64,000 nt of DNA from Desulfobulbaceae bacterium (GTDB taxonomy: Bacteria > Bacteroidota > Ignavibacteria > Kapaibacteriales > UBA2268), in NCBI GenBank assembly GCA_018335795.1, contig JAGXRP010000060.1, forward strand, positions 62,001 to 126,000. The letters run 5' to 3'. Every line of letters begins with the position of its first letter. Position 1 is the stretch's first letter. Below the pieces are notes generated by a model. That model was not told the DNA's origin and searched no databases. It worked only from the letters and a program-made list of their open reading frames with translations. Of this stretch, positions 1 to 64,000 are shown piece by piece. A program made the translations under genes and the position numbers.

Positions 1-3000
1 ATATTATTTGTCCCTGTAGCTCTGTTGGGGCAAAATTGGACAAATACTCTCAAGCCGGAAATACTTAAAAACGGTACCGGTTATTCGGCTCATGACCAAG
101 CAACAGCATCAGTAATTGATTTTCAGGGAAATGTAGTCATTACCGGTTATTTTGAGGGAGAAATTGTTTTCGGTACAGACACTTTGCGAACAGCCGGAAA
201 TAGAGATATTTTCGTCGCAAAACTGAATAAAAACGGATATTGGGAATGGGCGCGTTCTGCCGGAGGCTCAAATGCCGATTATGGCAGAGGAATAGCAGCA
301 GATGTGAATGGTAATGTCTTTATCACAGGATATTTCTATACATCAGCAACATTTGGAACGCATACGATTACAGGTTCTACAAATACAGATATTTTCGTCG
401 CAAAAATAAATTCCTCCGGAGTTTGGCAATGGGCTAAATCAGCTCCCGGATTCGGTTTTAATCGCGGGAACGCAATAGACGTTGACCCCGATGGGAATTG
501 TTTCGTTACAGGCGGATTTGATGGCAATATAACTATTGGCAATATCATACTGACAAGCGGCGGCTCAAGAGATTTATTCATCGCAAAATATAGTGCAAAC
601 GGTGACGTAATTTGGGCAACGAAAGCCGGTGGCAGCTCTGCCGACGAAGCTCTTGCAATCAAATATTACGGCTCGGATAAAATGTTGTATCTGACAGGCG
701 GATTTGCCGGAAACGCAACATTCGGCTCGCAGAACATCATTGCTGTGGGCGGTAAAGATGTTTTTGTTACAAAAGTGGATACTTCAGGAATTTTCCAATG
801 GGCAGTTGGTGCAGGCAGCACTTCTTCGGAAGATAGCCGTTCTATTGCTTTAGATGGTGGTGGAAATGCCGTCATCACAGGCTATTATGTCAAAAATTTT
901 AATTTCGGAGCATTTCCACTATCGACACCCGGGAATGAAGATGTTTTTGTTGCAAAAATAGACAAAAACGGCTCTTGGTTATGGGCTACTTCTGCAGGCA
1001 GTAATGGTTATGAACAAGGCTATTCCGTTACTTTGGATAATTCGGGCAACTCTTATGTTAGTGGTTACTTTACCGGAACTGCCAATTTTGGTGGTACTAA
1101 TTTGGTGAGCTCCGGCGATAGAAATGCTTTTCTCATGAAATTAAACTCATCTGGTGTTATTCAATTTGCGAAAGCTATCACAGGAAAGACTACAATTGAT
1201 TGTTTCACTATAGCAACCGCAACAAATGGCATATCTTATCCGATTGGTGCCTTTTATCATAATGCAGTTTTCGGGACTGACACCTTATATACACGTGGGA
1301 ATTCGGATATCTTCGCAGCGAGAATTTCAAGTTCGGGCAATTGGTCTTGGGCTTTGGGTACTGGTGGAGTTATTGGTTATGTCAACGTCAATTCAGTTGC
1401 AGCACTTGTAAATGGTGATTTCTATTCGTGCGGCTCGTTTTACGGTACTGTCGTGTTCGGGAGTGATACTATCAAATCATCAGGCGATGCCGATATTTTT
1501 GTGGCAAAATCTGACAGAAACGGCAATTGGCTTTGGGGACGGAAAGCAGGCGGGACGGAGCCTGACGTAGCTCACGGAGTAGCCGTGGACCACCTCGGTA
1601 ATGCTATATTGACAGGATACTTTTCCGTTACTGCAAAATTTGGAAATATTACTCGGGTTTCTTCGGGGCAAGGGGACATTTTTATTGCAAAGGCAGATAC
1701 AAACGGCAACTGGATATGGGTTACTATCGCAGGTGAAGACGAATTTGACGAAGGAAAAGCTGTAGTAACTGATGCCGCCGGAAATATTTATATCACCGGA
1801 TTCTTTTCTGACAAACCGTTTTTTGGCGCTACTCGATTAATCTCTACCGGCAGAGACGACGTTTTTGTTGCCAAATTGAACAATAGCGGTGCTTGGCAAT
1901 GGGCTGTGCGTGGTGGTAGTAGCCAATTTGACGTTGGAAATGCAATTGATATTGACAAAAGTGGCAATTTATATATTACCGGAGGATTCGAGAATATTGC
2001 GACTTTCGGCACCCATTCTGTCACTTCAAGTGGTGGAGATGATATTTTTATAGCAAAATTAAATAATTCGGGTACTTGGTTATGGGCAGTTTCAGCAGGA
2101 ACAAACTCGTTCCAAGAATATGGCTCGGATATCAGGTTTTCTAATTCCGGATTTGTATATGCTACGGGAACTTTCAAAGGTTTGTGTCTTTTTGGTCCGG
2201 AATATTTAATAGGTGCCGGAAATTCAGACGGGTTCATTACAAAATTAGATACAGCAGGTAATTGGATTTGGAGCCGTTCCATCGGTGGTCCGGGATTCGA
2301 TGTTGGTAAAGCCATCTCAGTTGATGCAACAGGAGGAGTAATGGCAGTAGGCTATTATTCATCATCAGCGACGATAAACGGTTCTACAATCCAATCTGCT
2401 GCTTCGAGAGCATCCTATATTGTCCGATTAGCTTCTGATGGTTCTGTGTTATACGCCAAAAGCGACTCTAATTCAACATTCTCGGAAGCTCGGGCTATTG
2501 CCGATATTGGTGGAGGAGCTCATGTTATAGCCGGAATCTATTTCGGAAAGGTCAGTTTTGGGAGTTTGGAAATTAGCGAAGTAATTTCACTTGATATGAA
2601 TTCTTACTTTGCTTTCGATGGAGTTGCATCGCCAAGTTCAGTTTGGACTTTCAAAGACAATACCGGAAAAAGTTCGACTATTTCTATCGCGGCATCCGTC
2701 AATCCCATAATTGGCAATCGTTACATGGCTGTCGGTGATGCCATTGGAGTTTTTTATATCCGAAACAGTAATCTTTACTGTGCAGGATTTTCAATCTGGA
2801 ATGGAAATGATATGGAAATAACTGTTTGGGGCGATAATGTTGAAACAGCTGTCAAAGATGGAATGGCAGACAACGAAGCATATGTAATTAAACAATTTGA
2901 TGCAGTCACAGGCGACCAATACGTTGTGATTCCGCGTTATGAATCGGGTCCCGACCACTTTGTTGATGGTACTACAACTGTGATTTCACGTATGCCCGAT

Positions 3001-4158
3001 TACCCCGATACTCTTTTTATACCTCTTGTTACAGGTTGGAATATGGTATCCTCCATCTTTTTAGCTACAAATCCAAATATGGAAAGTATTTTCAATTCCA
3101 TAAAAAATCATATTGCAATTGTAAAGAACAACGCCGGAGATGTTTATATCCCTGAATTTGAAGTCAATACAATCGGCGATTGGGATTTAACTCAAGGATA
3201 CCAAGTATATTCGCAAAAGGCTCAAACAATTAAAGTAGTAGGTACATCAATCGAACCCGAGGATTACACGATTTATTGTAAAGCAGGTTGGAACATAATT
3301 TCGTACTTGAGAGATAGTCCCTATGACGCTGAGCTTTGTTTTGCGCCGCTTACCGAGCATGATAATTTGATTATTGCGAAAGATAATGCCGGCAACGTAT
3401 TCATTCCGGAGTATGATATAAATATGATAGGGAATTTAATCCCAATGCAAGGCTATCAGGTATATCTTAAGAATAAGGACACTTTGCTATATCCGCCAAA
3501 TTCGTTGGAAAAAGTATCTGTTGATTACGACCGCTTCAGCTTTGTACCAACTTACTTTCTACCCCATGAATCAAATACAGGAAATAATGCGGTTGCTCTT
3601 ATCGAATTGCCTGAAGTTCCTGACGGTTCAGAAATTGCAGTTTTGACTCCGTCCGGAATCATTGCAGGGGCTGCTAAGTTTAAAGATGGCATCGCACCTG
3701 TTACAGTTTGGGGAGAAGATGCTTTAGACGAAAATCCAATTTTGTTCAGCAATGGTGACAAAATGAACTTTGTTCTTTTTAATTCTACCGACAATAAAGA
3801 ATTGATTTTAAATGATTTAGTCGCTGAAGGCAATAATAGGGCAGATTTGACATATCAGCAAAACGGATTCTTCAAACTTAAAAGGAATAATGCTCTAAAA
3901 CAAAACATGAACGTTTCGGCTTATCCAAATCCTGCGATTGATTATTTCTGGTTGAATCTCGAAGGGCAATTTACGGGTTCAATTAAAGTTGAATTAGCCG
4001 ATTTATCCGGCAAATCTTTATTGAGCTATTTTATAAAGAAGACTACAAGCTCACATTCCGAATTAATCAATTTCAGCAATTTATCGAGTGGATACTATAT
4101 TTTGAAAATTGAATTTGATGATAGCGCAATCACCGAAGGGATAATTATCAATAAATAA
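1..4158 (+). CDS. SBBP-repeat T9SS-secreted protein, 5' end cut by window edge
   Basis: The frame is open to base 1. The first visible residues (ILFVPVALLGQ) look like the end of a signal peptide, so the true start lies upstream; a TTG at 25 is not credible because it falls inside that segment. Thirteen ~60-residue SBBP-type repeats follow up to about residue 840. Each pairs a D(I/V)F(V/I)AK-x-N-x-G-x-W-x-WA strand with a later D-x-x-GN-x-x-x-TG(Y/G)F strand, a pattern that builds a beta-propeller. Residues about 850-1270 hold non-repeated beta-rich segments, two of them alike (each with GWN followed by IPE(F/Y)). The last ~80 residues (AYPNPAIDYFWLNL, SGYYILKIEF) form a type A T9SS sorting domain. 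Inferred to be exported through the Sec and T9SS systems to the cell surface or medium; ligand unknown. It converges on the next gene with one base between the stop codons. Confidence 0.88.
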   Translation: MLFVPVALLGQNWTNTLKPEILKNGTGYSAHDQATASVIDFQGNVVITGYFEGEIVFGTDTLRTAGNRDIFVAKLNKNGYWEWARSAGGSNADYGRGIAADVNGNVFITGYFYTSATFGTHTITGSTNTDIFVAKINSSGVWQWAKSAPGFGFNRGNAIDVDPDGNCFVTGGFDGNITIGNIILTSGGSRDLFIAKYSANGDVIWATKAGGSSADEALAIKYYGSDKMLYLTGGFAGNATFGSQNIIAVGGKDVFVTKVDTSGIFQWAVGAGSTSSEDSRSIALDGGGNAVITGYYVKNFNFGAFPLSTPGNEDVFVAKIDKNGSWLWATSAGSNGYEQGYSVTLDNSGNSYVSGYFTGTANFGGTNLVSSGDRNAFLMKLNSSGVIQFAKAITGKTTIDCFTIATATNGISYPIGAFYHNAVFGTDTLYTRGNSDIFAARISSSGNWSWALGTGGVIGYVNVNSVAALVNGDFYSCGSFYGTVVFGSDTIKSSGDADIFVAKSDRNGNWLWGRKAGGTEPDVAHGVAVDHLGNAILTGYFSVTAKFGNITRVSSGQGDIFIAKADTNGNWIWVTIAGEDEFDEGKAVVTDAAGNIYITGFFSDKPFFGATRLISTGRDDVFVAKLNNSGAWQWAVRGGSSQFDVGNAIDIDKSGNLYITGGFENIATFGTHSVTSSGGDDIFIAKLNNSGTWLWAVSAGTNSFQEYGSDIRFSNSGFVYATGTFKGLCLFGPEYLIGAGNSDGFITKLDTAGNWIWSRSIGGPGFDVGKAISVDATGGVMAVGYYSSSATINGSTIQSAASRASYIVRLASDGSVLYAKSDSNSTFSEARAIADIGGGAHVIAGIYFGKVSFGSLEISEVISLDMNSYFAFDGVASPSSVWTFKDNTGKSSTISIAASVNPIIGNRYMAVGDAIGVFYIRNSNLYCAGFSIWNGNDMEITVWGDNVETAVKDGMADNEAYVIKQFDAVTGDQYVVIPRYESGPDHFVDGTTTVISRMPDYPDTLFIPLVTGWNMVSSIFLATNPNMESIFNSIKNHIAIVKNNAGDVYIPEFEVNTIGDWDLTQGYQVYSQKAQTIKVVGTSIEPEDYTIYCKAGWNIISYLRDSPYDAELCFAPLTEHDNLIIAKDNAGNVFIPEYDINMIGNLIPMQGYQVYLKNKDTLLYPPNSLEKVSVDYDRFSFVPTYFLPHESNTGNNAVALIELPEVPDGSEIAVLTPSGIIAGAAKFKDGIAPVTVWGEDALDENPILFSNGDKMNFVLFNSTDNKELILNDLVAEGNNRADLTYQQNGFFKLKRNNALKQNMNVSAYPNPAIDYFWLNLEGQFTGSIKVELADLSGKSLLSYFIKKTTSSHSELINFSNLSSGYYILKIEFDDSAITEGIIINK

Positions 4159-4159
4159 T

Positions 4160-6766
4160 TTATTTAATGATAATAAATTTTTCTGATTTGAAATTCCAAG
4201 GTGATTTCAAAGTAGCGAAATAAATTCCTGTGGGCAGACTTGATGTATTTAATTCAAATTCATGTAGAAAGATTCCTTTTTTCAAATTTTGATATTTGTA
4301 ATTCTCAATTTCAATACCTGATGCATTGAATATTGTTAATTCATAATCACCTTCAGACATCCCTTCGAGCAAGAATTTCAATTGTCGCTCGCCAAAAAGC
4401 GACTTGACAGTCAAATTTGCAGGTTTGAAATAATTAATTGGTCTGATTTCTAAAGCACAAGCACTGATTTTCAAGTTTCCATAGACAAAAGAACTGCTAA
4501 TTAAATCGCTGTGCCACACAGCTTTATCTATCATAAGTGGTTCGTTAACATCCGTACCGACTAAGACTTTGCCACAAATTTGAGTTAGCACATTTCCGGT
4601 TCCGCTGAGAGTAAAATTTTCTACTTTTACACACAAAAACCTTTTTCCGCCAACAACTTCATTCAACAAGATTTCGCCGTTGCTGATACTTTCGGGGTAA
4701 AAATAGTCTGAATTGAATGATACTTGGAATTCTACATCAGATTCAAAATCTTTGGCATCATTACAATCCAATTTTGCATAAACAGGAATGCAAATCTCAT
4801 CGCCCGGTGCAGACTCGACTTCAGGAATCATTAATGTATTTGGGGCAATGATTTTACCGGAAATTGGCAAATATTCTTCAATTTTGCAGAAATCAGAGAT
4901 GATAAACGTCAGAGAATCATCTACTATTCCTATTAAATCAGATTTTACTGTAGCGATTATATCGAATATTTCGTCCTTTTTGACTAAAACATTCTTGAAT
5001 TTATTCAAAAAAATTTCTTCGGAAGAGCGAATAAGCTTCACATCTTTAATTAAAACATCTATTCCGGTTACATTTTTAACTTTCAATCTTACATCAAATC
5101 TTTCACCAAGGCAAATCTCACCAAAATTTGCCACTTCGGGATTAAGATATTCAAATTTTGCAATTTCAGCTCTGACTGTCAATGTATCCGAATCTGAGCA
5201 ATGACCGTTATTTAACAGTGTTAAAACGTAAATTCCAGGCTTACTGACTTCAATTGATTGAGTCGAATCACCCGTTGACCAAAAGTATTCGTGGGCTTCG
5301 AATTGGGATGAAAGTATAATTGGAGCATCTGAACAAATGACGCTGTCGCCAATGATTTTAGCAATCGGAATTTGGCTGTAACTTATTGAAATGCTATCTG
5401 AAATTATATATTCGCGGAAAAATGCTTGAAAATAATATTTCCCGACATCAGTTTCGGAAAAGTTGTTTATCTTGAGGAAATATTCATTGGAACTGTACCC
5501 ATTGGGACCTTTCCAGATAAATGTCATTTCACTAAATAGGACATTAGTCACAGGGTCAATAATTAAATAGTCTCCTGCGCAAACAACTGTGTCGCGTAGA
5601 TTACTAGTCATGAAAAAATACCCTTGCGACATATTCGGCAAACCGTAAAGCGATTTAGCGGATGATTTTTCTGATGCCAATCTTACGGCATCCGTTCGAT
5701 AATTGCATTCATCGCCAGTCAGATTCGGATTTTCGATAACGTCAAGATAAATTGAGTTCAGCATAGCAACATAAATTTTGCCGTTGGGACCTATCTGCAA
5801 TGCACCCGGAACTCCTCTATTCTTATCACCATAAATTCTATGACCGCTTAAATTAATTTTATCGGCAATTAATTCCGATACATCATATTGATAAATCGAA
5901 CGTTTGGTAAAATCTGACACATATAGTTTGTTGCCATTAGGTGAAAATTCGACTCCATAATTACTATACCTGCCGAAAGTAAGAATAGAAATAGGATTGA
6001 AAATTTTGCCGGTAGAATTATCGAATGAAAATAATTCAATATTATCATACTCGTTTATGGCAGCTGCTAATTTCGTTCCGCATGGTGAAAATTTCAGCTG
6101 TCCGATTGAACGAATTGGAGGTCCGTCATAATTCAAACCGACGGAAGAAGTAATCACATCCTCAATCCCTTGGTCAGTAAGTAATACTGAGATGAATTTG
6201 TTGCTATTCCATTCATGGCTTACTATCCATAGGTCTTGATTGTTAAAGTGAACTGTTGCAGTAAGTTTTTCAACTGCCGGTTTTTTGATTAGCTTATTGA
6301 TTTCGACGATTTCACCATAGCCATTGTTAAGCTCTGCATCAATGACTGTATAGCAAAGCCCTTTGCTGTCAGGTTGATTTGGGTCAATTATATCAAAATA
6401 TTGTCCTGCATCCACAGTAAAAATATAATATATACTATTTACGCCGGGTTTTTTTACTATTAATGCACTTTGAGTAGAACTGAAATGACCGTGCATGGCT
6501 GTGTCGGGGTTCATAACTATGTGAAGTGAGTTCCAAACTCTAACTCCATCTGTATAAAACATCAACTTGCCGGTCGAATCGGAAATAGATGATACGCCCT
6601 CTAAAGTGTTGATTTGGGAGTTTTCTAAAGCAACCGGTTCACCATCAGGTGTATCGAAAGTTAAGCCTGCGTTGGAACCAAAGTACCAGCTATAGCTCTC
6701 TTTTTGAGAGTAAATACCTGTTGTGAACAGCAATAAATTAAGAATCAAAATTAAAGTTAAACGCAT
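4160..6766 (-). CDS. T9SS-secreted propeller protein, one Ig-like module (operon member 3)
   Basis: Signal peptide, then a WD40-like propeller of about 350 residues opening with SYSWYFGSNAGLTF and containing EGVSSISDSTGKLMFYTDG and FSSTQSALIVKKPG. One Ig-like segment (FIWKGPNGYSS) and a single short module follow (WSTGDSTQSIEVSKPGIYVL). Next come a cohesin-like region (IPEVESAPGDEICIPVYAKL) and a type A T9SS sorting domain (LPTGIYFATLKSPW). The same architecture occurs in the two genes upstream, so this is the shortest of three paralogs. I start it at the ATG at 6766, which shares one base with the upstream stop (TGATG); a TTG directly before it would add one residue. The coupling indicates co-translation in one operon. 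Surface location is inferred from the sorting domain; function unknown. Confidence 0.85.
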   Translation of the reverse strand: MRLTLILILNLLLFTTGIYSQKESYSWYFGSNAGLTFDTPDGEPVALENSQINTLEGVSSISDSTGKLMFYTDGVRVWNSLHIVMNPDTAMHGHFSSTQSALIVKKPGVNSIYYIFTVDAGQYFDIIDPNQPDSKGLCYTVIDAELNNGYGEIVEINKLIKKPAVEKLTATVHFNNQDLWIVSHEWNSNKFISVLLTDQGIEDVITSSVGLNYDGPPIRSIGQLKFSPCGTKLAAAINEYDNIELFSFDNSTGKIFNPISILTFGRYSNYGVEFSPNGNKLYVSDFTKRSIYQYDVSELIADKINLSGHRIYGDKNRGVPGALQIGPNGKIYVAMLNSIYLDVIENPNLTGDECNYRTDAVRLASEKSSAKSLYGLPNMSQGYFFMTSNLRDTVVCAGDYLIIDPVTNVLFSEMTFIWKGPNGYSSNEYFLKINNFSETDVGKYYFQAFFREYIISDSISISYSQIPIAKIIGDSVICSDAPIILSSQFEAHEYFWSTGDSTQSIEVSKPGIYVLTLLNNGHCSDSDTLTVRAEIAKFEYLNPEVANFGEICLGERFDVRLKVKNVTGIDVLIKDVKLIRSSEEIFLNKFKNVLVKKDEIFDIIATVKSDLIGIVDDSLTFIISDFCKIEEYLPISGKIIAPNTLMIPEVESAPGDEICIPVYAKLDCNDAKDFESDVEFQVSFNSDYFYPESISNGEILLNEVVGGKRFLCVKVENFTLSGTGNVLTQICGKVLVGTDVNEPLMIDKAVWHSDLISSSFVYGNLKISACALEIRPINYFKPANLTVKSLFGERQLKFLLEGMSEGDYELTIFNASGIEIENYKYQNLKKGIFLHEFELNTSSLPTGIYFATLKSPWNFKSEKFIIIK

Positions 6767-9700
6767 CAATTTTCAATTATCAATTTGTCAAAAATTACAG
6801 TATCCGGTGATTTTACGCGAATAATATAAAATCCATTTTTAAATTCTCTCGAATATAAGGAAAATATATTAACTTGCTGTGAATTTTCCGAAATAACAAA
6901 CTCAAACGAAGCAATTTCCATGCCGTTAAGGTCGAATATGTCAACTTTGTGCAGTCCCATTTGTTCGGTTGTAATAGTCAATTCAACTGTTTCAGATGCA
7001 GGATTTGGGGCAATTTGCAGTGCTGCAGGTTTTATAAAATTTATTGGACGCAAATCTATGACACATGCTTCGATTTTCAAACTGCCGTTTATTTTTTCGG
7101 TAGAAATTAAATCATCATGCCAATCAGCTGCGCCATAAGCCAATTCTGTTGGGATATCTCTGCCAACAAGTGCTACTCCGCAAAGCTCGTCAATCATTGT
7201 TTCAGTTTCAGTAAGATTCAATGATGTGTAATCAATCGTCACAGTACAGATGCCATTTTCGATGACTTTCGTAAAATTCGTTCCCGATTTGAGATTTATC
7301 GGATTGAAATAATCCGCATCGAAACTAATTTGAATTGTAGCCGATGATACAAAAGGCGAGGCGCCACAATTGATTTTACCGTAAATTGGGATGCAAAGTT
7401 GCTCTCCTGCAATTGCTTCAATTTCAGGCAATCTTATTTGATTTGTTAGACTGAACTTTTGTGATGCGGACGACATCGTTTCGTGATAGCAGGGTTGATT
7501 TGAAATGGCGAGAATTGATGTTTCGAAAAATCCTGTTTCGTCGGAAATTGCTTCGAGGATAATTTCTTTTGATTCGAATGCACCAATTGTAAATGGCAAT
7601 CCCGGTGAAATCAGTTTAAAATTCTGAACGTTGTTAAGAATAATTTCATCTATGGTTGATTCGGCTTCTGTATGATTTACCAAAACTGCTTTAATCAACG
7701 ATTTTGTTCCTGTGCAAACAGTTTTTTCACTGTATGAAGATTGGTCGAACCTAATATCAACAATCAAATCAGAAATTGTGACTTCGGCGGAATCAATGCA
7801 ACCAATCTCGTTCGTTACAATTACTTTATAAGTGCCTGAGTTGCTGACTACTGCACTTGAGCTTGTTGAGCCGTCAGACCATAAATATGATGCATAATCG
7901 CCGTTTGCTGTGAGAGTTAATGTATCATTATCGCAAATGAAATAATTGCTCGCCGTAATTTCCGGTTTTTCGATTGGCATTATGAAAATCTCAATTTCAG
8001 CAGAGTCTTCGCAACCTATTTCATTTCTAACTATTAACTTATAAATTCCTGCTTTATCAATAATTATACTTTGAGAAATAGCGCCATTCGACCACAAATA
8101 TTCGTGATATTCTTGATTCGCGGATAAAGTAACGGGTGTACCGGCTTCGCAAACATAGATTTTGTCGGCTATGATTTCGGGTTTTTCAATATCGAAGACT
8201 TTGATTTCAAATTCAGTTGTATCGCTACATCCATTTTCATCATAAACGACGCATTTATACTTTCCGCTTTCATAGAATTTGCGAAACACGTCAGTACTGC
8301 CATCTTCCCAAATAATATCATTATTTTGGTAATCAAAATTGACCGTGGCTGTTACAGAATCACCTTTGCAAAAAATCAAATCATTGCTGAATTCTACTTC
8401 TACATCCGGTTTTTCGCCTATTTGAACTAGGACTTCGACAGAATCAATGCATTTATATTGATTCATTGAATATATTTTATAGACTCCGGGTTCTGAAACT
8501 ATTCGAGAAGTCCCGATAATTCCATCGTCCCAAGTGTATATGTTTTCCAAAGATGGATTAGTAACGGAAATTTTCACACTTTGCCCATTGCAAATAGTTA
8601 CAATTCCTGAATGAGATAGTTGCACGTCAGGGTGAGGGTAACCCATTACTTGAATGGTATCATAGCCTAAGCATCCGCCAAATCGTTTTATTATTAATGA
8701 GTATTCACCGGGTTCGGTAACAATTATACTCCTTGTTGTGTCGCCTGTTGACCATAAGTAATAATAATCAATTAAATCAAGTTCTTTGAATTTATTTGCG
8801 GTCAAAGTGATTGTATCTCCTTGGCAGAATCCGGTTGGACCAACGATTTTCGCATCTAAATTATTACTTAGTTCAATATTAAAATAAGCTGTATCAATGC
8901 AACCATGTATTGACTTTGCAATAACGTAATAATTACCGGGCTCGTAAACTTCAATCTGGTGATTAGTAATGCCATTAGACCATAAATAACTTGTTCCGTC
9001 TTCAATAAATTCAACTCTCAATTTAGCGATATCCGGTGGGCAGATTGATTTAGGACCAATAATTTTAACAATGGGATTTGGATGAACAGAGATATAAATT
9101 GATTCTGTCATAATCAACTCGCCTAATTCATATGCCTTGACTATGTAATTGCCTTCATGAACCGATTGGGCATTTTTGATTATTATTTTTGATGAATTTG
9201 CAGAAAATCCATTTGGTCCTGTCCATTCGTATGTATAAAAGGAACCGCCGGGAATCACTTCGGCTATTAATTCAATATCTTGCCCCTCGCAAACATCTCC
9301 ACCTTTGACCACCAATTTTTTAAATTGTTCAGTTACACAATAATTTGGGAGCCCAAATTCGCTAAACCCTAAAACCAATCCTGTTGCATTAAATTGCAAA
9401 TCACAAGCAACACCTGCCGAATCCGGCTGGTTGATAGCGGAAAGATTTCTTGCACCATAAATTGCAATATATATTTTTCCATTCGGAGCTAATTGCAATG
9501 AACCAAATGATTGGAAAGATGCATAATTACTATAAATTGTCTGTCGTGATTGTTCGATTGAGTTTTTATTATAGTTACTAATGTCAAATTGAAGTATTCT
9601 ACGATGCACATTCGATGTATAAACAAATCTTCCTGATGGTGAAAATTCTACGCCATAAGTCCCTTGTATATTATCAATCTCAATTGGCAAATGGTCTGAA

Positions 9701-10461
9701 ATTATGCCTAATTCTCTATTGAAATGATACAAATCCATATCAAACAGTGAAAAGCAAACTGCAGCTAATCTATCACCACGTATATTAGACTTCAAATGAC
9801 CTAATGTTACTGCTGCTTTATCCTCGGTATTTAAATCGTAAATAGGACCAATGTTTTGAGTTGTTACATTCTCTATTCCATTTTCTGTTAATAATGCAAC
9901 AACAAAGTTAGCACTGTTAATTTCGTGAGCAATTATCCAATAATCTTTATCATTAGCGTGCATTACTGCTGTTAGTTTTTCGACAACGTCAACATTGTGA
10001 ATTTTGATGTTTTTAATAATAACATCACCGTTGCCATTGTCTTGGTTCAAATCAACAATAGAATAACAGAAATCTTGTGGTGTAACGGGTGTATAAGGTC
10101 CCTTCCCAACTGTAAAAATGTAATAAAGGTTATCACTTCCGGGCTTTTTGATTATTATAGCGGACTGTGTTGAAGACTCATGCCCCTTTAAATTTGTGCC
10201 ATTGGGCATAAGGTTGTTTTGACGATTCCAAACATATTCACCATTAGTATAAAACAATAAATTTGCATCTTTATCCGAAATACTTGCACTACCTTCCAAA
10301 GTTGACATACTACTCACATAACTGACAGGCTCCAAATTAGGATTGTTAAATGATACTGCTCCAAAGTTTCCAAAATGCCAATTGTAGTACTCTTTCCCAA
10401 TTTGTTGGGCTTGAGTGTTTGCTGCAAGGAGCAGGAATAATGCGAAAATGATTTGTTTCAT
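6766..10461 (-). CDS. T9SS-secreted propeller protein, six Ig-like modules (operon member 2)
   Basis: Start chosen at the ATG at 10461, which gives a signal peptide (MKQIIFALFLLLAANTQAQ) and a four-base ATGA overlap with the upstream stop; an upstream in-frame start would add 12 charged residues. Order: signal, WD40-like propeller to about residue 380, an Ig-like domain (YEWTGPNGFSAN), six ~80-residue modules with a W(S/D/E)(N/T/D)G core and a closing GC-x-D-(S/T) strand, a spacer domain, a cohesin-like segment (LPEIEAIAGEQLCIPIYGKI), and a type A sorting domain. Six modules against nine and one in its paralogs point to expansion or contraction by recombination. Probably an adhesin or surface-exposed binding protein; ligand unknown. 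Confidence 0.86.
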   Translation of the reverse strand: MKQIIFALFLLLAANTQAQQIGKEYYNWHFGNFGAVSFNNPNLEPVSYVSSMSTLEGSASISDKDANLLFYTNGEYVWNRQNNLMPNGTNLKGHESSTQSAIIIKKPGSDNLYYIFTVGKGPYTPVTPQDFCYSIVDLNQDNGNGDVIIKNIKIHNVDVVEKLTAVMHANDKDYWIIAHEINSANFVVALLTENGIENVTTQNIGPIYDLNTEDKAAVTLGHLKSNIRGDRLAAVCFSLFDMDLYHFNRELGIISDHLPIEIDNIQGTYGVEFSPSGRFVYTSNVHRRILQFDISNYNKNSIEQSRQTIYSNYASFQSFGSLQLAPNGKIYIAIYGARNLSAINQPDSAGVACDLQFNATGLVLGFSEFGLPNYCVTEQFKKLVVKGGDVCEGQDIELIAEVIPGGSFYTYEWTGPNGFSANSSKIIIKNAQSVHEGNYIVKAYELGELIMTESIYISVHPNPIVKIIGPKSICPPDIAKLRVEFIEDGTSYLWSNGITNHQIEVYEPGNYYVIAKSIHGCIDTAYFNIELSNNLDAKIVGPTGFCQGDTITLTANKFKELDLIDYYYLWSTGDTTRSIIVTEPGEYSLIIKRFGGCLGYDTIQVMGYPHPDVQLSHSGIVTICNGQSVKISVTNPSLENIYTWDDGIIGTSRIVSEPGVYKIYSMNQYKCIDSVEVLVQIGEKPDVEVEFSNDLIFCKGDSVTATVNFDYQNNDIIWEDGSTDVFRKFYESGKYKCVVYDENGCSDTTEFEIKVFDIEKPEIIADKIYVCEAGTPVTLSANQEYHEYLWSNGAISQSIIIDKAGIYKLIVRNEIGCEDSAEIEIFIMPIEKPEITASNYFICDNDTLTLTANGDYASYLWSDGSTSSSAVVSNSGTYKVIVTNEIGCIDSAEVTISDLIVDIRFDQSSYSEKTVCTGTKSLIKAVLVNHTEAESTIDEIILNNVQNFKLISPGLPFTIGAFESKEIILEAISDETGFFETSILAISNQPCYHETMSSASQKFSLTNQIRLPEIEAIAGEQLCIPIYGKINCGASPFVSSATIQISFDADYFNPINLKSGTNFTKVIENGICTVTIDYTSLNLTETETMIDELCGVALVGRDIPTELAYGAADWHDDLISTEKINGSLKIEACVIDLRPINFIKPAALQIAPNPASETVELTITTEQMGLHKVDIFDLNGMEIASFEFVISENSQQVNIFSLYSREFKNGFYIIRVKSPDTVIFDKLIIEN

Positions 10462-13400
10462 CGGACGACCATGATTTTTTCGTAATGAAGGCTCCAAGGT
10501 GCTTTTAGCAAAATACTGTAAACACCTTGTGATTTTGTGCTTATATCAAATTCAAATTCAAGCATGCTTGTTTGTGTGTTTTCCCATTTTTTGAGTATTT
10601 CTTGAGTGCCATCGTATGATACCAAGACTAATTCAAATTCGCCTATCGAACCGGAATTAACTAAAACACGAAGATTGTCGCTTGCAGGCATTGGGTTGAC
10701 CTTGAGCGTTGTTGGCGTGTAATATCTGATTCCGCGAATTTCTTGAACGCAAGAAATATTGACAAGAGTACCGTTATTTGATTCATTGGCAATTCTTACA
10801 TTATCCCATTCAAAGTCTTCGATAATTATACTTGATTTTAAATCTGCACCGAGCAAAATTGTTCCGCAAATAGTAACCAAATTTTGCTTGTTTTGTTTAA
10901 TTGTATAAATGTCAGTATATATTTTGATGAATCGTCTGCCGTCTTTGATATAATTTCCCAAAATCGTACCCAAATTGACAGTTTTGGGCAAGAAATACTG
11001 AGCATCAAAAGATATTGTGATTTCAAATCCGGAATTCAAGTCTTCACTAATATCGCATTTCGGTTCAATTACAAAATCAATACATGCTTCTTCGCCACCT
11101 GTAAATACTAATTCGGGTGATGTTAGCTCAGTTTTCATAAATGAAGCAACATTGAATTCGAATGAGGAGAAAAATTCGCAAGGTCCAAGGCAATTAATTT
11201 GAATCAGCCCAACTAATTCATCAGTTGTCGTCGGCAAATATCTAATCTTGATTTTCCTCTCACTATTTGCATCCATTCCTGCCATTATATTTCCACTGTC
11301 AACCAATTCCATATCCATAGTATTGCCGAAAGTGAAATCTTTTGTTACTATAAATCGCGGATTAGGGTTTGTAACTTCAATTTCGATAATAGCTTCTTCG
11401 CCAATACATGGTTCAGGGAATGTTAACTGCCTAAAAGTTAAAGGCATGGATTCATCAGCATTAAAGATTTCAATACTGTTTGTCGCTCTACAATCGTTTT
11501 CATCATAAACAGTGACTGTGTAGTTGCCTGCTTTTGAAACCAAAATTGTTCTGGTAGTCTCGCCGGTTGACCATTCGTATCGAGAATATTCCTCTGTAGT
11601 TGAAATTGAGACTGTTTCCCCGATACAAAGTTCAGGTTTATCTGTAGTCAATTCAACGTCTAATTCGGGCAATTCTTCAATTTCAACAAATGCTGTATCG
11701 CTACATCCCCACTGATTCCATACAGCAAGCCAATATTTGCCTGATTGAGCGACGGTGATTGAAGGGGATTTCTCTCCGGTTGACCAGATGTAATCTGTTT
11801 CGGGAGCAATAGTTGACTCAAGTAAAACCGAACCGCCAACACAGAAAAAAGTCTCTCCAATAACGTTAATTTCAGAAATTGGCGAATCATGTACTAAAAC
11901 CTCAATTTCGGCTGAATCAATGCAAATATTACCATTCGCCACATAGACTTTGTAAACGCCACTTACCTTTACTATTAAAGTTGTACCGAGGGTCCCGTCA
12001 TTCCAAGTGTAAACAAATTCAGGATTAGGATTTAAAACATTCAATTCCACGCTTCCACCAATGCAAAAAGCTATAGGTGAAGGGTTTAGAATCTTAACTG
12101 TGGGGATTTCAAAAAACAGTGCACTTATAGTGTCGGTGCCTTCGCAACCCTCCGAATGACTAATACTTACCCACACTTCTCCTGTTTCAGTCACTTTTAT
12201 AGATTTACTTGTTTCACCGGTTGACCATAAATAAGTGAAATTTGATTCGCTATCCGGGAAATTTGCATTTGCAACAAGAGTGATAGTATCGCCTTGGCAT
12301 GCCATTTTCGGACCTCCAATTCTTACGGGCAATTTGTCGGAGACTATTACTGACACTGCTTTGAAATCTGAACACCCAAATTCTGTAGTAACAGTTACGT
12401 AATATAAGCCCGTTTTGTTTACTATGATACTATCAGTTGTTTCACCGGTTGACCATAAATATTCAAAATCCGGATTTTTGGGGAATGCGTGAATAATGAG
12501 AGTTTGACTATCACAAATGGATATTTCATCTTCAAAATTAAGTTGTACAAAAGGCTTATTATGTATAATAATATTTACCCATGCTGAATCAGAGCATCCT
12601 TCGGGAGTAATTGCGTAAAGTGTAAATTTGCCCTCTTCATTATAAAATTTGCGTTCAAATCCTACTACTCCATCGCTCCAACGATATGTGTAAGTATCAT
12701 TCGGGTTGATTACAAAAACTGTAACTGTGTCGCCACGACAAATATGTATGTCGTCTTCATGGCTCATCTCAAGGAATGCAGCTTGATTTCTTTCTAAAGT
12801 TCGACTCGCATAAGCGAAGCAAGTTCCGGCGACTACAAGTTTGACTTCATAAGTGCCTGCTTTTGTAGCAATAATTGTATTTGAAGTATCGCCTGTAGAC
12901 CATACAAAATAGTGAATATATTCAGACAAGTCTGTTAATGAACGTGCAGTTAATGTTGCTATGCCCGGCACACATATCACTGAATCACCTTCGATAACTA
13001 CTTGCAAATCATCAATGCTGTGAACAGTGTATGTCGTTGTATCGGAGCATCCGTGAATATTTGTAACTCTTAGTCCGTATTTGCCGGGTAGTTTGACCTT
13101 AATCGTTTGAGTTGTTTCACCGGTTGACCACAGATACGAATAATTGGCTTTATTATGAACTGATTCGAGCAGCACTTCGGAGTTATCATCGCAAATAAGT
13201 CCTGTACCTTTAATTTCAGCCTTCGGGGTTTCAAGTACTGTTATATGTATAAAAGCAGTATCATAACAACCCCTTGAATTTCTAATCGAAAGGAAATAGG
13301 TACCTGAATCTTTAACTGTTATCTGTGAAGCATTTGAACCTGTTGACCACCTATAAGAGAAAAATGGGTGTATTGTATCTGCCGATAAAGAGGTAGCTTC

Positions 13401-14816
13401 GCCTTTACAAAATTCCGTCAAACCTAAAATTTTAAACTGAGTCCGTGCATTAACCCGAACATGATTTTGGACTGAAACGACAAACTCTTCACCGTTGACA
13501 ATGTATTTAACAGTCAAAACATAGAGCCCACTATCAGCAAGAGTAGCATCAGTAAAGTAAGGATTCGTTTCTTTCGACGTAAAACCATTTGGTCCCGTCC
13601 ATCCGAATTCAAATACGTATTTTGATGTGTCTTGCAAAATGTCCAAAGGGTCTAAAGAAAAATCATTATTCACACATACATCTATCAGCAAAGAATAATT
13701 CGAACCTAATGGTATTGCGTTTGGGAGTCCTAATTGTGATTTTGAAGAGTCCAAAGCGACACCCATAACCCTAAATCCACATGCCGCACCTTTACTGTCT
13801 GGATTTCTGATAGCAGACAAGTAGTATTCTCCGGCTTTAGCAATATAAATATTGCCGTTTGGTGCCATTTGCAGAGAACCAATATGACCGCCTTTGCTAA
13901 CTATATATTCTGATTTTCGGATTGAAGTCGTATCGTGAATACTAATATCATATTGAAATAGAGTACCAGTATTAAAACCATTACGACTATTGCTAATATA
14001 AAGCAACTTTCCGGAAGAAGAAAATTCGACGCCGTATAAATTATATACTTCGGCAATATTAATTTTTAGTGGTTCAGAAGGGACACCTGTCTTGTTATCA
14101 AATTTGTAAATTTCAAAGAATGTGACATCCTGGTATGCAATGGCAATTTTGGTGCCTTGAGGAGAAATTTTTAGTTGTCCGACAGAATTATAATCATTTG
14201 TTGGATTGAATCCAATTGAAGTGATTACAGTATCTTCAATTCCATTTTCAGTCAGAAGAAAAGAGTAAATATTATTATTTTTCCAACCCTTGGTGACAAC
14301 CCAAATGTCTTTTTTATTAGCATGTAATGTAGCGTTAAGCTTTTCACTGGCTTTAGGCAAAAGCGGTACATTTGTCATAATCATAGCTCCATTGCCGCCG
14401 TTAGCCGCCATGTCAACGATTGAATAATGAATTCCTGCGTTTGGCGGGTCGACATATTCACTCGCGTCAGAAGTGAATACATAATAAATACTACTACTTC
14501 CGGGCTTTTTGGCAATTAGAGCAGATTGAGTTGAAGATTGATGACCCATGAGCTTTTCAGCATTGAGTTTGGAGCCCTTATAATTGTAAATTTGTTCACC
14601 GTTTGTACTAAATAGGAGATTTCCCATTGCATCTGAAATCGTCGCCGAACCTTCATACTGAAAAATTGGATTGCCTCGCAGGAACACAGGATTACGATTA
14701 GGAGTATTGAATGTAATACCTGACATTTCACCGAAATACCAATTGTTAAACTCTCCTTGGCTGTAAAGAGAATTCGATGAAAAGCATATTATTAAAACGA
14801 GTATAATTTTCCTCAT
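10458..14816 (-). CDS. T9SS-secreted propeller protein, nine Ig-like modules (operon leader)
   Basis: First gene of the three-paralog operon. ATG at 14816 is preceded by GGGAG seven bases upstream; a TTG two codons earlier is less likely. Signal peptide (RKIILVLIICFSSNSLYSQ), WD40-like propeller to about residue 375 (NNWYFGEMSGITF, YEGSATISDAMGNLLF), Ig-like domain (FGWTGPNGFTSKE), then nine modules with WSTGETT or related cores and a GCSD-type closing strand to about residue 1130. A spacer, a cohesin-like region (GEEACIDFVIEP) and a C-terminal sorting-type domain (QGVYSILLKAPW) follow. At over 1,450 residues it is the longest of the set. It could be an adhesin with a stalk whose length depends on module number. 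No recognisable promoter was found in 14817-14950 on this strand. Confidence 0.86.
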   Translation of the reverse strand: MRKIILVLIICFSSNSLYSQGEFNNWYFGEMSGITFNTPNRNPVFLRGNPIFQYEGSATISDAMGNLLFSTNGEQIYNYKGSKLNAEKLMGHQSSTQSALIAKKPGSSSIYYVFTSDASEYVDPPNAGIHYSIVDMAANGGNGAMIMTNVPLLPKASEKLNATLHANKKDIWVVTKGWKNNNIYSFLLTENGIEDTVITSIGFNPTNDYNSVGQLKISPQGTKIAIAYQDVTFFEIYKFDNKTGVPSEPLKINIAEVYNLYGVEFSSSGKLLYISNSRNGFNTGTLFQYDISIHDTTSIRKSEYIVSKGGHIGSLQMAPNGNIYIAKAGEYYLSAIRNPDSKGAACGFRVMGVALDSSKSQLGLPNAIPLGSNYSLLIDVCVNNDFSLDPLDILQDTSKYVFEFGWTGPNGFTSKETNPYFTDATLADSGLYVLTVKYIVNGEEFVVSVQNHVRVNARTQFKILGLTEFCKGEATSLSADTIHPFFSYRWSTGSNASQITVKDSGTYFLSIRNSRGCYDTAFIHITVLETPKAEIKGTGLICDDNSEVLLESVHNKANYSYLWSTGETTQTIKVKLPGKYGLRVTNIHGCSDTTTYTVHSIDDLQVVIEGDSVICVPGIATLTARSLTDLSEYIHYFVWSTGDTSNTIIATKAGTYEVKLVVAGTCFAYASRTLERNQAAFLEMSHEDDIHICRGDTVTVFVINPNDTYTYRWSDGVVGFERKFYNEEGKFTLYAITPEGCSDSAWVNIIIHNKPFVQLNFEDEISICDSQTLIIHAFPKNPDFEYLWSTGETTDSIIVNKTGLYYVTVTTEFGCSDFKAVSVIVSDKLPVRIGGPKMACQGDTITLVANANFPDSESNFTYLWSTGETSKSIKVTETGEVWVSISHSEGCEGTDTISALFFEIPTVKILNPSPIAFCIGGSVELNVLNPNPEFVYTWNDGTLGTTLIVKVSGVYKVYVANGNICIDSAEIEVLVHDSPISEINVIGETFFCVGGSVLLESTIAPETDYIWSTGEKSPSITVAQSGKYWLAVWNQWGCSDTAFVEIEELPELDVELTTDKPELCIGETVSISTTEEYSRYEWSTGETTRTILVSKAGNYTVTVYDENDCRATNSIEIFNADESMPLTFRQLTFPEPCIGEEAIIEIEVTNPNPRFIVTKDFTFGNTMDMELVDSGNIMAGMDANSERKIKIRYLPTTTDELVGLIQINCLGPCEFFSSFEFNVASFMKTELTSPELVFTGGEEACIDFVIEPKCDISEDLNSGFEITISFDAQYFLPKTVNLGTILGNYIKDGRRFIKIYTDIYTIKQNKQNLVTICGTILLGADLKSSIIIEDFEWDNVRIANESNNGTLVNISCVQEIRGIRYYTPTTLKVNPMPASDNLRVLVNSGSIGEFELVLVSYDGTQEILKKWENTQTSMLEFEFDISTKSQGVYSILLKAPWSLHYEKIMVVR

Positions 14817-14991
14817 GAGCAATCTCCCAAAAAAATTGCAAATTTCTTACCATATAAACAATATAAATTAACTTTCGTTACAAAATATTTTTTATTTTAT
14901 CAAAATAGTGAAAAAAACCCACTAATTGCAATAAAATCAGCATTTTTTAGTCAAAGATAAAATTTCGGTAACAAACAATCGCTTTTTGTGA

Positions 14992-15022
14992 TTTGTAATG
15001 ACATAAAAAATAGTTATTTTTG
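14992..15022 (+). promoter_or_regulatory. Bacteroidota-type promoter for atpDC
   Basis: TTTG at 14992-14995, a 19-base spacer, then TATTTTTG at 15015-15022, an exact fit to the Bacteroidota -33/-7 pattern TTTG-N19-TAnnTTTG. Transcription would start near 15029, giving a leader of about 64 bases before atpD. Confidence 0.6.
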
Positions 15023-15089
15023 CAACTTATGCTACAAACATATTAGAAATGAAAATTACACTTATAAAAATTTAATAAAGGTTTTATAA

Positions 15090-16502
<1,413 letters not shown>

Positions 16503-16517
16503 TGAGTGATGTGAAAA

Positions 16518-16934
16518 ATGGCTGATAATTTTTTAAATGTAGAAATAATCACTCCGCTAAAAACGGTTTTCTCGGGATATGCAGAATCAATAAATGTTCC
16601 CGGGTCGAAATCTCCGTTTACGGTGCTTATAAATCATGCTCCGATAGTATCAAGTTTAGATATTGGCATTATCAAAATCAAAACTAATGACAATATGGAA
16701 CTCGTTTATGCTACCGACACCGGTTTTATAGAAGTAAACAACAACAAAGTTTCTATCGTTGTCGAATCTGCAGATGAATCCAATGAAATAATTAGAGATA
16801 AAGTCATAAAGGCAATCGAAAAATTACAAACTGATTTAGAACTTACAACAGATGCTTTTACTCAAGCCAAATTTAAGAGCTTGATAAAATTAAACGAAAT
16901 CAAACTGAAAGTTTGCCAAGTAGCAAACAACTAA
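16518..16934 (+). CDS. atpC: F1Fo ATP synthase subunit epsilon
   Basis: Central-stalk subunit that couples rotation to catalysis and can inhibit ATP hydrolysis. The N-terminal beta-sandwich shows the family pattern: ITPLKTVFSGYAESINVPG, then FTVLINHAPIVSSL, then FIEVNNNKVSIVVESA. The C-terminal part (about residues 90-138) is helical and lysine-rich, fitting the regulatory helices. Length 138 is normal. It lies 15 bases after atpD in one transcription unit, and a hairpin plus T-run lies just behind its stop. Confidence 0.94.
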   Translation: MADNFLNVEIITPLKTVFSGYAESINVPGSKSPFTVLINHAPIVSSLDIGIIKIKTNDNMELVYATDTGFIEVNNNKVSIVVESADESNEIIRDKVIKAIEKLQTDLELTTDAFTQAKFKSLIKLNEIKLKVCQVANN

Positions 16935-16941
16935 AATAATG

Positions 16942-16968
16942 GCGGAGATGACAAATCTTCGCTTTTTT
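16942..16968 (+). terminator. Rho-independent terminator of atpDC
   Basis: An 8-bp stem GCGGAGAT / ATCTTCGC (one G-T pair) with a 5-base loop, followed by six T. It sits eight bases after the atpC stop. Confidence 0.75.
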
Positions 16969-16994
16969 CTATTTATTATTTGAGCGTATTTGTG

Positions 16995-18461
16995 ATGATT
17001 GAGAACAAAATATTATACGAAGGAATCACATACGACGACGTATTGTTAATCCCGGACTACTCGCAAGTCTTGCCCCGCGACACAGAAATCAAATCTAAAT
17101 TAACAGCAGACATTACTTTAAATGTCCCTGTCATAAGCGCTGCAATGGATACAATTACCGAATCGAACATGGCGATTGCCATGGCTCGGGAAGGTGGCTT
17201 GGGCGTTATCCATAAAAATCTTTCCATCGAACAGCAAGCAGACCAAGTTGACCGAGTAAAACGTTCCGAAAGTGGCATGATAAAAGACCCCATTACTCTC
17301 ACCGTGGACAAAACTGTCGCCGATGCACTTGAGTTAATGGCTAAATATCATATTTCCGGGATCCCGATTATAGATGACAATAGAAAGCTCATTGGTATTA
17401 TAACCAACAGAGATTTGCGATTCAAACCCAATCCGCAAGAAATTATTGCCGATGTCATGACCAAGGAAAAGTTGATAACTGTCCCTGAAGGTACAACTCT
17501 CGAAGAAGCTGAGGTCGTATTGCAAGGCAAAAGAATCGAAAAACTTCCCGTTGTTGATTCGAATATGATTCTGAGAGGGCTGATTACTTTCAAAGATATT
17601 CAGAAAAAGAAAAAGCACCCCAATGCCACTAAAGATGAAATGGGTAGATTATCTGCTGCTGCGGCAGTAGGAATAGCTTATGATACACTCGAAAGAGTTG
17701 AAGCCCTCGTTAATGTCGGTATTGACGCTATTTTTGTAGATACTGCACATGGACATAGCCAAGGCGTCATTGATATGGTTAGGCGAATCAAATCCAAATA
17801 CCCGTCGCTACCGATAATTGCCGGAAACATCGCAACTGGTGGTGCGGCGCAAGCATTGATTGATGCCGGAGCCGATGGCTTAAAAGTCGGAATCGGACCG
17901 GGCTCAATATGCACAACGAGAATTATCGCAGGAGTTGGAATTCCGCAACTTACCGCAATAATGAACGTAGTAGAAGTAGCGTCCAAATATAATATCCCGG
18001 TTGTGGCGGATGGCGGTATCAAGCAAACAGGCGATGTTGCTAAGGCAATTGCTGCAGGAGCTGATACTGTAATGATAGGCAATTTGTTTGCCGGTCATGA
18101 AGAAAGCCCGGGCGAAAAAATATTATACGAACGCCGTGCATTCAAAATTTATCGCGGTATGGGTTCATTAGACGCAATGCGAAAAGGCTCCGCTGACCGC
18201 TATTTCCAAGATACTGAAGATGAAATCAGCAAATATGTGCCTGAAGGAATAGAAGGCAGAGTGCCATTCAAAGGCAACGTAAGCGATACCGTTTATCAAC
18301 TTATCGGCGGATTACGTTCCGCTATGGGTTATTGCGGTTGTAAAAATATCGGAGAATTGAAGACGAAAGCTCGTTTTAACAGAATTTCAAGTGCCGGATT
18401 GAGAGAATCACACCCTCACAATGTCAGCATAACTAAAGAATCACCAAATTACTTTGTTTAA
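16995..18461 (+). CDS. guaB: Inosine-5'-monophosphate dehydrogenase
   Basis: Oxidises IMP to XMP with NAD+, the committed step of GMP synthesis. The barrel begins [19 protein letters not shown]; two CBS domains occupy about residues 95-205 ([20 protein letters not shown], then [19 protein letters not shown]). The catalytic cysteine lies in [10 protein letters not shown] near residue 306, and the mobile-flap arginine-tyrosine region ([10 protein letters not shown]) is present. I start at ATG 16995 because family members begin a few residues before this barrel strand; a TTG five codons upstream is less likely. The M24 peptidase gene follows by 19 bases, so they may share a transcript. Confidence 0.96.
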
Positions 18462-18480
18462 AATTTAATTACAAAGACAC

Positions 18481-19614
18481 ATGGCAAAAAAGACAGCACC
18501 TCGTAAAGTAACTGACGAACCTGATTACCCGAAAATCATCAACAGAAGGCTCGACCAGCTAAGGTTTTCGCTCGAAGACCACAAAGTAGAAGCGATAGCG
18601 GTAAGTTTTTTACCTAATATCCGTTATCTGACAAATTTTTCCGGCTCGAATGCGATTTTCTTCATTTTGGAAGATGAATTGCATTTTATTACTGATGATT
18701 CTTACGAAGAACAAATCAAAGAAGAACTTTACAAATTGCCCAATCTCCACTTTCACATCACGAGAAGCCCATGGGAATATATTGCTAAGAAAAAAGTTCT
18801 CAAAGGTGTGCAATCAATTGCTTTCGAAGCAGACAAAATGCCTTATTCGGAAGCAGTTGCTATTCGTAACGTTATCAGACCACTGAAATTCAAACCGGCT
18901 GAAAATCTGGTAACAAGATTTACTCAACCAAAAGACCCCGATGAATTAAATTTCATCAAGAAATCTATCGAAATTTCTCGTGGTGTTTACGAATACATGC
19001 TCGGATTTATCAAACCCGGCATGAGTGAAAAAGATATTTCGAATGAGCTTTGTTATCAATGCCGTAAAAATGGTTCTGAAGGCGAACCTTCGGAAATAAT
19101 TGTTGTTTCAGGCGAACGTAGCAGTCTTGTGAATGGTAATCCGACTGACAGGAAAATCAAAAAGAATGATTTAATAATTATGGACTTTGGCTCGAAAGTC
19201 AATGGATTTGGTCCTGATATATCCAGAACAGTCTCAATAGGCAAAATCGGCAAAGAACAAAAATTGATGTATGATTTAATCCGCAAGGCTCAACAAATTG
19301 TGCTTAAAGAAGTCCGCCCCGGGATGAATGGAAAATATCTTGACTCAGTAGTTCGTAGCTTTTTCAAAAAAGAAGGCTATGAAAATAGTTTCAAGCATAC
19401 AGTTGGTCATGGTGTTGGTCTTCGTGCCATCGAAAATCCGATTATCAGCTATGAATTAGGTGACCAAATCATACCCGAAGATTGCGTTATTAGTATCGAA
19501 CCCGGATTATACATGCAAGGCAAATTCGGTATTAGAATGGACGAGTTGATTTTAATCACAGTAAGTGGTGGCAGCGTGCTGTCGGCACCTCCCGATGAGA
19601 TTGACGTAATTTAA
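18481..19614 (+). CDS. M24-family metallopeptidase (Xaa-Pro aminopeptidase/prolidase type)
   Basis: Cytoplasmic dinuclear-metal peptidase expected to act on Xaa-Pro bonds. An N-terminal creatinase-like domain (about 20-150; NIRYLTNFSGSNA) precedes the pita-bread catalytic domain. All five metal ligands can be seen: two Asp in IMDFGSKVNGFGPDISRT, His in HTVGHGVG, Glu in ISIEPGLYM and Glu in RMDELI. Length 377 fits PepQ/PepP-like proteins. No signal peptide. It lies between guaB (19 bases) and a glycosyltransferase (10 bases). Family assignment is firm; aminopeptidase versus dipeptidase is not decidable from the sequence. Confidence 0.92.
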   Translation: MAKKTAPRKVTDEPDYPKIINRRLDQLRFSLEDHKVEAIAVSFLPNIRYLTNFSGSNAIFFILEDELHFITDDSYEEQIKEELYKLPNLHFHITRSPWEYIAKKKVLKGVQSIAFEADKMPYSEAVAIRNVIRPLKFKPAENLVTRFTQPKDPDELNFIKKSIEISRGVYEYMLGFIKPGMSEKDISNELCYQCRKNGSEGEPSEIIVVSGERSSLVNGNPTDRKIKKNDLIIMDFGSKVNGFGPDISRTVSIGKIGKEQKLMYDLIRKAQQIVLKEVRPGMNGKYLDSVVRSFFKKEGYENSFKHTVGHGVGLRAIENPIISYELGDQIIPEDCVISIEPGLYMQGKFGIRMDELILITVSGGSVLSAPPDEIDVI

Positions 19615-19624
19615 TGCAAGCATA

Positions 19625-20914
19625 ATGGAAGCAGAAAATCCAACAGATATTTATTCGACTTTAAAACGTAATGTCCTTGTTATAGCGTACTATTTCCCAC
19701 CAATGGGATTGAGTGGTGTTCAGAGGACTTTGAAATTTGTCAAATACTTACCGAAATTCGGTTGGCACCCTATAGTGCTTACGACCGGAGATTTGGATTA
19801 TTATGCTTTCGACGAAACTTTGATTGATGAGCTTGGCGAAGAAAATATCACAATAGTCCGCACTCCGAGCAAAGGGAAGCCGACGAAAACAAGAAATTTC
19901 CCGAATCAATTTATTCATAAATTAGGCAGAATGTACAATGATACATTCTTCGTACCTGATTCGAAAATCGGTTGGAAAAAGCAAGCGGTCAACACAGCTA
20001 ATGCCATTATTGCCGAACATGAAATTCATGCAATATTTGCAACTGCACCGCCATTCACGGACTTTTTGATAGCAGATGAAATTTCACGCAAACACGACAT
20101 TCCTTTCCTTGCCGATTATCGTGACACATGGGTGGATAATCCCTTCAAATACTATCCTACTCCAATGCACAAGAACAAGAATCTGAAGTTAGAACATAAG
20201 ATTTTATCTCACGCACAAAAGTCCTTCGTCACTACAAGATTTGCGAAGGAAGTGCTATTACGTCGCTACAGGTTTCTATCTCATGAAGACATCTTCATTC
20301 TGCCACATGGATATGACCCCGAAGATTTCGCTAATGCAAATCACGAACGCCACGACAAGAGCAAATTCGTAATTACTCATTCCGGTCTCTTCCAAGATGA
20401 CCGTACTCCCAAGTATTTTCTCAAAGCGCTCTCGATATTTCTTTCCAAAAATAAACAGGCTAAAGAAGCCACCATACTCAGATTTGTTGGGCTAATGCGT
20501 CCGTCACATCTCAAAATGGCAACCAAATACAAACTGTCTGATAACATCGAATTAACCGGATATGTAACTCATAAAGAATCAATTCGTCATATTCTTGATT
20601 CTGATGTTCTTTGGTTAATGATGAATGATACATACCGGTCGCCGGGTAAATTATATGAATATTTTGGGGCACGAAAGCCCATATTCATAAATGCACCAAC
20701 GGGAGCTATGACGAAAATTGTCCAAGACAGCGGTGCCGGATTTGTTACCGAACCCGACAACGTGAAAGATATCGTCAAGAAGCTGGCAGAACTCTTCGAG
20801 TTATGGCAGAGTGGCAATTTGCCAAAGCCCAATGAGAAGTTCGTTGTAGCATTCGACAGAAGCAAAATCACAAACGATTTGGCTCGAGAATTGTCATTAT
20901 CAGTCAAATATTGA
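19625..20914 (+). CDS. Glycosyltransferase, GT4-like (copy 1)
   Basis: GT-B fold glycosyltransferase, probably acting on envelope glycans; sugar and acceptor cannot be told. The N-terminal domain opens with VIAYYFPPMGLSGVQRTLKF and GWHPIVLT. The C-terminal domain has FVITHSGLFQDDRTPKYF and a donor-site-like stretch (GKLYEYFGARKPIF). It is clearly paralogous to the gene at 32506 (same AYYFPP, GVQR and GW-PIVLT signature). It starts 10 bases after the M24 peptidase stop, and no biosynthetic partner genes lie nearby. Length 429 is normal. Confidence 0.85.
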   Translation: MEAENPTDIYSTLKRNVLVIAYYFPPMGLSGVQRTLKFVKYLPKFGWHPIVLTTGDLDYYAFDETLIDELGEENITIVRTPSKGKPTKTRNFPNQFIHKLGRMYNDTFFVPDSKIGWKKQAVNTANAIIAEHEIHAIFATAPPFTDFLIADEISRKHDIPFLADYRDTWVDNPFKYYPTPMHKNKNLKLEHKILSHAQKSFVTTRFAKEVLLRRYRFLSHEDIFILPHGYDPEDFANANHERHDKSKFVITHSGLFQDDRTPKYFLKALSIFLSKNKQAKEATILRFVGLMRPSHLKMATKYKLSDNIELTGYVTHKESIRHILDSDVLWLMMNDTYRSPGKLYEYFGARKPIFINAPTGAMTKIVQDSGAGFVTEPDNVKDIVKKLAELFELWQSGNLPKPNEKFVVAFDRSKITNDLARELSLSVKY

Positions 20915-21021
20915 TAAATTGTAGAACATTAACGCAATTTCATTTTTCCAATATTTGCAAACTAATTTCGTGTAACAAACATTATTACTTTAACGTATTT
21001 ATAAACTTTTTTGGAGTTTCT

Positions 21022-21963
21022 ATGTCTTATTCAAAACTTTTAGCAGTTTTACTTGCATCATTATTGATGGGTTTCTTTGTCACTTCTTGTACTGAAGATG
21101 ACCCCGTTGACCCAACTAATGAAAAGCCGGCTGCACCCACAAATCTGATGGCTCTATCAGTAAATGAAACTACTATTCATTTAAAGTATGATATCTCCCC
21201 ATCAGAGCAAAACTCACTATTTCAAGATTACTTCCTTAATTATTGGGTAGTTGGAGCTACAGCAAACCCTATGACTATGACAGTTGCGAAAGGTGTGAAC
21301 CCAATCGCAGTAACAGGACTTGAACAAGGCAAAGTTTACGAATTCCAACTCGTAGCTCGTTACACAAACAATGAAAGCTCTGAAACTGCTGCAACAGTGA
21401 AATGGTCGCCTGCTGCAAGATTTGAACTAACAGTTAATGACGCTCCAATCCGCGTATATGAAACAGCATCAGACTTTGGTAGTGGTTTACAAATTTATTA
21501 CTCTAACGAAGACGGACCAAGAGCACGTACCGTATCTAATTCAGCCGAATGGGATTTAGGTTTGAGAACAGTAGGAAATACTATCATGTTCGGTTCAGCT
21601 ACTAAATTAGGATATAATTTCTCAACAGCCCCACAGCCTACTTTTATGATGACTGATTATTTCTTAGCTGATGCTTTGAATAATGTATTTGATAGCAAGG
21701 CAATGGATGAAGGTGACCGCAATACAAAGTACGCAGAAACCACTTTAGATTTAGCTACTGTTGCTGGTTCACAAAATGCAATTTTCTATGTAAGAAAATA
21801 TCAACCGGGCAAAACAAGATACAATTATGCTAAAGTCATGGTAGAAAGAAATCAAACATCAGGTGGTTTCTTGCATGGAAGTACTCCAAACAGACACCTT
21901 GTACTTCATATCTCTTACCAAAGAGTAGAAGACGTTCCTTATGCTAAAACTGCAGTTAATTAA
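21022..21963 (+). CDS. Lipoprotein with Fn3-like domain, possibly HmuY-like C-terminus
   Basis: Start chosen at ATG 21022, with GGAG five bases upstream; it places a signal peptide and lipobox (FFVTSC) at residues 1-22, whereas upstream in-frame starts give an implausible leader. Residues about 35-130 look like a fibronectin type III fold (PAAPTNLMALSVNETTIHLK, YEFQLVARYTNN). The remaining ~180 residues contain AEWDLGLRTVGNTIMFG and a closing HLVLHISYQR strand; this recalls the HmuY-type domain of Bacteroidota lipoproteins, but I hold that weakly. First gene of a three-gene envelope operon (next start 14 bases on). Confidence 0.75.
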   Translation: MSYSKLLAVLLASLLMGFFVTSCTEDDPVDPTNEKPAAPTNLMALSVNETTIHLKYDISPSEQNSLFQDYFLNYWVVGATANPMTMTVAKGVNPIAVTGLEQGKVYEFQLVARYTNNESSETAATVKWSPAARFELTVNDAPIRVYETASDFGSGLQIYYSNEDGPRARTVSNSAEWDLGLRTVGNTIMFGSATKLGYNFSTAPQPTFMMTDYFLADALNNVFDSKAMDEGDRNTKYAETTLDLATVAGSQNAIFYVRKYQPGKTRYNYAKVMVERNQTSGGFLHGSTPNRHLVLHISYQRVEDVPYAKTAVN

Positions 21964-21977
21964 TTAAGGATTGCAAT

Positions 21978-22334
21978 ATGAAAAAAATAGCAGTTTATTC
22001 CATCTTAATAGCGATGCTCGCAGCAACACTGTTGACGATTCAATACGCATATGCACAAGACACTATCAAGGGTCAAGTCATAAGCCTTGATGAATATCTC
22101 ACCGGTGGCACAGGCAAAGTCACTAAAGACAAAGCCAAAACTCTTGCCGATGCAGGGCATGCGATTGTACTCAAATCAGGCAACACAATCTACTTCGTTT
22201 ATAACGAAGACGGTTCATTTGCAGGTAAAAGACTCGCATCCTTTGCGACAGCAGAAAACGTTGGCATAGTCGGGAAAACCAAGACAGTTCACGGATTGAA
22301 TATCATCATCATGACGATGATTGACGCTATGTAG
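21978..22334 (+). CDS. Small exported protein with unrecognised ~90-residue domain (copy A)
   Basis: Signal peptide (MKKIAVYSILIAMLAATLLT, cleavage probably after YAYAQ) followed by one domain that I do not recognise. The domain is shared with the next gene: GQVISLDEYLTGGTGKVTK, a central alanine-rich strand, KSGN(T/K)(I/V)YFVYNEDGSFA, and a C-terminal stretch ending in IDAM in both. AAGGA lies a few bases before the start. It is in one operon with the lipoprotein before it and its paralog after it. Location is periplasmic or secreted by inference. No catalytic residues stand out. Confidence 0.75.
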   Translation: MKKIAVYSILIAMLAATLLTIQYAYAQDTIKGQVISLDEYLTGGTGKVTKDKAKTLADAGHAIVLKSGNTIYFVYNEDGSFAGKRLASFATAENVGIVGKTKTVHGLNIIIMTMIDAM

Positions 22335-22374
22335 TTGCATAAGCAATAATTATTAATAATTATCTGAGGAATTT

Positions 22375-22893
22375 ATGATTAAGAACTTTTTATTTCCTTT
22401 GTTGGTAGGTGCTTTGATGTTTGCTTTCGTTGCTTGCGGCGATAAGAAAGAAGAAGCCCCATTACCCGAGGAATCAATTGAAGATATTATAGAATCGGTT
22501 GAAACAACTCCGGAAGCCATTGACACAGTCGCAATTGTTCCAGACACAGTCACCGAAACACCTAAAAAAGATGCAAGCAAACCTACTGCACCGGCTGCAC
22601 CAGCCGACACGAAGAACAAACCTCTCGAAGGTTACGTTGCATCGCTTGACGGATTGGTACAAGGCGGCACCGGGAAAGTCAGCAAAGCAGATGCTAATGC
22701 AATTGTTGGTCGCGGCGGAATCTTAGTGTTCAAATCGGGCAACAAAGTCTATTTCGTATATAACGAAGACGGCTCATTTGCTTCCAAACGCCTTGCATCA
22801 TTTGCCTCCGCCGACAAAGTCGGAATCTTGGGCAAAGCGCAATCCAAAGGCGGAATCAACATGTTCATCATGACACACATTGACGCGATGTAA
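22375..22893 (+). CDS. Lipoprotein with the same unrecognised domain (copy B)
   Basis: Lipobox FVAC at about residue 21 marks a lipoprotein. Residues 24-80 are a low-complexity linker rich in E, T, P, A and K, followed by the same ~90-residue domain as the preceding gene (GYVASLDGLVQGGTGKVSK, VYFVYNEDGSFASKRLASFA, end in IDAM). So the pair is one domain presented as a free exported form and as a membrane-anchored form on a flexible tether. GAGGA lies five bases before the ATG. Last gene before a strong terminator. Confidence 0.8.
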   Translation: MIKNFLFPLLVGALMFAFVACGDKKEEAPLPEESIEDIIESVETTPEAIDTVAIVPDTVTETPKKDASKPTAPAAPADTKNKPLEGYVASLDGLVQGGTGKVSKADANAIVGRGGILVFKSGNKVYFVYNEDGSFASKRLASFASADKVGILGKAQSKGGINMFIMTHIDAM

Positions 22894-22922
22894 TCCCCCG
22901 ATTCGACTCCACATTTCTTCAC

Positions 22923-22951
22923 AGCCGCCCATATTGGGCGGCTTTTTTTTT
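22923..22951 (+). terminator. Strong Rho-independent terminator
   Basis: Perfect 8-bp stem AGCCGCCC / GGGCGGCT with a five-base loop, the 3' arm running into a run of nine T. It ends the 21022-22893 operon. Confidence 0.88.
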
Positions 22952-22960
22952 GTAAATAAA

Positions 22961-22985
22961 GGTCGTTGAGCTTGTCGAAACGAGC
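22961..22985. repeat. Possible dispersed-repeat fragment (GTTGAGCTTGTCGAAAC type)
   Basis: GGTCGTTGAGCTTGTCGAAA followed by CGAGC stands out from its AT-rich setting. Short sequences of the form TTCGACAAGCTCAA are, as I recall, dispersed in many bacterial genomes. Only one copy is in this window, so its repeat nature is not shown here. Confidence 0.3.
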
Positions 22986-23075
22986 AAGTAATTTTAACCT
23001 AAAAGCGGTTCACCTATATAGAGCATAGAGGTATTAAGAGAAATTGTTTCAGGACAAGATAATCACAAAAAATCA

Positions 23076-23083
23076 TATATTTG
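23076..23083 (+). promoter_or_regulatory. Candidate -7 element for the small gene at 23116
   Basis: TATATTTG fits TAnnTTTG; no good -33 TTTG lies at the expected 19-base distance (TTTC at 23047 is 25 bases away). It would give a leader of roughly 25 bases. Confidence 0.3.
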
Positions 23084-23115
23084 TAGTTTGAATTACAAAA
23101 CTCAAGGGAATCAGA

Positions 23116-23352
23116 ATGAAGAACGCTAAAGATTATACACTTACTCAAGAACAGAAAGATGAAATTGATGCAATCATGAGGGCTTACGATGGCGACGATG
23201 AAGCCTTAATAGAAAAACTGAAACCCTATGCATTTCCTGATGGCTCTTGGTCTTTGTATATCCGCTGGCAACTTGATACTTTATCATATTCCGGTAAAAA
23301 AAAACATAGCCGCTCATTGATTCATTCGTGGGAGAAAATATTGCCAAAATAA
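23116..23352 (+). CDS. Small hypothetical protein
   Basis: 78 residues, start supported by AAGGGA six bases upstream. No signal peptide or membrane segment; an acidic first half (EQKDEIDAIMRAYDGDDEAL) and an aromatic-rich middle (PDGSWSLYIRWQLDTL). I do not recognise the family. A run of nine A at 23296-23304 encodes lysines and could be a frameshift site, but the frame reads through to a sensible stop. It stands alone between an operon terminator and a convergent lipoprotein gene. Confidence 0.5.
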   Translation: MKNAKDYTLTQEQKDEIDAIMRAYDGDDEALIEKLKPYAFPDGSWSLYIRWQLDTLSYSGKKKHSRSLIHSWEKILPK

Positions 23353-23402
23353 TCTGGCAATCTTATTCATCAATTCTTCTTCTTTCATGGTGGGGTTAAT
23401 CG

Positions 23403-23795
23403 TTATTTAGCTCTTTTAAAAAATACATTATTATTAGGGGAAAAAAGTCTTCCATCTTTTGAATAATGGATTTCATAAATAACTTTTTTCCTATCACGCC
23501 CAAAGTTCCGACTTATCTCTGTCTCAAATGATAAATGAGTGAAATCAGAACTTAAACTATAAGAACCTGAAACAATATTTCCATCACCTTTAACTTGATA
23601 AAGTTTGTCATGAACCATTTTAATATAAATCTTCTTATTCTGGTCAGATTCAGAAACCCAAGTGCCCGCAAATTCCGGGATTTTGGAATTACCAATTTCC
23701 TTCCAATCCATTTCACAACTTGATAGTAAAAGTACAAAAGCTAAAAAGGAATAATAAAATCCTTTAAGAGGTAAAAGTTTTTGATTTTTATTCAT
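23403..23795 (-). CDS. Small lipoprotein, hypothetical
   Basis: 130 residues. A hydrophobic segment ends in a lipobox (LLLSSC) near residue 27 with Glu next to the Cys, predicting an acylated envelope protein. The mature part is a beta-rich domain of about 100 residues (FAGTWVSESDQNKKIYIK, SGSYSLSSDFTHLSFE), like the small lipocalin-like 'GTW' lipoproteins of Bacteroidota; I cannot assign a ligand. It lies about 125 bases downstream of the YhcG-type gene on the same strand, with a palindromic hairpin between, so probably a separate unit. Confidence 0.65.
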   Translation of the reverse strand: MNKNQKLLPLKGFYYSFLAFVLLLSSCEMDWKEIGNSKIPEFAGTWVSESDQNKKIYIKMVHDKLYQVKGDGNIVSGSYSLSSDFTHLSFETEISRNFGRDRKKVIYEIHYSKDGRLFSPNNNVFFKRAK

Positions 23796-23816
23796 TTTTT
23801 TATCGTCAGACTTTAT

Positions 23817-23833
23817 AGTGCGGATCCCGCACT
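23817..23833. repeat. Palindromic hairpin AGTGCGG-N3-CCGCACT
   Basis: Perfect 7-bp stem with a three-base loop, followed on the plus strand by TTTAAAT. It lies between two minus-strand genes. No long T-run follows on the minus strand, so a REP-type palindrome is as likely as a terminator. Confidence 0.45.
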
Positions 23834-23920
23834 TTTAAATAATTGCCTACTCTGATTGTTTTTCGGCATCCCCAATTTTCTACAAAAATAAGAAACCAAT
23901 CCGTCAAATTGTGTCGTTTG

Positions 23921-24937
23921 TCAGTTCAGTTCATTCATTAATTCTTTTACTTTCTGTTCAAGTACATTTCTATCAGGTAAATACAATTGGTATTTTGATA
24001 CAAAAATATTATTTGAAATCCCTCCAATTGCATATTCGACTAATATATCATTTTTATCAGCTCCAAGGACAATCCCAATTGGTGGATTATCTCCTTCAAT
24101 ATTTTCTTCAACTTTGAAATAATTCAAATACATATTCATTTGTCCAATATCTTGATGCTTGACATGTTTTGTCTTCAAGTCTATTAATACAAAACACTTT
24201 AAAATTCTATGATAAAAAACTAAATCCACATAGAAATGTTCATTATCCAATGTAACCCGATATTGTCTTCCAATAAACGAAAATCCTTTACCTAATTCAA
24301 GTAAAAATGTTTGAAGATTATCAATGATTTTCTGTTCTAATTTACTTTCGGTCATTCGATACACTTCAGGAATCTGAAGAAATTCCAATACATAAGGGTC
24401 TTTTACAATATCACTTGGTTTAATAATGATTTGTCCTTTTTCTGCTAATTTAAGAACTCCGTTTTTATCTTTGCTTAATGCCAATCGTTCAAATAAAGAA
24501 GAATTGATTTGCCTTTTTAATTCTCGTACACTCCAATTTTCATTTATTGCTTGTTTCTCGTAAAATTTTCTTGCTATATCTTCTGAAACACTTAATAATT
24601 CTGCATAATGAGTCCATGTCAATTTTCCAGTCACTGACTGGAAAATTTGATATTTCAAGTAAAATTGTCTCATCAAATAAATATTGCTTTTGCTGAAACC
24701 TTTACCAAATCTTGTTTTTAAGTCTTTTGAAAGATTTGTCAATAAGGCGCTTCCATAATCTGCTTTCTCATTTCCTTGCTGTTCAAATTCAACAATATAT
24801 TTTCCAATCTCCCAATTGGCTTGTAGCAACTCATTATTTACAACTTGAAATGCCCTTTGTCGGGCATTCTCTATTGTAATTCCGATACTATCAACTAGTT
24901 CTTGATATATTTGTGTATTTTGAAACTTTTTAGTCAT
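23921..24937 (-). CDS. YhcG-type PDDEXK nuclease domain protein (DUF1016)
   Basis: 338 residues, typical for the YhcG family. The N-terminal half (about 1-170) is the helical DUF1016 N domain (QANWEIGKYIVEFEQQG, SKSNIYLMRQFYLKY, LTWTHYAELLSV). The C-terminal half carries the nuclease core: FYVDLVFYHR supplies the Asp and CFVLIDLKTK the D-x-K, with a downstream QMNMYLNYF helix. These proteins are found in accessory regions, often near restriction or mobile genes; the cellular role is unsettled, so DNA cleavage is inference. A candidate -7 (TATATTTG on the minus strand, 25040-25047) lies upstream with a poor -33. Confidence 0.88.
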   Translation of the reverse strand: MTKKFQNTQIYQELVDSIGITIENARQRAFQVVNNELLQANWEIGKYIVEFEQQGNEKADYGSALLTNLSKDLKTRFGKGFSKSNIYLMRQFYLKYQIFQSVTGKLTWTHYAELLSVSEDIARKFYEKQAINENWSVRELKRQINSSLFERLALSKDKNGVLKLAEKGQIIIKPSDIVKDPYVLEFLQIPEVYRMTESKLEQKIIDNLQTFLLELGKGFSFIGRQYRVTLDNEHFYVDLVFYHRILKCFVLIDLKTKHVKHQDIGQMNMYLNYFKVEENIEGDNPPIGIVLGADKNDILVEYAIGGISNNIFVSKYQLYLPDRNVLEQKVKELMNELN

Positions 24938-25096
24938 AATACAAATTATAAATTTTAAATCAAATGGATGATTATTTGCTGATAATTATTTGCTTTACAT
25001 CTCCCTCACCTATCTACGCACTCTCAATAGATAACTTTACAAATATAGCAAATTATAAAAATAAATCTTCAACATTTCCAAACTTTTGCACATAAT

Positions 25097-25125
25097 AAAA
25101 AAGGCTGCCCATTTGGACAGCCTTT
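25097..25125 (-). terminator. Rho-independent terminator of the icd gene
   Basis: On the minus strand an 11-bp stem (AAAGGCTGTCC / GGGCAGCCTTT, one G-U pair) with an AAAT loop, followed by T. It lies just behind the icd stop and closely resembles the hairpin at 35759-35788. Confidence 0.8.
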
Positions 25126-25149
25126 GGGGAAGAATTTTCCGGGTGCTTT

Positions 25150-27387
<2,238 letters not shown>

Positions 27388-27438
27388 CTATGATATATAG
27401 TAAAATATTTAATTTCAAAATCAAAATCGCATAGATAA

Positions 27439-27469
27439 CAAATTTAAGAAAATTTTGGTAAAAAGCAAG
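27439..27469 (-). promoter_or_regulatory. Candidate Bacteroidota-type promoter for icd
   Basis: On the minus strand CTTG (27469-27466), a 19-base spacer, then TAAATTTG (27446-27439), one mismatch from TTTG-N19-TAnnTTTG. It would give a leader of about 55 bases. Confidence 0.45.
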
Positions 27470-27517
27470 TAAGTCTATCAAAGAAGTGGAAATAAAAGGT
27501 GAGAGATTGAGGGGGAG

Positions 27518-28060
27518 TTACGTGTTCAGTTCATCAAATTCCCAATTAAGTGGATTATTGACAATATAATCACGAATTTTGGATAAGGACTTTTCGTTTC
27601 TGATAACGTGTTCGTAATAATTTCTTTGCCAAATAGATTGACCTGGAGTATTTCGAACAATATTTATCAATTTTGAACATGCAGATTTATAAGAACCAAT
27701 AATTACAGATAAAGACCCTGCTTGCGAATATCCTAATTGACGTTTTTGTAGAGACACGGCATGCCGTGTCTCTACGCTAATATCTTCATTTTCATTTATC
27801 ATGACGATTCCATGAATGTGGTTAGGCATTATAACAAAAACATCTAATGATACATTTGGAAAATGAATCGGTATTTCAAACCAACATTTTTCTACAATTT
27901 TACCAAATTCATTCAATTTAATTATCCCATTTGCAATTTCACCAAAAATATGATTATGATTTTGTGTGCAAATCGTTATAAAATAAGCACCAGCCTGTGA
28001 ATAATCATATTCAGTTAATCTGGCTGTTTCAATTCGATATTTATTCTGGAATTTTGACAT
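27518..28060 (-). CDS. REP-associated tyrosine transposase (RAYT, IS200/Y1 type)
   Basis: 180 residues with the HUH metal motif in VIMPNHIHGIV and an upstream GAYFITICTQN strand. The catalytic tyrosine is probably in WQRNYYEHVIRNE, and the ending (IRDYIVNNPLNWE) is typical of the family. RAYTs are single-copy transposase relatives tied to spread of REP palindromes. Between the HUH motif and the tyrosine helix, codons for VETRHAVSL are made by a perfect 28-base palindrome (27748-27775), so a repeat sits in frame inside the gene. No terminal inverted repeats are visible. Likely functional: no stop or frameshift. Confidence 0.9.
   Translation of the reverse strand: MSKFQNKYRIETARLTEYDYSQAGAYFITICTQNHNHIFGEIANGIIKLNEFGKIVEKCWFEIPIHFPNVSLDVFVIMPNHIHGIVMINENEDISVETRHAVSLQKRQLGYSQAGSLSVIIGSYKSACSKLINIVRNTPGQSIWQRNYYEHVIRNEKSLSKIRDYIVNNPLNWEFDELNT
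27748..27775. repeat. Perfect 28-base palindrome inside the transposase gene
   Basis: The arm GTAGAGACACGGCA is followed directly by its exact reverse complement, with no loop. Its 28 bases are not a multiple of three, yet the frame stays open across it. Confidence 0.9.
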
Positions 28061-28149
28061 AAATACTTGTTTTCGAAGCTATTTTTTTTAAATTCTTAAA
28101 ATTATGTTCAACTTTCTCCATATTCTAATCAAACTTCATGCCATCCACA

Positions 28150-28380
28150 TCAAAAAACTTCTTCCACATCCATATCCGTTAACTCATCCCATATCATCAG
28201 CAATCTGATTTGTTCGGCGCGATTTTCGAATTGAATAAAACTATGACCACTATTTTCAAACCATTCAACATATTTAATATATGAATTAAAAATATTTAGA
28301 AATTTATCATATGTAATTACTTCGTCATCTTTACTTAATAAAACGCTGAAATTAGAATTCGTTTTATTATTTTGCATCAT
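28150..28380 (-). CDS. C-terminal part of a split YqiA-type esterase
   Basis: 76 residues that match the end of the YqiA/UPF0227 alpha/beta-hydrolase family: the acid residue in LLSKDDEVITYDKF and the catalytic histidine in ENSGHSFIQFENR. The catalytic serine is encoded by the preceding frame. The ATG at 28380 overlaps the stop of that frame by four bases (ATGA), so coupled translation of a separate polypeptide is possible, but alone it lacks the nucleophile. A -1 shift at 28395-28401 would join the two into about 196 residues, the family's normal size. Either a recent frameshift mutation or recoding. Confidence 0.65.
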   Translation of the reverse strand: MMQNNKTNSNFSVLLSKDDEVITYDKFLNIFNSYIKYVEWFENSGHSFIQFENRAEQIRLLMIWDELTDMDVEEVF

Positions 28381-28739
28381 ATTGAAAATTTTATTTTTAA
28401 ATTAATAATATAATATATTTCACTTTGTGATAAATACGCCTGCAAGGTGATTTCGGGAAAGAATGAGGGATTAATCAATAAAATTGGAATATCATATTTG
28501 AAATGTAAATATAGTGATTTAATCGAACCAATAGAAAATCCTAATAAATATATCTTTTTATTTTCTGAAATATATTTTTCAATTAATAATTCTAATTTTT
28601 CGATAGGTCCATCATTATAATCTACCTTTATAGTTTCATCAAATAGAGTTTTAAATATCTCATATTTCTGTTTTTTACTATTATCTTCGATAGCATTCGG
28701 ATGCTTAAATCCTGCAAAATATATTCCTAAACTATTCAT
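28377..28739 (-). CDS. N-terminal part of a split YqiA-type esterase
   Basis: 120 residues: an opening strand (LGIYFAGFKHPNA), then the nucleophile elbow IYLLGFSIGSIKSLYLHF with the Ser, then LLINPSFFPEITLQAYL, all as in YqiA-type hydrolases. The frame runs on into an AT-rich tail (NLKIKFSI) and stops, without the Asp and His of the triad; those lie in the overlapping next frame. The codons AAT TTA AAA near the end contain the heptamer T-TTA-AAA in the correct register for a -1 slip into that frame. E. coli YqiA is an esterase; the substrate here is unknown. Confidence 0.65.
   Translation of the reverse strand: MNSLGIYFAGFKHPNAIEDNSKKQKYEIFKTLFDETIKVDYNDGPIEKLELLIEKYISENKKIYLLGFSIGSIKSLYLHFKYDIPILLINPSFFPEITLQAYLSQSEIYYIINLKIKFSI
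28395..28401 (-). other. Slippery heptamer T-TTA-AAA
   Basis: Minus-strand TTTAAAA, in zero frame read as (aa)T TTA AAA. A -1 slip continues AAT AAA ATT TTC AAT ATG ATG straight into the C-terminal esterase frame without a stop. This fits the X-XXY-YYZ pattern; no clear downstream stimulatory stem was found by eye. Confidence 0.45.
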
Positions 28740-28842
28740 AATGACCTTTTAATAATTTTTTCACTTCTTCTATACTTTCCAACACAATCACTTTGACGTT
28801 AACAAATGCTATTTCATATATGTAATCAGCTAATTTTTGCTC
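28732..28842 (-). pseudogene. Remnant C-terminal gene fragment
   Basis: A frame without an in-frame ATG, opening just after a stop at 28843-28845, encodes about 36 residues beginning EQKLADYIYEIAFVNVKV and ending in LLKGHYE, overlapping the start of the esterase gene by a few bases (ATGAATAG). The overlap looks like an original operon junction whose upstream gene was cut away where the RHS fragment begins. Too short to name. Confidence 0.4.
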
Positions 28843-29226
28843 TCAATTACGATTCCTGAACAAGATTGGCGTCCAACTACATTTTTCTATCCCGTGGAAT
28901 ACAATGTTTTTGGCAATAGTATGTCACCTAAAATAACGTATAAATTTAAGAATGGGGTATGGAAAAAGCATTTCAAAGTTTACGATTATCTCGGTTCGCT
29001 GAGATTCACGTTAGGGGCAGATAAGGCTTTGCTGAACTACAAGCACTACGAACCCTACGGCGAAACCATGCTCGACACTTTCGGGCTGACTCGGCAGAGC
29101 TATATCGGCAAGGAGAAAGAGCCGGAAAACAATCTGGGCGACCACGGCGTCCGCAAGTACGACTACGAGACGGGACGGGGCGGCTTCATCACAAGCAAAA
29201 TAAAACCAATGTTTTGGTGTCAATAA
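28837..29226 (+). pseudogene. RHS-repeat core fragment
   Basis: The translation contains the C-terminal signature of RHS/YD-repeat proteins: KVYDYLGSLRFTLG, YKHYEPYGETMLD, QSYIGKEKEPENN and VRKYDYETGRGGF (the last normally GRF). Full RHS proteins exceed 1,000 residues; here only ~130 remain, from a weak TTG start just after an in-frame stop, and the end (TSKIKPMFWCQ) is unlike the usual variable toxin tip. Bases from about 29010 to 29200 are far more GC-rich than the surroundings, pointing to an origin elsewhere. Best read as debris of a transferred polymorphic-toxin gene. Confidence 0.7.
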
Positions 29227-29255
29227 ATTAAGTTTATACGTTAAGGAATTGTGAG

Positions 29256-29480
29256 ATGGAAACAGTAAATATACCGATAGAAGAGTACAAGGCTCTTATT
29301 GATGAGAATCGCATTCTTAAGAATCAAGATTTGTTGGTGAAAGTCAACCAAGTCATTGATTTGATGTATGAGAGCAAATATGGTTTGTATCTCGGTGATT
29401 TTACTGACGATTTGACTTCCGTTGCTATTGATGAATTAAGCGAGTGGCACTTAAAAGGCGACGTTTGGAATAATGTATAA
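29256..29480 (+). CDS. Putative antitoxin of a MazF-type pair
   Basis: 74 residues, mostly helical and acidic (VNIPIEEYKALIDENRIL, VAIDELSEWHLKGDVWNN). I cannot assign a DNA-binding fold, but it overlaps the following MazF-type toxin gene by eight bases, the usual antitoxin-first arrangement. AAGGA lies upstream of the ATG. By analogy it would bind and neutralise the toxin and repress the operon. Confidence 0.65.
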   Translation: METVNIPIEEYKALIDENRILKNQDLLVKVNQVIDLMYESKYGLYLGDFTDDLTSVAIDELSEWHLKGDVWNNV

Positions 29481-29814
29481 TCAACGTGAAATAGTATTAG
29501 TTCCATTTCCATATTCGGACTTGACATCTGTCAAAAGGCGCCCTGTAGTTATTCTCAGTAACAATCGTTTCAATGAAAACAGAAAGGACTTGGTTGTAGC
29601 CGCAATCACAAGCAAAGAATTTACAGACGAATACTCCGTAATAATAACAAATAATGAACTGGAATACGGCATATTGCCCGAGCCTTCTGTAATTAAGATC
29701 TCTAAACTATTCACAATTCATAAAAGCAAAGTTGTGAAGAAATTCAGCATACTTAACCATTCAAGCTTTGAAGAAGTAACGAAGAAACTCCGTTTACTAT
29801 TTGAGAATGGATAA
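29473..29814 (+). CDS. MazF/PemK-type endoribonuclease toxin
   Basis: 113 residues with the PemK/MazF layout: the N-terminal strand-loop REIVLVPFPYSDLTSVKRRP, then VVILSNNRFN, VVAAITS and a late LPEPSVIKISKLFTIHKS segment. The proline-rich loop and RRP-VVILS strand are the family's hallmark; MazF enzymes cleave mRNA at short motifs. The start lies inside the antitoxin's last codons. An intact type II toxin-antitoxin module in the accessory region by the tRNA. Confidence 0.85.
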   Translation: MYNQREIVLVPFPYSDLTSVKRRPVVILSNNRFNENRKDLVVAAITSKEFTDEYSVIITNNELEYGILPEPSVIKISKLFTIHKSKVVKKFSILNHSSFEEVTKKLRLLFENG

Positions 29815-29832
29815 AATAAAGCTATTTAAAAT

Positions 29833-30036
29833 ATGAAATATAGAATTTTACTAGAGCAAGACGAAGATGGGATTTATGTTGCCGAATGTCCGTCATTGCT
29901 GGGTTGTATATCCCAAGGTGATACTCGTACTGAAGCTTTGGACAATATCAAAGACGCTTTCGAGGGTTATTTGCAAAGTTTGAAGAAACATGATGAATTA
30001 ATTTTGACATCATATCATAACTCCCACAAGATTTAA
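29833..30036 (+). CDS. HicB-type antitoxin-like protein without HicA partner
   Basis: 67 residues with the HicB half-RNase H fold pattern: YRILLEQDEDGIYVAECPSL, then GCISQGDTRTEALDNIKDAF. The tail (LKKHDELILTSYHNSHKI) shows no DNA-binding helix-turn-helix, and no hicA-like dsRBD gene lies on either side: upstream is the MazF-type toxin, downstream a tRNA. It is therefore an orphan, or a general HicB-family protein of the short kind. It starts 18 bases after the toxin gene and may be co-transcribed with it. Confidence 0.75.
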   Translation: MKYRILLEQDEDGIYVAECPSLLGCISQGDTRTEALDNIKDAFEGYLQSLKKHDELILTSYHNSHKI

Positions 30037-30056
30037 CATACATCCCACAAAAATTG

Positions 30057-30130
30057 TGATCCCGGCAGGAATCGAACCTGCGACCCCAAGTTTAGGAAAC
30101 TTGTGCTCTATCCTACTGAGCTACGGGACC
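30057..30130 (-). tRNA. tRNA-Arg (anticodon CCT)
   Basis: Full cloverleaf on the minus strand: acceptor GGTCCCG pairing with CGGGATC (one G-T), D-arm with AGCTCAGTAGGATAGAGC, anticodon stem CAAGT/ACTTG around loop TTCCTAA (anticodon CCT), and T-arm CAGGTTCGAATCCTG. CCA is not encoded. Its 3' end faces the accessory region at lower coordinates, a common site of element integration. Confidence 0.95.
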
Positions 30131-30133
30131 CTG

Positions 30134-30592
30134 CTAATTTATGCTTTCGTTGCCGGTCAATATTATGCGAGCGGTGTTTGCTGCATTTGAACCGTCAATA
30201 TCGAAAATGGCGGAGGCTACGAAATATTTCAAAGTACGTATATCGAGTATATTGCCTGTGACGATTGCCCTATCTATAATGTGCTCTATGTGTTCATTTT
30301 CTATTATTCCCAAGGAATGTAGTTGTATCATGTGTCCATAGGCTTCCTTGGTGAACATGTCTAATTCTGCCGGATGCAATATTCGGAATGAATTGGGGCT
30401 TGTGAAGAGAGTTTTCCGTGTATTGAATTCCTGAAAATCGAATTTGTCGGCTATCCAACTGAAGGCTGTTGAAATCTCGGATGTGGTGTAACCAAGGTCT
30501 TTGAGATGCTGTACATTGATATCGGCAAAATTCCGCTTGCTGCGAAGTTCCGAAATCAAATAAACAATTATTTCTATTACTCTCTCAAACAT
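30134..30592 (-). CDS. Smg/DUF494-like protein
   Basis: 152 residues. The beginning FERVIEIIVYLISELRSKRN and the following DLGYTTSEISTAFSWI match the helical Smg family (DUF494), in which a ~75-residue helical region is followed by RILHPAELDMFTKEAYGHM-type sequence. Function is not settled. It overlaps ybeY by eight bases and so is translationally coupled to it; the tRNA-Arg lies four bases downstream and may be part of the same transcript. No signal or membrane segment. Confidence 0.75.
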   Translation of the reverse strand: MFERVIEIIVYLISELRSKRNFADINVQHLKDLGYTTSEISTAFSWIADKFDFQEFNTRKTLFTSPNSFRILHPAELDMFTKEAYGHMIQLHSLGIIENEHIEHIIDRAIVTGNILDIRTLKYFVASAIFDIDGSNAANTARIILTGNESIN

Positions 30593-31016
30593 TGGTAAAA
30601 CCTGCTAAATTTAGATAATGATTTTCTAATTTGTGCATTGCTTGGCGTTTCTCGTCGCTGTCGTCGTCATGCCCGGCAATGTGCAATGCTCCGTGAACTG
30701 CCAATCGGCACATTTCTTGCGTTAGCGATACTTTGTAATCTTTTGCCTGTTCGGCGGCTGTCTCGTAGCTGATATAAATTTCTGCATCGAGCGGCTTTTC
30801 GTCCAATACGAATGTGATTACGTCAGTCGGATAATCGTGAGCAAGGTATTGCTTATTCAGAGCATGTATGAAAGTGTCGTCGCATACTACTAAGTTGATG
30901 CTTCCACCTACATTCTTGAGCTTTTGATTGGCAATATTTCGGACTGAGTCAATCATCTTCTTGACCGGCAAATATTTTTTGTCGGATTGGTTGCAATATG
31001 TCACTTCGATGCTCAT
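30585..31016 (-). CDS. ybeY: Endoribonuclease YbeY (rRNA maturation factor)
   Basis: Single-strand endoribonuclease in 16S rRNA 3'-end maturation and ribosome quality control. The zinc site is complete: HGALHIAGHD supplies three histidines in the family's H-x3-H-x5-H spacing. Upstream, LNKQYLAHDYPTDVITFVLD is the second conserved block. Length 143 is normal. It is coupled to the Smg-like gene by an eight-base overlap and preceded 32 bases upstream by an unknown gene on the same strand. Confidence 0.95.
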   Translation of the reverse strand: MSIEVTYCNQSDKKYLPVKKMIDSVRNIANQKLKNVGGSINLVVCDDTFIHALNKQYLAHDYPTDVITFVLDEKPLDAEIYISYETAAEQAKDYKVSLTQEMCRLAVHGALHIAGHDDDSDEKRQAMHKLENHYLNLAGFTNV

Positions 31017-31048
31017 GAATTATTCGACGAACTTGGGTTATGTATAGT

Positions 31049-31477
31049 CTAATCTCCCATTGAGCTTTCGGCGATAGACAGTTGCATTGCCGAAAGCAAT
31101 ACTGCCGGGTGTAAATCAGCAAAATCGGATTTGAGAATTTTGACTGAAATATTTGAGTACAATGAACAGGTGCACTGCTTGCCAATTATTAGGCTGGACA
31201 AGAATTCATTATCGTGGGTTACGAAAATAATTTCGTCCGGCTCGAAAAACATGAATGACTTGATGTCATGCAATTCGTAGTATCCATGCATAGTTTGGGC
31301 TGACACCATCGAGCCATTAGTGTTGACCCCAAGGTCTATGCCAGCATATATCGTAAATACAAGCGGTTTGCTGTAATCTTCATTGACCAAAGTCCATGTC
31401 CAAGCACTCTCGTAGGCTTTCGGTTCTACTCCGAGTATCAAACTGATTTTTTCGATATCATCATTGTTGAAAATCAA
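31049..31477 (-). CDS. Hypothetical protein
   Basis: 142 residues, no signal peptide or membrane helix. Mixed alpha/beta by eye: an N-terminal helix (NDDIEKISLILGVEP), then strands with many aromatic residues (ESAWTWTLVNEDY, IKSFMFFEPDEIIFVTHD), two nearby Cys (GKQCTCSLY) and a serine-rich end. I do not recognise it. Same strand as ybeY and smg-like, 32 bases ahead, probably their operon leader. Confidence 0.6.
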   Translation of the reverse strand: MIFNNDDIEKISLILGVEPKAYESAWTWTLVNEDYSKPLVFTIYAGIDLGVNTNGSMVSAQTMHGYYELHDIKSFMFFEPDEIIFVTHDNEFLSSLIIGKQCTCSLYSNISVKILKSDFADLHPAVLLSAMQLSIAESSMGD

Positions 31478-31582
31478 TACAATCCCTTATGAAAACTAAA
31501 ATTTTACATTCTCAAACATAAGAAAAAGTAATGATTTTTTGCGATAAATTCTTGCCTTTCTTAAGTTTTTTTACAAAAAGAA

Positions 31583-31611
31583 AAGTTTTCTTAATTTTTA
31601 TTAAGAAACTT
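31583..31611. other. AT-rich inverted repeat in a divergent intergenic region
   Basis: AAGTTTTCTTAA and TTAAGAAACTT form an imperfect stem (one bulged T) around a short AT loop. It lies between divergent genes (31477 and 31740), so an operator-like dyad is more natural than a terminator. Confidence 0.35.
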
Positions 31612-31739
31612 GCAATTTTGAGTGATGATATTTCGGAAATTTGTTTTATATTGTAAACTGAATTTGACATAATGTTAATTAAATTTCATGGAACATGTTT
31701 ATTGATACTAAGAACATGGTTGAATAGGAAGAGTGGAAA

Positions 31740-32057
31740 ATGTGTATAGCAAATATAAATAGCATGATTAATGGCATATTAATGATGCTCATCAGAGGTG
31801 TATTATTCATTATTTCAACCATTAATGAGATAATATTCATTTTCAATAACAGCTTGTATAGTCTAATCTTTGGCTTTAGCTACACTTCCCATTATGAATA
31901 TATATTAATAGAATGTAATTATAGCCAACCCGAAATTTTGTCACTTAAGAAAAAATTGACTTCTATTGTATCTTTTGAATTGTTCGCAAAAAAGAAATCT
32001 GAAATCTTCTCAGAATTTATTACCTACAATTATCATTCAGGCAGACCATGGAAATAG
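31740..32057 (+). CDS. Hypothetical small membrane protein
   Basis: 105 residues with one long hydrophobic stretch near the start (GILMMLIRGVLFIISTINEI) and a second weaker one, followed by a lysine-rich segment. GGAAGAG lies about ten bases before the ATG and the end overlaps the DinB-like start by ten bases, the main reasons to accept it. Codon use is very AT-rich and no family is recognised, so it could be a chance frame. Confidence 0.4.
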   Translation: MCIANINSMINGILMMLIRGVLFIISTINEIIFIFNNSLYSLIFGFSYTSHYEYILIECNYSQPEILSLKKKLTSIVSFELFAKKKSEIFSEFITYNYHSGRPWK

Positions 32058-32509
32058 AACTATTGAAACATCTAATTGCAATAATTGCATACCGTTTCAC
32101 CACGGCAGTGACCGATGCACCCGATAATTACTACTATCTGAAAATAGGTGTCAATTCACGGTCGCCTGTTGAAATAATTGACCACATGAGTCATCAACTC
32201 GATTCAGCCATCCAACTTATTAGCGGGGTGCCTGTGTCGTCTGTTAAAAGAAACTTCTTTAGTTCAGAAAATTTTGAAAAATGCAAACAAAATTTCTTAT
32301 CTTTGCTAAGTTCTGTTGACATCAGATTGGATTCGTTGAAAGGAATGGATTTGCCGAGGGTGAAAGTGTTAATGCAAGGACCTTTAACTGATTGTATATC
32401 ACATATAGGGCAATTAGCAATGCTTCGCAGATTAGCGGGTAATCCGGTTGCGTCACAGAACTTTATAAAAGCTAAAGTTTTGACTGGCAAATTGGATTAT
32501 GATATATGA
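32048..32509 (+). CDS. DinB-like four-helix protein
   Basis: 153 residues. A first helix with DHMSHQLD, and near the C-terminus SHIGQLAMLRRLAGNP, match the DinB/YfiT metal-binding helical superfamily, in which three histidines bind a metal. Members include thiol transferases and damage-induced proteins of unknown role; no specific activity can be claimed. It overlaps the glycosyltransferase by four bases (ATGA), so the two are translated together. Confidence 0.7.
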   Translation: MEIELLKHLIAIIAYRFTTAVTDAPDNYYYLKIGVNSRSPVEIIDHMSHQLDSAIQLISGVPVSSVKRNFFSSENFEKCKQNFLSLLSSVDIRLDSLKGMDLPRVKVLMQGPLTDCISHIGQLAMLRRLAGNPVASQNFIKAKVLTGKLDYDI

Positions 32510-33816
32510 AAAAATTATTGGTTGTAGCATATTATTTCCCTCCTTCCGGTGGTCCCGGAGTACAACGTGTGCTCAAACACATCAAATATTTACCCGAATT
32601 CGGGTGGCAACCTATTGTTCTGACTGTTTCAAATGGTCAATTTCCTGCAAGAGATGAGAGCCTGTTTGCTCAAATTCCCGAATCTACAATAGTCGAAAGA
32701 ACCAAAATATACGAACCCTACGACATCTACCGATACTTCACCGGTAAGACGAAGGATGCCGCAATAGATGTAAATACAATCAAAAAAGATGGACACAAAG
32801 TCGGATTTAAAGAGAGCTTGGCTGAATTTATCAGGGCAACATTCTTTATTCCCGATGCTCGAATTGGGTGGCTTCTGACAGCAAAAAGCAAAGCACTCGA
32901 ACTGATTAAACTGCATGACATCTCCGCAGTTTATAGTTCATCGCCCCCTTACACTTGCTCGTTAATTGCAGATTACGCAAGCAAGAAAGCTTCCATTCCT
33001 TGGATAGCAGGTTTTCGTGACCCGTGGACCGGGTTTATTTCTTCTCCAAAACGCTGGCTGATTCCGAGCATGATTGACAGGTCTATGGAAAAATCCGTTT
33101 TTAATAACGCAAATTACGTAGAATGTGCTTGGAAAGGTATCATCAAAGATGCTCTGGCAAAATATCCCGACTTGGATGCAAACAAATTCTTACATGTGCC
33201 GAATGGATTCGATTCCAACGATTTTCCTGATGTCAAGTACAAAGCGAACGACAAATTTACACTAACATATACCGGCTCGATGTATGGGCGAAGAAATCCG
33301 GAAAGTTTGTTTGTTGCAATCGAGGAATTAATTGAAGAAGGAAAAATTGATAAAAATGAAATCGTGTTTCGATTTGTTGGAAGATTTGGGAATGAAGTAA
33401 ATGAAATGTTTGAAAAAGCCACTTTTTCAGCTCGAATTGAAATAATTGGATATGTGCCACATTCAGAAAGCATCGCAATGATTATGAAGTCAGATGCTTT
33501 ATTATTAGTAGTTGACGAATCGAAGGAAAGTAAGGAAATAGTTCCCGGTAAGGTTTACGAATATATTGGAGTAAACCGACCTTTGATTGCAATTGGTCCC
33601 GAAGACGGCTCTGTAGCAGAATTAATCCGCGAAACCGGAGCCGGAGATATTGCCCACCAAAGTAACATCCCCAAAATCAAAGAGATGTTCCTCGGCGCAT
33701 TCAATAATTGGAAAAATGGAATGAATTCAACAAATTCCAACCTTGAATTAATCACAAAATACGAACGCCGCAACGCAACTAAACAATTAGCTGAACTACT
33801 CACACGGCTGGTGTAG
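32506..33816 (+). CDS. Glycosyltransferase, GT4-like (copy 2)
   Basis: 436 residues. Opens with LLVVAYYFPPSGGPGVQRVL and WQPIVLT; the donor half has TYTGSMYGRRNPESL, FRFVGRFG and VPGKVYEYIGVNRPLIAIG. Clearly paralogous to the gene at 19625. The GPGVQR loop fits a sugar-nucleotide enzyme working on envelope glycans, substrate unknown. Coupled by ATGA to the DinB-like gene. No other glycan genes lie close by. Confidence 0.86.
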   Translation: MKKLLVVAYYFPPSGGPGVQRVLKHIKYLPEFGWQPIVLTVSNGQFPARDESLFAQIPESTIVERTKIYEPYDIYRYFTGKTKDAAIDVNTIKKDGHKVGFKESLAEFIRATFFIPDARIGWLLTAKSKALELIKLHDISAVYSSSPPYTCSLIADYASKKASIPWIAGFRDPWTGFISSPKRWLIPSMIDRSMEKSVFNNANYVECAWKGIIKDALAKYPDLDANKFLHVPNGFDSNDFPDVKYKANDKFTLTYTGSMYGRRNPESLFVAIEELIEEGKIDKNEIVFRFVGRFGNEVNEMFEKATFSARIEIIGYVPHSESIAMIMKSDALLLVVDESKESKEIVPGKVYEYIGVNRPLIAIGPEDGSVAELIRETGAGDIAHQSNIPKIKEMFLGAFNNWKNGMNSTNSNLELITKYERRNATKQLAELLTRLV

Positions 33817-33883
33817 GGAAATAGATATACTTCGTAGTGACCACAACTGCGTTCTGTGCGAAATGAAATATCATTTATTATTC

Positions 33884-34336
33884 TCACCGTGCTACAGATA
33901 TTGTACCTGACAATATGCGTCCGTCAATGTCAACAACTAACAGATACATACCCACAAGGAAATCTAACGTTGATATTCTTGCAGAGTTTTTACCTTTGCG
34001 AACTTTTGTTGATTTATTGAGAATTTCATCGCCCGAAATTGTATATAATTTTATTATTCCGGTTGCTTCAGTTTCAGAATTGAAATAAATGTCAATCCAG
34101 TCATAATCATTTGTTTGGACTGTTTTGAAAGTTGCGTGTTCTGTAACAATTCTATCTTCAGAGGCTTGGTTTTGTGTGCTAGCTGTGGTTTTAGTGGGGC
34201 TTGATTCGGGTGATTTGACTGATGATTCCGAATGGTTTTCGTATATTTCAGTACTTTTACATGAAAGTAAAAAGGCAATCATAAGAACAAATAATGCAAA
34301 TAATGATGTTTTATAAATCGTATAATTAAGCCGCAT
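33884..34336 (-). CDS. Lipoprotein ending in a sorting-domain-like fold
   Basis: ATG at 34336 preferred over a TTG two codons upstream. A hydrophobic segment ends in the lipobox FLLSC; a serine/threonine/proline-rich linker follows to about residue 65. The last ~70 residues (TGIIKLYTISGDEILNKSTK, FLVGMYLLVVDIDGRIL) look like the fold of a T9SS type A C-terminal domain. A lipobox together with such a domain is unusual, since T9SS cargo normally has a plain signal peptide. It follows the propeller T9SS gene on the same strand by 16 bases. Confidence 0.65.
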   Translation of the reverse strand: MRLNYTIYKTSLFALFVLMIAFLLSCKSTEIYENHSESSVKSPESSPTKTTASTQNQASEDRIVTEHATFKTVQTNDYDWIDIYFNSETEATGIIKLYTISGDEILNKSTKVRKGKNSARISTLDFLVGMYLLVVDIDGRILSGTISVAR

Positions 34337-34352
34337 ATTCAATTATTTCAAA

Positions 34353-35612
34353 CTATTTTTTAATAAATTTTAAATTAAAATCATCAACTTTTAAAAAATA
34401 AAAACCTGGAATCAGTTTTGAAATATCAATTTCGTGATAGAAGGTCCCTTCAAGAACTGTTTGTCCGTATAAATTTGATATTTTGAACTTTCTTTCTCTT
34501 TTGATTAAATCAGTCACTGTAATAATTTCACTTGCAGGATTAGGATAAAGACGAGGTATTATTTCATCATTCTTGCTGAATAATTCTTCTACATTTGTTG
34601 GTAAAAGTACGCCACCTTCTCTAAATACTTCAAGTCCTACAGTTTCCTGGGTTAGCTCTGAATACACTACCATCCATTTATTGTTGAACTTGTCTATGCA
34701 AAGTTGATAAGCTCCTTCGCCGGATATTCCTGAATTTGACGGGATGAAATTTGACCAGGTTGTGCCATCAAATTTGGTAAGTCCGTTATAATATCCACCA
34801 AGCCAAACAACATCATTGCTATCAATTGCGATGGAATTGAAATGGTCATTCTGTAAATCAGTATTTTCAGTATCGTAAAATACCCATTGAGTATTGTCAT
34901 ATTTACTCAAGCCGCCGAATTGCTCAATATATGCATTGCCGGAAATAATCCATTTATTTCCTTTCGAATCTATTTCTATTTGATTCGGTAAACTTAATGC
35001 CGGAATACCTGTATTTGTACTATCATAGCTTGTGAAGACGCCCTTTTTAAAATGGGTTATCCTTAGTCCAAGAACTCTTTGCCATGATGAACCATCAGTA
35101 TCAAATTTGACTTCATGAAATTCATTATCATATTCTCCACTACCGCCTGTACGAAAGACCTCCCAGTCCGTACCATCAAATTTCGCAAGACCATTTTTTG
35201 TTGCACACCATAAATTGTCTTCTTTGTCAAAAGTGATATTTGCTACTTGATTATGTGGTAATCCTGAATTTTGGGTATTGTATTCTGTAATTACTCCATC
35301 CTTATAGTGCAACACTCCCTCGCTTAGGGAACTCATCCATAAATCACCATTCGCATCCTTAGCAAAGCTACTTATTATGTAGCTACCTATGGTATCAATA
35401 GATAAATCTTCTAAGTTAAGTCTTATAACCCTATCTATTACATCATCACCTATACTAATTAGAATGGAGTTATCAATTGCTGCCATTGTATAAATTGATT
35501 TTATATCATGAAAATACATCCACTCAGGATTTTCGGCTTGTGTCCCCGGTGGCTTGAGCAATATGATGGTGTGTACTATTAGATAAAGAAATATATAAAA
35601 TCTACTTCGCAT
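34353..35612 (-). CDS. T9SS-secreted propeller protein (two-component-type propeller repeats)
   Basis: 419 residues. Signal peptide to about residue 27, then repeats of the 'Reg_prop' kind (DANGDLWMSSLSEGVLHY, DKEDNLWCATKNGLAKFDG, DSNDVVWLGGYYNGLTKFDG), each a blade ending in an N-x-W/V-x-G-T-type turn, forming a propeller over about residues 35-335. The C-terminus (RLYPNPASEIITVTDL, LIPGFYFLKVDDF) is a type A T9SS sorting domain. Start is well supported by GGGAGG a few bases upstream of the ATG. Secreted or surface protein, ligand unknown. Confidence 0.85.
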   Translation of the reverse strand: MRSRFYIFLYLIVHTIILLKPPGTQAENPEWMYFHDIKSIYTMAAIDNSILISIGDDVIDRVIRLNLEDLSIDTIGSYIISSFAKDANGDLWMSSLSEGVLHYKDGVITEYNTQNSGLPHNQVANITFDKEDNLWCATKNGLAKFDGTDWEVFRTGGSGEYDNEFHEVKFDTDGSSWQRVLGLRITHFKKGVFTSYDSTNTGIPALSLPNQIEIDSKGNKWIISGNAYIEQFGGLSKYDNTQWVFYDTENTDLQNDHFNSIAIDSNDVVWLGGYYNGLTKFDGTTWSNFIPSNSGISGEGAYQLCIDKFNNKWMVVYSELTQETVGLEVFREGGVLLPTNVEELFSKNDEIIPRLYPNPASEIITVTDLIKRERKFKISNLYGQTVLEGTFYHEIDISKLIPGFYFLKVDDFNLKFIKK

Positions 35613-35758
35613 AAACCCTCCCTAAAAAAATTTAAAAAAAGTTGGCATACAATTCAAGTGCAATTTCTCGCTTTTCATTTACTAAACACTATTCTATTTG
35701 TGTATAGCCCTATTTTTATAAACATAAATAGATTTTGCAAATCAACCAAATTTTACTC

Positions 35759-35788
35759 AAAAAAAAAAGCTGCCCAAGTGGACAGCCT
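35759..35788 (-). terminator. Rho-independent terminator of the NmrA-like gene
   Basis: On the minus strand GCTGTCC / GGGCAGC stem (one G-U pair) with an ACTT loop, followed by ten T. It shares most of its bases with the icd terminator at 25097-25125. Confidence 0.82.
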
Positions 35789-35814
35789 CTAAATTTACTT
35801 TTGTTTAATATAAA

Positions 35815-36762
35815 TTATTCCGGAATGGCAATCTTTGAAACATTGACATTTAGCCATTTTTCAAATGTTTGGAGTTCAGGATTGAGTGAACGTGATTCGT
35901 CTAAATTACGTTCACCACAAAAAACATCGTTGAAATCACGTTTGAATTGGAACATATTGCCCAAATCATCAGCACCGGGGAAACCGAAACCGCGATAAAC
36001 ATCAGCGGGAACTTCATTATAGCGAACAGTTTGACCGACTGCCTTAGTCAGAGCCGAAGCCATCTCATAACCGGTAAGATGCTCGCCCGCAATTCCAACA
36101 CTCTTTCCAATGTAGTTATCACCTTTTTTGAAAATTCCATAAGCACATTTGCCAATATCTTCAGCCGCCATACCCGGTAATTTCTTATCGCCCATTGGTA
36201 ATGTTATACCCAACACGCCATCAGGACCGCGTTGTGGACCCATTCCGAAGTAAATCATATTTTCCCAATAAAATGAAGTCAGCAAATATGTAGTTGGAAC
36301 GCCGAGTTCAGCAAATCTTTCATTTGCAATACCTTTTGAATCAAAATGTGGGACTTTGTACTTGCCTTGCAATGTAGGCATGCGGTCGTCATCCAATGGC
36401 ACCCATTTGCGAGTATCATTGAAAGTTGACCAAACAGCGTGCTTGACTCCTGCATCTTTAGCAGCTTGTGCTAAATTAGCGGCTTGTTCGATTTCTTTTT
36501 CAGGTGAAAAATGTTCCCAAAAATTTGTAAGGCAGAAGGCACCGTAAGCACCTTCGAAAGCACGGCGTAAACTGTCAACATCGTCTAAATCGGCTTGGAC
36601 GACTTCGGCACCCATTTCAACCAATTTCATGGCATTTTCTGATTTTGGGTTACGTGTAATAGCCCTAACTTTGAAGTTGCTTTGCGGGTCGTTCAAAATT
36701 GCACGTGCAAGACCTCCGCCTTGAGCTCCTGTAGCACCGGTAATAGCAATAATTTTACTCAT
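35815..36762 (-). CDS. NmrA-like NAD(P)-binding protein
   Basis: 315 residues, atypical short-chain dehydrogenase. The dinucleotide motif ITGATGAQGGGLARAIL lies at the N-terminus and EVVQADLDDVDSLRRAF is the second conserved strand. The catalytic Tyr-x3-Lys pair of classical reductases is not evident, as expected for the NmrA subgroup, which may act as a redox sensor or reductase. No signal peptide. It has its own terminator and stands alone between a T9SS gene and a repeat. Confidence 0.88.
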   Translation of the reverse strand: MSKIIAITGATGAQGGGLARAILNDPQSNFKVRAITRNPKSENAMKLVEMGAEVVQADLDDVDSLRRAFEGAYGAFCLTNFWEHFSPEKEIEQAANLAQAAKDAGVKHAVWSTFNDTRKWVPLDDDRMPTLQGKYKVPHFDSKGIANERFAELGVPTTYLLTSFYWENMIYFGMGPQRGPDGVLGITLPMGDKKLPGMAAEDIGKCAYGIFKKGDNYIGKSVGIAGEHLTGYEMASALTKAVGQTVRYNEVPADVYRGFGFPGADDLGNMFQFKRDFNDVFCGERNLDESRSLNPELQTFEKWLNVNVSKIAIPE

Positions 36763-36885
36763 GAATCAATCCTATAATTATGATTACAAAACGTTAATTT
36801 TCTATACAATACAAATATAAGTATTACACAAAACGAATATTTTGCAATCATATTTTATATGTCATGACAAATAATATTTTTAATC

Positions 36886-36914
36886 ATTTTAATCATATAA
36901 ATCATAGTTCAGAC
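36886..36914. repeat. GTCTGAAC-type repeat, left of corA
   Basis: Ends ATCATATAAATCATAGTTCA then GAC, the same as the right-hand end of the element at 38043-38202. Its own left end is degenerate, so it looks truncated. It lies one base from the corA stop. Confidence 0.75.
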
Positions 36915-36915
36915 C

Positions 36916-37977
36916 TCACAACCACTTCTTACGTTTGAAGAAAATGAGCATCAACATTCCAATTGTAAACATTAGTGCTAAGGCAAAGTAATAGCCATAT
37001 TTCCAAGTTAGTTCGGGCATATTTTGGAAATTCATACCGTAAACGCCGGCAATGAATGTAAGTGGCATAAAAATAGTGGCAATGACAGTAAGCACTTTCA
37101 TGACGCTATTCATCTTGTTGCTGACCGTTGTGAGATAAACGTCGAGCATACCCGAAAGCAAATCCCTTGAGGATTCGATTGTGTCAATCACCTGTATCGT
37201 GTGGTCATAAACGTCTCTGAGGAAGATTCGCGTGCTTTTGTGAATCAGTTTTGATTCACCTCTTTCAAGTACGCTTGTGACTTCTCTGAGGGGCCCAACT
37301 GAACGTTTAAGCAAAATTAAATCTCTCTTTAGAGAATGGATTTCAAGAGTTGTGTCTTCGGTAGGATTTTCGAGCAATTGTTCTTCAATGTCTTCGATTT
37401 TCTCGCCGATTCTTTCCAATACTACAAAGTAGTTGTCAATTATAGTGTCAATCAAAGTGTAAGCGAGATAGTCAGAGCCTCTTTTTCTAATTTGACCGTT
37501 GCTATTTCTCAATCGGTTTCTAATTGGTTCAAATACGTCTCCCTCGATTTCTTGGAATGAAACTACATAATTTTTGCCGACTATCAAACTGATTTGTTCG
37601 TTGATGATTTTCTCGTTCTCATCAAAATATATCATTTTCAGGACTACGAAAATGTGGTCATCGAAATCTTCTAATTTGGGGCGATGCTTAGTATTTACTA
37701 TGTCTGCTTGGACAAGCTTGTGCACTCCGAAATGATTGCCGATATTCTCGATAACTTCTGTTTGGTGCACCCCATTTACGTTAATCCATTTTACACCCTT
37801 GCTATCATCATCAATTACAAATTCTTCGATTTTGTTGACTTCTTTCTCCTCGAAATGTTCTTCGCTATATGAAATAGAAGAAATCTTGCTACTTCCCGAA
37901 CGCTCTGAGCCTATATGAACAAGTGCTCCGGGTGGAAGTCCAACCTTTTGTTGATATTTTTGGATATATAGCGGCAT
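36916..37977 (-). CDS. corA: CorA-type magnesium/cobalt transporter
   Basis: Inner-membrane divalent-cation channel. The signature GMN lies in FIAGVYGMNFQNMPEL near the C-terminus, between two membrane helices (VMKVLTVIATIFMPLTFIAG and YYFALALMFTIGMLMLIFF), with a positively charged tail (KRKKWL). The large N-terminal domain is cytosolic, with the long stalk helix carrying many charged residues. I start at the ATG at 37977, preceded by a weak GAG-type site; a GTG three codons upstream is possible. GTCTGAAC-ended repeats lie on both sides. Confidence 0.95.
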   Translation of the reverse strand: MPLYIQKYQQKVGLPPGALVHIGSERSGSSKISSISYSEEHFEEKEVNKIEEFVIDDDSKGVKWINVNGVHQTEVIENIGNHFGVHKLVQADIVNTKHRPKLEDFDDHIFVVLKMIYFDENEKIINEQISLIVGKNYVVSFQEIEGDVFEPIRNRLRNSNGQIRKRGSDYLAYTLIDTIIDNYFVVLERIGEKIEDIEEQLLENPTEDTTLEIHSLKRDLILLKRSVGPLREVTSVLERGESKLIHKSTRIFLRDVYDHTIQVIDTIESSRDLLSGMLDVYLTTVSNKMNSVMKVLTVIATIFMPLTFIAGVYGMNFQNMPELTWKYGYYFALALMFTIGMLMLIFFKRKKWL

Positions 37978-38042
37978 AATTATCACTCTCGCATATGAAA
38001 TATGATAATGAACGAATGCTTACTTTTTTAAGTGCTAATGAT

Positions 38043-38202
38043 GTCTGAACTATGATTTGTTTGATTGGGTATGATTCTTATGATTGAATTTGTCTGAACT
38101 ATGATTTGTTAGATTTTTTTTTTGATTTATATGATTGGTTTTAATAACATTAATCACTTTAATCATATAAATCATAGTTCAGACATAAATCATAGTTCAG
38201 AC
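38043..38202. repeat. Nested palindromic repeat with GTCTGAAC ends
   Basis: GTCTGAACTATGATTTGTT at 38043 and again at 38092; the reverse complement ATCATAGTTCAGAC ends at 38184 and 38202. So an inner inverted pair (38092-38184) is nested in an outer one (38043-38202). The interior is rich in TGATT/AATCA runs. It has the form of a miniature inverted-repeat element that has duplicated its ends. Confidence 0.85.
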
Positions 38203-38213
38203 TTGTTGCTCTT

Positions 38214-38693
38214 TTAATTCACAAACTTTACTCTGAATTGCCCTTCTGTAATATTCTTGGAAGCACCTGCGTTGGTTGAGCCTGTGAAGCTGAATGTACC
38301 GCTGATTTCAGAGTCGTTTACTGTTGTGATATTGATAGATGCAGATGTTGAATTATACAAAGTAGCTCCCATTGGATTTGAAGTGCTGCCGACAGAATAT
38401 TGTGCTATTGAAACATTGTTCGATGGACCTTCGACTATAGAGCCGACAATTGTAAATGAAACTGTTTCTGTTACTTGGGTCTGGATATTATAATTTGCAC
38501 CGGAAATATTGATAGCATTAGTACCTGCTTTAGTTGCCATTGCATTCATGCTTTGCCAACTTGAACCGTCAACTTTGCATTTCATCGTACCCATAGTTAA
38601 TGCGCCACTATTGGAATTTGTTGAACTATCCGAACAAGCTGCAGCAACCAATATCAGTAATGCTGCAAAGAAAATAGAAATCAATTTTGCCAT
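38214..38693 (-). CDS. Small lipoprotein (DUF6252-like)
   Basis: 159 residues; lipobox LVAAAC at about residue 20, serine/asparagine-rich linker, then a beta-rich domain of about 120 residues that begins MKCKVDGSSWQSMNAM and ends TEGQFRVKFVN. The K-V-D-G-x-x-W motif is seen in Bacteroidota surface lipoproteins. GGAG lies nine bases upstream of the start. It has its own promoter and follows the phage-like block on the same strand without being part of it. Function unknown. Confidence 0.7.
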   Translation of the reverse strand: MAKLISIFFAALLILVAAACSDSSTNSNSGALTMGTMKCKVDGSSWQSMNAMATKAGTNAINISGANYNIQTQVTETVSFTIVGSIVEGPSNNVSIAQYSVGSTSNPMGATLYNSTSASINITTVNDSEISGTFSFTGSTNAGASKNITEGQFRVKFVN

Positions 38694-38734
38694 TTTAGAT
38701 TCTCCAAAAATTTTAGAAAGTGTTAACTAAAAAG

Positions 38735-38765
38735 CAAAAATAATAATTTATTTTATTAAAACAAA
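38735..38765 (-). promoter_or_regulatory. Bacteroidota-type promoter for the lipoprotein gene at 38214
   Basis: On the minus strand TTTG (38765-38762), 19-base spacer, TATTTTTG (38742-38735), identical in -7 and spacing to the atpD promoter. It lies directly behind the portal-gene stop. Confidence 0.6.
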
Positions 38766-39902
38766 TTATAATTTCAAATCTTCATTCTTCAATCCGTAAG
38801 TTCGTGTCCAATAGGCCATATTAAAGGGTACGCCTGCATTGAGTAATCGAATATCTCTTTCCAATTTCTGATTATTGTCGGAATCGTTTAATGTTAGTCG
38901 GATTTGTGGTGACTTGACTTCTCCGAAATTAATTTCAGCAATAAGCTTGATAATGTGGTTGATGAAACTTTCTGCGATTTTAGCATCAGCGGTGATGATT
39001 TCGCGTCTGATTTTGTAATGTGTTTGAGCCGCTGCTAGCGAACCATTTTTCAATTCGGTAGTCAAAGTTTGGGAGAGTAATGCTTTAGAAATCTCCGTGT
39101 TGCAAAAATTTATCATTTCTAAATACAAATCGGTTGACGATGTTCGGGTGGCTTCTGCCAAAGTGATTTCAATATCCGAGGGCGATACAATTACAGCGTC
39201 TTCGTGCATATCCGACAGAACTTGGGCTAAGTCTTCGGCTTCGTCTTTGGTGGCGCCACGGTTGTATTTGCCTATCAAAATCGGCATTCCGTATTTTTCC
39301 ATGAAATTCACCCAAAATCGAAGTCCCCCGTTTTTGAATGTTACAGCCCAATAGCATCTCGCCAACAAGGCTTCGCCGTATGGATTGGCATAGCTTGCTT
39401 CATGGCTTGCAGTTGAAAACTTGAATCTCGAAACCGGTATTGGCTCGGTATGTTTTCCTTTTAAACACAATCTGCCTCTTGTGTCATAACAAAACCATTC
39501 CTGTGGCTTAGCTTGGATTTTCGTCGGTAATAAATATCTGGTGCCGGAATTAGTTTCATTCCAAATAAACTCGAATGGTTGCCAACCGTAAAGGACTGAT
39601 TCTGCAATATCGCTAATTAGTGATGCAATGTTTATTTCGGAAATAAATTGCTCTATTAATTTGCTTAAAGCGGGCTCAACGTTGTCTATCAAAAGAGAAT
39701 ATTCAAGATTTTGCAGTCCACTTTTGCGCGATTGGATGCAACTCCAAACATGTGGGTCGTATTTTAATTTGCGATAATTTTCGATGGAATTGCCTGTCTT
39801 GCTCAATATTTCATCAGGATTGGGCAAAATTCCGATATAATTAAAGAAGGACAACCTGTTTTCGCGCCTAACAAGTTCGGATGTAAGATATTTTTTTTGC
39901 AT
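38766..39902 (-). CDS. Mu gp29-like portal protein (DUF935)
   Basis: 378 residues. The N-terminal RKLKYDPHVWSCIQSRKSGL and the central YGWQPFEFIW, SRFKFSTASHEASYANPYGEALL and MEKYGMPILIGKYNRGA are characteristic of Mu-like portal proteins, which form the ring through which DNA enters the head. Mu gp29 is longer (over 500 residues), so this is a compact version lacking the tail end. In Mu, portal follows terminase and precedes capsid genes; here it is the last gene of the block and no terminase is present. Intact reading frame. The start has only a weak Shine-Dalgarno. Confidence 0.88.
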   Translation of the reverse strand: MQKKYLTSELVRRENRLSFFNYIGILPNPDEILSKTGNSIENYRKLKYDPHVWSCIQSRKSGLQNLEYSLLIDNVEPALSKLIEQFISEINIASLISDIAESVLYGWQPFEFIWNETNSGTRYLLPTKIQAKPQEWFCYDTRGRLCLKGKHTEPIPVSRFKFSTASHEASYANPYGEALLARCYWAVTFKNGGLRFWVNFMEKYGMPILIGKYNRGATKDEAEDLAQVLSDMHEDAVIVSPSDIEITLAEATRTSSTDLYLEMINFCNTEISKALLSQTLTTELKNGSLAAAQTHYKIRREIITADAKIAESFINHIIKLIAEINFGEVKSPQIRLTLNDSDNNQKLERDIRLLNAGVPFNMAYWTRTYGLKNEDLKL

Positions 39903-39914
39903 AATTATTTTCTT

Positions 39915-40355
39915 TTAATTTGATGAATTGCCCAACAAGAAACCAATCACAACTGAAGCAATAGCAATTAGCACCGTTTCCCAGTCACTTTCCGATTCTT
40001 CGGCTTTATTTTCGACAATTATTTCTGCGACTGCATTTGTATCAGCTTTGTGTCTAACAGATAAATTAATTAAATGCTCCGGAAAATCGTATCGCACAAA
40101 AACAGTATCGTATTTGACTACTGTATCCAAAATTGCCGTAAATGATTGGGATATATATACTGTATCACTTCGGTAAATAATTTCCGGTTTGGCATTTTCG
40201 ATTGTTATCGGCTCTCGATATTCGATTTGGAATACAGTATCGCGAACGATATTTTTTACTAACCGCACATTTTCCGGTCGCTCGGGCAATAAAATATGAT
40301 AAATTAAAGCTCCTGTCAGTAAGGACAGGAGCAATATAAATAGAATTTGTTTCAT
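39915..40355 (-). CDS. Two-membrane-segment protein in the phage-like block (spanin-like?)
   Basis: 146 residues: N-terminal hydrophobic segment (ILFILLLSLLTGALIYHILL), a ~95-residue extracytoplasmic stretch with repeated DTV elements (RDTVFQ, SDTVYI, LDTVVKYDTVFV), and a C-terminal hydrophobic segment (VLIAIASVVIGFLLG). The size and position beside the lysin suggest a spanin (outer-membrane disruption protein), but I have no motif to prove it. Ten-base gap to its neighbour upstream. Confidence 0.55.
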   Translation of the reverse strand: MKQILFILLLSLLTGALIYHILLPERPENVRLVKNIVRDTVFQIEYREPITIENAKPEIIYRSDTVYISQSFTAILDTVVKYDTVFVRYDFPEHLINLSVRHKADTNAVAEIIVENKAEESESDWETVLIAIASVVIGFLLGNSSN

Positions 40356-40365
40356 TTTATTTAAG

Positions 40366-40719
40366 TTAATTATATGAAAGAACTAAATTCAGATTGCCTG
40401 AAATTGCATCTCGTGATTCAAATATTATTTTTATAAAAACATAATCAGCATTTAAAGATAAAAATATTGAATCGGTAATATTATTTCCAACGTCAGGCTC
40501 CACTGTTTCGATTATTTTATATGCAATTCTATCATTCGATACAGCAAATTTAATTAACGGATAATCACCCGTAACTGCTAAATTATTCCAATATACCTGC
40601 AATGAGGCTGCTCTGCGAATAATTCTGTTTTGGTTTTTATCTAACACAAATAATGGAAACCAAGCCGTCTCGAAATCAATTGTCATTGATTGATTCTTGA
40701 GTAAATTAGTGTTGAACAT
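40366..40719 (-). CDS. Hypothetical protein of the phage-like block
   Basis: 117 residues, no signal or membrane segment, beta-rich by eye (FETAWFPLFVLDKNQNRIIR, ASLQVYWNNLAVTGDYPLIK, closing GNLNLVLSYN). This pattern recalls small beta-sandwich proteins of phage heads or fibres, but I cannot name it. Start supported by AGGAT upstream; it overlaps the lysin gene end by 14 bases. Confidence 0.55.
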   Translation of the reverse strand: MFNTNLLKNQSMTIDFETAWFPLFVLDKNQNRIIRRAASLQVYWNNLAVTGDYPLIKFAVSNDRIAYKIIETVEPDVGNNITDSIFLSLNADYVFIKIIFESRDAISGNLNLVLSYN

Positions 40720-41281
40720 GGCTGAATCCTATTATTCCACGAATATGCATTGCGTTTAAAAATGAATGTATGTTCCTTCGTCTTATAAAAACACCTCCGA
40801 TTTTTGGATTATTGGGTGAGCGAACATTAAAGGCGACTGTGCGGACATTCCCGCGCGGAAGCACTTCAATTACTCTTTCGATATGTCCAAATCGAGATTT
40901 CCCTTTTCTCCAAATAATCAAATCATGTCGCTTTACTTTGTAAATTGTGCGTTTGCCTTTTGCTTTTGCATTAGTATAAATGCCATTTGCTAAGGGGCTT
41001 TTTGCAATCGGAATTTCAGTACGGCTGAGTTTGAGCGAATCCGCTGCGATGGCAAAACAATAATAAACACCTGCCGCACAATAGGGTTCGCCCAAAGATA
41101 GCTTCATTATTCTGTGATATTTTTCAACAGCGCCACGATTTTCACCTTTTTCAATAGTTCCAATTTCCGATTTGGCAATTGATTCGGATAAATAAAGCAA
41201 ATCGCCTCTACATATTATTTCGTAACGCTCTTTAGAATAGACACTTATGGATAAAATAAATAATATCATTAAATATTTCAT
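40706..41281 (-). CDS. CHAP-type amidase/endolysin with signal peptide
   Basis: 191 residues. The catalytic elements of a CHAP fold are in order: Cys in GEPYCAAGVYYCFA, His in FGHIERVIEVLP, and an Asn in VAFNVRS. Signal-like N-terminus (YLMILFILSISVYS) implies Sec export. These enzymes cut peptidoglycan stem peptides. It lies between a holin-like gene and an unknown gene inside the head-gene block, an arrangement that suggests lysis of the cell from within. Position of the catalytic Cys after ALGEPY-like context matches known CHAP lysins. Confidence 0.75.
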   Translation of the reverse strand: MKYLMILFILSISVYSKERYEIICRGDLLYLSESIAKSEIGTIEKGENRGAVEKYHRIMKLSLGEPYCAAGVYYCFAIAADSLKLSRTEIPIAKSPLANGIYTNAKAKGKRTIYKVKRHDLIIWRKGKSRFGHIERVIEVLPRGNVRTVAFNVRSPNNPKIGGVFIRRRNIHSFLNAMHIRGIIGFSHVQH

Positions 41282-41285
41282 TTTA

Positions 41286-41579
41286 TTATCCGTATTGTAC
41301 TAAATAAACACCCAAAATTGTCAAACCTGCACAAATATGCACCCCAAGAAAGATGAAACCTAATACAATAGGTGAATGGCTTGGGAAATCAATCCGAGTA
41401 TAAACATAATTAGCAACGCCCGAAAGTGCAATTGCAATCAATTCGACTGTAATTATAAACATAATTGTGGTGAATTCTTCGATTTGCGGATTGAATAATA
41501 CAATTGCTCCAATCAGCATGATGAGCCAAATTGCATGGCGTTTGATTACGTGAAATAAATATAAACTTTTAATAGTCAT
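41286..41579 (-). CDS. Holin-like membrane protein
   Basis: About 97 residues with three membrane segments (AIWLIMLIGAIVLF, FIITVELIAIALSGVANYVY, IVLGFIFLGVHICAGLTILG) and short loops. ATG at 41579 is chosen because GAGAGGTG lies four bases upstream; an earlier in-frame ATG 12 codons up would begin inside the neighbouring gene. The size, topology and position next to the lysin gene are those of a holin, but no sequence motif defines this class, so it is an inference. Confidence 0.6.
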   Translation of the reverse strand: MTIKSLYLFHVIKRHAIWLIMLIGAIVLFNPQIEEFTTIMFIITVELIAIALSGVANYVYTRIDFPSHSPIVLGFIFLGVHICAGLTILGVYLVQYG

Positions 41580-41598
41580 TTTGCACCTCTCAATATTT

Positions 41599-42027
41599 TC
41601 AGCTAAAGAATACATCAGTTTTGTTTCCTTGGAAAATTTTAAATCCCGTTTTATTTGTAATAATTTCCGGTGGATTGTTAGTTGATTCGAATAAAACTAA
41701 GTCGCCTTTTTGAATCATTGACAATACCCTTTCGGAATTCACTCGTAAAGCAACAATTGCAGTCGGTATCAAAGAGTCGCGATATCTGTATTCGTGCAAG
41801 AAATAAACAGTCAAATCAATCGAAATTGTACGAATAATTTCCGGGACAGATTCGAGCGGCAGTTTGTACCTGCCGCTCAAAAATGTATCTATTAGGGCAT
41901 CGGAATTTCGCCGAGCTTCGCCGACTCTGTCCTCGTCAATAGCACTACCTGTATCATCGCCTGAAAGTCTTGCCAAATCAGCAAATGATATTTGCAACAG
42001 TAAGTCGTCGTCATCGCTGTATGCCAT
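41599..42027 (-). CDS. Mu gp36-like head-tail protein (DUF1320)
   Basis: 142 residues. Matches DUF1320: an N-terminal SDDDDLLLQISFADLARLSGDD, a middle IDTFLSGRYKLPLES and IIRTISIDLTVYFLHEYR. Mu gp36 is a structural protein encoded after the capsid gene, and the same relative order (capsid, then small protein, then gp36) is kept here. Start supported by AGGAG upstream. The end overlaps no gene, and the next start lies 20 bases on. Confidence 0.85.
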   Translation of the reverse strand: MAYSDDDDLLLQISFADLARLSGDDTGSAIDEDRVGEARRNSDALIDTFLSGRYKLPLESVPEIIRTISIDLTVYFLHEYRYRDSLIPTAIVALRVNSERVLSMIQKGDLVLFESTNNPPEIITNKTGFKIFQGNKTDVFFS

Positions 42028-42036
42028 ATCGGACTC

Positions 42037-42381
42037 CTATGTAGTTAGTAAAACTCGTATCAAATCACCTGCAACTCCTTCATCAAGTGCATGTCCGTTA
42101 ATATATTCTCCTGAAGTTGCATTTGCTGCTTTGCCGTCGGCATCAGATTTTATATCGGCTGCGAGTGCGATTGTAGCAGATGCTTCTAAAAGCACTATTC
42201 CGATTGTCGTTACAGCACAATAGTCGCCCTCGTTGCATAAGTTATCTGTAACTCCAAGCGATTTTAAGCCATCACCACATAAAGCACCCGCAAAATCTAC
42301 AAATCTGAAAGCCGGAATATCTTCGGTAGCTTTGATGGTAATTGTTTGAACCGGTGCATAATTTTTATTATTTAAAGACAT
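42037..42381 (-). CDS. DUF2190-like small head protein
   Basis: 114 residues, beta-rich, with the features of the DUF2190 family of phage decoration-type proteins: TITIKATEDIPAFRFVDFAG, a middle GDYCAVTTIGIVLLEA, and DADGKAANATSGEYINGHAL. Members often cover the capsid surface. GGAGGA lies nine bases before the ATG. It lies three bases after the capsid-gene stop. Confidence 0.7.
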   Translation of the reverse strand: MSLNNKNYAPVQTITIKATEDIPAFRFVDFAGALCGDGLKSLGVTDNLCNEGDYCAVTTIGIVLLEASATIALAADIKSDADGKAANATSGEYINGHALDEGVAGDLIRVLLTT

Positions 42382-42384
42382 AGT

Positions 42385-43341
42385 TTATTCCTCCGATGAT
42401 GAATGATTAGTATGTTTGATTAAGAAACCGGCAGCTTTTGAAGTAAGGTTGACACTATAATTATCGGTACAACGGACGACTTTCATTTTGCCGCCATTTT
42501 CGAAATATGAATCTACCTCGGGCATATTTTCTCGTCTGAAAGTATATCCAAAGCTTGGGTTGAATTCCGAGCGTCTGTTTGATTGATTGTCATCAACGTA
42601 TGCGAGCACTATATTGTCTTGCCAGATGTCACTATGCACACCATCCACATCGCATTCTACGGCTTTTCCAACGTGCACTTGTTCCAAATCCAGAATTTGA
42701 GCTAAAATAGCTGTTGTTACTTTGCTTAGTCCGCTATATTTGATACGTTCGAGAATTTTGGGATGGTCAATTAATGCTTGGTAAGTCGAATCGCCCAATA
42801 CCATAACATTTGGGTATTTTGCAATGTGACCACGAACTGCAGACATTGCATTGCGGATAATTGCAATTGGGTCCGTCTCCGATTCGTAATCATCGAATGC
42901 TTCAAGGCTTGTCAATTCTTGCGAAAGTCCGATTTCGTAATTAGTTGCGTCTTGGGCAAGGCTTGCGGCATCTTTTTCCCAGCCGAGATTAAGAATGTCC
43001 TTCAAGTCTTTGGCGATTTTTTGCTCTAATTTGAAAAATGTCGGTGTTTCATCTTCTTCGAGATAATCAATTGCCGTTTCGATGTCACGTTCCCGTGTTT
43101 CGATTGTCATCATCTCAAATTCATAGGGTGGAATTCGATTGGATGATGCTCTTATAGCGCGGTCAGTTTGACGAACTAAAAAAGCCTCTTTACCGAAAAT
43201 CGGAATTTTGTTTTTCAACTTGTTGACGAAAACGACTGGGAACAGTTTGTCTGCCACCAATGCGGCATTTGAATACCCTTGGGCGAGTGTGGTCAGTACG
43301 GGGTCCACCATACGTAATTCATCAATTCTGCGTTCTGCCAT
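42385..43341 (-). CDS. Major capsid protein
   Basis: 318 residues. Sequence features of a phage major capsid protein: the opening DPVLTTLAQGYSNAALVADK and LFPVVFVNKLKNKIPIFGKE, the long helix after IAKDLKDILNL, AKYPNVMVLGDSTYQALIDH, and FGYTFRRENMPEVDSYFENG near the end. It follows the protease gene and precedes the decoration-type gene, as in Mu-like phages. A strong AAGGAGGA lies five bases before the start. No stops or frameshifts, so the gene is probably still expressed. Confidence 0.82.
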   Translation of the reverse strand: MAERRIDELRMVDPVLTTLAQGYSNAALVADKLFPVVFVNKLKNKIPIFGKEAFLVRQTDRAIRASSNRIPPYEFEMMTIETRERDIETAIDYLEEDETPTFFKLEQKIAKDLKDILNLGWEKDAASLAQDATNYEIGLSQELTSLEAFDDYESETDPIAIIRNAMSAVRGHIAKYPNVMVLGDSTYQALIDHPKILERIKYSGLSKVTTAILAQILDLEQVHVGKAVECDVDGVHSDIWQDNIVLAYVDDNQSNRRSEFNPSFGYTFRRENMPEVDSYFENGGKMKVVRCTDNYSVNLTSKAAGFLIKHTNHSSSEE

Positions 43342-43350
43342 AAATCCTCC

Positions 43351-44145
43351 TTATTGGTTTTGAAAATAAATAATGTTCAAAGCATCTTCGTAACTGATAT
43401 TATCGTTCTGTGAAAGTCTTTCAGCCGAGATATGTGTAGATAGTCTGTCGGGGTTCACTAAAGTATGAGAGAAACTTTTGTTCGATTGAACTGTTTCAAA
43501 TCCGATAGCAAATTCGCTAATGAGGCTTTTATCGAGCATTGATGTGATGATTCGCTCCAAAATTCCGAAAACTTCATCATTGTTACTTGATTTGTCTGCG
43601 AATTTCTCGGCTAATTCCACTACCATTGCTTCTTGAGCGGGAGTCAACTCTCTTGCGATTTCTCTGATTTTTCTAATTCGAGAGTTTGATACCGATTGAG
43701 CTGAGTTATCGACATGTGTTTGTTCTTGAATAATAGTATCTTGTACATTACTCTCCGAAAAATCAGAATATTTAAGAGCGTCAAGCCCTTTTACAGCCGG
43801 ATTTGCTGCTCCGAGCAATGCTACATGACGCAGTTCCAAATCAGTTCCGAGTGATACAGAAACATTTTTGAATGCTCCGCTCTTGAGTTCATCAAGAATA
43901 TTGTCGGCTATAAATTGAGCTTGACCGAGAAGTTTTTCGCCTCTTCGGCATAGTTTATTAATCCATCCGACGGCGGGGGAATCATTTTTGGGGTGTCCCT
44001 TAACAATCGGAGATTCGGAATTTCGGTCGAGCTCGACCATTTGATTATATTTTGCGGAAATTTTATCCAACATTTCGGCATCGAAATTCCGCTCAATACC
44101 ATTGGAATCAACGTGCAATCCCGCTTTGAAGATTTCAATCCACAT
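43351..44145 (-). CDS. Mu I-like prohead protease/scaffold
   Basis: 264 residues. The N-terminal part matches phage protease I: FKAGLHVDSNGIERNFDAEM, then PIVKGHPKNDSPAVGWI, then a strand LLGQAQF and FKNVSVSLG, the region where the family's serine lies. The C-terminal part is a charged, helical segment (NSRIRKIREIARELTPAQEA) of scaffold type. So protease and scaffold are in one chain, as in Mu. It is the first gene of the nine-gene block. AAGGA lies six bases before the ATG. Confidence 0.85.
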   Translation of the reverse strand: MWIEIFKAGLHVDSNGIERNFDAEMLDKISAKYNQMVELDRNSESPIVKGHPKNDSPAVGWINKLCRRGEKLLGQAQFIADNILDELKSGAFKNVSVSLGTDLELRHVALLGAANPAVKGLDALKYSDFSESNVQDTIIQEQTHVDNSAQSVSNSRIRKIREIARELTPAQEAMVVELAEKFADKSSNNDEVFGILERIITSMLDKSLISEFAIGFETVQSNKSFSHTLVNPDRLSTHISAERLSQNDNISYEDALNIIYFQNQ

Positions 44146-44184
44146 GAACTATCCTTAAGTTTTTTGAAGAAAATAATTACACTG

Positions 44185-44192
44185 CAAAAATA
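44185..44192 (-). promoter_or_regulatory. Candidate -7 element ahead of the phage-like block
   Basis: TATTTTTG on the minus strand, the same -7 as the atpD promoter, about 40 bases upstream of the protease start. No TTTG lies at the ideal distance, so only half the signal is supported. Confidence 0.4.
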
Positions 44193-44332
44193 TTAAGGGT
44201 GTTCATACATATATAATCAATGATTATTTCTTATTTTTAAAATATATTTTCATATTTTAAAATAATTCTGTAACATTTTGTTGTTTTTTGATATATATAA
44301 GTATAAATGTTAACTTTTTTTTTGGAGAATTT

Positions 44333-47300
44333 ATGATTTGTGATTACAATTTACAGAAATTGAGAAGCCACAGTTTTCTGTTTCTGATTTTATGCGTTGG
44401 GATGATTTTGCCTCAGAGCTTAAAATCGCAAGATTTGTTTGCTAAACTTCCCAGTCCCGGCACAAACTACGTGACCGTAGCAAAGGCTGCATCAAATGGC
44501 AAACAATATGTTGGTGTTTGGGGATCAGGAATTTATACAACTGTAAACAGTGGAGCCGATTGGACACAGAGCAATGCAGGGCTTACTAACTTTTACATCA
44601 ATGCAATCGAATTTGGCAGGACAAACGAAGTTTATGTAGGAACAATTGACGGTATTTTTAAATCTACTAACAATGGTGCATCTTGGAATCCGGCTAATAA
44701 CGGTTTGAAACACCTACATGTCAAAGCTATCAAAGCAGTAGCTAACGGCAATATCTTTGTCGGAACTTACGGTGGCGGAATTTATATTTCGAAGGATTAT
44801 GGTGCATCATGGGTCCAAACCGGGCAGGGCTTAATGTATAGAGACATAAGCTCATTAGAAACGACTACTCAAAATTACATTGTAGCCGGTACTTACGGCG
44901 GAGGTATCTATGTTTCTCGCGATGGCGGTGATACTTGGTTGCGTCAAAACAGCGGTTTGACGAATCATTTTATTAACGACCTCAAGAGGTCACCACTGGG
45001 CTATGTTTTTGCAGCAACTAATGGTCGAGGAGTAATGGAATCAGTCAATGGTGGTTTGACGTGGTCTGAGTTAGACACTTTTATGACTCGTCCGTTGAAT
45101 CCCGAGAAAGAACCGCTCCCTGATTTCAATGCGACAACTATTACATTTAATAAAAATGGTAAAGTAGTTTATGGAACTAGATATGGCGGAGTATTTGTTC
45201 ATGATGACGTGGTGAATTTCTCTTGGGTTCCTGCTTCGACCACTCGTGGCAACGGTGTTACAAGCGTAATCAAAGGTGCAAACGATAATCTATTCGCATT
45301 TTTCTCCAGTCGTAACCCGAACTATTCGCTCGGTCTTGGTGATGTATTTGAAGATGATAATAGAGTATATCCTCATCCTGCACCCACTTCCAGAATCTTT
45401 TATGCCAAAAATAACAGAATGTTCAAAATAATGGAACAGGGTGAAGTTTGGCAAACATTAGATTACGGTGTTAACTGGTCTCTTTTATCGAATATTGGTC
45501 AAAAAGTGAATGATTTTGCAATGGATTCTGTCGGTAATTTTTTGGCAGGTACTGATTCCGGTTTATATGTATCAGACAATACAGCTTCAGCTTGGACACG
45601 AATTAAGTTTGCAGATACAACAGTCTATTCAGTGCAAGTATCGCCGGATAATCATTTCTTTTTGGGTGCATACCATATTTATACACCATCCCCGCCCGGT
45701 ACACCTGTTGAAACAAAGCTTGTCGTGGTAACTTTAAATAATGGCATAGATTGGATTAATATTACACCAAACCTACTACCGGGTAGTGAAGCACCCAAAA
45801 AGATAGCAATTACAAATAACAAAACCGTTTATGTTAGCGTCGGCAAAATGGCTTTTTACACAACAGATGGAGGTATAAAGTGGACCGGAACTAATACATT
45901 AGGGGGGAGCATTAAAGATATGTTTCCATCGCCTGACGGAAATGTATATATCGCAACATGGGATGGATTATACAAATCTAATACACCAAGTCAATTTGCA
46001 AAATTAAATACTGGTCTTACATATGCAGACAAGGTCTTTGCAGACCAAAACGGTAAAATTTTCGTTTCAGGTGTTTACATGTTGCCGAGACAATTCTCAT
46101 TATCGAGCACCATAGCTACATCCGATGACAAAGGGGCAACTTTTAAGTATATAAGAGGCGATTATCACGCTGAAATTATTACAGCCTATGCTATAAACGA
46201 AGACAACACTTTTTTTATGGGTGGCGAATCCGGTATGATTTATCGTGCTATTGACCCTGAAATTCTCGTAGCTCCGGAAATTTTGAATCCTGTTCATAAT
46301 TCATTTGATATTGAGAATGGATTGAAAATATTATGGAAGAGCGTCAAAATGGCGGAACTGTATCAAGTACATATTTCAACTGATGATGAATACTTTTTCA
46401 ATTTCGAATCAATAACTCTCTCTGATACATCTCATATTGTGCAAGCTCCTTTCACATACAATACAAAGTATTATTTGCGTATCAGAGCGAAAAACCACTC
46501 AGCAGTCAGCCCTTGGTCAAGCACTCATGTATTCACTACTAAGATTGCACCACCAGTGCTCGTATCTCCGGTAAATGATTCTGTTGGCGTTGCAGTTTCT
46601 ACGGAATTGAATTGGGAAGAAGTTTGGGGTGCTGACAAATACGAAGTTCAACTCTCGACCACAGAAGATTTCAGCGTAATTTTCTTTACTAATGATAATC
46701 TAACTGATACTAAAATTTCAACTCCTAAACTTGATGGTTTGACTAAATATTTCTGGCGAGTTAGAGCGAAAAATCCTAATTCGACAAGCTATTGGTCTGA
46801 AGTATGGGCATTTACTACTGTTCTTGGACCACCGAGAGTTCTAACACCGTTGCATCTTTCAGTCGGTAATGAAATTAACTTGCAATTTACTTGGACTCCG
46901 GCATTGGAAGCTACAAATTACAATCTCAAACTCAGTACAAATCCTGATGTTTCAGAGCCATTTTACGATAAGACAGGAATTGTCGGCACATCTCATACGG
47001 TAAACGGATTGAGCTATAACACAAGGTATTATGCAATTGTCAGTTCAGCGAACGAATTCGGGGTCAGTGAATGGTCTGATATAAGAGAATTTTTGACTGC
47101 ATACGCACCGGTTTTACAGGTTTCACCTTCGAATATGGCTGTTAACCAACTAATTTCGCCTGAATTACAATGGACTCAATTCGGTGGTCCAGAGTTGTAT
47201 CATATTCAAGTGTCGAAAGAAACTGACTTTATCCAAAAAATTGTTGATGATAGTGTTGAAAATGCTGTAAAACATGCTGTTGCATTAGAGCCTTTCACAA

Positions 47301-48217
47301 ACTATAACTGGAGAGTCAGAGTCGAAGACGACGATAATTTTGGAGTATGGTCTGAAGTATGGTCATTAAAAACAAGACTTCCAGCAATAGGGCTTCGTAT
47401 TCCGGCGAATGAATCAAAGGGACTGCCTGCATCGGTTCAGTTTCTTTGGTTTTCAATGAATAATGCAGTTCGTTATCATTTGCAAATCGCTAATGACAGC
47501 GAATTTAATGACTTAATTTTCTCTCAAGATACAATTAGCTCATTTGGTCATGTTTTCCCGAATTTAGCACCTAATTCAAAATTTTTCTGGCGAGTCCGCG
47601 CATATAGTGTTGATGGTCCGGGTGATTGGTCGGTAGTTTGGACGTTTGAGACAGGTATTGGTGGTCCAATCTTGATTGAACCGTTAAATAATGCTGAATT
47701 CGTTCCATTGGAAGCTACTTTCAGATGGGATTCGTACAATGGTGCATTGTCCTATGAATTCATGCTTGCTACCGATAACAATTTTACTCAAATAGTCGAA
47801 AATGAACCGGCAATTACCAGCACAACTCACACTGTTTCAGGATTAAGCGATAAAACTCAGTATTTCTGGAGAGTAAGAGCTGTGTTAGGTGATGGGAAAT
47901 CTGATTGGTCTCAGGTTAGGTTTTTCAATACAGGTCCCGCAAACTCGGTATATGATTACATTTCTAACAATGGAAGTTATCCGAATCCATTTACACAAGC
48001 CGTGACAATTGAATTCGAAGCTAAGACTTTTGCTAAAGTTCAGATTCATATTTCTGATGTTTCGGGCAAAAAAGTCTTTGACAAAGACTTAGGCTATGTC
48101 GTCCCCGGTAAAGTTCGGACTGTTTGGGAACCTAAATCATTGCCGGTAGGAACTTATTATTATCGAATTATTGTCGGTGATTCGTCAATCAATGGTGAAT
48201 TGATGATGGTCAAGTAA
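44333..48217 (+). CDS. T9SS-secreted propeller protein with six Fn3 modules
   Basis: Start at ATG 44333, with GGAG five bases upstream; it yields a signal peptide ending in QSLKSQ. Residues about 40-620 are BNR/Ycf48-type propeller blades (GVWGSGIYTTVNSGADW, VGTIDGIFKSTNNGASW, GTYGGGIYVSRDGGDTW). Six Fn3-like modules of ~95 residues follow (YEVQLSTTEDF ... WRVRAKN... WSEVWAFTT). The end (NGSYPNPFTQAVTIEF, LPVGTYYYRIIVGDS) is a type A sorting domain. Surface or secreted protein; the blades could bind a ligand or glycan. A strong terminator follows. Confidence 0.86.
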   Translation: MICDYNLQKLRSHSFLFLILCVGMILPQSLKSQDLFAKLPSPGTNYVTVAKAASNGKQYVGVWGSGIYTTVNSGADWTQSNAGLTNFYINAIEFGRTNEVYVGTIDGIFKSTNNGASWNPANNGLKHLHVKAIKAVANGNIFVGTYGGGIYISKDYGASWVQTGQGLMYRDISSLETTTQNYIVAGTYGGGIYVSRDGGDTWLRQNSGLTNHFINDLKRSPLGYVFAATNGRGVMESVNGGLTWSELDTFMTRPLNPEKEPLPDFNATTITFNKNGKVVYGTRYGGVFVHDDVVNFSWVPASTTRGNGVTSVIKGANDNLFAFFSSRNPNYSLGLGDVFEDDNRVYPHPAPTSRIFYAKNNRMFKIMEQGEVWQTLDYGVNWSLLSNIGQKVNDFAMDSVGNFLAGTDSGLYVSDNTASAWTRIKFADTTVYSVQVSPDNHFFLGAYHIYTPSPPGTPVETKLVVVTLNNGIDWINITPNLLPGSEAPKKIAITNNKTVYVSVGKMAFYTTDGGIKWTGTNTLGGSIKDMFPSPDGNVYIATWDGLYKSNTPSQFAKLNTGLTYADKVFADQNGKIFVSGVYMLPRQFSLSSTIATSDDKGATFKYIRGDYHAEIITAYAINEDNTFFMGGESGMIYRAIDPEILVAPEILNPVHNSFDIENGLKILWKSVKMAELYQVHISTDDEYFFNFESITLSDTSHIVQAPFTYNTKYYLRIRAKNHSAVSPWSSTHVFTTKIAPPVLVSPVNDSVGVAVSTELNWEEVWGADKYEVQLSTTEDFSVIFFTNDNLTDTKISTPKLDGLTKYFWRVRAKNPNSTSYWSEVWAFTTVLGPPRVLTPLHLSVGNEINLQFTWTPALEATNYNLKLSTNPDVSEPFYDKTGIVGTSHTVNGLSYNTRYYAIVSSANEFGVSEWSDIREFLTAYAPVLQVSPSNMAVNQLISPELQWTQFGGPELYHIQVSKETDFIQKIVDDSVENAVKHAVALEPFTNYNWRVRVEDDDNFGVWSEVWSLKTRLPAIGLRIPANESKGLPASVQFLWFSMNNAVRYHLQIANDSEFNDLIFSQDTISSFGHVFPNLAPNSKFFWRVRAYSVDGPGDWSVVWTFETGIGGPILIEPLNNAEFVPLEATFRWDSYNGALSYEFMLATDNNFTQIVENEPAITSTTHTVSGLSDKTQYFWRVRAVLGDGKSDWSQVRFFNTGPANSVYDYISNNGSYPNPFTQAVTIEFEAKTFAKVQIHISDVSGKKVFDKDLGYVVPGKVRTVWEPKSLPVGTYYYRIIVGDSSINGELMMVK

Positions 48218-48243
48218 GGTTTTTTTAACATCAGTAATCTTTT

Positions 48244-48278
48244 AAAACTGCCTTGTCTAAAAATGAGGCAGTTTTTTT
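48244..48278 (+). terminator. Rho-independent terminator after the Fn3 T9SS gene
   Basis: 10-bp stem AAAACTGCCT / AGGCAGTTTT with a 12-base loop; the 3' arm runs into T. Confidence 0.82.
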
Positions 48279-48402
48279 ATTTATAAATTTTTTCTATGGC
48301 AAACAATTTGCTAAGATAATAACATAAAGAAATGTAAGAAATTACCGATTTACATAATACTGTGTATCTCAATATTAGGATTGAATTGATTGGTTTGATT
48401 TG

Positions 48403-48699
48403 ATGGACAAAATACAAAAGGAAAAGCTTAAACAGTTACTAAGAATAAAAAGCCAGCTTGAGCCCAAGACATATCTTGATGAGTTAGCTGAAATCGGTGT
48501 ACTTGAGTATTATGTCAAAGATTATCTAAAAGAAAAATTTGACACTGACCCCGAATATCGCGATAAAATTTATGATTATATTTATAAATATGCAGAAAAA
48601 TATAATGATGATTTGGAAGTTTACTATTTAGAACAAGTTCTCGAAAGTCTGAGTTTTTTTAACCAATATACGGCAGAATGGCAGAAAACAAGGCAATAA
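48403..48699 (+). CDS. Hypothetical charged helical protein
   Basis: 98 residues starting at ATG 48403 (a TTG one codon upstream would be a weak alternative). Rich in Lys, Glu and Tyr, almost all helical by eye (KIQKEKLKQLLRIKSQLEP, YRDKIYDYIYKYAEKYNDD). No signal or membrane segment. It overlaps the next gene by 22 bases and so is probably translated with it. Not recognised. Confidence 0.6.
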   Translation: MDKIQKEKLKQLLRIKSQLEPKTYLDELAEIGVLEYYVKDYLKEKFDTDPEYRDKIYDYIYKYAEKYNDDLEVYYLEQVLESLSFFNQYTAEWQKTRQ

Positions 48700-49664
48700 G
48701 ACCGGAAATCAGAGGTTTGTTTGACACGATTCGTGAACATGCCCTGAAATATAATCGCGCCTTCGAGAATCTTGAAAAAGACCGCGAAGACTACGAGTAT
48801 TTCGTTGGCGAGTTGAAGAAACAGGTTCAAGAGTTTTACAAAGTTATAAATACCGATTTTTATAGCATTAAGCAAAAATATGATGATGTTATTAAAATCA
48901 TAAATATCGAAACCCTAAAAACTTTAGATAAATATTCCGAGCTTTCTGATTTGGAGCAATTGCAAAAGTCCTATTTCAAAGCAGTCCAAGATATAAGCGA
49001 AATCCAACAATCACTTGATGAGCAATTTGAATTTCTGAAGAAAGAATCGAATGCTTTCATTAATCTAATCAACGAAATCAAAAACAGGTCTAATCGAGAA
49101 GTTGAGAAATTTCTCGAAAATGCAGAACAAACTCTTTCGGAATCAATATCTAAAGAAATTACAAAGACTGAAGAAAAATTGATGGTGAAACTTGTTTCCG
49201 TCGAAAAGAGATTAGTATATTTCGACCAAGTATATTGGGCTTTTCAAGATAGATACCGCGAAGAAGTACGGAATTTTTACAAAGAGATGGACACATTGAA
49301 AAGTATATTTTCATCTGTCAATTCCAATAAATCTGATTTTGACAAAAACAATTTGGGCTTAATCGAAACTGATTTCCAAAATAAATTTGAATCCATTCAT
49401 AAAATAATAACTATTATCCAAGAAAAAAGCAAATCGCATGATGAAATTTTAGCTCGTTTGCCGGCTTCATTTCAAAGCAACAAAGAATTTTCAAGTGTTT
49501 TGACTGATAATGACAGTAAAAAATTTGATGAATTGCAGCGAAAAATCACGAAATTTGCTACAGAGGCAGCATCTCTAAAAAAAAGTTTATCCAGGGCAAC
49601 AACTATAGCAATATTGGCAATCATTGGTGCGATAATTTCGATTTTACTTGCTATATTGAAATAA
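48678..49664 (+). CDS. Coiled-coil protein with C-terminal membrane anchor
   Basis: 328 residues. Long heptad-rich helices across about residues 10-290 (IQQSLDEQFEFLKKESNAF, LSESISKEITKTEEKLMVKL), then a single membrane segment at the end (TIAILAIIGAIISILLAILK), i.e. tail-anchored, cytoplasmic stalk. No enzymatic motif. It overlaps the upstream helical protein by 22 bases, so the two may form a complex. Possible roles are in chemotaxis-like or membrane organisation, but I cannot choose. Confidence 0.65.
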   Translation: MAENKAIRPEIRGLFDTIREHALKYNRAFENLEKDREDYEYFVGELKKQVQEFYKVINTDFYSIKQKYDDVIKIINIETLKTLDKYSELSDLEQLQKSYFKAVQDISEIQQSLDEQFEFLKKESNAFINLINEIKNRSNREVEKFLENAEQTLSESISKEITKTEEKLMVKLVSVEKRLVYFDQVYWAFQDRYREEVRNFYKEMDTLKSIFSSVNSNKSDFDKNNLGLIETDFQNKFESIHKIITIIQEKSKSHDEILARLPASFQSNKEFSSVLTDNDSKKFDELQRKITKFATEAASLKKSLSRATTIAILAIIGAIISILLAILK

Positions 49665-49731
49665 GCTCCCTAATTAATAAATCTTCTGTAATTACGTTTT
49701 GATTAGTTTATAAACGAACAAAATATATACT

Positions 49732-50943
49732 ATGTTTCCTAAATTAAACGAACAGATTGATTTAATCAAACAAGGCGTTGTTGATTTGCTTCCTGAAGAT
49801 GAATTAGTCCAAAAAATAGAACGCTCGATCAAGACAAATAAACCGCTAAATATAAAGTTAGGAGCCGACCCAAGCCGACCGGACTTGCATATCGGACATG
49901 CAGTTGTTTTGCATAAGATGCGCCAATTCCAAGATTTGGGACATAAAGCAATTTTGATTATCGGCGATTTTACGGCTATGATTGGCGACCCAACCGGCAA
50001 ATCCAAAACTCGCCCGCATCTGACAATCGAAGATACGAGAATTAATGGGCAATCATATCTTGAGCAAGCTACAATTATCTTGAGTTCCGATAGGCTCGAA
50101 GTTGTATATAATTCAGATTGGCTCAATAAAATGAATTTTATTGATGTCGTAAAATTAACTTCAAAATACACCGTTGCCCAACTTTTGGAGCGTGACGATT
50201 TCTCGAAACGCTATCAATCAGGCACTCCTATAAGTCTTCATGAATTCCTCTATCCATTGGCTCAAGCGATGGATTCAGTGGTAATCAAATCGGATGTCGA
50301 GCTGGGCGGGACTGACCAAAAATTCAACTTGCTCGTTGGCAGAGAAGTTCAAAAATCTTACGGCGAAGAAGCACAATGTATTCTGACTATGCCGATACTC
50401 GAAGGTACTGACGGAGTGCAGAAGATGTCCAAATCTCTCGATAATTATATTGCGATCACCGATACTCCGCGTGAAATGTTTGGCAAAGTGATGTCTATCC
50501 CCGATAATGTTATTTCGCGATACGCCCGCTATGCTGCTTTTATGCCCGATGCTGAAGTTGCAAAATTAGAAACCGGTCTTGCTGATGGTTCAATCCACCC
50601 GAGAAATGCCAAAGTCGAAACAGCTATGAAAATCGTTGCTGTATATCATAAGGAAGATGCTGCAAAAGCGGCTTTTGAAGAGTTCGAGAGAATTTTTGTC
50701 AACAAAGACATTCCCGATGTGATTGACGAAATGCTTTTGGAGGAGCCATCTTTCAGAGCCGACGAATTGTTGGTGCTTACACAAATGGCACCCTCTAAAA
50801 AAGAAGCACGAAGATTAATTGAGCAAGGTGGAGTCACAATTGACGGTGAAAAAGTTGGAGATACATTTGTAGAAATTGATTTGACTTCTAAACGATTGCT
50901 CAAAGTAGGTAAAAGAAAATTTTTATATGTAATAGCAAAATGA
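49732..50943 (+). CDS. tyrS: Tyrosyl-tRNA synthetase
   Basis: 403 residues. Class I synthetase: HIGH motif in RPDLHIGHAVVLHKM, KMSKS in VQKMSKSLDNYIAI, the tyrosine/tRNA pocket in LGGTDQKFNLLVGRE, and a C-terminal S4-like RNA-binding domain (KKEARRLIEQGGVTIDGEKV). It charges tRNA-Tyr. No T-box or other leader is seen in front. The next small gene overlaps by four bases (ATGA). Confidence 0.97.
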   Translation: MFPKLNEQIDLIKQGVVDLLPEDELVQKIERSIKTNKPLNIKLGADPSRPDLHIGHAVVLHKMRQFQDLGHKAILIIGDFTAMIGDPTGKSKTRPHLTIEDTRINGQSYLEQATIILSSDRLEVVYNSDWLNKMNFIDVVKLTSKYTVAQLLERDDFSKRYQSGTPISLHEFLYPLAQAMDSVVIKSDVELGGTDQKFNLLVGREVQKSYGEEAQCILTMPILEGTDGVQKMSKSLDNYIAITDTPREMFGKVMSIPDNVISRYARYAAFMPDAEVAKLETGLADGSIHPRNAKVETAMKIVAVYHKEDAAKAAFEEFERIFVNKDIPDVIDEMLLEEPSFRADELLVLTQMAPSKKEARRLIEQGGVTIDGEKVGDTFVEIDLTSKRLLKVGKRKFLYVIAK

Positions 50944-51125
50944 TTCTTAAAAAATTCATATTTACATTGATTTTTACTTTTTATCTGGCAATAATGGCTG
51001 TCGGTACCGAAAATTATTCCAACCGCCGCCCTGTGCCTATTGTTCAAACATTAGATTATCATCCTGTTTATTTACGTCGTAAGCCTTTGAGAGTAAATTT
51101 CAGTATGATTCCTATAAGAAATTAA
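50940..51125 (+). CDS. Small exported protein, hypothetical
   Basis: 61 residues with a signal-peptide-like start (FIFTLIFTFYLAIMAVG) and a short basic mature part containing three RR or RRK elements (NRRPVPIVQ, LRRKPLRVN). ATGA overlap with tyrS supports that it is a real gene. Not recognised; too short for a domain. Confidence 0.55.
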   Translation: MILKKFIFTLIFTFYLAIMAVGTENYSNRRPVPIVQTLDYHPVYLRRKPLRVNFSMIPIRN

Positions 51126-51161
51126 CTAATTTATATCTTTCAAATTATATGGGAAAGGCTT

Positions 51162-52445
51162 GTGAGTTTAAAGACTTTTTTAATGACGTTCGCGATCATA
51201 TTTGCAATGAATATAGATTTGATGCTTGGTGATAATCTTATCACTTTTGAAGCAATTAATGAGAAAAGTGGAGCTGTAATATATTTGGATAGTATCGTTG
51301 TTTTGAATAAGACAACGATGAAATCAACAACACTGATTGGAGAAAACAGCTTCGACCCTTTTAGCTCAACAAGTGTTGATAGAGGTTCTAACGGGCAATC
51401 GCAAATTATTAATAACCAATTTGACGGGAAATTGATTATTAATGAGGAATTCGCAGATTCTCGAATTTCTGTTTATTCCTCGACCGGACAATTAATCTAT
51501 TCGTCAGTAGCGAATAACAGAGTGACTGAAATTAATACAGAGATGTTACCATTTGGATTGTATTTGATTCAAGCAGTTTCATCAAACATAATATTGAATG
51601 AAAAATTCATCAAGGGGAACAACCAAAGCCATATCTCCGCATTCCCGAAATCTATTTTCCTAGCGGCTGATTTGTTCGATTTTTATGCTTATCGTCGTGG
51701 ATTTTTGCCCGATACTATAGCAGATGTTGAGCCTGTTGCAGGCACAAAATATTTGTTTTCTATGTTTCTTGACGCTCCGATTTTTTATGATAGTATAAGA
51801 TTCGAGATTTCGGGGCTAAACGTCAAAGGTTCTGTTAGCCATGAATGGTCAACTAATGGTACACAAAACAATAACTATTACACCGAAAGCAATGCCTATT
51901 CTGCGAATTTTTTAACAATTCGAGCAGACTTAGGTTCTATTGATGAATCATGCGTTAAAGCAATATATAGCCACCTCGAAAAACCACCAAAATTTGTTTG
52001 CTCCGAATATCACTATGACGCACCTGATTCTACTTATCTTTGCCATCTAAGCTGTAGTGCGGGTTCTTGGACTTCTACAATTTATTCATCAAAAGCTTTA
52101 ATATTTTTTGATTTCACTAAAAGTGAAATCAGCCAAATTATGCTTGATAATATACAAGGTAAAAATGAGCAATCGGGTACTCAGCCGCCATATAACCGTT
52201 CTATCAATCAGCTTTCAATTATCTTATCCCATCTTCCATTCACCGAAACTGATGATATGATTTATGTAGAAATGACCGGTTCAGATATAAACAAACATAT
52301 TAACGGATTCAATGCCAAAACTTATTCTGCTGCTACATATATGTCACCACCATATGACTACCAGCATTACAGCAGAGATTATTTCAAAATAGAGGAAGTT
52401 TTAAGTACAGCAAAGTTGAAAATCATAATTTATAAAAAACAATAG
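51162..52445 (+). CDS. Secreted protein with an internal sorting-domain-like fold
   Basis: 427 residues, start GTG at 51162 with GGAAAGG upstream. Signal-peptide-like N-terminus (FLMTFAIIFAMNIDLMLG). Residues about 85-155 (LIINEEFADSRISVYSSTGQ, LPFGLYLIQAVSS) have the sequence of a T9SS type A C-terminal domain, but here it is internal, followed by ~270 residues with several aromatic and cysteine residues (STYLCHLSCSAGSW). So an unusual inverted order, or a domain that only resembles the sorting domain. It follows tyrS and the small gene in the same direction. Confidence 0.6.
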   Translation: MSLKTFLMTFAIIFAMNIDLMLGDNLITFEAINEKSGAVIYLDSIVVLNKTTMKSTTLIGENSFDPFSSTSVDRGSNGQSQIINNQFDGKLIINEEFADSRISVYSSTGQLIYSSVANNRVTEINTEMLPFGLYLIQAVSSNIILNEKFIKGNNQSHISAFPKSIFLAADLFDFYAYRRGFLPDTIADVEPVAGTKYLFSMFLDAPIFYDSIRFEISGLNVKGSVSHEWSTNGTQNNNYYTESNAYSANFLTIRADLGSIDESCVKAIYSHLEKPPKFVCSEYHYDAPDSTYLCHLSCSAGSWTSTIYSSKALIFFDFTKSEISQIMLDNIQGKNEQSGTQPPYNRSINQLSIILSHLPFTETDDMIYVEMTGSDINKHINGFNAKTYSAATYMSPPYDYQHYSRDYFKIEEVLSTAKLKIIIYKKQ

Positions 52446-52533
52446 TACATTGTTGTATCAAATTGATAGCAGTTTATTTATGAGGGTGAATTGGAACTTC
52501 AATTTTAGATACTTTAATTTTGAGGTGTTATAA

Positions 52534-53118
52534 ATGCTTGTTAGTAAACCGCATATTCTTTTAATTGATAATTTCGATTCATTTACTTATAATGTTGTCG
52601 AATTATTGCGAAAAATAGGTCACAGTTGCGATGTTGTGAGTTATGACAAATTCGATATCGAACGTACAGAATCTTACAGCCATATAATAATATCGCCGGG
52701 TCCCGGGCATCCTGACGAATACACAAAGCATTATGCTTTATTGAATAGATTCAAACATAATAAGAAAATACTTGGTATATGCCTCGGGCATCAGATTATT
52801 GCTCGATATTACGGTGGCGAATTAATAAATTTACCACAGGTTCGACACGGAATTGCATCAGAAATTCATTTGGAAGATGAAAAAGAAGTGCTATTCCGTG
52901 CTCTCAAAATACCGATTATTGTTGGTCGTTATCATTCGTGGGCTGTTGCAGAATCCGATTTCCCAAAAAGTCTGAAAATCACATCAAATTCAGACGAAGG
53001 AATCATAATGTCGCTTCGACACGAAAGTGATGATGTTTGCGGTATTCAATTTCATCCAGAATCAATTATTACGAACCAAGGCGTTCAGATGCTCGCAAAT
53101 TGGCTTAATTCGGATTGA
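52534..53118 (+). CDS. pabA: Anthranilate/4-amino-4-deoxychorismate synthase glutaminase subunit
   Basis: 194 residues. Glutamine amidotransferase of the TrpG/PabA type: LLIDNFDSFTYNVVELL at the start, the nucleophile Cys in LGICLGHQII, and His in GIQFHPESI near the end. It supplies ammonia for anthranilate or aminodeoxychorismate; trp/pab assignment is not possible because the synthase gene is not in the window. GAGGTG lies six bases ahead of the ATG. Confidence 0.9.
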   Translation: MLVSKPHILLIDNFDSFTYNVVELLRKIGHSCDVVSYDKFDIERTESYSHIIISPGPGHPDEYTKHYALLNRFKHNKKILGICLGHQIIARYYGGELINLPQVRHGIASEIHLEDEKEVLFRALKIPIIVGRYHSWAVAESDFPKSLKITSNSDEGIIMSLRHESDDVCGIQFHPESIITNQGVQMLANWLNSD

Positions 53119-53536
53119 TATTTATCATTGTTCCGATTTCTTCAATATCAATGTTATCCCAATTTTTTACAGGGCAAGCAAGAACCAATCCGTCTCCCTG
53201 TACTTGGAAAAAGTGTCGCCATTCAGTCGAATTCAATCCAACGGCAAGATTCATTTTGTTGCGAGCGATTTTCATTTGCGAAACAAAATCGGCAGGCATC
53301 AGATATAATTGAGATTTTTCGTCAACTTTAAGATAGTCTTTCAAATCAAATTTGCGTAATCGGCAAAATTCGTAAGCCAATTCCTCCATCCGTGTATTTA
53401 CGTAGCAATAATCAGTCTTAATACGCAATTCAAAAATTCTGTCTTGGAAATAATCTTCCCAATAAAATTGCAAATATCCATTTGAAAATTCTATCTTTTC
53501 TATTCTCGAATCCGAGTTCAAATCCTCTATAGTCAT
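53105..53536 (-). CDS. Hypothetical protein
   Basis: 143 residues, no signal or membrane segment. Mixed fold, with IEKIEFSNGYLQFYWEDYFQ, ELAYEFCRLRKFDLKDYL and a C-terminal WRHFFQVQGDGLVLACPVKN. I do not recognise it. Converges on pabA with a 14-base overlap, and it is the last gene of the minus-strand operon, 14 bases after the glycosylase. Confidence 0.6.
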   Translation of the reverse strand: MTIEDLNSDSRIEKIEFSNGYLQFYWEDYFQDRIFELRIKTDYCYVNTRMEELAYEFCRLRKFDLKDYLKVDEKSQLYLMPADFVSQMKIARNKMNLAVGLNSTEWRHFFQVQGDGLVLACPVKNWDNIDIEEIGTMININPN

Positions 53537-53550
53537 CTTATTCAGCTAAT

Positions 53551-54177
53551 TTATTTAAAAATCTCACCTGTTTCGTAACTCCAAAACAGTAAATCTAATT
53601 CGTCAATAGTAACGTTTATGTCGGCTGCATAATTTTTAAATTCTTTTTCGATTTCTAAATATCTGCTGATAGTGCCAAGTTTGGGGATTTCGTTATAAAG
53701 TCCGCAATTAACAAGATGCTTCAGGATATGGCGGTCCAAAATTGCCAAATCGCGACATCCGATATTACGTAGGAAATGGCTACTTTCCTTCATCCCGAAT
53801 CCTTTCAAATTCTCTGTCAACCAACGCCTTTTGTTAAATGGCGAATCATCGGAATGCAGCATTTGTTCAATTTCATCATATTGCTCACGCATTTCCAATA
53901 ATCGGCGAGCTTTTTGGTTGTGAAATCTGATATAATTCGCAGGATTTCGCAACAAAGGAGTTGGGTCGAATTCTTTATTTCGAAAATCAAGATTTTGCAA
54001 TTCGAGTTGGACTACATATGCGTTTTTGGCTTTCGATTGCGGTGTGCAAATACAAAAACATAATTCATAGAAATAATCTGCTACTTTGACTTGGGAAAAA
54101 TGCTCAATACTTGCGGTGATTTCTTGCCGTATCGCTGAATATTTTGCTTGTAGCTCGTCCGGAAGAGCTTTGCTCAA
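53551..54177 (-). CDS. Ogg2-type 8-oxoguanine DNA glycosylase/lyase
   Basis: 208 residues, the size of archaeal-type Ogg (Ogg2). The helix-hairpin-helix lies in LKGFGMKESSHFLRNIGCRD, with the catalytic Lys, and the conserved Asp in AILDRHILKHL. Such enzymes remove 8-oxoguanine and cleave the backbone, i.e. base-excision repair. It starts inside the end of the BatA-like gene (ATGA), so oxidative repair is coupled to the Bat operon. Confidence 0.85.
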   Translation of the reverse strand: MSKALPDELQAKYSAIRQEITASIEHFSQVKVADYFYELCFCICTPQSKAKNAYVVQLELQNLDFRNKEFDPTPLLRNPANYIRFHNQKARRLLEMREQYDEIEQMLHSDDSPFNKRRWLTENLKGFGMKESSHFLRNIGCRDLAILDRHILKHLVNCGLYNEIPKLGTISRYLEIEKEFKNYAADINVTIDELDLLFWSYETGEIFK

Positions 54178-55169
54178 GGTAATGTCCTCAAATATGTATA
54201 GCGGAAAAACAATTCTACAAATAATAATACAAAGGCTACTATCACAAATGGCGGGAATTCTTCGTGAAATTTTTTGAATACCGATACATCAACCTTTGTG
54301 GTTTCTAATTCATCAATTTCTTTGTAAATTTCTTGCAATGCTTTATTATTCGTAGCACGGAAATATTTCCCTTTAGTCATATTTGCAATTTGCTTCAAAA
54401 TATCTTCATCAATTTGAACTTCAAGATTGCGATATTGAGTACCGAATTGTGTTTTGATGGGGTATGGCGCCATACCGCGAGTACCAACACCAATTGTATA
54501 AACTCTGATTCCGTATGTTTGAGCAATTTCTGCCGCCGTCAGAGGTGCTACAAATCCGGCATTATTTACGCCGTCAGTCAGCAATACAACAACTTTACTT
54601 TTCGCTTTGCTGTCTTTAAGTCGCGAGACAGCCGTTGCCAAACCCATACCAATAGCGGTATTATCTTCCACCATACCTTCTTTAACAGTCGCAAGTAAAT
54701 TCTTCAGCACAGCATGGTCAATCGTCACCGGGCAAAGTGTAAAGCTCTCGCCTGCGAAAACCACTAGCCCAATGCGGTCGTTTACTCTGTTTTCGACAAA
54801 ATCAATTGCTGTTTTCTTAGCGGCTTCAATTCTATTCGGTTTAAAATCCTCTGCGAGCATAGAAGTCGAAACGTCAATCGCAATAATTATATCAATTCCT
54901 TCGGTCGAGACTGTTTGCGAGCTTGACGACGTTTGGGGGCGTGCCAAAGCCGTTACCAATAGCGCAAACGCTCCCACTCGCAATACAATCGGGAAGTGCC
55001 GCAGAATTTTACGAGGCGAAAGTTTTGCATTTTTGAAAGGCGTCTCAGTCGGAATTGTCAGCGTAGCATATTGCTTTTTTTGACGTAAAATATACCAAAG
55101 CAAAAAAATTGGAATTGCAATCATTACATAGAAATACTCGGGATTTGCAAAAGTTACTCCATCAAACAT
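54174..55169 (-). CDS. BatA-like von Willebrand A-domain membrane protein
   Basis: 331 residues. ATG at 55169 is preferred over one nine codons upstream because GAGGAG lies seven bases ahead of it. N-terminal membrane segment (YFYVMIAIPIFLLWYIL), a second one (IVLRVGAFALLVTALARPQ), the MIDAS motif in IIIAIDVSTSMLAED, the VVLLTDGVNNAGF strand, and a C-terminal membrane segment (FVIVAFVLLFVELFF). Typical BatA/VWA subunit of the 'aerotolerance' operon, usually next to a MoxR ATPase and DUF58, as here. Confidence 0.9.
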   Translation of the reverse strand: MFDGVTFANPEYFYVMIAIPIFLLWYILRQKKQYATLTIPTETPFKNAKLSPRKILRHFPIVLRVGAFALLVTALARPQTSSSSQTVSTEGIDIIIAIDVSTSMLAEDFKPNRIEAAKKTAIDFVENRVNDRIGLVVFAGESFTLCPVTIDHAVLKNLLATVKEGMVEDNTAIGMGLATAVSRLKDSKAKSKVVVLLTDGVNNAGFVAPLTAAEIAQTYGIRVYTIGVGTRGMAPYPIKTQFGTQYRNLEVQIDEDILKQIANMTKGKYFRATNNKALQEIYKEIDELETTKVDVSVFKKFHEEFPPFVIVAFVLLFVELFFRYTYLRTLP

Positions 55170-56136
55170 TGGTTTTCTCCTCAACTGATATTTCACTTGA
55201 TTCCAACATGATTTTTCCTTTTGTTAGATTCACAAAAGCTACTGCCATTGTCATGCTATCAAGATTTTGTGTATCTGAAGGCGTAAATTTGGCGAATTTG
55301 GTCAAATCTGCAATTGATAATATTTTATGTAGAATATCCAACGCTTCAATTGAATGTTCTCTGCTCCTTAATTCAGTTAAGATTTCGTCACTTGTCAATT
55401 CATGTGCATTAATATCGTAAATTCGGTGTATATATGTTCGCAAAATATCAGTCAAATCCGAATGATAGGCTTTGTGCCGCCCGGTTTGCCAGATATTCTT
55501 ATTTTCCAATGCCTTAAGTGCTTGCAATGCCTCCAAATCTGCAGGAATTGTCGGGTCGTATTTTTCTATTACCGGGGCTTTAACTTTTCGTTTTCTTTTA
55601 TAAAGTATTACAACAATTGCAACAACAAGCAAACCCACGCCCAAAACAATTAAAATATAAGGTAAAATTTCTGAGAAAGTGATTGGTATTTCAATTGGAC
55701 CTTTAATATCTTTCAAACCGGCAGCTGTGTCAAGTTGGACAGTAGCAAAATACAGAACTAACTCATCAGTATTAGCTACAAATGGTGAATCATAATCCTT
55801 CCGCTCGTAAACAAATGGAATTGAAGGCAAACTAACCATTCCGGTATCAAAGGATGTCACTGTAATTATTCGCCTTAAAATCAAATTCTTATCGTTTTTG
55901 TTGGTGTCAATATTACCTATTTGAATTATATCGAATTTACCAATAGTGTCGCCCAAAAATGGGAAAGTGACTTTGTCTTCAGTTTGACCCCGAAATTCAA
56001 ATGTCAAATTAACATGCTCGCCGATTAGTACATTATTTGTATCGGCGCTCACCTTCACTTCAGCGTTTTGAGAGAAAAGATTGACCGAAACAAAAATTAA
56101 AAATACTAAAAAAACTGTTATTTTCATACTGTTCAT
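55162..56136 (-). CDS. BatD-like/DUF4381-like membrane protein
   Basis: 324 residues from the ATG at 56136 (an ATG at 56127 is an alternative; a TTG further upstream overlaps the neighbour). Signal peptide, then a beta-sandwich extracytoplasmic domain (VNLTFEFRGQTEDKVTFPF, ILRRIITVTSFDTGMVSLPS), one membrane helix (ILPYILIVLGVGLLVVAIVV) with a KRKRK cytoplasmic flank, and a helical cytosolic C-terminus (HSDLTDILRTYIHRIYDINA). This is the order of DUF4381/BatD-type proteins of Bat operons. It overlaps the BatA-like gene by eight bases. Confidence 0.75.
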   Translation of the reverse strand: MNSMKITVFLVFLIFVSVNLFSQNAEVKVSADTNNVLIGEHVNLTFEFRGQTEDKVTFPFLGDTIGKFDIIQIGNIDTNKNDKNLILRRIITVTSFDTGMVSLPSIPFVYERKDYDSPFVANTDELVLYFATVQLDTAAGLKDIKGPIEIPITFSEILPYILIVLGVGLLVVAIVVILYKRKRKVKAPVIEKYDPTIPADLEALQALKALENKNIWQTGRHKAYHSDLTDILRTYIHRIYDINAHELTSDEILTELRSREHSIEALDILHKILSIADLTKFAKFTPSDTQNLDSMTMAVAFVNLTKGKIMLESSEISVEEKTNV

Positions 56137-56143
56137 ATTTTGA

Positions 56144-59100
56144 TTATCTGACAATATTAATTGGAATAGTTTGAATATTCATTTTCAAGCTACCTTGATT
56201 TTGGACAAATCGAACAAAATAAGAGCCTGAGGGCAAATTTGCAAAATTCAACGTGAAATTATAATTGCCCGGATATAAATTTCGGTTTATTATTGTCGCT
56301 CTCAATCTGCCACCGGAATCAAATATCTCGGCACTTATTGTTGCTTCGGCATTTAACTCGAATTTCAAATTGCCATAATCTGCTATGGGATTAGGTGAAA
56401 TTTTAAAATTCAGATGGTTTACCAAATTACCTGATACACTTGTGGGGTCACGAGTCAAGAAATAATTTGTTGCAGAAAAAAACCCTTGGGTACCTTCTTC
56501 GATTGACAAAACTCTCCAAATATATCGGGTATTGATAATTAAATCATTTAGCTGCAATGAATTCCCTGTTACAATTGTATCGAGAAATGGATTTTGAATC
56601 GAAAATCCTGAATTAACCTGAACACGATATTGGGATATACCTTCAACTTGGGACCATTCCAAAGTAGTGTTCAATGGCACATACAAATTCGCATTTTCAG
56701 GACTAAGTAAAGTTGGGGCTTCAGCGATTGTTGTAAATTTCCATGCTTGAGACCAATCACCTGCACCATCAGAGCTAATTGCTCTTACTCGCCAATAAAA
56801 AACTTCTCTACCATCTGGGAGAAAAAGTTCAGTTGAAGTGTTAGTTCGGATTCCGTGAATCGTTTTGTAAATCTCCGAAAAATCCGGCAAATTAGAAATT
56901 TGCAATTCGTAAAATCCGGCATTTGTGGTTTCGGTCCAATTAAAATGCACTGAATCTACTACAAATCGAGTATTATTTGCCGGATAAGTCAAAGTAACAT
57001 TCCCCGGTATTATTGGTTCATATTCGTAAAATGCCGAATAAATTCCGGTGGCATGAGTCCCAACCGCTATAAATGAGTCACTATGCCGAGCATCAATCAT
57101 ATCTACAACAACATTGCCAATGATATCTAATCCCTCTTTTTTCCAAACTGTCGAATTATCATTTAGGAAAGTTGTGCTGAAAAGTCCAATGCTGGTACCT
57201 GCGAAGTAAATTTTCTTATTGCCTTGCTTCAATATTTCAATCCAATTAATTGCCGGACCGGCACCTGCACCTGAAGGCGTTTCTTCTAAATTTCCTGAAA
57301 TCGAAACCCAAGACTCGCCTCCATCAGTTGAGCGAAAAATACTCAATAGATTATAATTGCTGTATGAAAATATTACATCATAAGCATTGTCTGGGTCAAT
57401 GGCAATACTGCTAACGTATCCTAAATTTATGCCCGAAGGAGTAATATTCACCGGAGTGGGATCGCCGACATCAGCATTATCTATTCTGAAAATGTTGCCT
57501 CGTGAAGTGCCGTAATACAATACGTTGGCAGGATTTGACGAAACTTGAATTGCGGTTATCCTCTCGGTTTGAAGGTTTGAGGAAAAATCAATCCGTGTTT
57601 TTGAAAGGCTATCCCAGCCGATTGATGTCGAATCTACAGACTGAACCATCGGGATGGAAGTCAAATCATTGTTTCGCCACACCATTTTGCCACCGGCAAG
57701 GTACATTCGATTGTTGTTATTCGGGTCGAGTATGAAAGGAGTATTCCAGATAAAATCTCTGCCACCGATTGGGTCAATTCGCGTTTGAATAAGATTTTTG
57801 CCATTTTCATCTTGCTTGACACGATAAATTTTGATTGCAGGTTGAGATGATGAATTTTGCGAAGCGTAGTAATACTCAGCTCCTGCCGGAATTTGGCAAC
57901 AGAATCCATCTGCTCGCAATGGCTCTGTCCATTTGTCCATCACATTCATGGTTTTTGCTATCATAGTGCCGTTGTCCTGCATTCCACCGATAATTTCTAC
58001 GCTGTTGCGTTCAGAATGTTCAATCGCAATGGAATAAAACTGAGTTGTATAATATCCATTATTCAAGGAAATCCACTCGACGACATCTGCTTCGCCGTCT
58101 AAAGTCACATGCACACCGCCATCGGAGCCTGTGTAAACGCGATTGTAATCATTACGTGAAAAGACAATGGCATGGTTATCGGCATGATGATTTGGGTAAC
58201 GGAAGTTATAGTCGCAATCTTCAAATGGACAAGTCCCGCCTATCCAAGCAAAATCCGGAGTGCGGAATCCGTTATCCGAGCGGTATAATGCTACTGCGCC
58301 GAGATAGACTATATCAGGATTGTCAGGTTTGACTTTGATTACCAGATTATATCCCCATTGCGAATTCATTTGTCCTTTGGTGCTGTCGGGTTTAGGTAAA
58401 TTCATGGAACGGTCTTCCCATCTACCGTTTTCACCTGCACCGTTGCCGCCTAAGTAGGTATAATGCCACAAACTATGATAAAGCGAATCGCCGCGACTAT
58501 TACGAGTTAATTTGCCGTAACCGGGCGTATTACCCACAAAATAGACCTGATTTTCATCAGAAGGTGCGATTCCGATAACAACTCTTTCGTAAACATTTGG
58601 GAATCCGGGAGGAGTGATATTAGTCCAATCAATTCCATTTTCGGAACGATAAATTCCTTTTGTTTGTGAAGTATTTGATGATAATGTCGCATAAAAGACT
58701 CCATCGGAAGTTACAGCTATATCTGCTTGTCTGGCTCCTGAGCCTGCTCCCAGAGTAGTAGTCCAAGTCTTGCCTGCGTCAGTACTCTTCAAAATTCCAT
58801 AATTTGCAGCAGCGACGTAAAGGTCATCGCGTTCCAATGGAGCAGTTGGGTCTATTACAATGTTCCAACAATAATCGAATGGATTATCCCAATTATTAGG
58901 TTTGCTTGTCGAAGTCACGGGTATCACATCCCAAGATTGACCATTATTAGTAGATTTGAAAACTCCGTCGCCTTCTATGGCAGCAGAATTTCCAAAGTAT
59001 TCGCCTGATGCATAGTACCAATTATCTTCTTTCCCGGGGCGAGTGTCTTGAACTAAGCATGTAGATGAATGTAATTGGTCGTATCGTGTTGTTTTGTCCC

Positions 59101-59512
59101 AAAACGCTCCACCGTCCACGCTACGCCACATACCACCCGAAACACCTCCTGCGATTATAATATTTTCGTTTCTGATGTCAATCCCAAGAGAGCGGGTTCT
59201 GCCTCCAATTTCGTATGGTCCTCGAACATCCCACATATCATCACTCATCAACATATCGCTGAGTAATTTCTTATCTTTCGGGATGAAAGTAGAAGTTATA
59301 TATTTAAGAACTCTTGCATTAATATGTGGAGGTAATTCTCCGGTTGCAGGGTCTGCATAACGTTCTATAAACCATCTGTGCTTTTCTTTTGTTATCGATG
59401 GTCCCGAAATGGTTGATGAAGTGATTTCGACTTTGTTGTTTTCAGCATAATAGATATACGACAAAAACAAGCCAATAAACAACAAACTCATTAAATACTT
59501 AAACTTTTTCAT
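56144..59512 (-). CDS. T9SS-secreted sortilin-like propeller protein in the Bat operon
   Basis: 1,122 residues. Signal/anchor at the N-terminus (YLMSLLFIGLFLSYIYYA), a propeller of BNR/sortilin type over about 90-780 (GPYEIGGRTRSLGIDIRN, GGVSGGMWRSVDGGAFW, DGVFKSTNNGQSWDVIPV, YTGSDGGVHVTLDGEA), two Fn3-like domains (about 830-1030), and a type A sorting domain (KISPNPIADYGNLKFEL, LPSGSYFVRFVQNQG). GGAGAG lies six bases before the ATG. It is between the DUF58 gene (33 bases) and the BatD-like gene (7 bases), so it is part of this operon. Its role there is not known. Confidence 0.85.
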   Translation of the reverse strand: MKKFKYLMSLLFIGLFLSYIYYAENNKVEITSSTISGPSITKEKHRWFIERYADPATGELPPHINARVLKYITSTFIPKDKKLLSDMLMSDDMWDVRGPYEIGGRTRSLGIDIRNENIIIAGGVSGGMWRSVDGGAFWDKTTRYDQLHSSTCLVQDTRPGKEDNWYYASGEYFGNSAAIEGDGVFKSTNNGQSWDVIPVTSTSKPNNWDNPFDYCWNIVIDPTAPLERDDLYVAAANYGILKSTDAGKTWTTTLGAGSGARQADIAVTSDGVFYATLSSNTSQTKGIYRSENGIDWTNITPPGFPNVYERVVIGIAPSDENQVYFVGNTPGYGKLTRNSRGDSLYHSLWHYTYLGGNGAGENGRWEDRSMNLPKPDSTKGQMNSQWGYNLVIKVKPDNPDIVYLGAVALYRSDNGFRTPDFAWIGGTCPFEDCDYNFRYPNHHADNHAIVFSRNDYNRVYTGSDGGVHVTLDGEADVVEWISLNNGYYTTQFYSIAIEHSERNSVEIIGGMQDNGTMIAKTMNVMDKWTEPLRADGFCCQIPAGAEYYYASQNSSSQPAIKIYRVKQDENGKNLIQTRIDPIGGRDFIWNTPFILDPNNNNRMYLAGGKMVWRNNDLTSIPMVQSVDSTSIGWDSLSKTRIDFSSNLQTERITAIQVSSNPANVLYYGTSRGNIFRIDNADVGDPTPVNITPSGINLGYVSSIAIDPDNAYDVIFSYSNYNLLSIFRSTDGGESWVSISGNLEETPSGAGAGPAINWIEILKQGNKKIYFAGTSIGLFSTTFLNDNSTVWKKEGLDIIGNVVVDMIDARHSDSFIAVGTHATGIYSAFYEYEPIIPGNVTLTYPANNTRFVVDSVHFNWTETTNAGFYELQISNLPDFSEIYKTIHGIRTNTSTELFLPDGREVFYWRVRAISSDGAGDWSQAWKFTTIAEAPTLLSPENANLYVPLNTTLEWSQVEGISQYRVQVNSGFSIQNPFLDTIVTGNSLQLNDLIINTRYIWRVLSIEEGTQGFFSATNYFLTRDPTSVSGNLVNHLNFKISPNPIADYGNLKFELNAEATISAEIFDSGGRLRATIINRNLYPGNYNFTLNFANLPSGSYFVRFVQNQGSLKMNIQTIPINIVR

Positions 59513-59545
59513 TTCGGTCTCTCCGGTTATTTTATTTGTTAAAAA

Positions 59546-60421
59546 CTATTTCCGTCGCTCTCGCTTTTTGAAGAAATTTTGGAGCGGAGCTATATAAGAT
59601 TCATCTGTTCTGATTTTTATCATGTCAACTTTGTTGCGAGTGCAAATATTTGCCAGATTCTTTTGCATCGTTTCACGCCAAGATTTATATTCCTGTCGTA
59701 TTTTTTTATCATTAGTATCAATCCAATCCAAATTGCCGGTTTCGGGGTCAAATGTCCTTACTAAACCTATTTTGGGAAGTTCTTCCTCGTATTTATCGTA
59801 AATTTGGACTGCAATCGTATCATGCCGATTAGAAGCTATTTTGAGATGCTCGTCAAATCCCGGTGTAATAAAATCGGATACGAGAAATACGATACTTCTC
59901 TTTTTCATAACATTAGTCAAATACTTCAGTGCGTTCCCTACATCTGTTCCTTTTCCGGTTGGTGTGATTTCGAGTAGTTCTCGAATAATTCGCAAAGCAT
60001 GTGTTTTGCCTTTTTTCGGAGGAATAAATTTCTCGATTTTATCACTAAAAAACAGAACGCCGATTTTATCATTATTTTGAATTGCCGAAAAAGTCAGCAC
60101 AGCACAAAGTTCGGTAACTAAATCCCTTTTGAATTGGGAATGTGTTCCAAAATTTTGAGAGCCTGAAATATCAACAAGCAACACAACAGTAAGTTCGCGT
60201 TCTTCCTCGAAAATTTTGACATAAGGGCTTGCATATCTTGCGGTTACGTTCCAGTCAATGGAGCGAATGTCATCGCCGACTTGATATTCACGAACTTCGC
60301 TGAATGCCATACCACGCCCTTTGAACACGCTGTGATAATCACCCGAAAACAATTGCTTAGTGATACCGCGTGTTTTAATTTCAATCTTGCGAACCTTTTT
60401 TATTAATTCGGTAGTATCCAT
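59546..60421 (-). CDS. DUF58 domain protein
   Basis: 291 residues. The DUF58 block: GRGMAFSEVREYQVGDDIRS then IDWNVTARYASPYVKIFEEE, followed by a vWA-like strand and MIDAS residues (VLLVDISGSQNF) and VFLVSDFITPGF. Members accompany MoxR ATPases and are thought to act as partners in complex assembly or peptide-cofactor processing. Cytosolic; it shares one base with the moxR stop (TAATG). Confidence 0.9.
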   Translation of the reverse strand: MDTTELIKKVRKIEIKTRGITKQLFSGDYHSVFKGRGMAFSEVREYQVGDDIRSIDWNVTARYASPYVKIFEEERELTVVLLVDISGSQNFGTHSQFKRDLVTELCAVLTFSAIQNNDKIGVLFFSDKIEKFIPPKKGKTHALRIIRELLEITPTGKGTDVGNALKYLTNVMKKRSIVFLVSDFITPGFDEHLKIASNRHDTIAVQIYDKYEEELPKIGLVRTFDPETGNLDWIDTNDKKIRQEYKSWRETMQKNLANICTRNKVDMIKIRTDESYIAPLQNFFKKRERRK

Positions 60422-61407
60422 TAGGGCACTTCGACGCTATTTAAAATTTCATTTATAATATCTTCCGATGTAATGTTCTCGGCTTCGGCTTCGTATGTAA
60501 TGCCGATTCTATGGCGGAGGATATCGTGACATACTGCACGAACGTCTTCGGGTATTACATAACCGCGACGTTTGACAAAAGCGTAAGATTTTGCACCAAG
60601 TGCCAAATTGATTGAACCGCGAGGAGAAGCGCCAAAAGATATTAATTGGTTGAGTTTGCTTAATTTATATTCTTGTGGGTATCGAGTTGCAAAAACAATA
60701 TCAAGAATATATTGCTCGATTTTCTCATCCATATACACTTCTTTTACAGTATCGCGAGCTTTGAGAATCTCTTCTATATTGATAACTGAATTGGTCTTAG
60801 GGAATTCCTTAGCAATATTTTGCCGAAGAATATACTTTTCTTCGTCGCGAGTCGGATAATTAATAATCAGTTTGAGCATAAAACGGTCAACTTGTGCTTC
60901 GGGCAATGGGTACGTCCCTTCTTGCTCAATTGGGTTTTGGGTAGCGAGTACCAAAAATGGCTCTTCGAGTTTGTATGTGTCATCGCCGATTGTGATTTGG
61001 CGTTCTTGCATGGCTTCGAGCAAAGCTGATTGAACTTTTGCCGGAGCACGGTTGATTTCGTCTGCAAGAATAAAATTAGCAAATAATGGTCCCTTTTTGA
61101 CTGTGAAATCTTCTTTGCTGTGATTATAAATCATAGTACCGGTCAAATCCGCAGGCAATAAGTCGGGAGTAAACTGCAATCGGCTGAATTTGCCGTTAAT
61201 TGCTTGCGAAAGAGTCTTAATAGCCAAAGTCTTTGCCAACCCGGGCACCCCTTCCAACAAAACATGTCCATTAGACAACAAGCCGATTAACAGTCGTTCT
61301 ACCATATATTTCTGCCCAACAATGACTCGCCCTATCTCGTTCATCAAAAGGTCAACGAAAGCGCTTTCTTGCCTGATTCTTTCGTTCAATTCATTAATGT
61401 CAGTCAT
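60421..61407 (-). CDS. MoxR-family AAA+ ATPase
   Basis: 328 residues. Walker A GHVLLEGVPGLAKTLAIKT, Walker B ANFILADEINRAPAKVQSAL, sensor region LATQNPIEQEGTYPLPEAQ and the C-terminal lid ending ITSEDIINEIL. MoxR ATPases act as chaperones for assembly of vWA-containing complexes, in line with the DUF58 and BatA-like genes next to it. First gene of the operon; its promoter is probably in the 61408-61629 region. Confidence 0.93.
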   Translation of the reverse strand: MTDINELNERIRQESAFVDLLMNEIGRVIVGQKYMVERLLIGLLSNGHVLLEGVPGLAKTLAIKTLSQAINGKFSRLQFTPDLLPADLTGTMIYNHSKEDFTVKKGPLFANFILADEINRAPAKVQSALLEAMQERQITIGDDTYKLEEPFLVLATQNPIEQEGTYPLPEAQVDRFMLKLIINYPTRDEEKYILRQNIAKEFPKTNSVINIEEILKARDTVKEVYMDEKIEQYILDIVFATRYPQEYKLSKLNQLISFGASPRGSINLALGAKSYAFVKRRGYVIPEDVRAVCHDILRHRIGITYEAEAENITSEDIINEILNSVEVP

Positions 61408-61490
61408 TAAATCAATCTCCTTGAAGCATATTTTATTACATTTTTTATTTTTAAATTAACGAATACAAGATACTAAAATTATGATAAGTA

Positions 61491-61510
61491 GTACGATTTT
61501 GTACGATTTT
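61491..61510. repeat. Tandem 10-base direct repeat
   Basis: GTACGATTTT twice in a row, between the divergent moxR and C69 peptidase genes. It could be an operator; no more copies are seen nearby. Confidence 0.5.
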
Positions 61511-61578
61511 TCGAGAATAATTAAAGTTACGATGACAAAAATTTGCCTTATTCTCCCAAATACATTATATTGCAAAAA

Positions 61579-61586
61579 TATATTTG
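61579..61586 (+). promoter_or_regulatory. Candidate -7 element for the C69 peptidase gene
   Basis: TATATTTG matches TAnnTTTG; it would start transcription near 61593, about 37 bases before the ATG. No TTTG lies at the ideal distance upstream. CAAAAATA overlapping it is a possible -7 in the other direction for moxR. Confidence 0.33.
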
Positions 61587-61629
61587 TTCGTAATTTATTG
61601 ATTTAAGTTAAATTTTATAGGAAATATTT

Positions 61630-63267
61630 ATGTTAAGAAAAATATTTTTAACACTTACTTTTTTAATGTTAGCCTCTTCTCAGGTATATACTTGTACTAA
61701 TTTATTAGTCACAAAAGGTGCATCGGCAGACGGCTCAACCATGATAACATACAACGCCGATGCCGGTGGATTTATGGAGCCTTTGTTTTATTTGCCTGCT
61801 GCTACTTGGGGCGACAATGATTCTTTAGAAGTTCACGATTGGGACACAGGGAAATATTTAGGCAAAATTAAACAGGTTAAACAAACCTACCTCGTAGTCG
61901 GCAATATGAATGAATATCAAGTCGCAATCGGCGAAACGACTTTTACAGGTCTTACAGAGTTACGCGATACAAACGGTATAGTTGATTATGGCAGCTTGAT
62001 GAGAATCACTTTGCAACGTAGCAAAACTGCTCGTGAAGCGATTAAAGTCATGACTGACCTCGTTGCTCAATACGGGTATTATTCTACAGGCGAATCGTTT
62101 TCGATTGCTGATGCAGAAGAAGTCTGGATGCTCGAAATGATTGGCAAAGGTGGCAAGGAAAAGGGCGCTGTATGGGTTGCAGTCAAAATTCCCGACGGTT
62201 ACATTGCTGCTCATGCTAACCAAGCCCGTATTCGCAATTTCCCATTGAACGACCCGGATAATTGCATCTATTCAAAAGATGTGATTTCATTTGCACAAAA
62301 GAATGGATATTATGACCCCAAAAAAGATGGCGAATTTTCTTTTGCTGATACTTATAATCCGCTTGAACCCGGTGGTTTGCTTTTTTGCGAAGGAAGAGTT
62401 TGGAGTTTATTCCGTGGTGCTGCGCCTAAAGCGAATTTATCGCCCGATTATTGGCGTGCAGTCGAAGGTGCCACACCTTATCCCCTTTATATCAAACCCG
62501 ATAACAAATTGAAAGTTTCTGATGTTATAGATTTGATGAGGGACCATTTCAACGATACACCTTGGGATTTGACAAAAGGACTTGCTGCAGAACCATACGG
62601 CAATCCTGTGAGATGGAAACCTCTTGGGTTCAAGTTAGAAGGCGATACTGTTAACTCATATGGATGGGAACGCCCGATTTCAACTCAACAAACAGCATTC
62701 GCATTCGTTTCGCAAAGCCGTTCATGGTTGCCACGCGAGATTGGAGGAGTATTCTGGTACGGTGTTGACGATAATTATACTAATGTTTATGTTCCGCTTT
62801 ATTGCAGTATGACTGCTCCACCACCTTCAAGTCAGGGTTATTCGATTGCAGATTTTAGTCTCAATTCCGCTTTTTGGGTGTTTAATTTAGTTGCAAATCT
62901 TGCATATACTAAATATTCTTATATTATTAAAGATATTCAAGAAGTCCAATCGGAGCTTGAAAATAAATTTACAAAATCACAAAATGCCATTGACAAAGCT
63001 GCCGTTGAACTTTACAATATTGATAAAAACTTAGCAATCAACTTCCTAACCGATTATTCAGTCAGTCAATTCGAGCAAACTGTCAATCGTTGGCGTAAAT
63101 TGTGGGAGTATCTCGTTGTGAAATACAATGATGGCTATATCAACGACGTTACTAAAGAAGGTGGACGTCATCCAAAAGGTGTCGGTTATGGTGATGAATT
63201 TTTCCGTCGCGTTGTGAAAGAACGCCCGGGATATTACGATGTAAAAATGAAAAAGGAATTAAAGTAA
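61630..63267 (+). CDS. C69-family dipeptidase, secreted
   Basis: 545 residues. Signal peptide (FLTLTFLMLASSQVYT) directly followed by Cys in CTNLLVTKGASADGSTMI, the N-terminal nucleophile expected for peptidase C69 (Ntn-hydrolases), active after processing. The middle contains YYSTGESFSIADAEEVWMLE and HANQARIRNFP, typical of the family. Members cut dipeptides and are found in the periplasm or outside. It is followed after five bases by an NfeD-type gene in one operon. Confidence 0.9.
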   Translation: MLRKIFLTLTFLMLASSQVYTCTNLLVTKGASADGSTMITYNADAGGFMEPLFYLPAATWGDNDSLEVHDWDTGKYLGKIKQVKQTYLVVGNMNEYQVAIGETTFTGLTELRDTNGIVDYGSLMRITLQRSKTAREAIKVMTDLVAQYGYYSTGESFSIADAEEVWMLEMIGKGGKEKGAVWVAVKIPDGYIAAHANQARIRNFPLNDPDNCIYSKDVISFAQKNGYYDPKKDGEFSFADTYNPLEPGGLLFCEGRVWSLFRGAAPKANLSPDYWRAVEGATPYPLYIKPDNKLKVSDVIDLMRDHFNDTPWDLTKGLAAEPYGNPVRWKPLGFKLEGDTVNSYGWERPISTQQTAFAFVSQSRSWLPREIGGVFWYGVDDNYTNVYVPLYCSMTAPPPSSQGYSIADFSLNSAFWVFNLVANLAYTKYSYIIKDIQEVQSELENKFTKSQNAIDKAAVELYNIDKNLAINFLTDYSVSQFEQTVNRWRKLWEYLVVKYNDGYINDVTKEGGRHPKGVGYGDEFFRRVVKERPGYYDVKMKKELK

Positions 63268-63272
63268 ATAAG

Positions 63273-64000
63273 ATGAGGTACACTCTCATAGCGGTAATTG
63301 CTTGTCTGGCAATATGGAGCGGTTTAATCACCGCTCCGATTGCAACATTTGCCGAAAATGGAAATGAAATTGCCCGGAATTCCTCCATTACGATGATAAC
63401 AATCGAAGGTGGCATAAGTCCTGCAGTTGCAACATATATCATCACTTCACTTGAAAAATCTGAGGAATTGGGTGCCGAAGCTATGCTCTTGCGTTTGAAT
63501 ACGCCGGGAGGCTTGTTGGAATCCACTCGCGATATAGTGACTGCATTTTTGAACTCTAAAGTTCCGGTCATTGTTTACGTCGCTCCCGGAGGCTCAAGAG
63601 CCGGTTCGGCAGGAGTATTCATAACTCTTGCTGCTCATATTGCGGCTATGGCTCCAGGCACAAATATCGGAGCAGCGCACCCCGTTGGGATTGATGGTTC
63701 GAGCGATTCTTCTTCAACTATGACATCCAAGATTGTAAATGATACCAAAGCTTTCATCCGTACAATTGCCGAAAAGCGAAATCGCAATATTGCTTGGGCT
63801 GAGCAAACAGTCGAATCCAGCATCTCATCTACCGAAACGGAAGCATTAGCAGAAGGTGCGATTGATTTTATAGCTCTTTCCTTAAAGTCTCTGCTTGATT
63901 CTGCCGATGGAATGGAAGTTACAACAGCTTCGGGATATAAAAAGCTGAGATTGCGAGATGTCCAAATTATCGAAATCGAAAAATCGTGGCGCGACCACAT
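63273..64000 (+). CDS. NfeD-type membrane serine protease, 3' end cut by window edge
   Basis: The frame starts at ATG 63273, five bases after the peptidase stop, and is open to the window end (242 codons). Signal or membrane segment (LIAVIACLAIWSGLITAPI), then the ClpP/SppA-type core: LRLNTPGGLLESTRDIV, VPVIVYVAPGGSRAGSAGVF with the likely nucleophile Ser, and APGTNIGAAHPVG. In known NfeD proteins the protease domain is followed by membrane helices and an OB-fold; these would be outside the window. Possible partner of stomatin-like proteins. Confidence 0.88.
   Translation, partial: MRYTLIAVIACLAIWSGLITAPIATFAENGNEIARNSSITMITIEGGISPAVATYIITSLEKSEELGAEAMLLRLNTPGGLLESTRDIVTAFLNSKVPVIVYVAPGGSRAGSAGVFITLAAHIAAMAPGTNIGAAHPVGIDGSSDSSSTMTSKIVNDTKAFIRTIAEKRNRNIAWAEQTVESSISSTETEALAEGAIDFIALSLKSLLDSADGMEVTTASGYKKLRLRDVQIIEIEKSWRDH

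Follow-up and report, generated by a model that had tools for sequence, protein, structure and literature searches.

Three coupled genes for propeller-headed proteins with stalks of nine, six and one Ig-like modules: conserved module numbers in the long and short proteins and a fused middle gene

Three adjoining genes, A, B and C, found in a window of 64,000 nucleotides (the whole stretch of DNA that was analysed), encode putative surface proteins that share one layout and carry nine, six and one stalk modules, respectively. The numbers of modules in A and C are the same in all six genomes where the trio was found, which belong to two genera, and the middle gene B varies in copy number and is, in the window, a fusion of two genes that are separate in a sister species. 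We consider it probable, though well short of assured, that these proteins would be outer-membrane rods that hold propeller heads at set heights and that the stalk length of A and C would be under stabilising selection. Surface rods made of repeats are generally portrayed as quick to change in length, whereas the long and short stalks are here kept through deep divergence, the middle gene having been duplicated and fused with a breakpoint outside the modules. The trio is therefore a natural test of selection on rod length itself. No paper about it was found among the open-licence PMC papers listed, as judged by title or start of the abstract.

The window is part of contig C60; the genome, of 3.5 Mb, is 99.93% complete and 3.09% contaminated. 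The three genes follow one another on the minus strand, longest first: gene A (10458–14816, ATG at 14816) encodes a protein of 1452 aa, gene B (6766–10461, ATG at 10461) a protein of 1231 aa and gene C (4160–6766, ATG at 6766) a protein of 868 aa. The starts are coupled at both junctions, with the sequence cgATGA between A and B and TGATG between B and C. The open frames, their order and these junctions bear out the preliminary description of three coupled surface-protein genes at 4160–14816; its word "giant" is too strong. All three proteins consist of a propeller head (354–365 residues), an Ig-like domain, stalk modules (67–73 residues each), and a base (334–336 residues) with a T9SS-type sorting region at its C-terminal end. 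Gene C is adjoined by a convergent gene (window 25–4158) for a T9SS-type SBBP beta-propeller protein, and a similar C-terminal end is found in the protein adjoining C in two sister genomes (G001 and G002).

The heads are located at 13707–14768 in A (head HMM and alignment), 9331–10413 in B (head HMM) and 5621–6715 in C (structure model), all on the minus strand. The structure model of C is good (pLDDT 88.1, pTM 0.55) and its head is a beta-propeller closest to those of the 6-phosphogluconolactonase type (PDB 4qrj and 3scy, Z 23.7 and 22.9; 297 aligned residues and rmsd 3.5 for the best match). The same list contains an archaeal surface-layer protein made of a YVTN propeller and PKD domain (PDB 1l0q, Z 23.3, rmsd 16.7 over 352 residues) and, close behind, by further propellers at Z 20–21, so that the fold does not single out the 6-phosphogluconolactonase-type family. 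The scores for this family are below the cut-off of the Lactonase profile PF10282 (21.7), with 13.4 bits for C and 16.4 bits for C of G020, the best E among 16 heads being 0.002. By sequence, C alone matched no solved structure at E 0.01. In an alignment of the 16 heads, those of A and B are 38% and 37% identical to that of C. The common propeller head that had been described is thus supported by this alignment and by the C model, the fold of the A and B heads following by homology to C. Across both genera, A heads group together in the head tree (100/99), as do B heads (100/97) and, with one extra protein, C heads (80/88); the three heads therefore predate the divergence of the two genera. 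In Bacteroidota this head family is widespread and often occurs in tandem. The archaeal protein 1l0q likewise carries a propeller and then an Ig-like domain on the cell surface, and we know of no graded set for it.

Stalk modules were counted with an iterated HMM that started from the modules of the window, at a threshold of 25 bits. This HMM finds nine modules in A (11463–13445, 661 residues; also placed by structure model and cross-genus comparison), six in B (7771–9078) and one in C (5171–5371), all on the minus strand, which confirms the numbers first given. It also finds, beside the head of each protein, a weaker first Ig-like domain (minus strand, 13455–13700 in A, with the alignment). 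The modules of the window are only 15–50% identical pairwise and no DNA tandem repeat was reported in the window at default score; the modules are therefore old. Whether the modules are closer to each other within one protein, a question raised by the preliminary description, is answered in the negative, as mean identity is 28.4% within one protein versus 29.2% between proteins. Across the two genera, positional counterparts in A are 35.0% identical versus 25.1% for other pairs (0 of 20000 permutations as good) and, for five-module B, the true order alone does as well (1 of 120 orders). The best cross-genus mean match is the positional counterpart at five of the nine positions of A and four of the five positions of B. 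The stalks of A and of five-module B are homologous position by position. The C module is nearer to A2 (mean identity 39%) than to its counterpart in the other genus (33%), and the two genera have their C modules separated in the module tree, which is built on few columns and leaves many forks open. An origin of A from B by a four-module block was considered and is neither backed nor contradicted by the comparison: an offset of four gives a mean of 30.0% and an offset of one gives 30.5%, and 684 of 20000 random assignments are at least as good as the offset of four.

The structure model of the A stalk, built on four sequences, is weak overall (pLDDT 79.5, pTM 0.34). Its best Foldseek matches are the neck and base of GhpA, the grappling hook protein from Aureispira sp. 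CCB-QB1 (PDB 9flp and others; E 1.3e-40 and 4.0e-34), with TM-scores of 0.26 and 0.23 over the query. Given the weak model and these low scores, the rod shape of the stalk rests on homology, A matching GhpA by phmmer at E 2.8e-58 and the Ig-like rod of GhpA being homologous to the stalk modules of the trio. GhpA is a single protein of 5898 aa, whereas the trio consists of three proteins, and we know of no graded set for GhpA. An orthology between them is not supported: by sequence comparison with a head-plus-Ig profile, all matches among the 40 stretches listed start at position 361 at least, past most of the propeller. According to passages of PMC11205867 and PMC13319060, GhpA is secreted by a T9SS and forms a heptameric filament.

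Relatives were surveyed in 123 genomes of the order, with the head and stalk of the window A, without its base, as query; a first search with A alone had given no match. The head and stalk of A are found at full length in six of the 123 genomes (E 2.3e-259 or better), three from the genus of the window and three from genus g19. The next match (E 5.1e-97) covers residues 4–522 of 1118, which correspond to the head and its neighbour only. A survey with an A-base profile gives the same six genomes, a match by construction as this profile was built from those six bases. The open frame of A is 1462–1472 aa in all six. The gene order is A-B-C in the window, G020, G034 and G043 and A-B1-B2-C in the sister G001. 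In the sister G002, A-B1a lie at the end of one contig and B1b-B2-C at the start of another, and these contig ends share exactly 77 bases, which fits an order A-B1a-B1b-B2-C, possibly with more copies.

In this comparison between species (one genome per species, six genomes, two genera), A has nine modules and C has one in all six genomes, and B has five modules in five of nine proteins and six in the other four. All six genomes have an A stalk of 661 residues, with a lowest pair identity of 33% and 24 gap runs in the alignment; short shifts thus cancel out. As the A base and the A head are conserved in length too (334 residues throughout and 354–357 residues, respectively), the stalk is not uniquely constrained. 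A single module gain is clear: in the B1 lineage, the fifth and sixth modules each cluster with the fifth module of B2 (99/89, module tree). The preliminary description had put the grading down to module recombination. As a present source of the grading this is not supported, the counts of A and C being fixed in relatives, which that description had itself named as refuting, and the modules of A keeping their positional identity. Recombination did take place, the clear case being one between whole B genes, with a breakpoint in the base, though one module was gained in B1 and a pair with two and six modules exists in G002.

Other members of the head family were compared. In the base tree, eight bases form a clade (100/99) that belongs to D, a solitary paralogue; seven of these eight proteins, with a complete stalk, have five modules. 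In the G034 member of this clade (L071 2303–5428), two modules exceed the threshold. Its head does not group with the D heads and its base closely resembles the base of the local D protein, so that the base was likely exchanged. A further D-like frame in the genome of the window was left out, as it runs off the contig. The survey with the A head and stalk strengthens the count for A, and the base tree weakens the wider claim about D. Elsewhere in the head family, module number can change: G002 carries a tandem pair of head-bearing genes (L157 1359–8944) with two and six modules that are 54–57% identical in two long matches, and three inner modules of the longer gene are 47–59% alike, which points to a later expansion. 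Three adjacent head-bearing genes of G006 (L062 2663–11003) have zero, two and six modules, the shortest first in reading direction, and a cluster of G021 has zero and four. An in-frame TGA breaks the head of a paralogue, L065 (G000 contig C63, 20557–24060), and the frames of sister genomes are uninterrupted.

The variable feature of the locus is the number of B genes, which is one in the genome of the window and two or apparently three in its sisters. The window B is a fused gene that joins the body of a sister-type B1 to the tail of a sister-type B2. Compared with G001, its head is 82% identical to B1 and 54% to B2, and its tail is 23% identical to B1 and 75% to B2. The 414 informative sites divide into 319 that resemble B1 and 23 that resemble B2 ahead of the best breakpoint, and into 6 and 66 past it; the breakpoint statistic is 254 and the highest value in 2000 permutations is 21 (0 of 2000 as good). 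The breakpoint zone (7160–7245, minus strand) is located inside the base, with the best point at 7242–7245, near 7242, and a mixed zone to about 7160. The window B base groups with B2 in the base tree (100/98). A B2 body was not found elsewhere in the genome of the window, the best match outside the trio being 31% identical. Beyond the initial 100 nt of the B2 frame, B1 and B2 of G001 share exact stretches of at most 15 nt. Collapse during assembly would require a much longer exact repeat, so this result speaks against it. In G002, B1a and B1b have an exact stretch of 79 bases in common in their tails, which may be due to recent conversion. In the B2 gene of this genome (L056 3792–7190) the start region is missing: the open frame begins just before the B1b stop, inside the head, and the gene is either truncated there or misassembled.

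The bases lie on the minus strand at 10461–11462 in A (334 residues), 6769–7770 in B (family profiles, lengths and base tree) and 4163–5170 in C (family profiles and structure model). That of A comprises a HYDIN/ASPM-type Ig domain, a cohesin-like sandwich and the sorting region, names that come from weak or orthologue matches. The base tree does not unite the two genera for the bases of A, of B or of C, and it places the C bases of the window's own genus with a further paralogue, E, on weak support (79/86). These bases therefore diverge fast or are exchanged, and it is the heads, the stalks and the gene order that identify the trio across genera; a cross-genus orthology drawn from the bases finds no backing in this tree.

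The NCBIfam profile TIGR04183 (cut-off 23) gives 34.3 for B and 26.1 for C and does not list A, and PF18962 (cut-off 27) gives 33.9 for B, 26.4 for C and 21.3 for A. Three of eight proteins tested pass PF18962, including the A orthologue of G020 (27.5), and five are below. Hydrophobic N-termini are seen in the sequences of A, B and C, and the genome encodes the T9SS translocon SprA/Sov (TIGR04189, 957.5 bits for a cut-off of 200). The sorting-type tail of the preliminary description is thus supported for B and C, which would share the C-terminal sorting region of T9SS type A substrates (TIGR04183/PF18962), and is backed by SprA and by the G020 A orthologue; the window A itself scores below both cut-offs. 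From the sorting regions and the presence of SprA, we infer that the trio would be exported by a T9SS. Cargo of this system, according to a passage of PMC10202324, is cleaved by PorU and then attached to A-LPS or released. The label of the cohesin-like region is weak, as the PF00963 scores, 14.0 bits for C and 14.5 bits in a second search, are below the cut-off of 24.1. The genome has one dockerin match over the cut-off, in one open frame of 484 aa. A cohesin–dockerin partnership was set aside on account of this cohesin score and single dockerin match.

Compared with G001, dN and dS are 0.118 and 0.99 for A (dN/dS about 0.12), 0.115 and 1.04 for C (about 0.11) and 0.011 and 0.52 for atpD; at the protein level, A and C thus evolve about ten times faster than the latter, a housekeeping protein. 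In every listed part of A and C with computable dS, dN is lower than dS, these values being rough (one part is saturated and several dS exceed 1). The heads evolve no faster than the other parts.

Taken as a whole, the trio can be viewed as follows. A, B and C would be single-chain rods, exported by the T9SS and anchored through their C-terminal end at the outer membrane. The near-constant base (about 335 residues) would sit at the membrane, the Ig-like stalk would extend outwards from it and the propeller head would be carried at the tip. The stalks (9, 5–6 and 1 modules) would set three heights for three related but distinct heads. An Ig-like module is about 4 nm long, and the stalk heights would then be roughly 36, 20–24 and 4 nm. 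The heads would most likely bind surface or matrix ligands. The B slot is the evolving one, duplicated, extended by one module in one lineage and here reduced by the B1/B2 fusion. The graded reach first suggested for these proteins may fairly be retained; the nearest solved relative of the stalk, GhpA, is a surface filament. The main argument that length matters is the contrast between the fixed A and C and the changing B, E and D-base proteins, drawn from few genomes.

A neutral history, in which the number of spacers would have been set by chance at duplication and would have stayed unchanged since, is a serious rival with an appreciable though minor chance of being right. It is favoured by the other counts found in other clusters (0, 2 and 6 in G006, 0 and 4 in G021, 2 and 6 in G002), by a head family that is widespread in Bacteroidota and often tandem, by the equally conserved lengths of head and base and by the size of the sample, six genomes in two genera. 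It accounts less well for A and C staying fixed across genera, with A stalks down to 33% identity, when module number does change in relatives (the gain in B, E6 versus E2, the D-base member of G034). Another reading takes the stalks of 9, 5 and 1 modules as length rulers with steps of four, kept by selection because the heights must fit other layers of the surface or because four modules restore the orientation of the head. Pairs with 2/6 and 0/4 modules in relatives fit such a step, but the sixth module of B and the step from 0 to 2 in G006 do not, and we hold this reading to be rather improbable. As a general rule, the step of four is rejected, adjacent genes of more distant clusters having 4, 2 and 3, 4 and 2, 0 (cut) and 1, or 1 and 1 modules, many of them barely over 25 bits.

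The trio might instead co-assemble into a joint appendage like heptameric GhpA, the number of modules fixing the end point of each protein. The coupled starts, the same trio order in two genera, the heads grouping by position and the closest solved relative of the stalk, a heptameric T9SS filament according to passages of PMC11205867 and PMC13319060, would all suit such an assembly. But the GhpA matches, among the 40 stretches listed, run from profile position 361 on and not over the propeller, and a strict stoichiometric assembly would poorly tolerate a number of B genes that goes from one to apparently three, so that we regard it as doubtful. Periscope Proteins, in which highly identical repeats vary in number at the population level according to a passage of PMC9704523, share with the trio an N-terminal head, a rod of repeated domains and a C-terminal surface attachment, their reach being set by repeat number. 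In the trio, by contrast, the grading lies between paralogues of one operon. The trio is a member of neither the GhpA nor the Periscope class; its stalk resembles GhpA, and its principle resembles that of the Periscope Proteins. That A, B and C are fast-changing adhesins of the Periscope type, tuning their reach by a repeat number that varies among close relatives, would agree with the same layout of head, stalk and anchor, the gain in the B1 lineage and the 2/6 pair of G002; it is hardly credible in view of modules that have diverged to 15–50% identity, the lack of a reported DNA tandem repeat and the A and C counts fixed between species. Very improbable too are secreted enzymes with a lactonase-type propeller, the Ig-like array being a linker or a substrate-binding region: the head fold is closest to 6-phosphogluconolactonase-type proteins (Z 21.6–23.7), but other propellers reach Z 20–21 and the lactonase scores are 13.4 and 16.4 versus 21.7. 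Rods that would hold their heads at set heights thus remain the preferred reading.

The intergenic region between A and atpD (14817–15092, 276 bases) is 96–97% identical in two sister species and is more conserved than the 5' coding DNA of A (68–84% identical compared with G001) and most of atpD (80–100%). This conservation may be read as promoter constraint. A possible RNA element upstream of A was sought in window 14000–16000; Rfam gave no match up to E 1, and the fold z is -1.47. Elsewhere in the window, a YhcG-type PDDEXK nuclease gene (23921–24937) lies in a stretch that is unaligned with two sister contigs, and the minus strand carries phage head genes at 38766–43341, among them those for a Mu-type portal (PF06074, E 1e-91), for a protein of the capsid-E type and for one that matches CHAP weakly.
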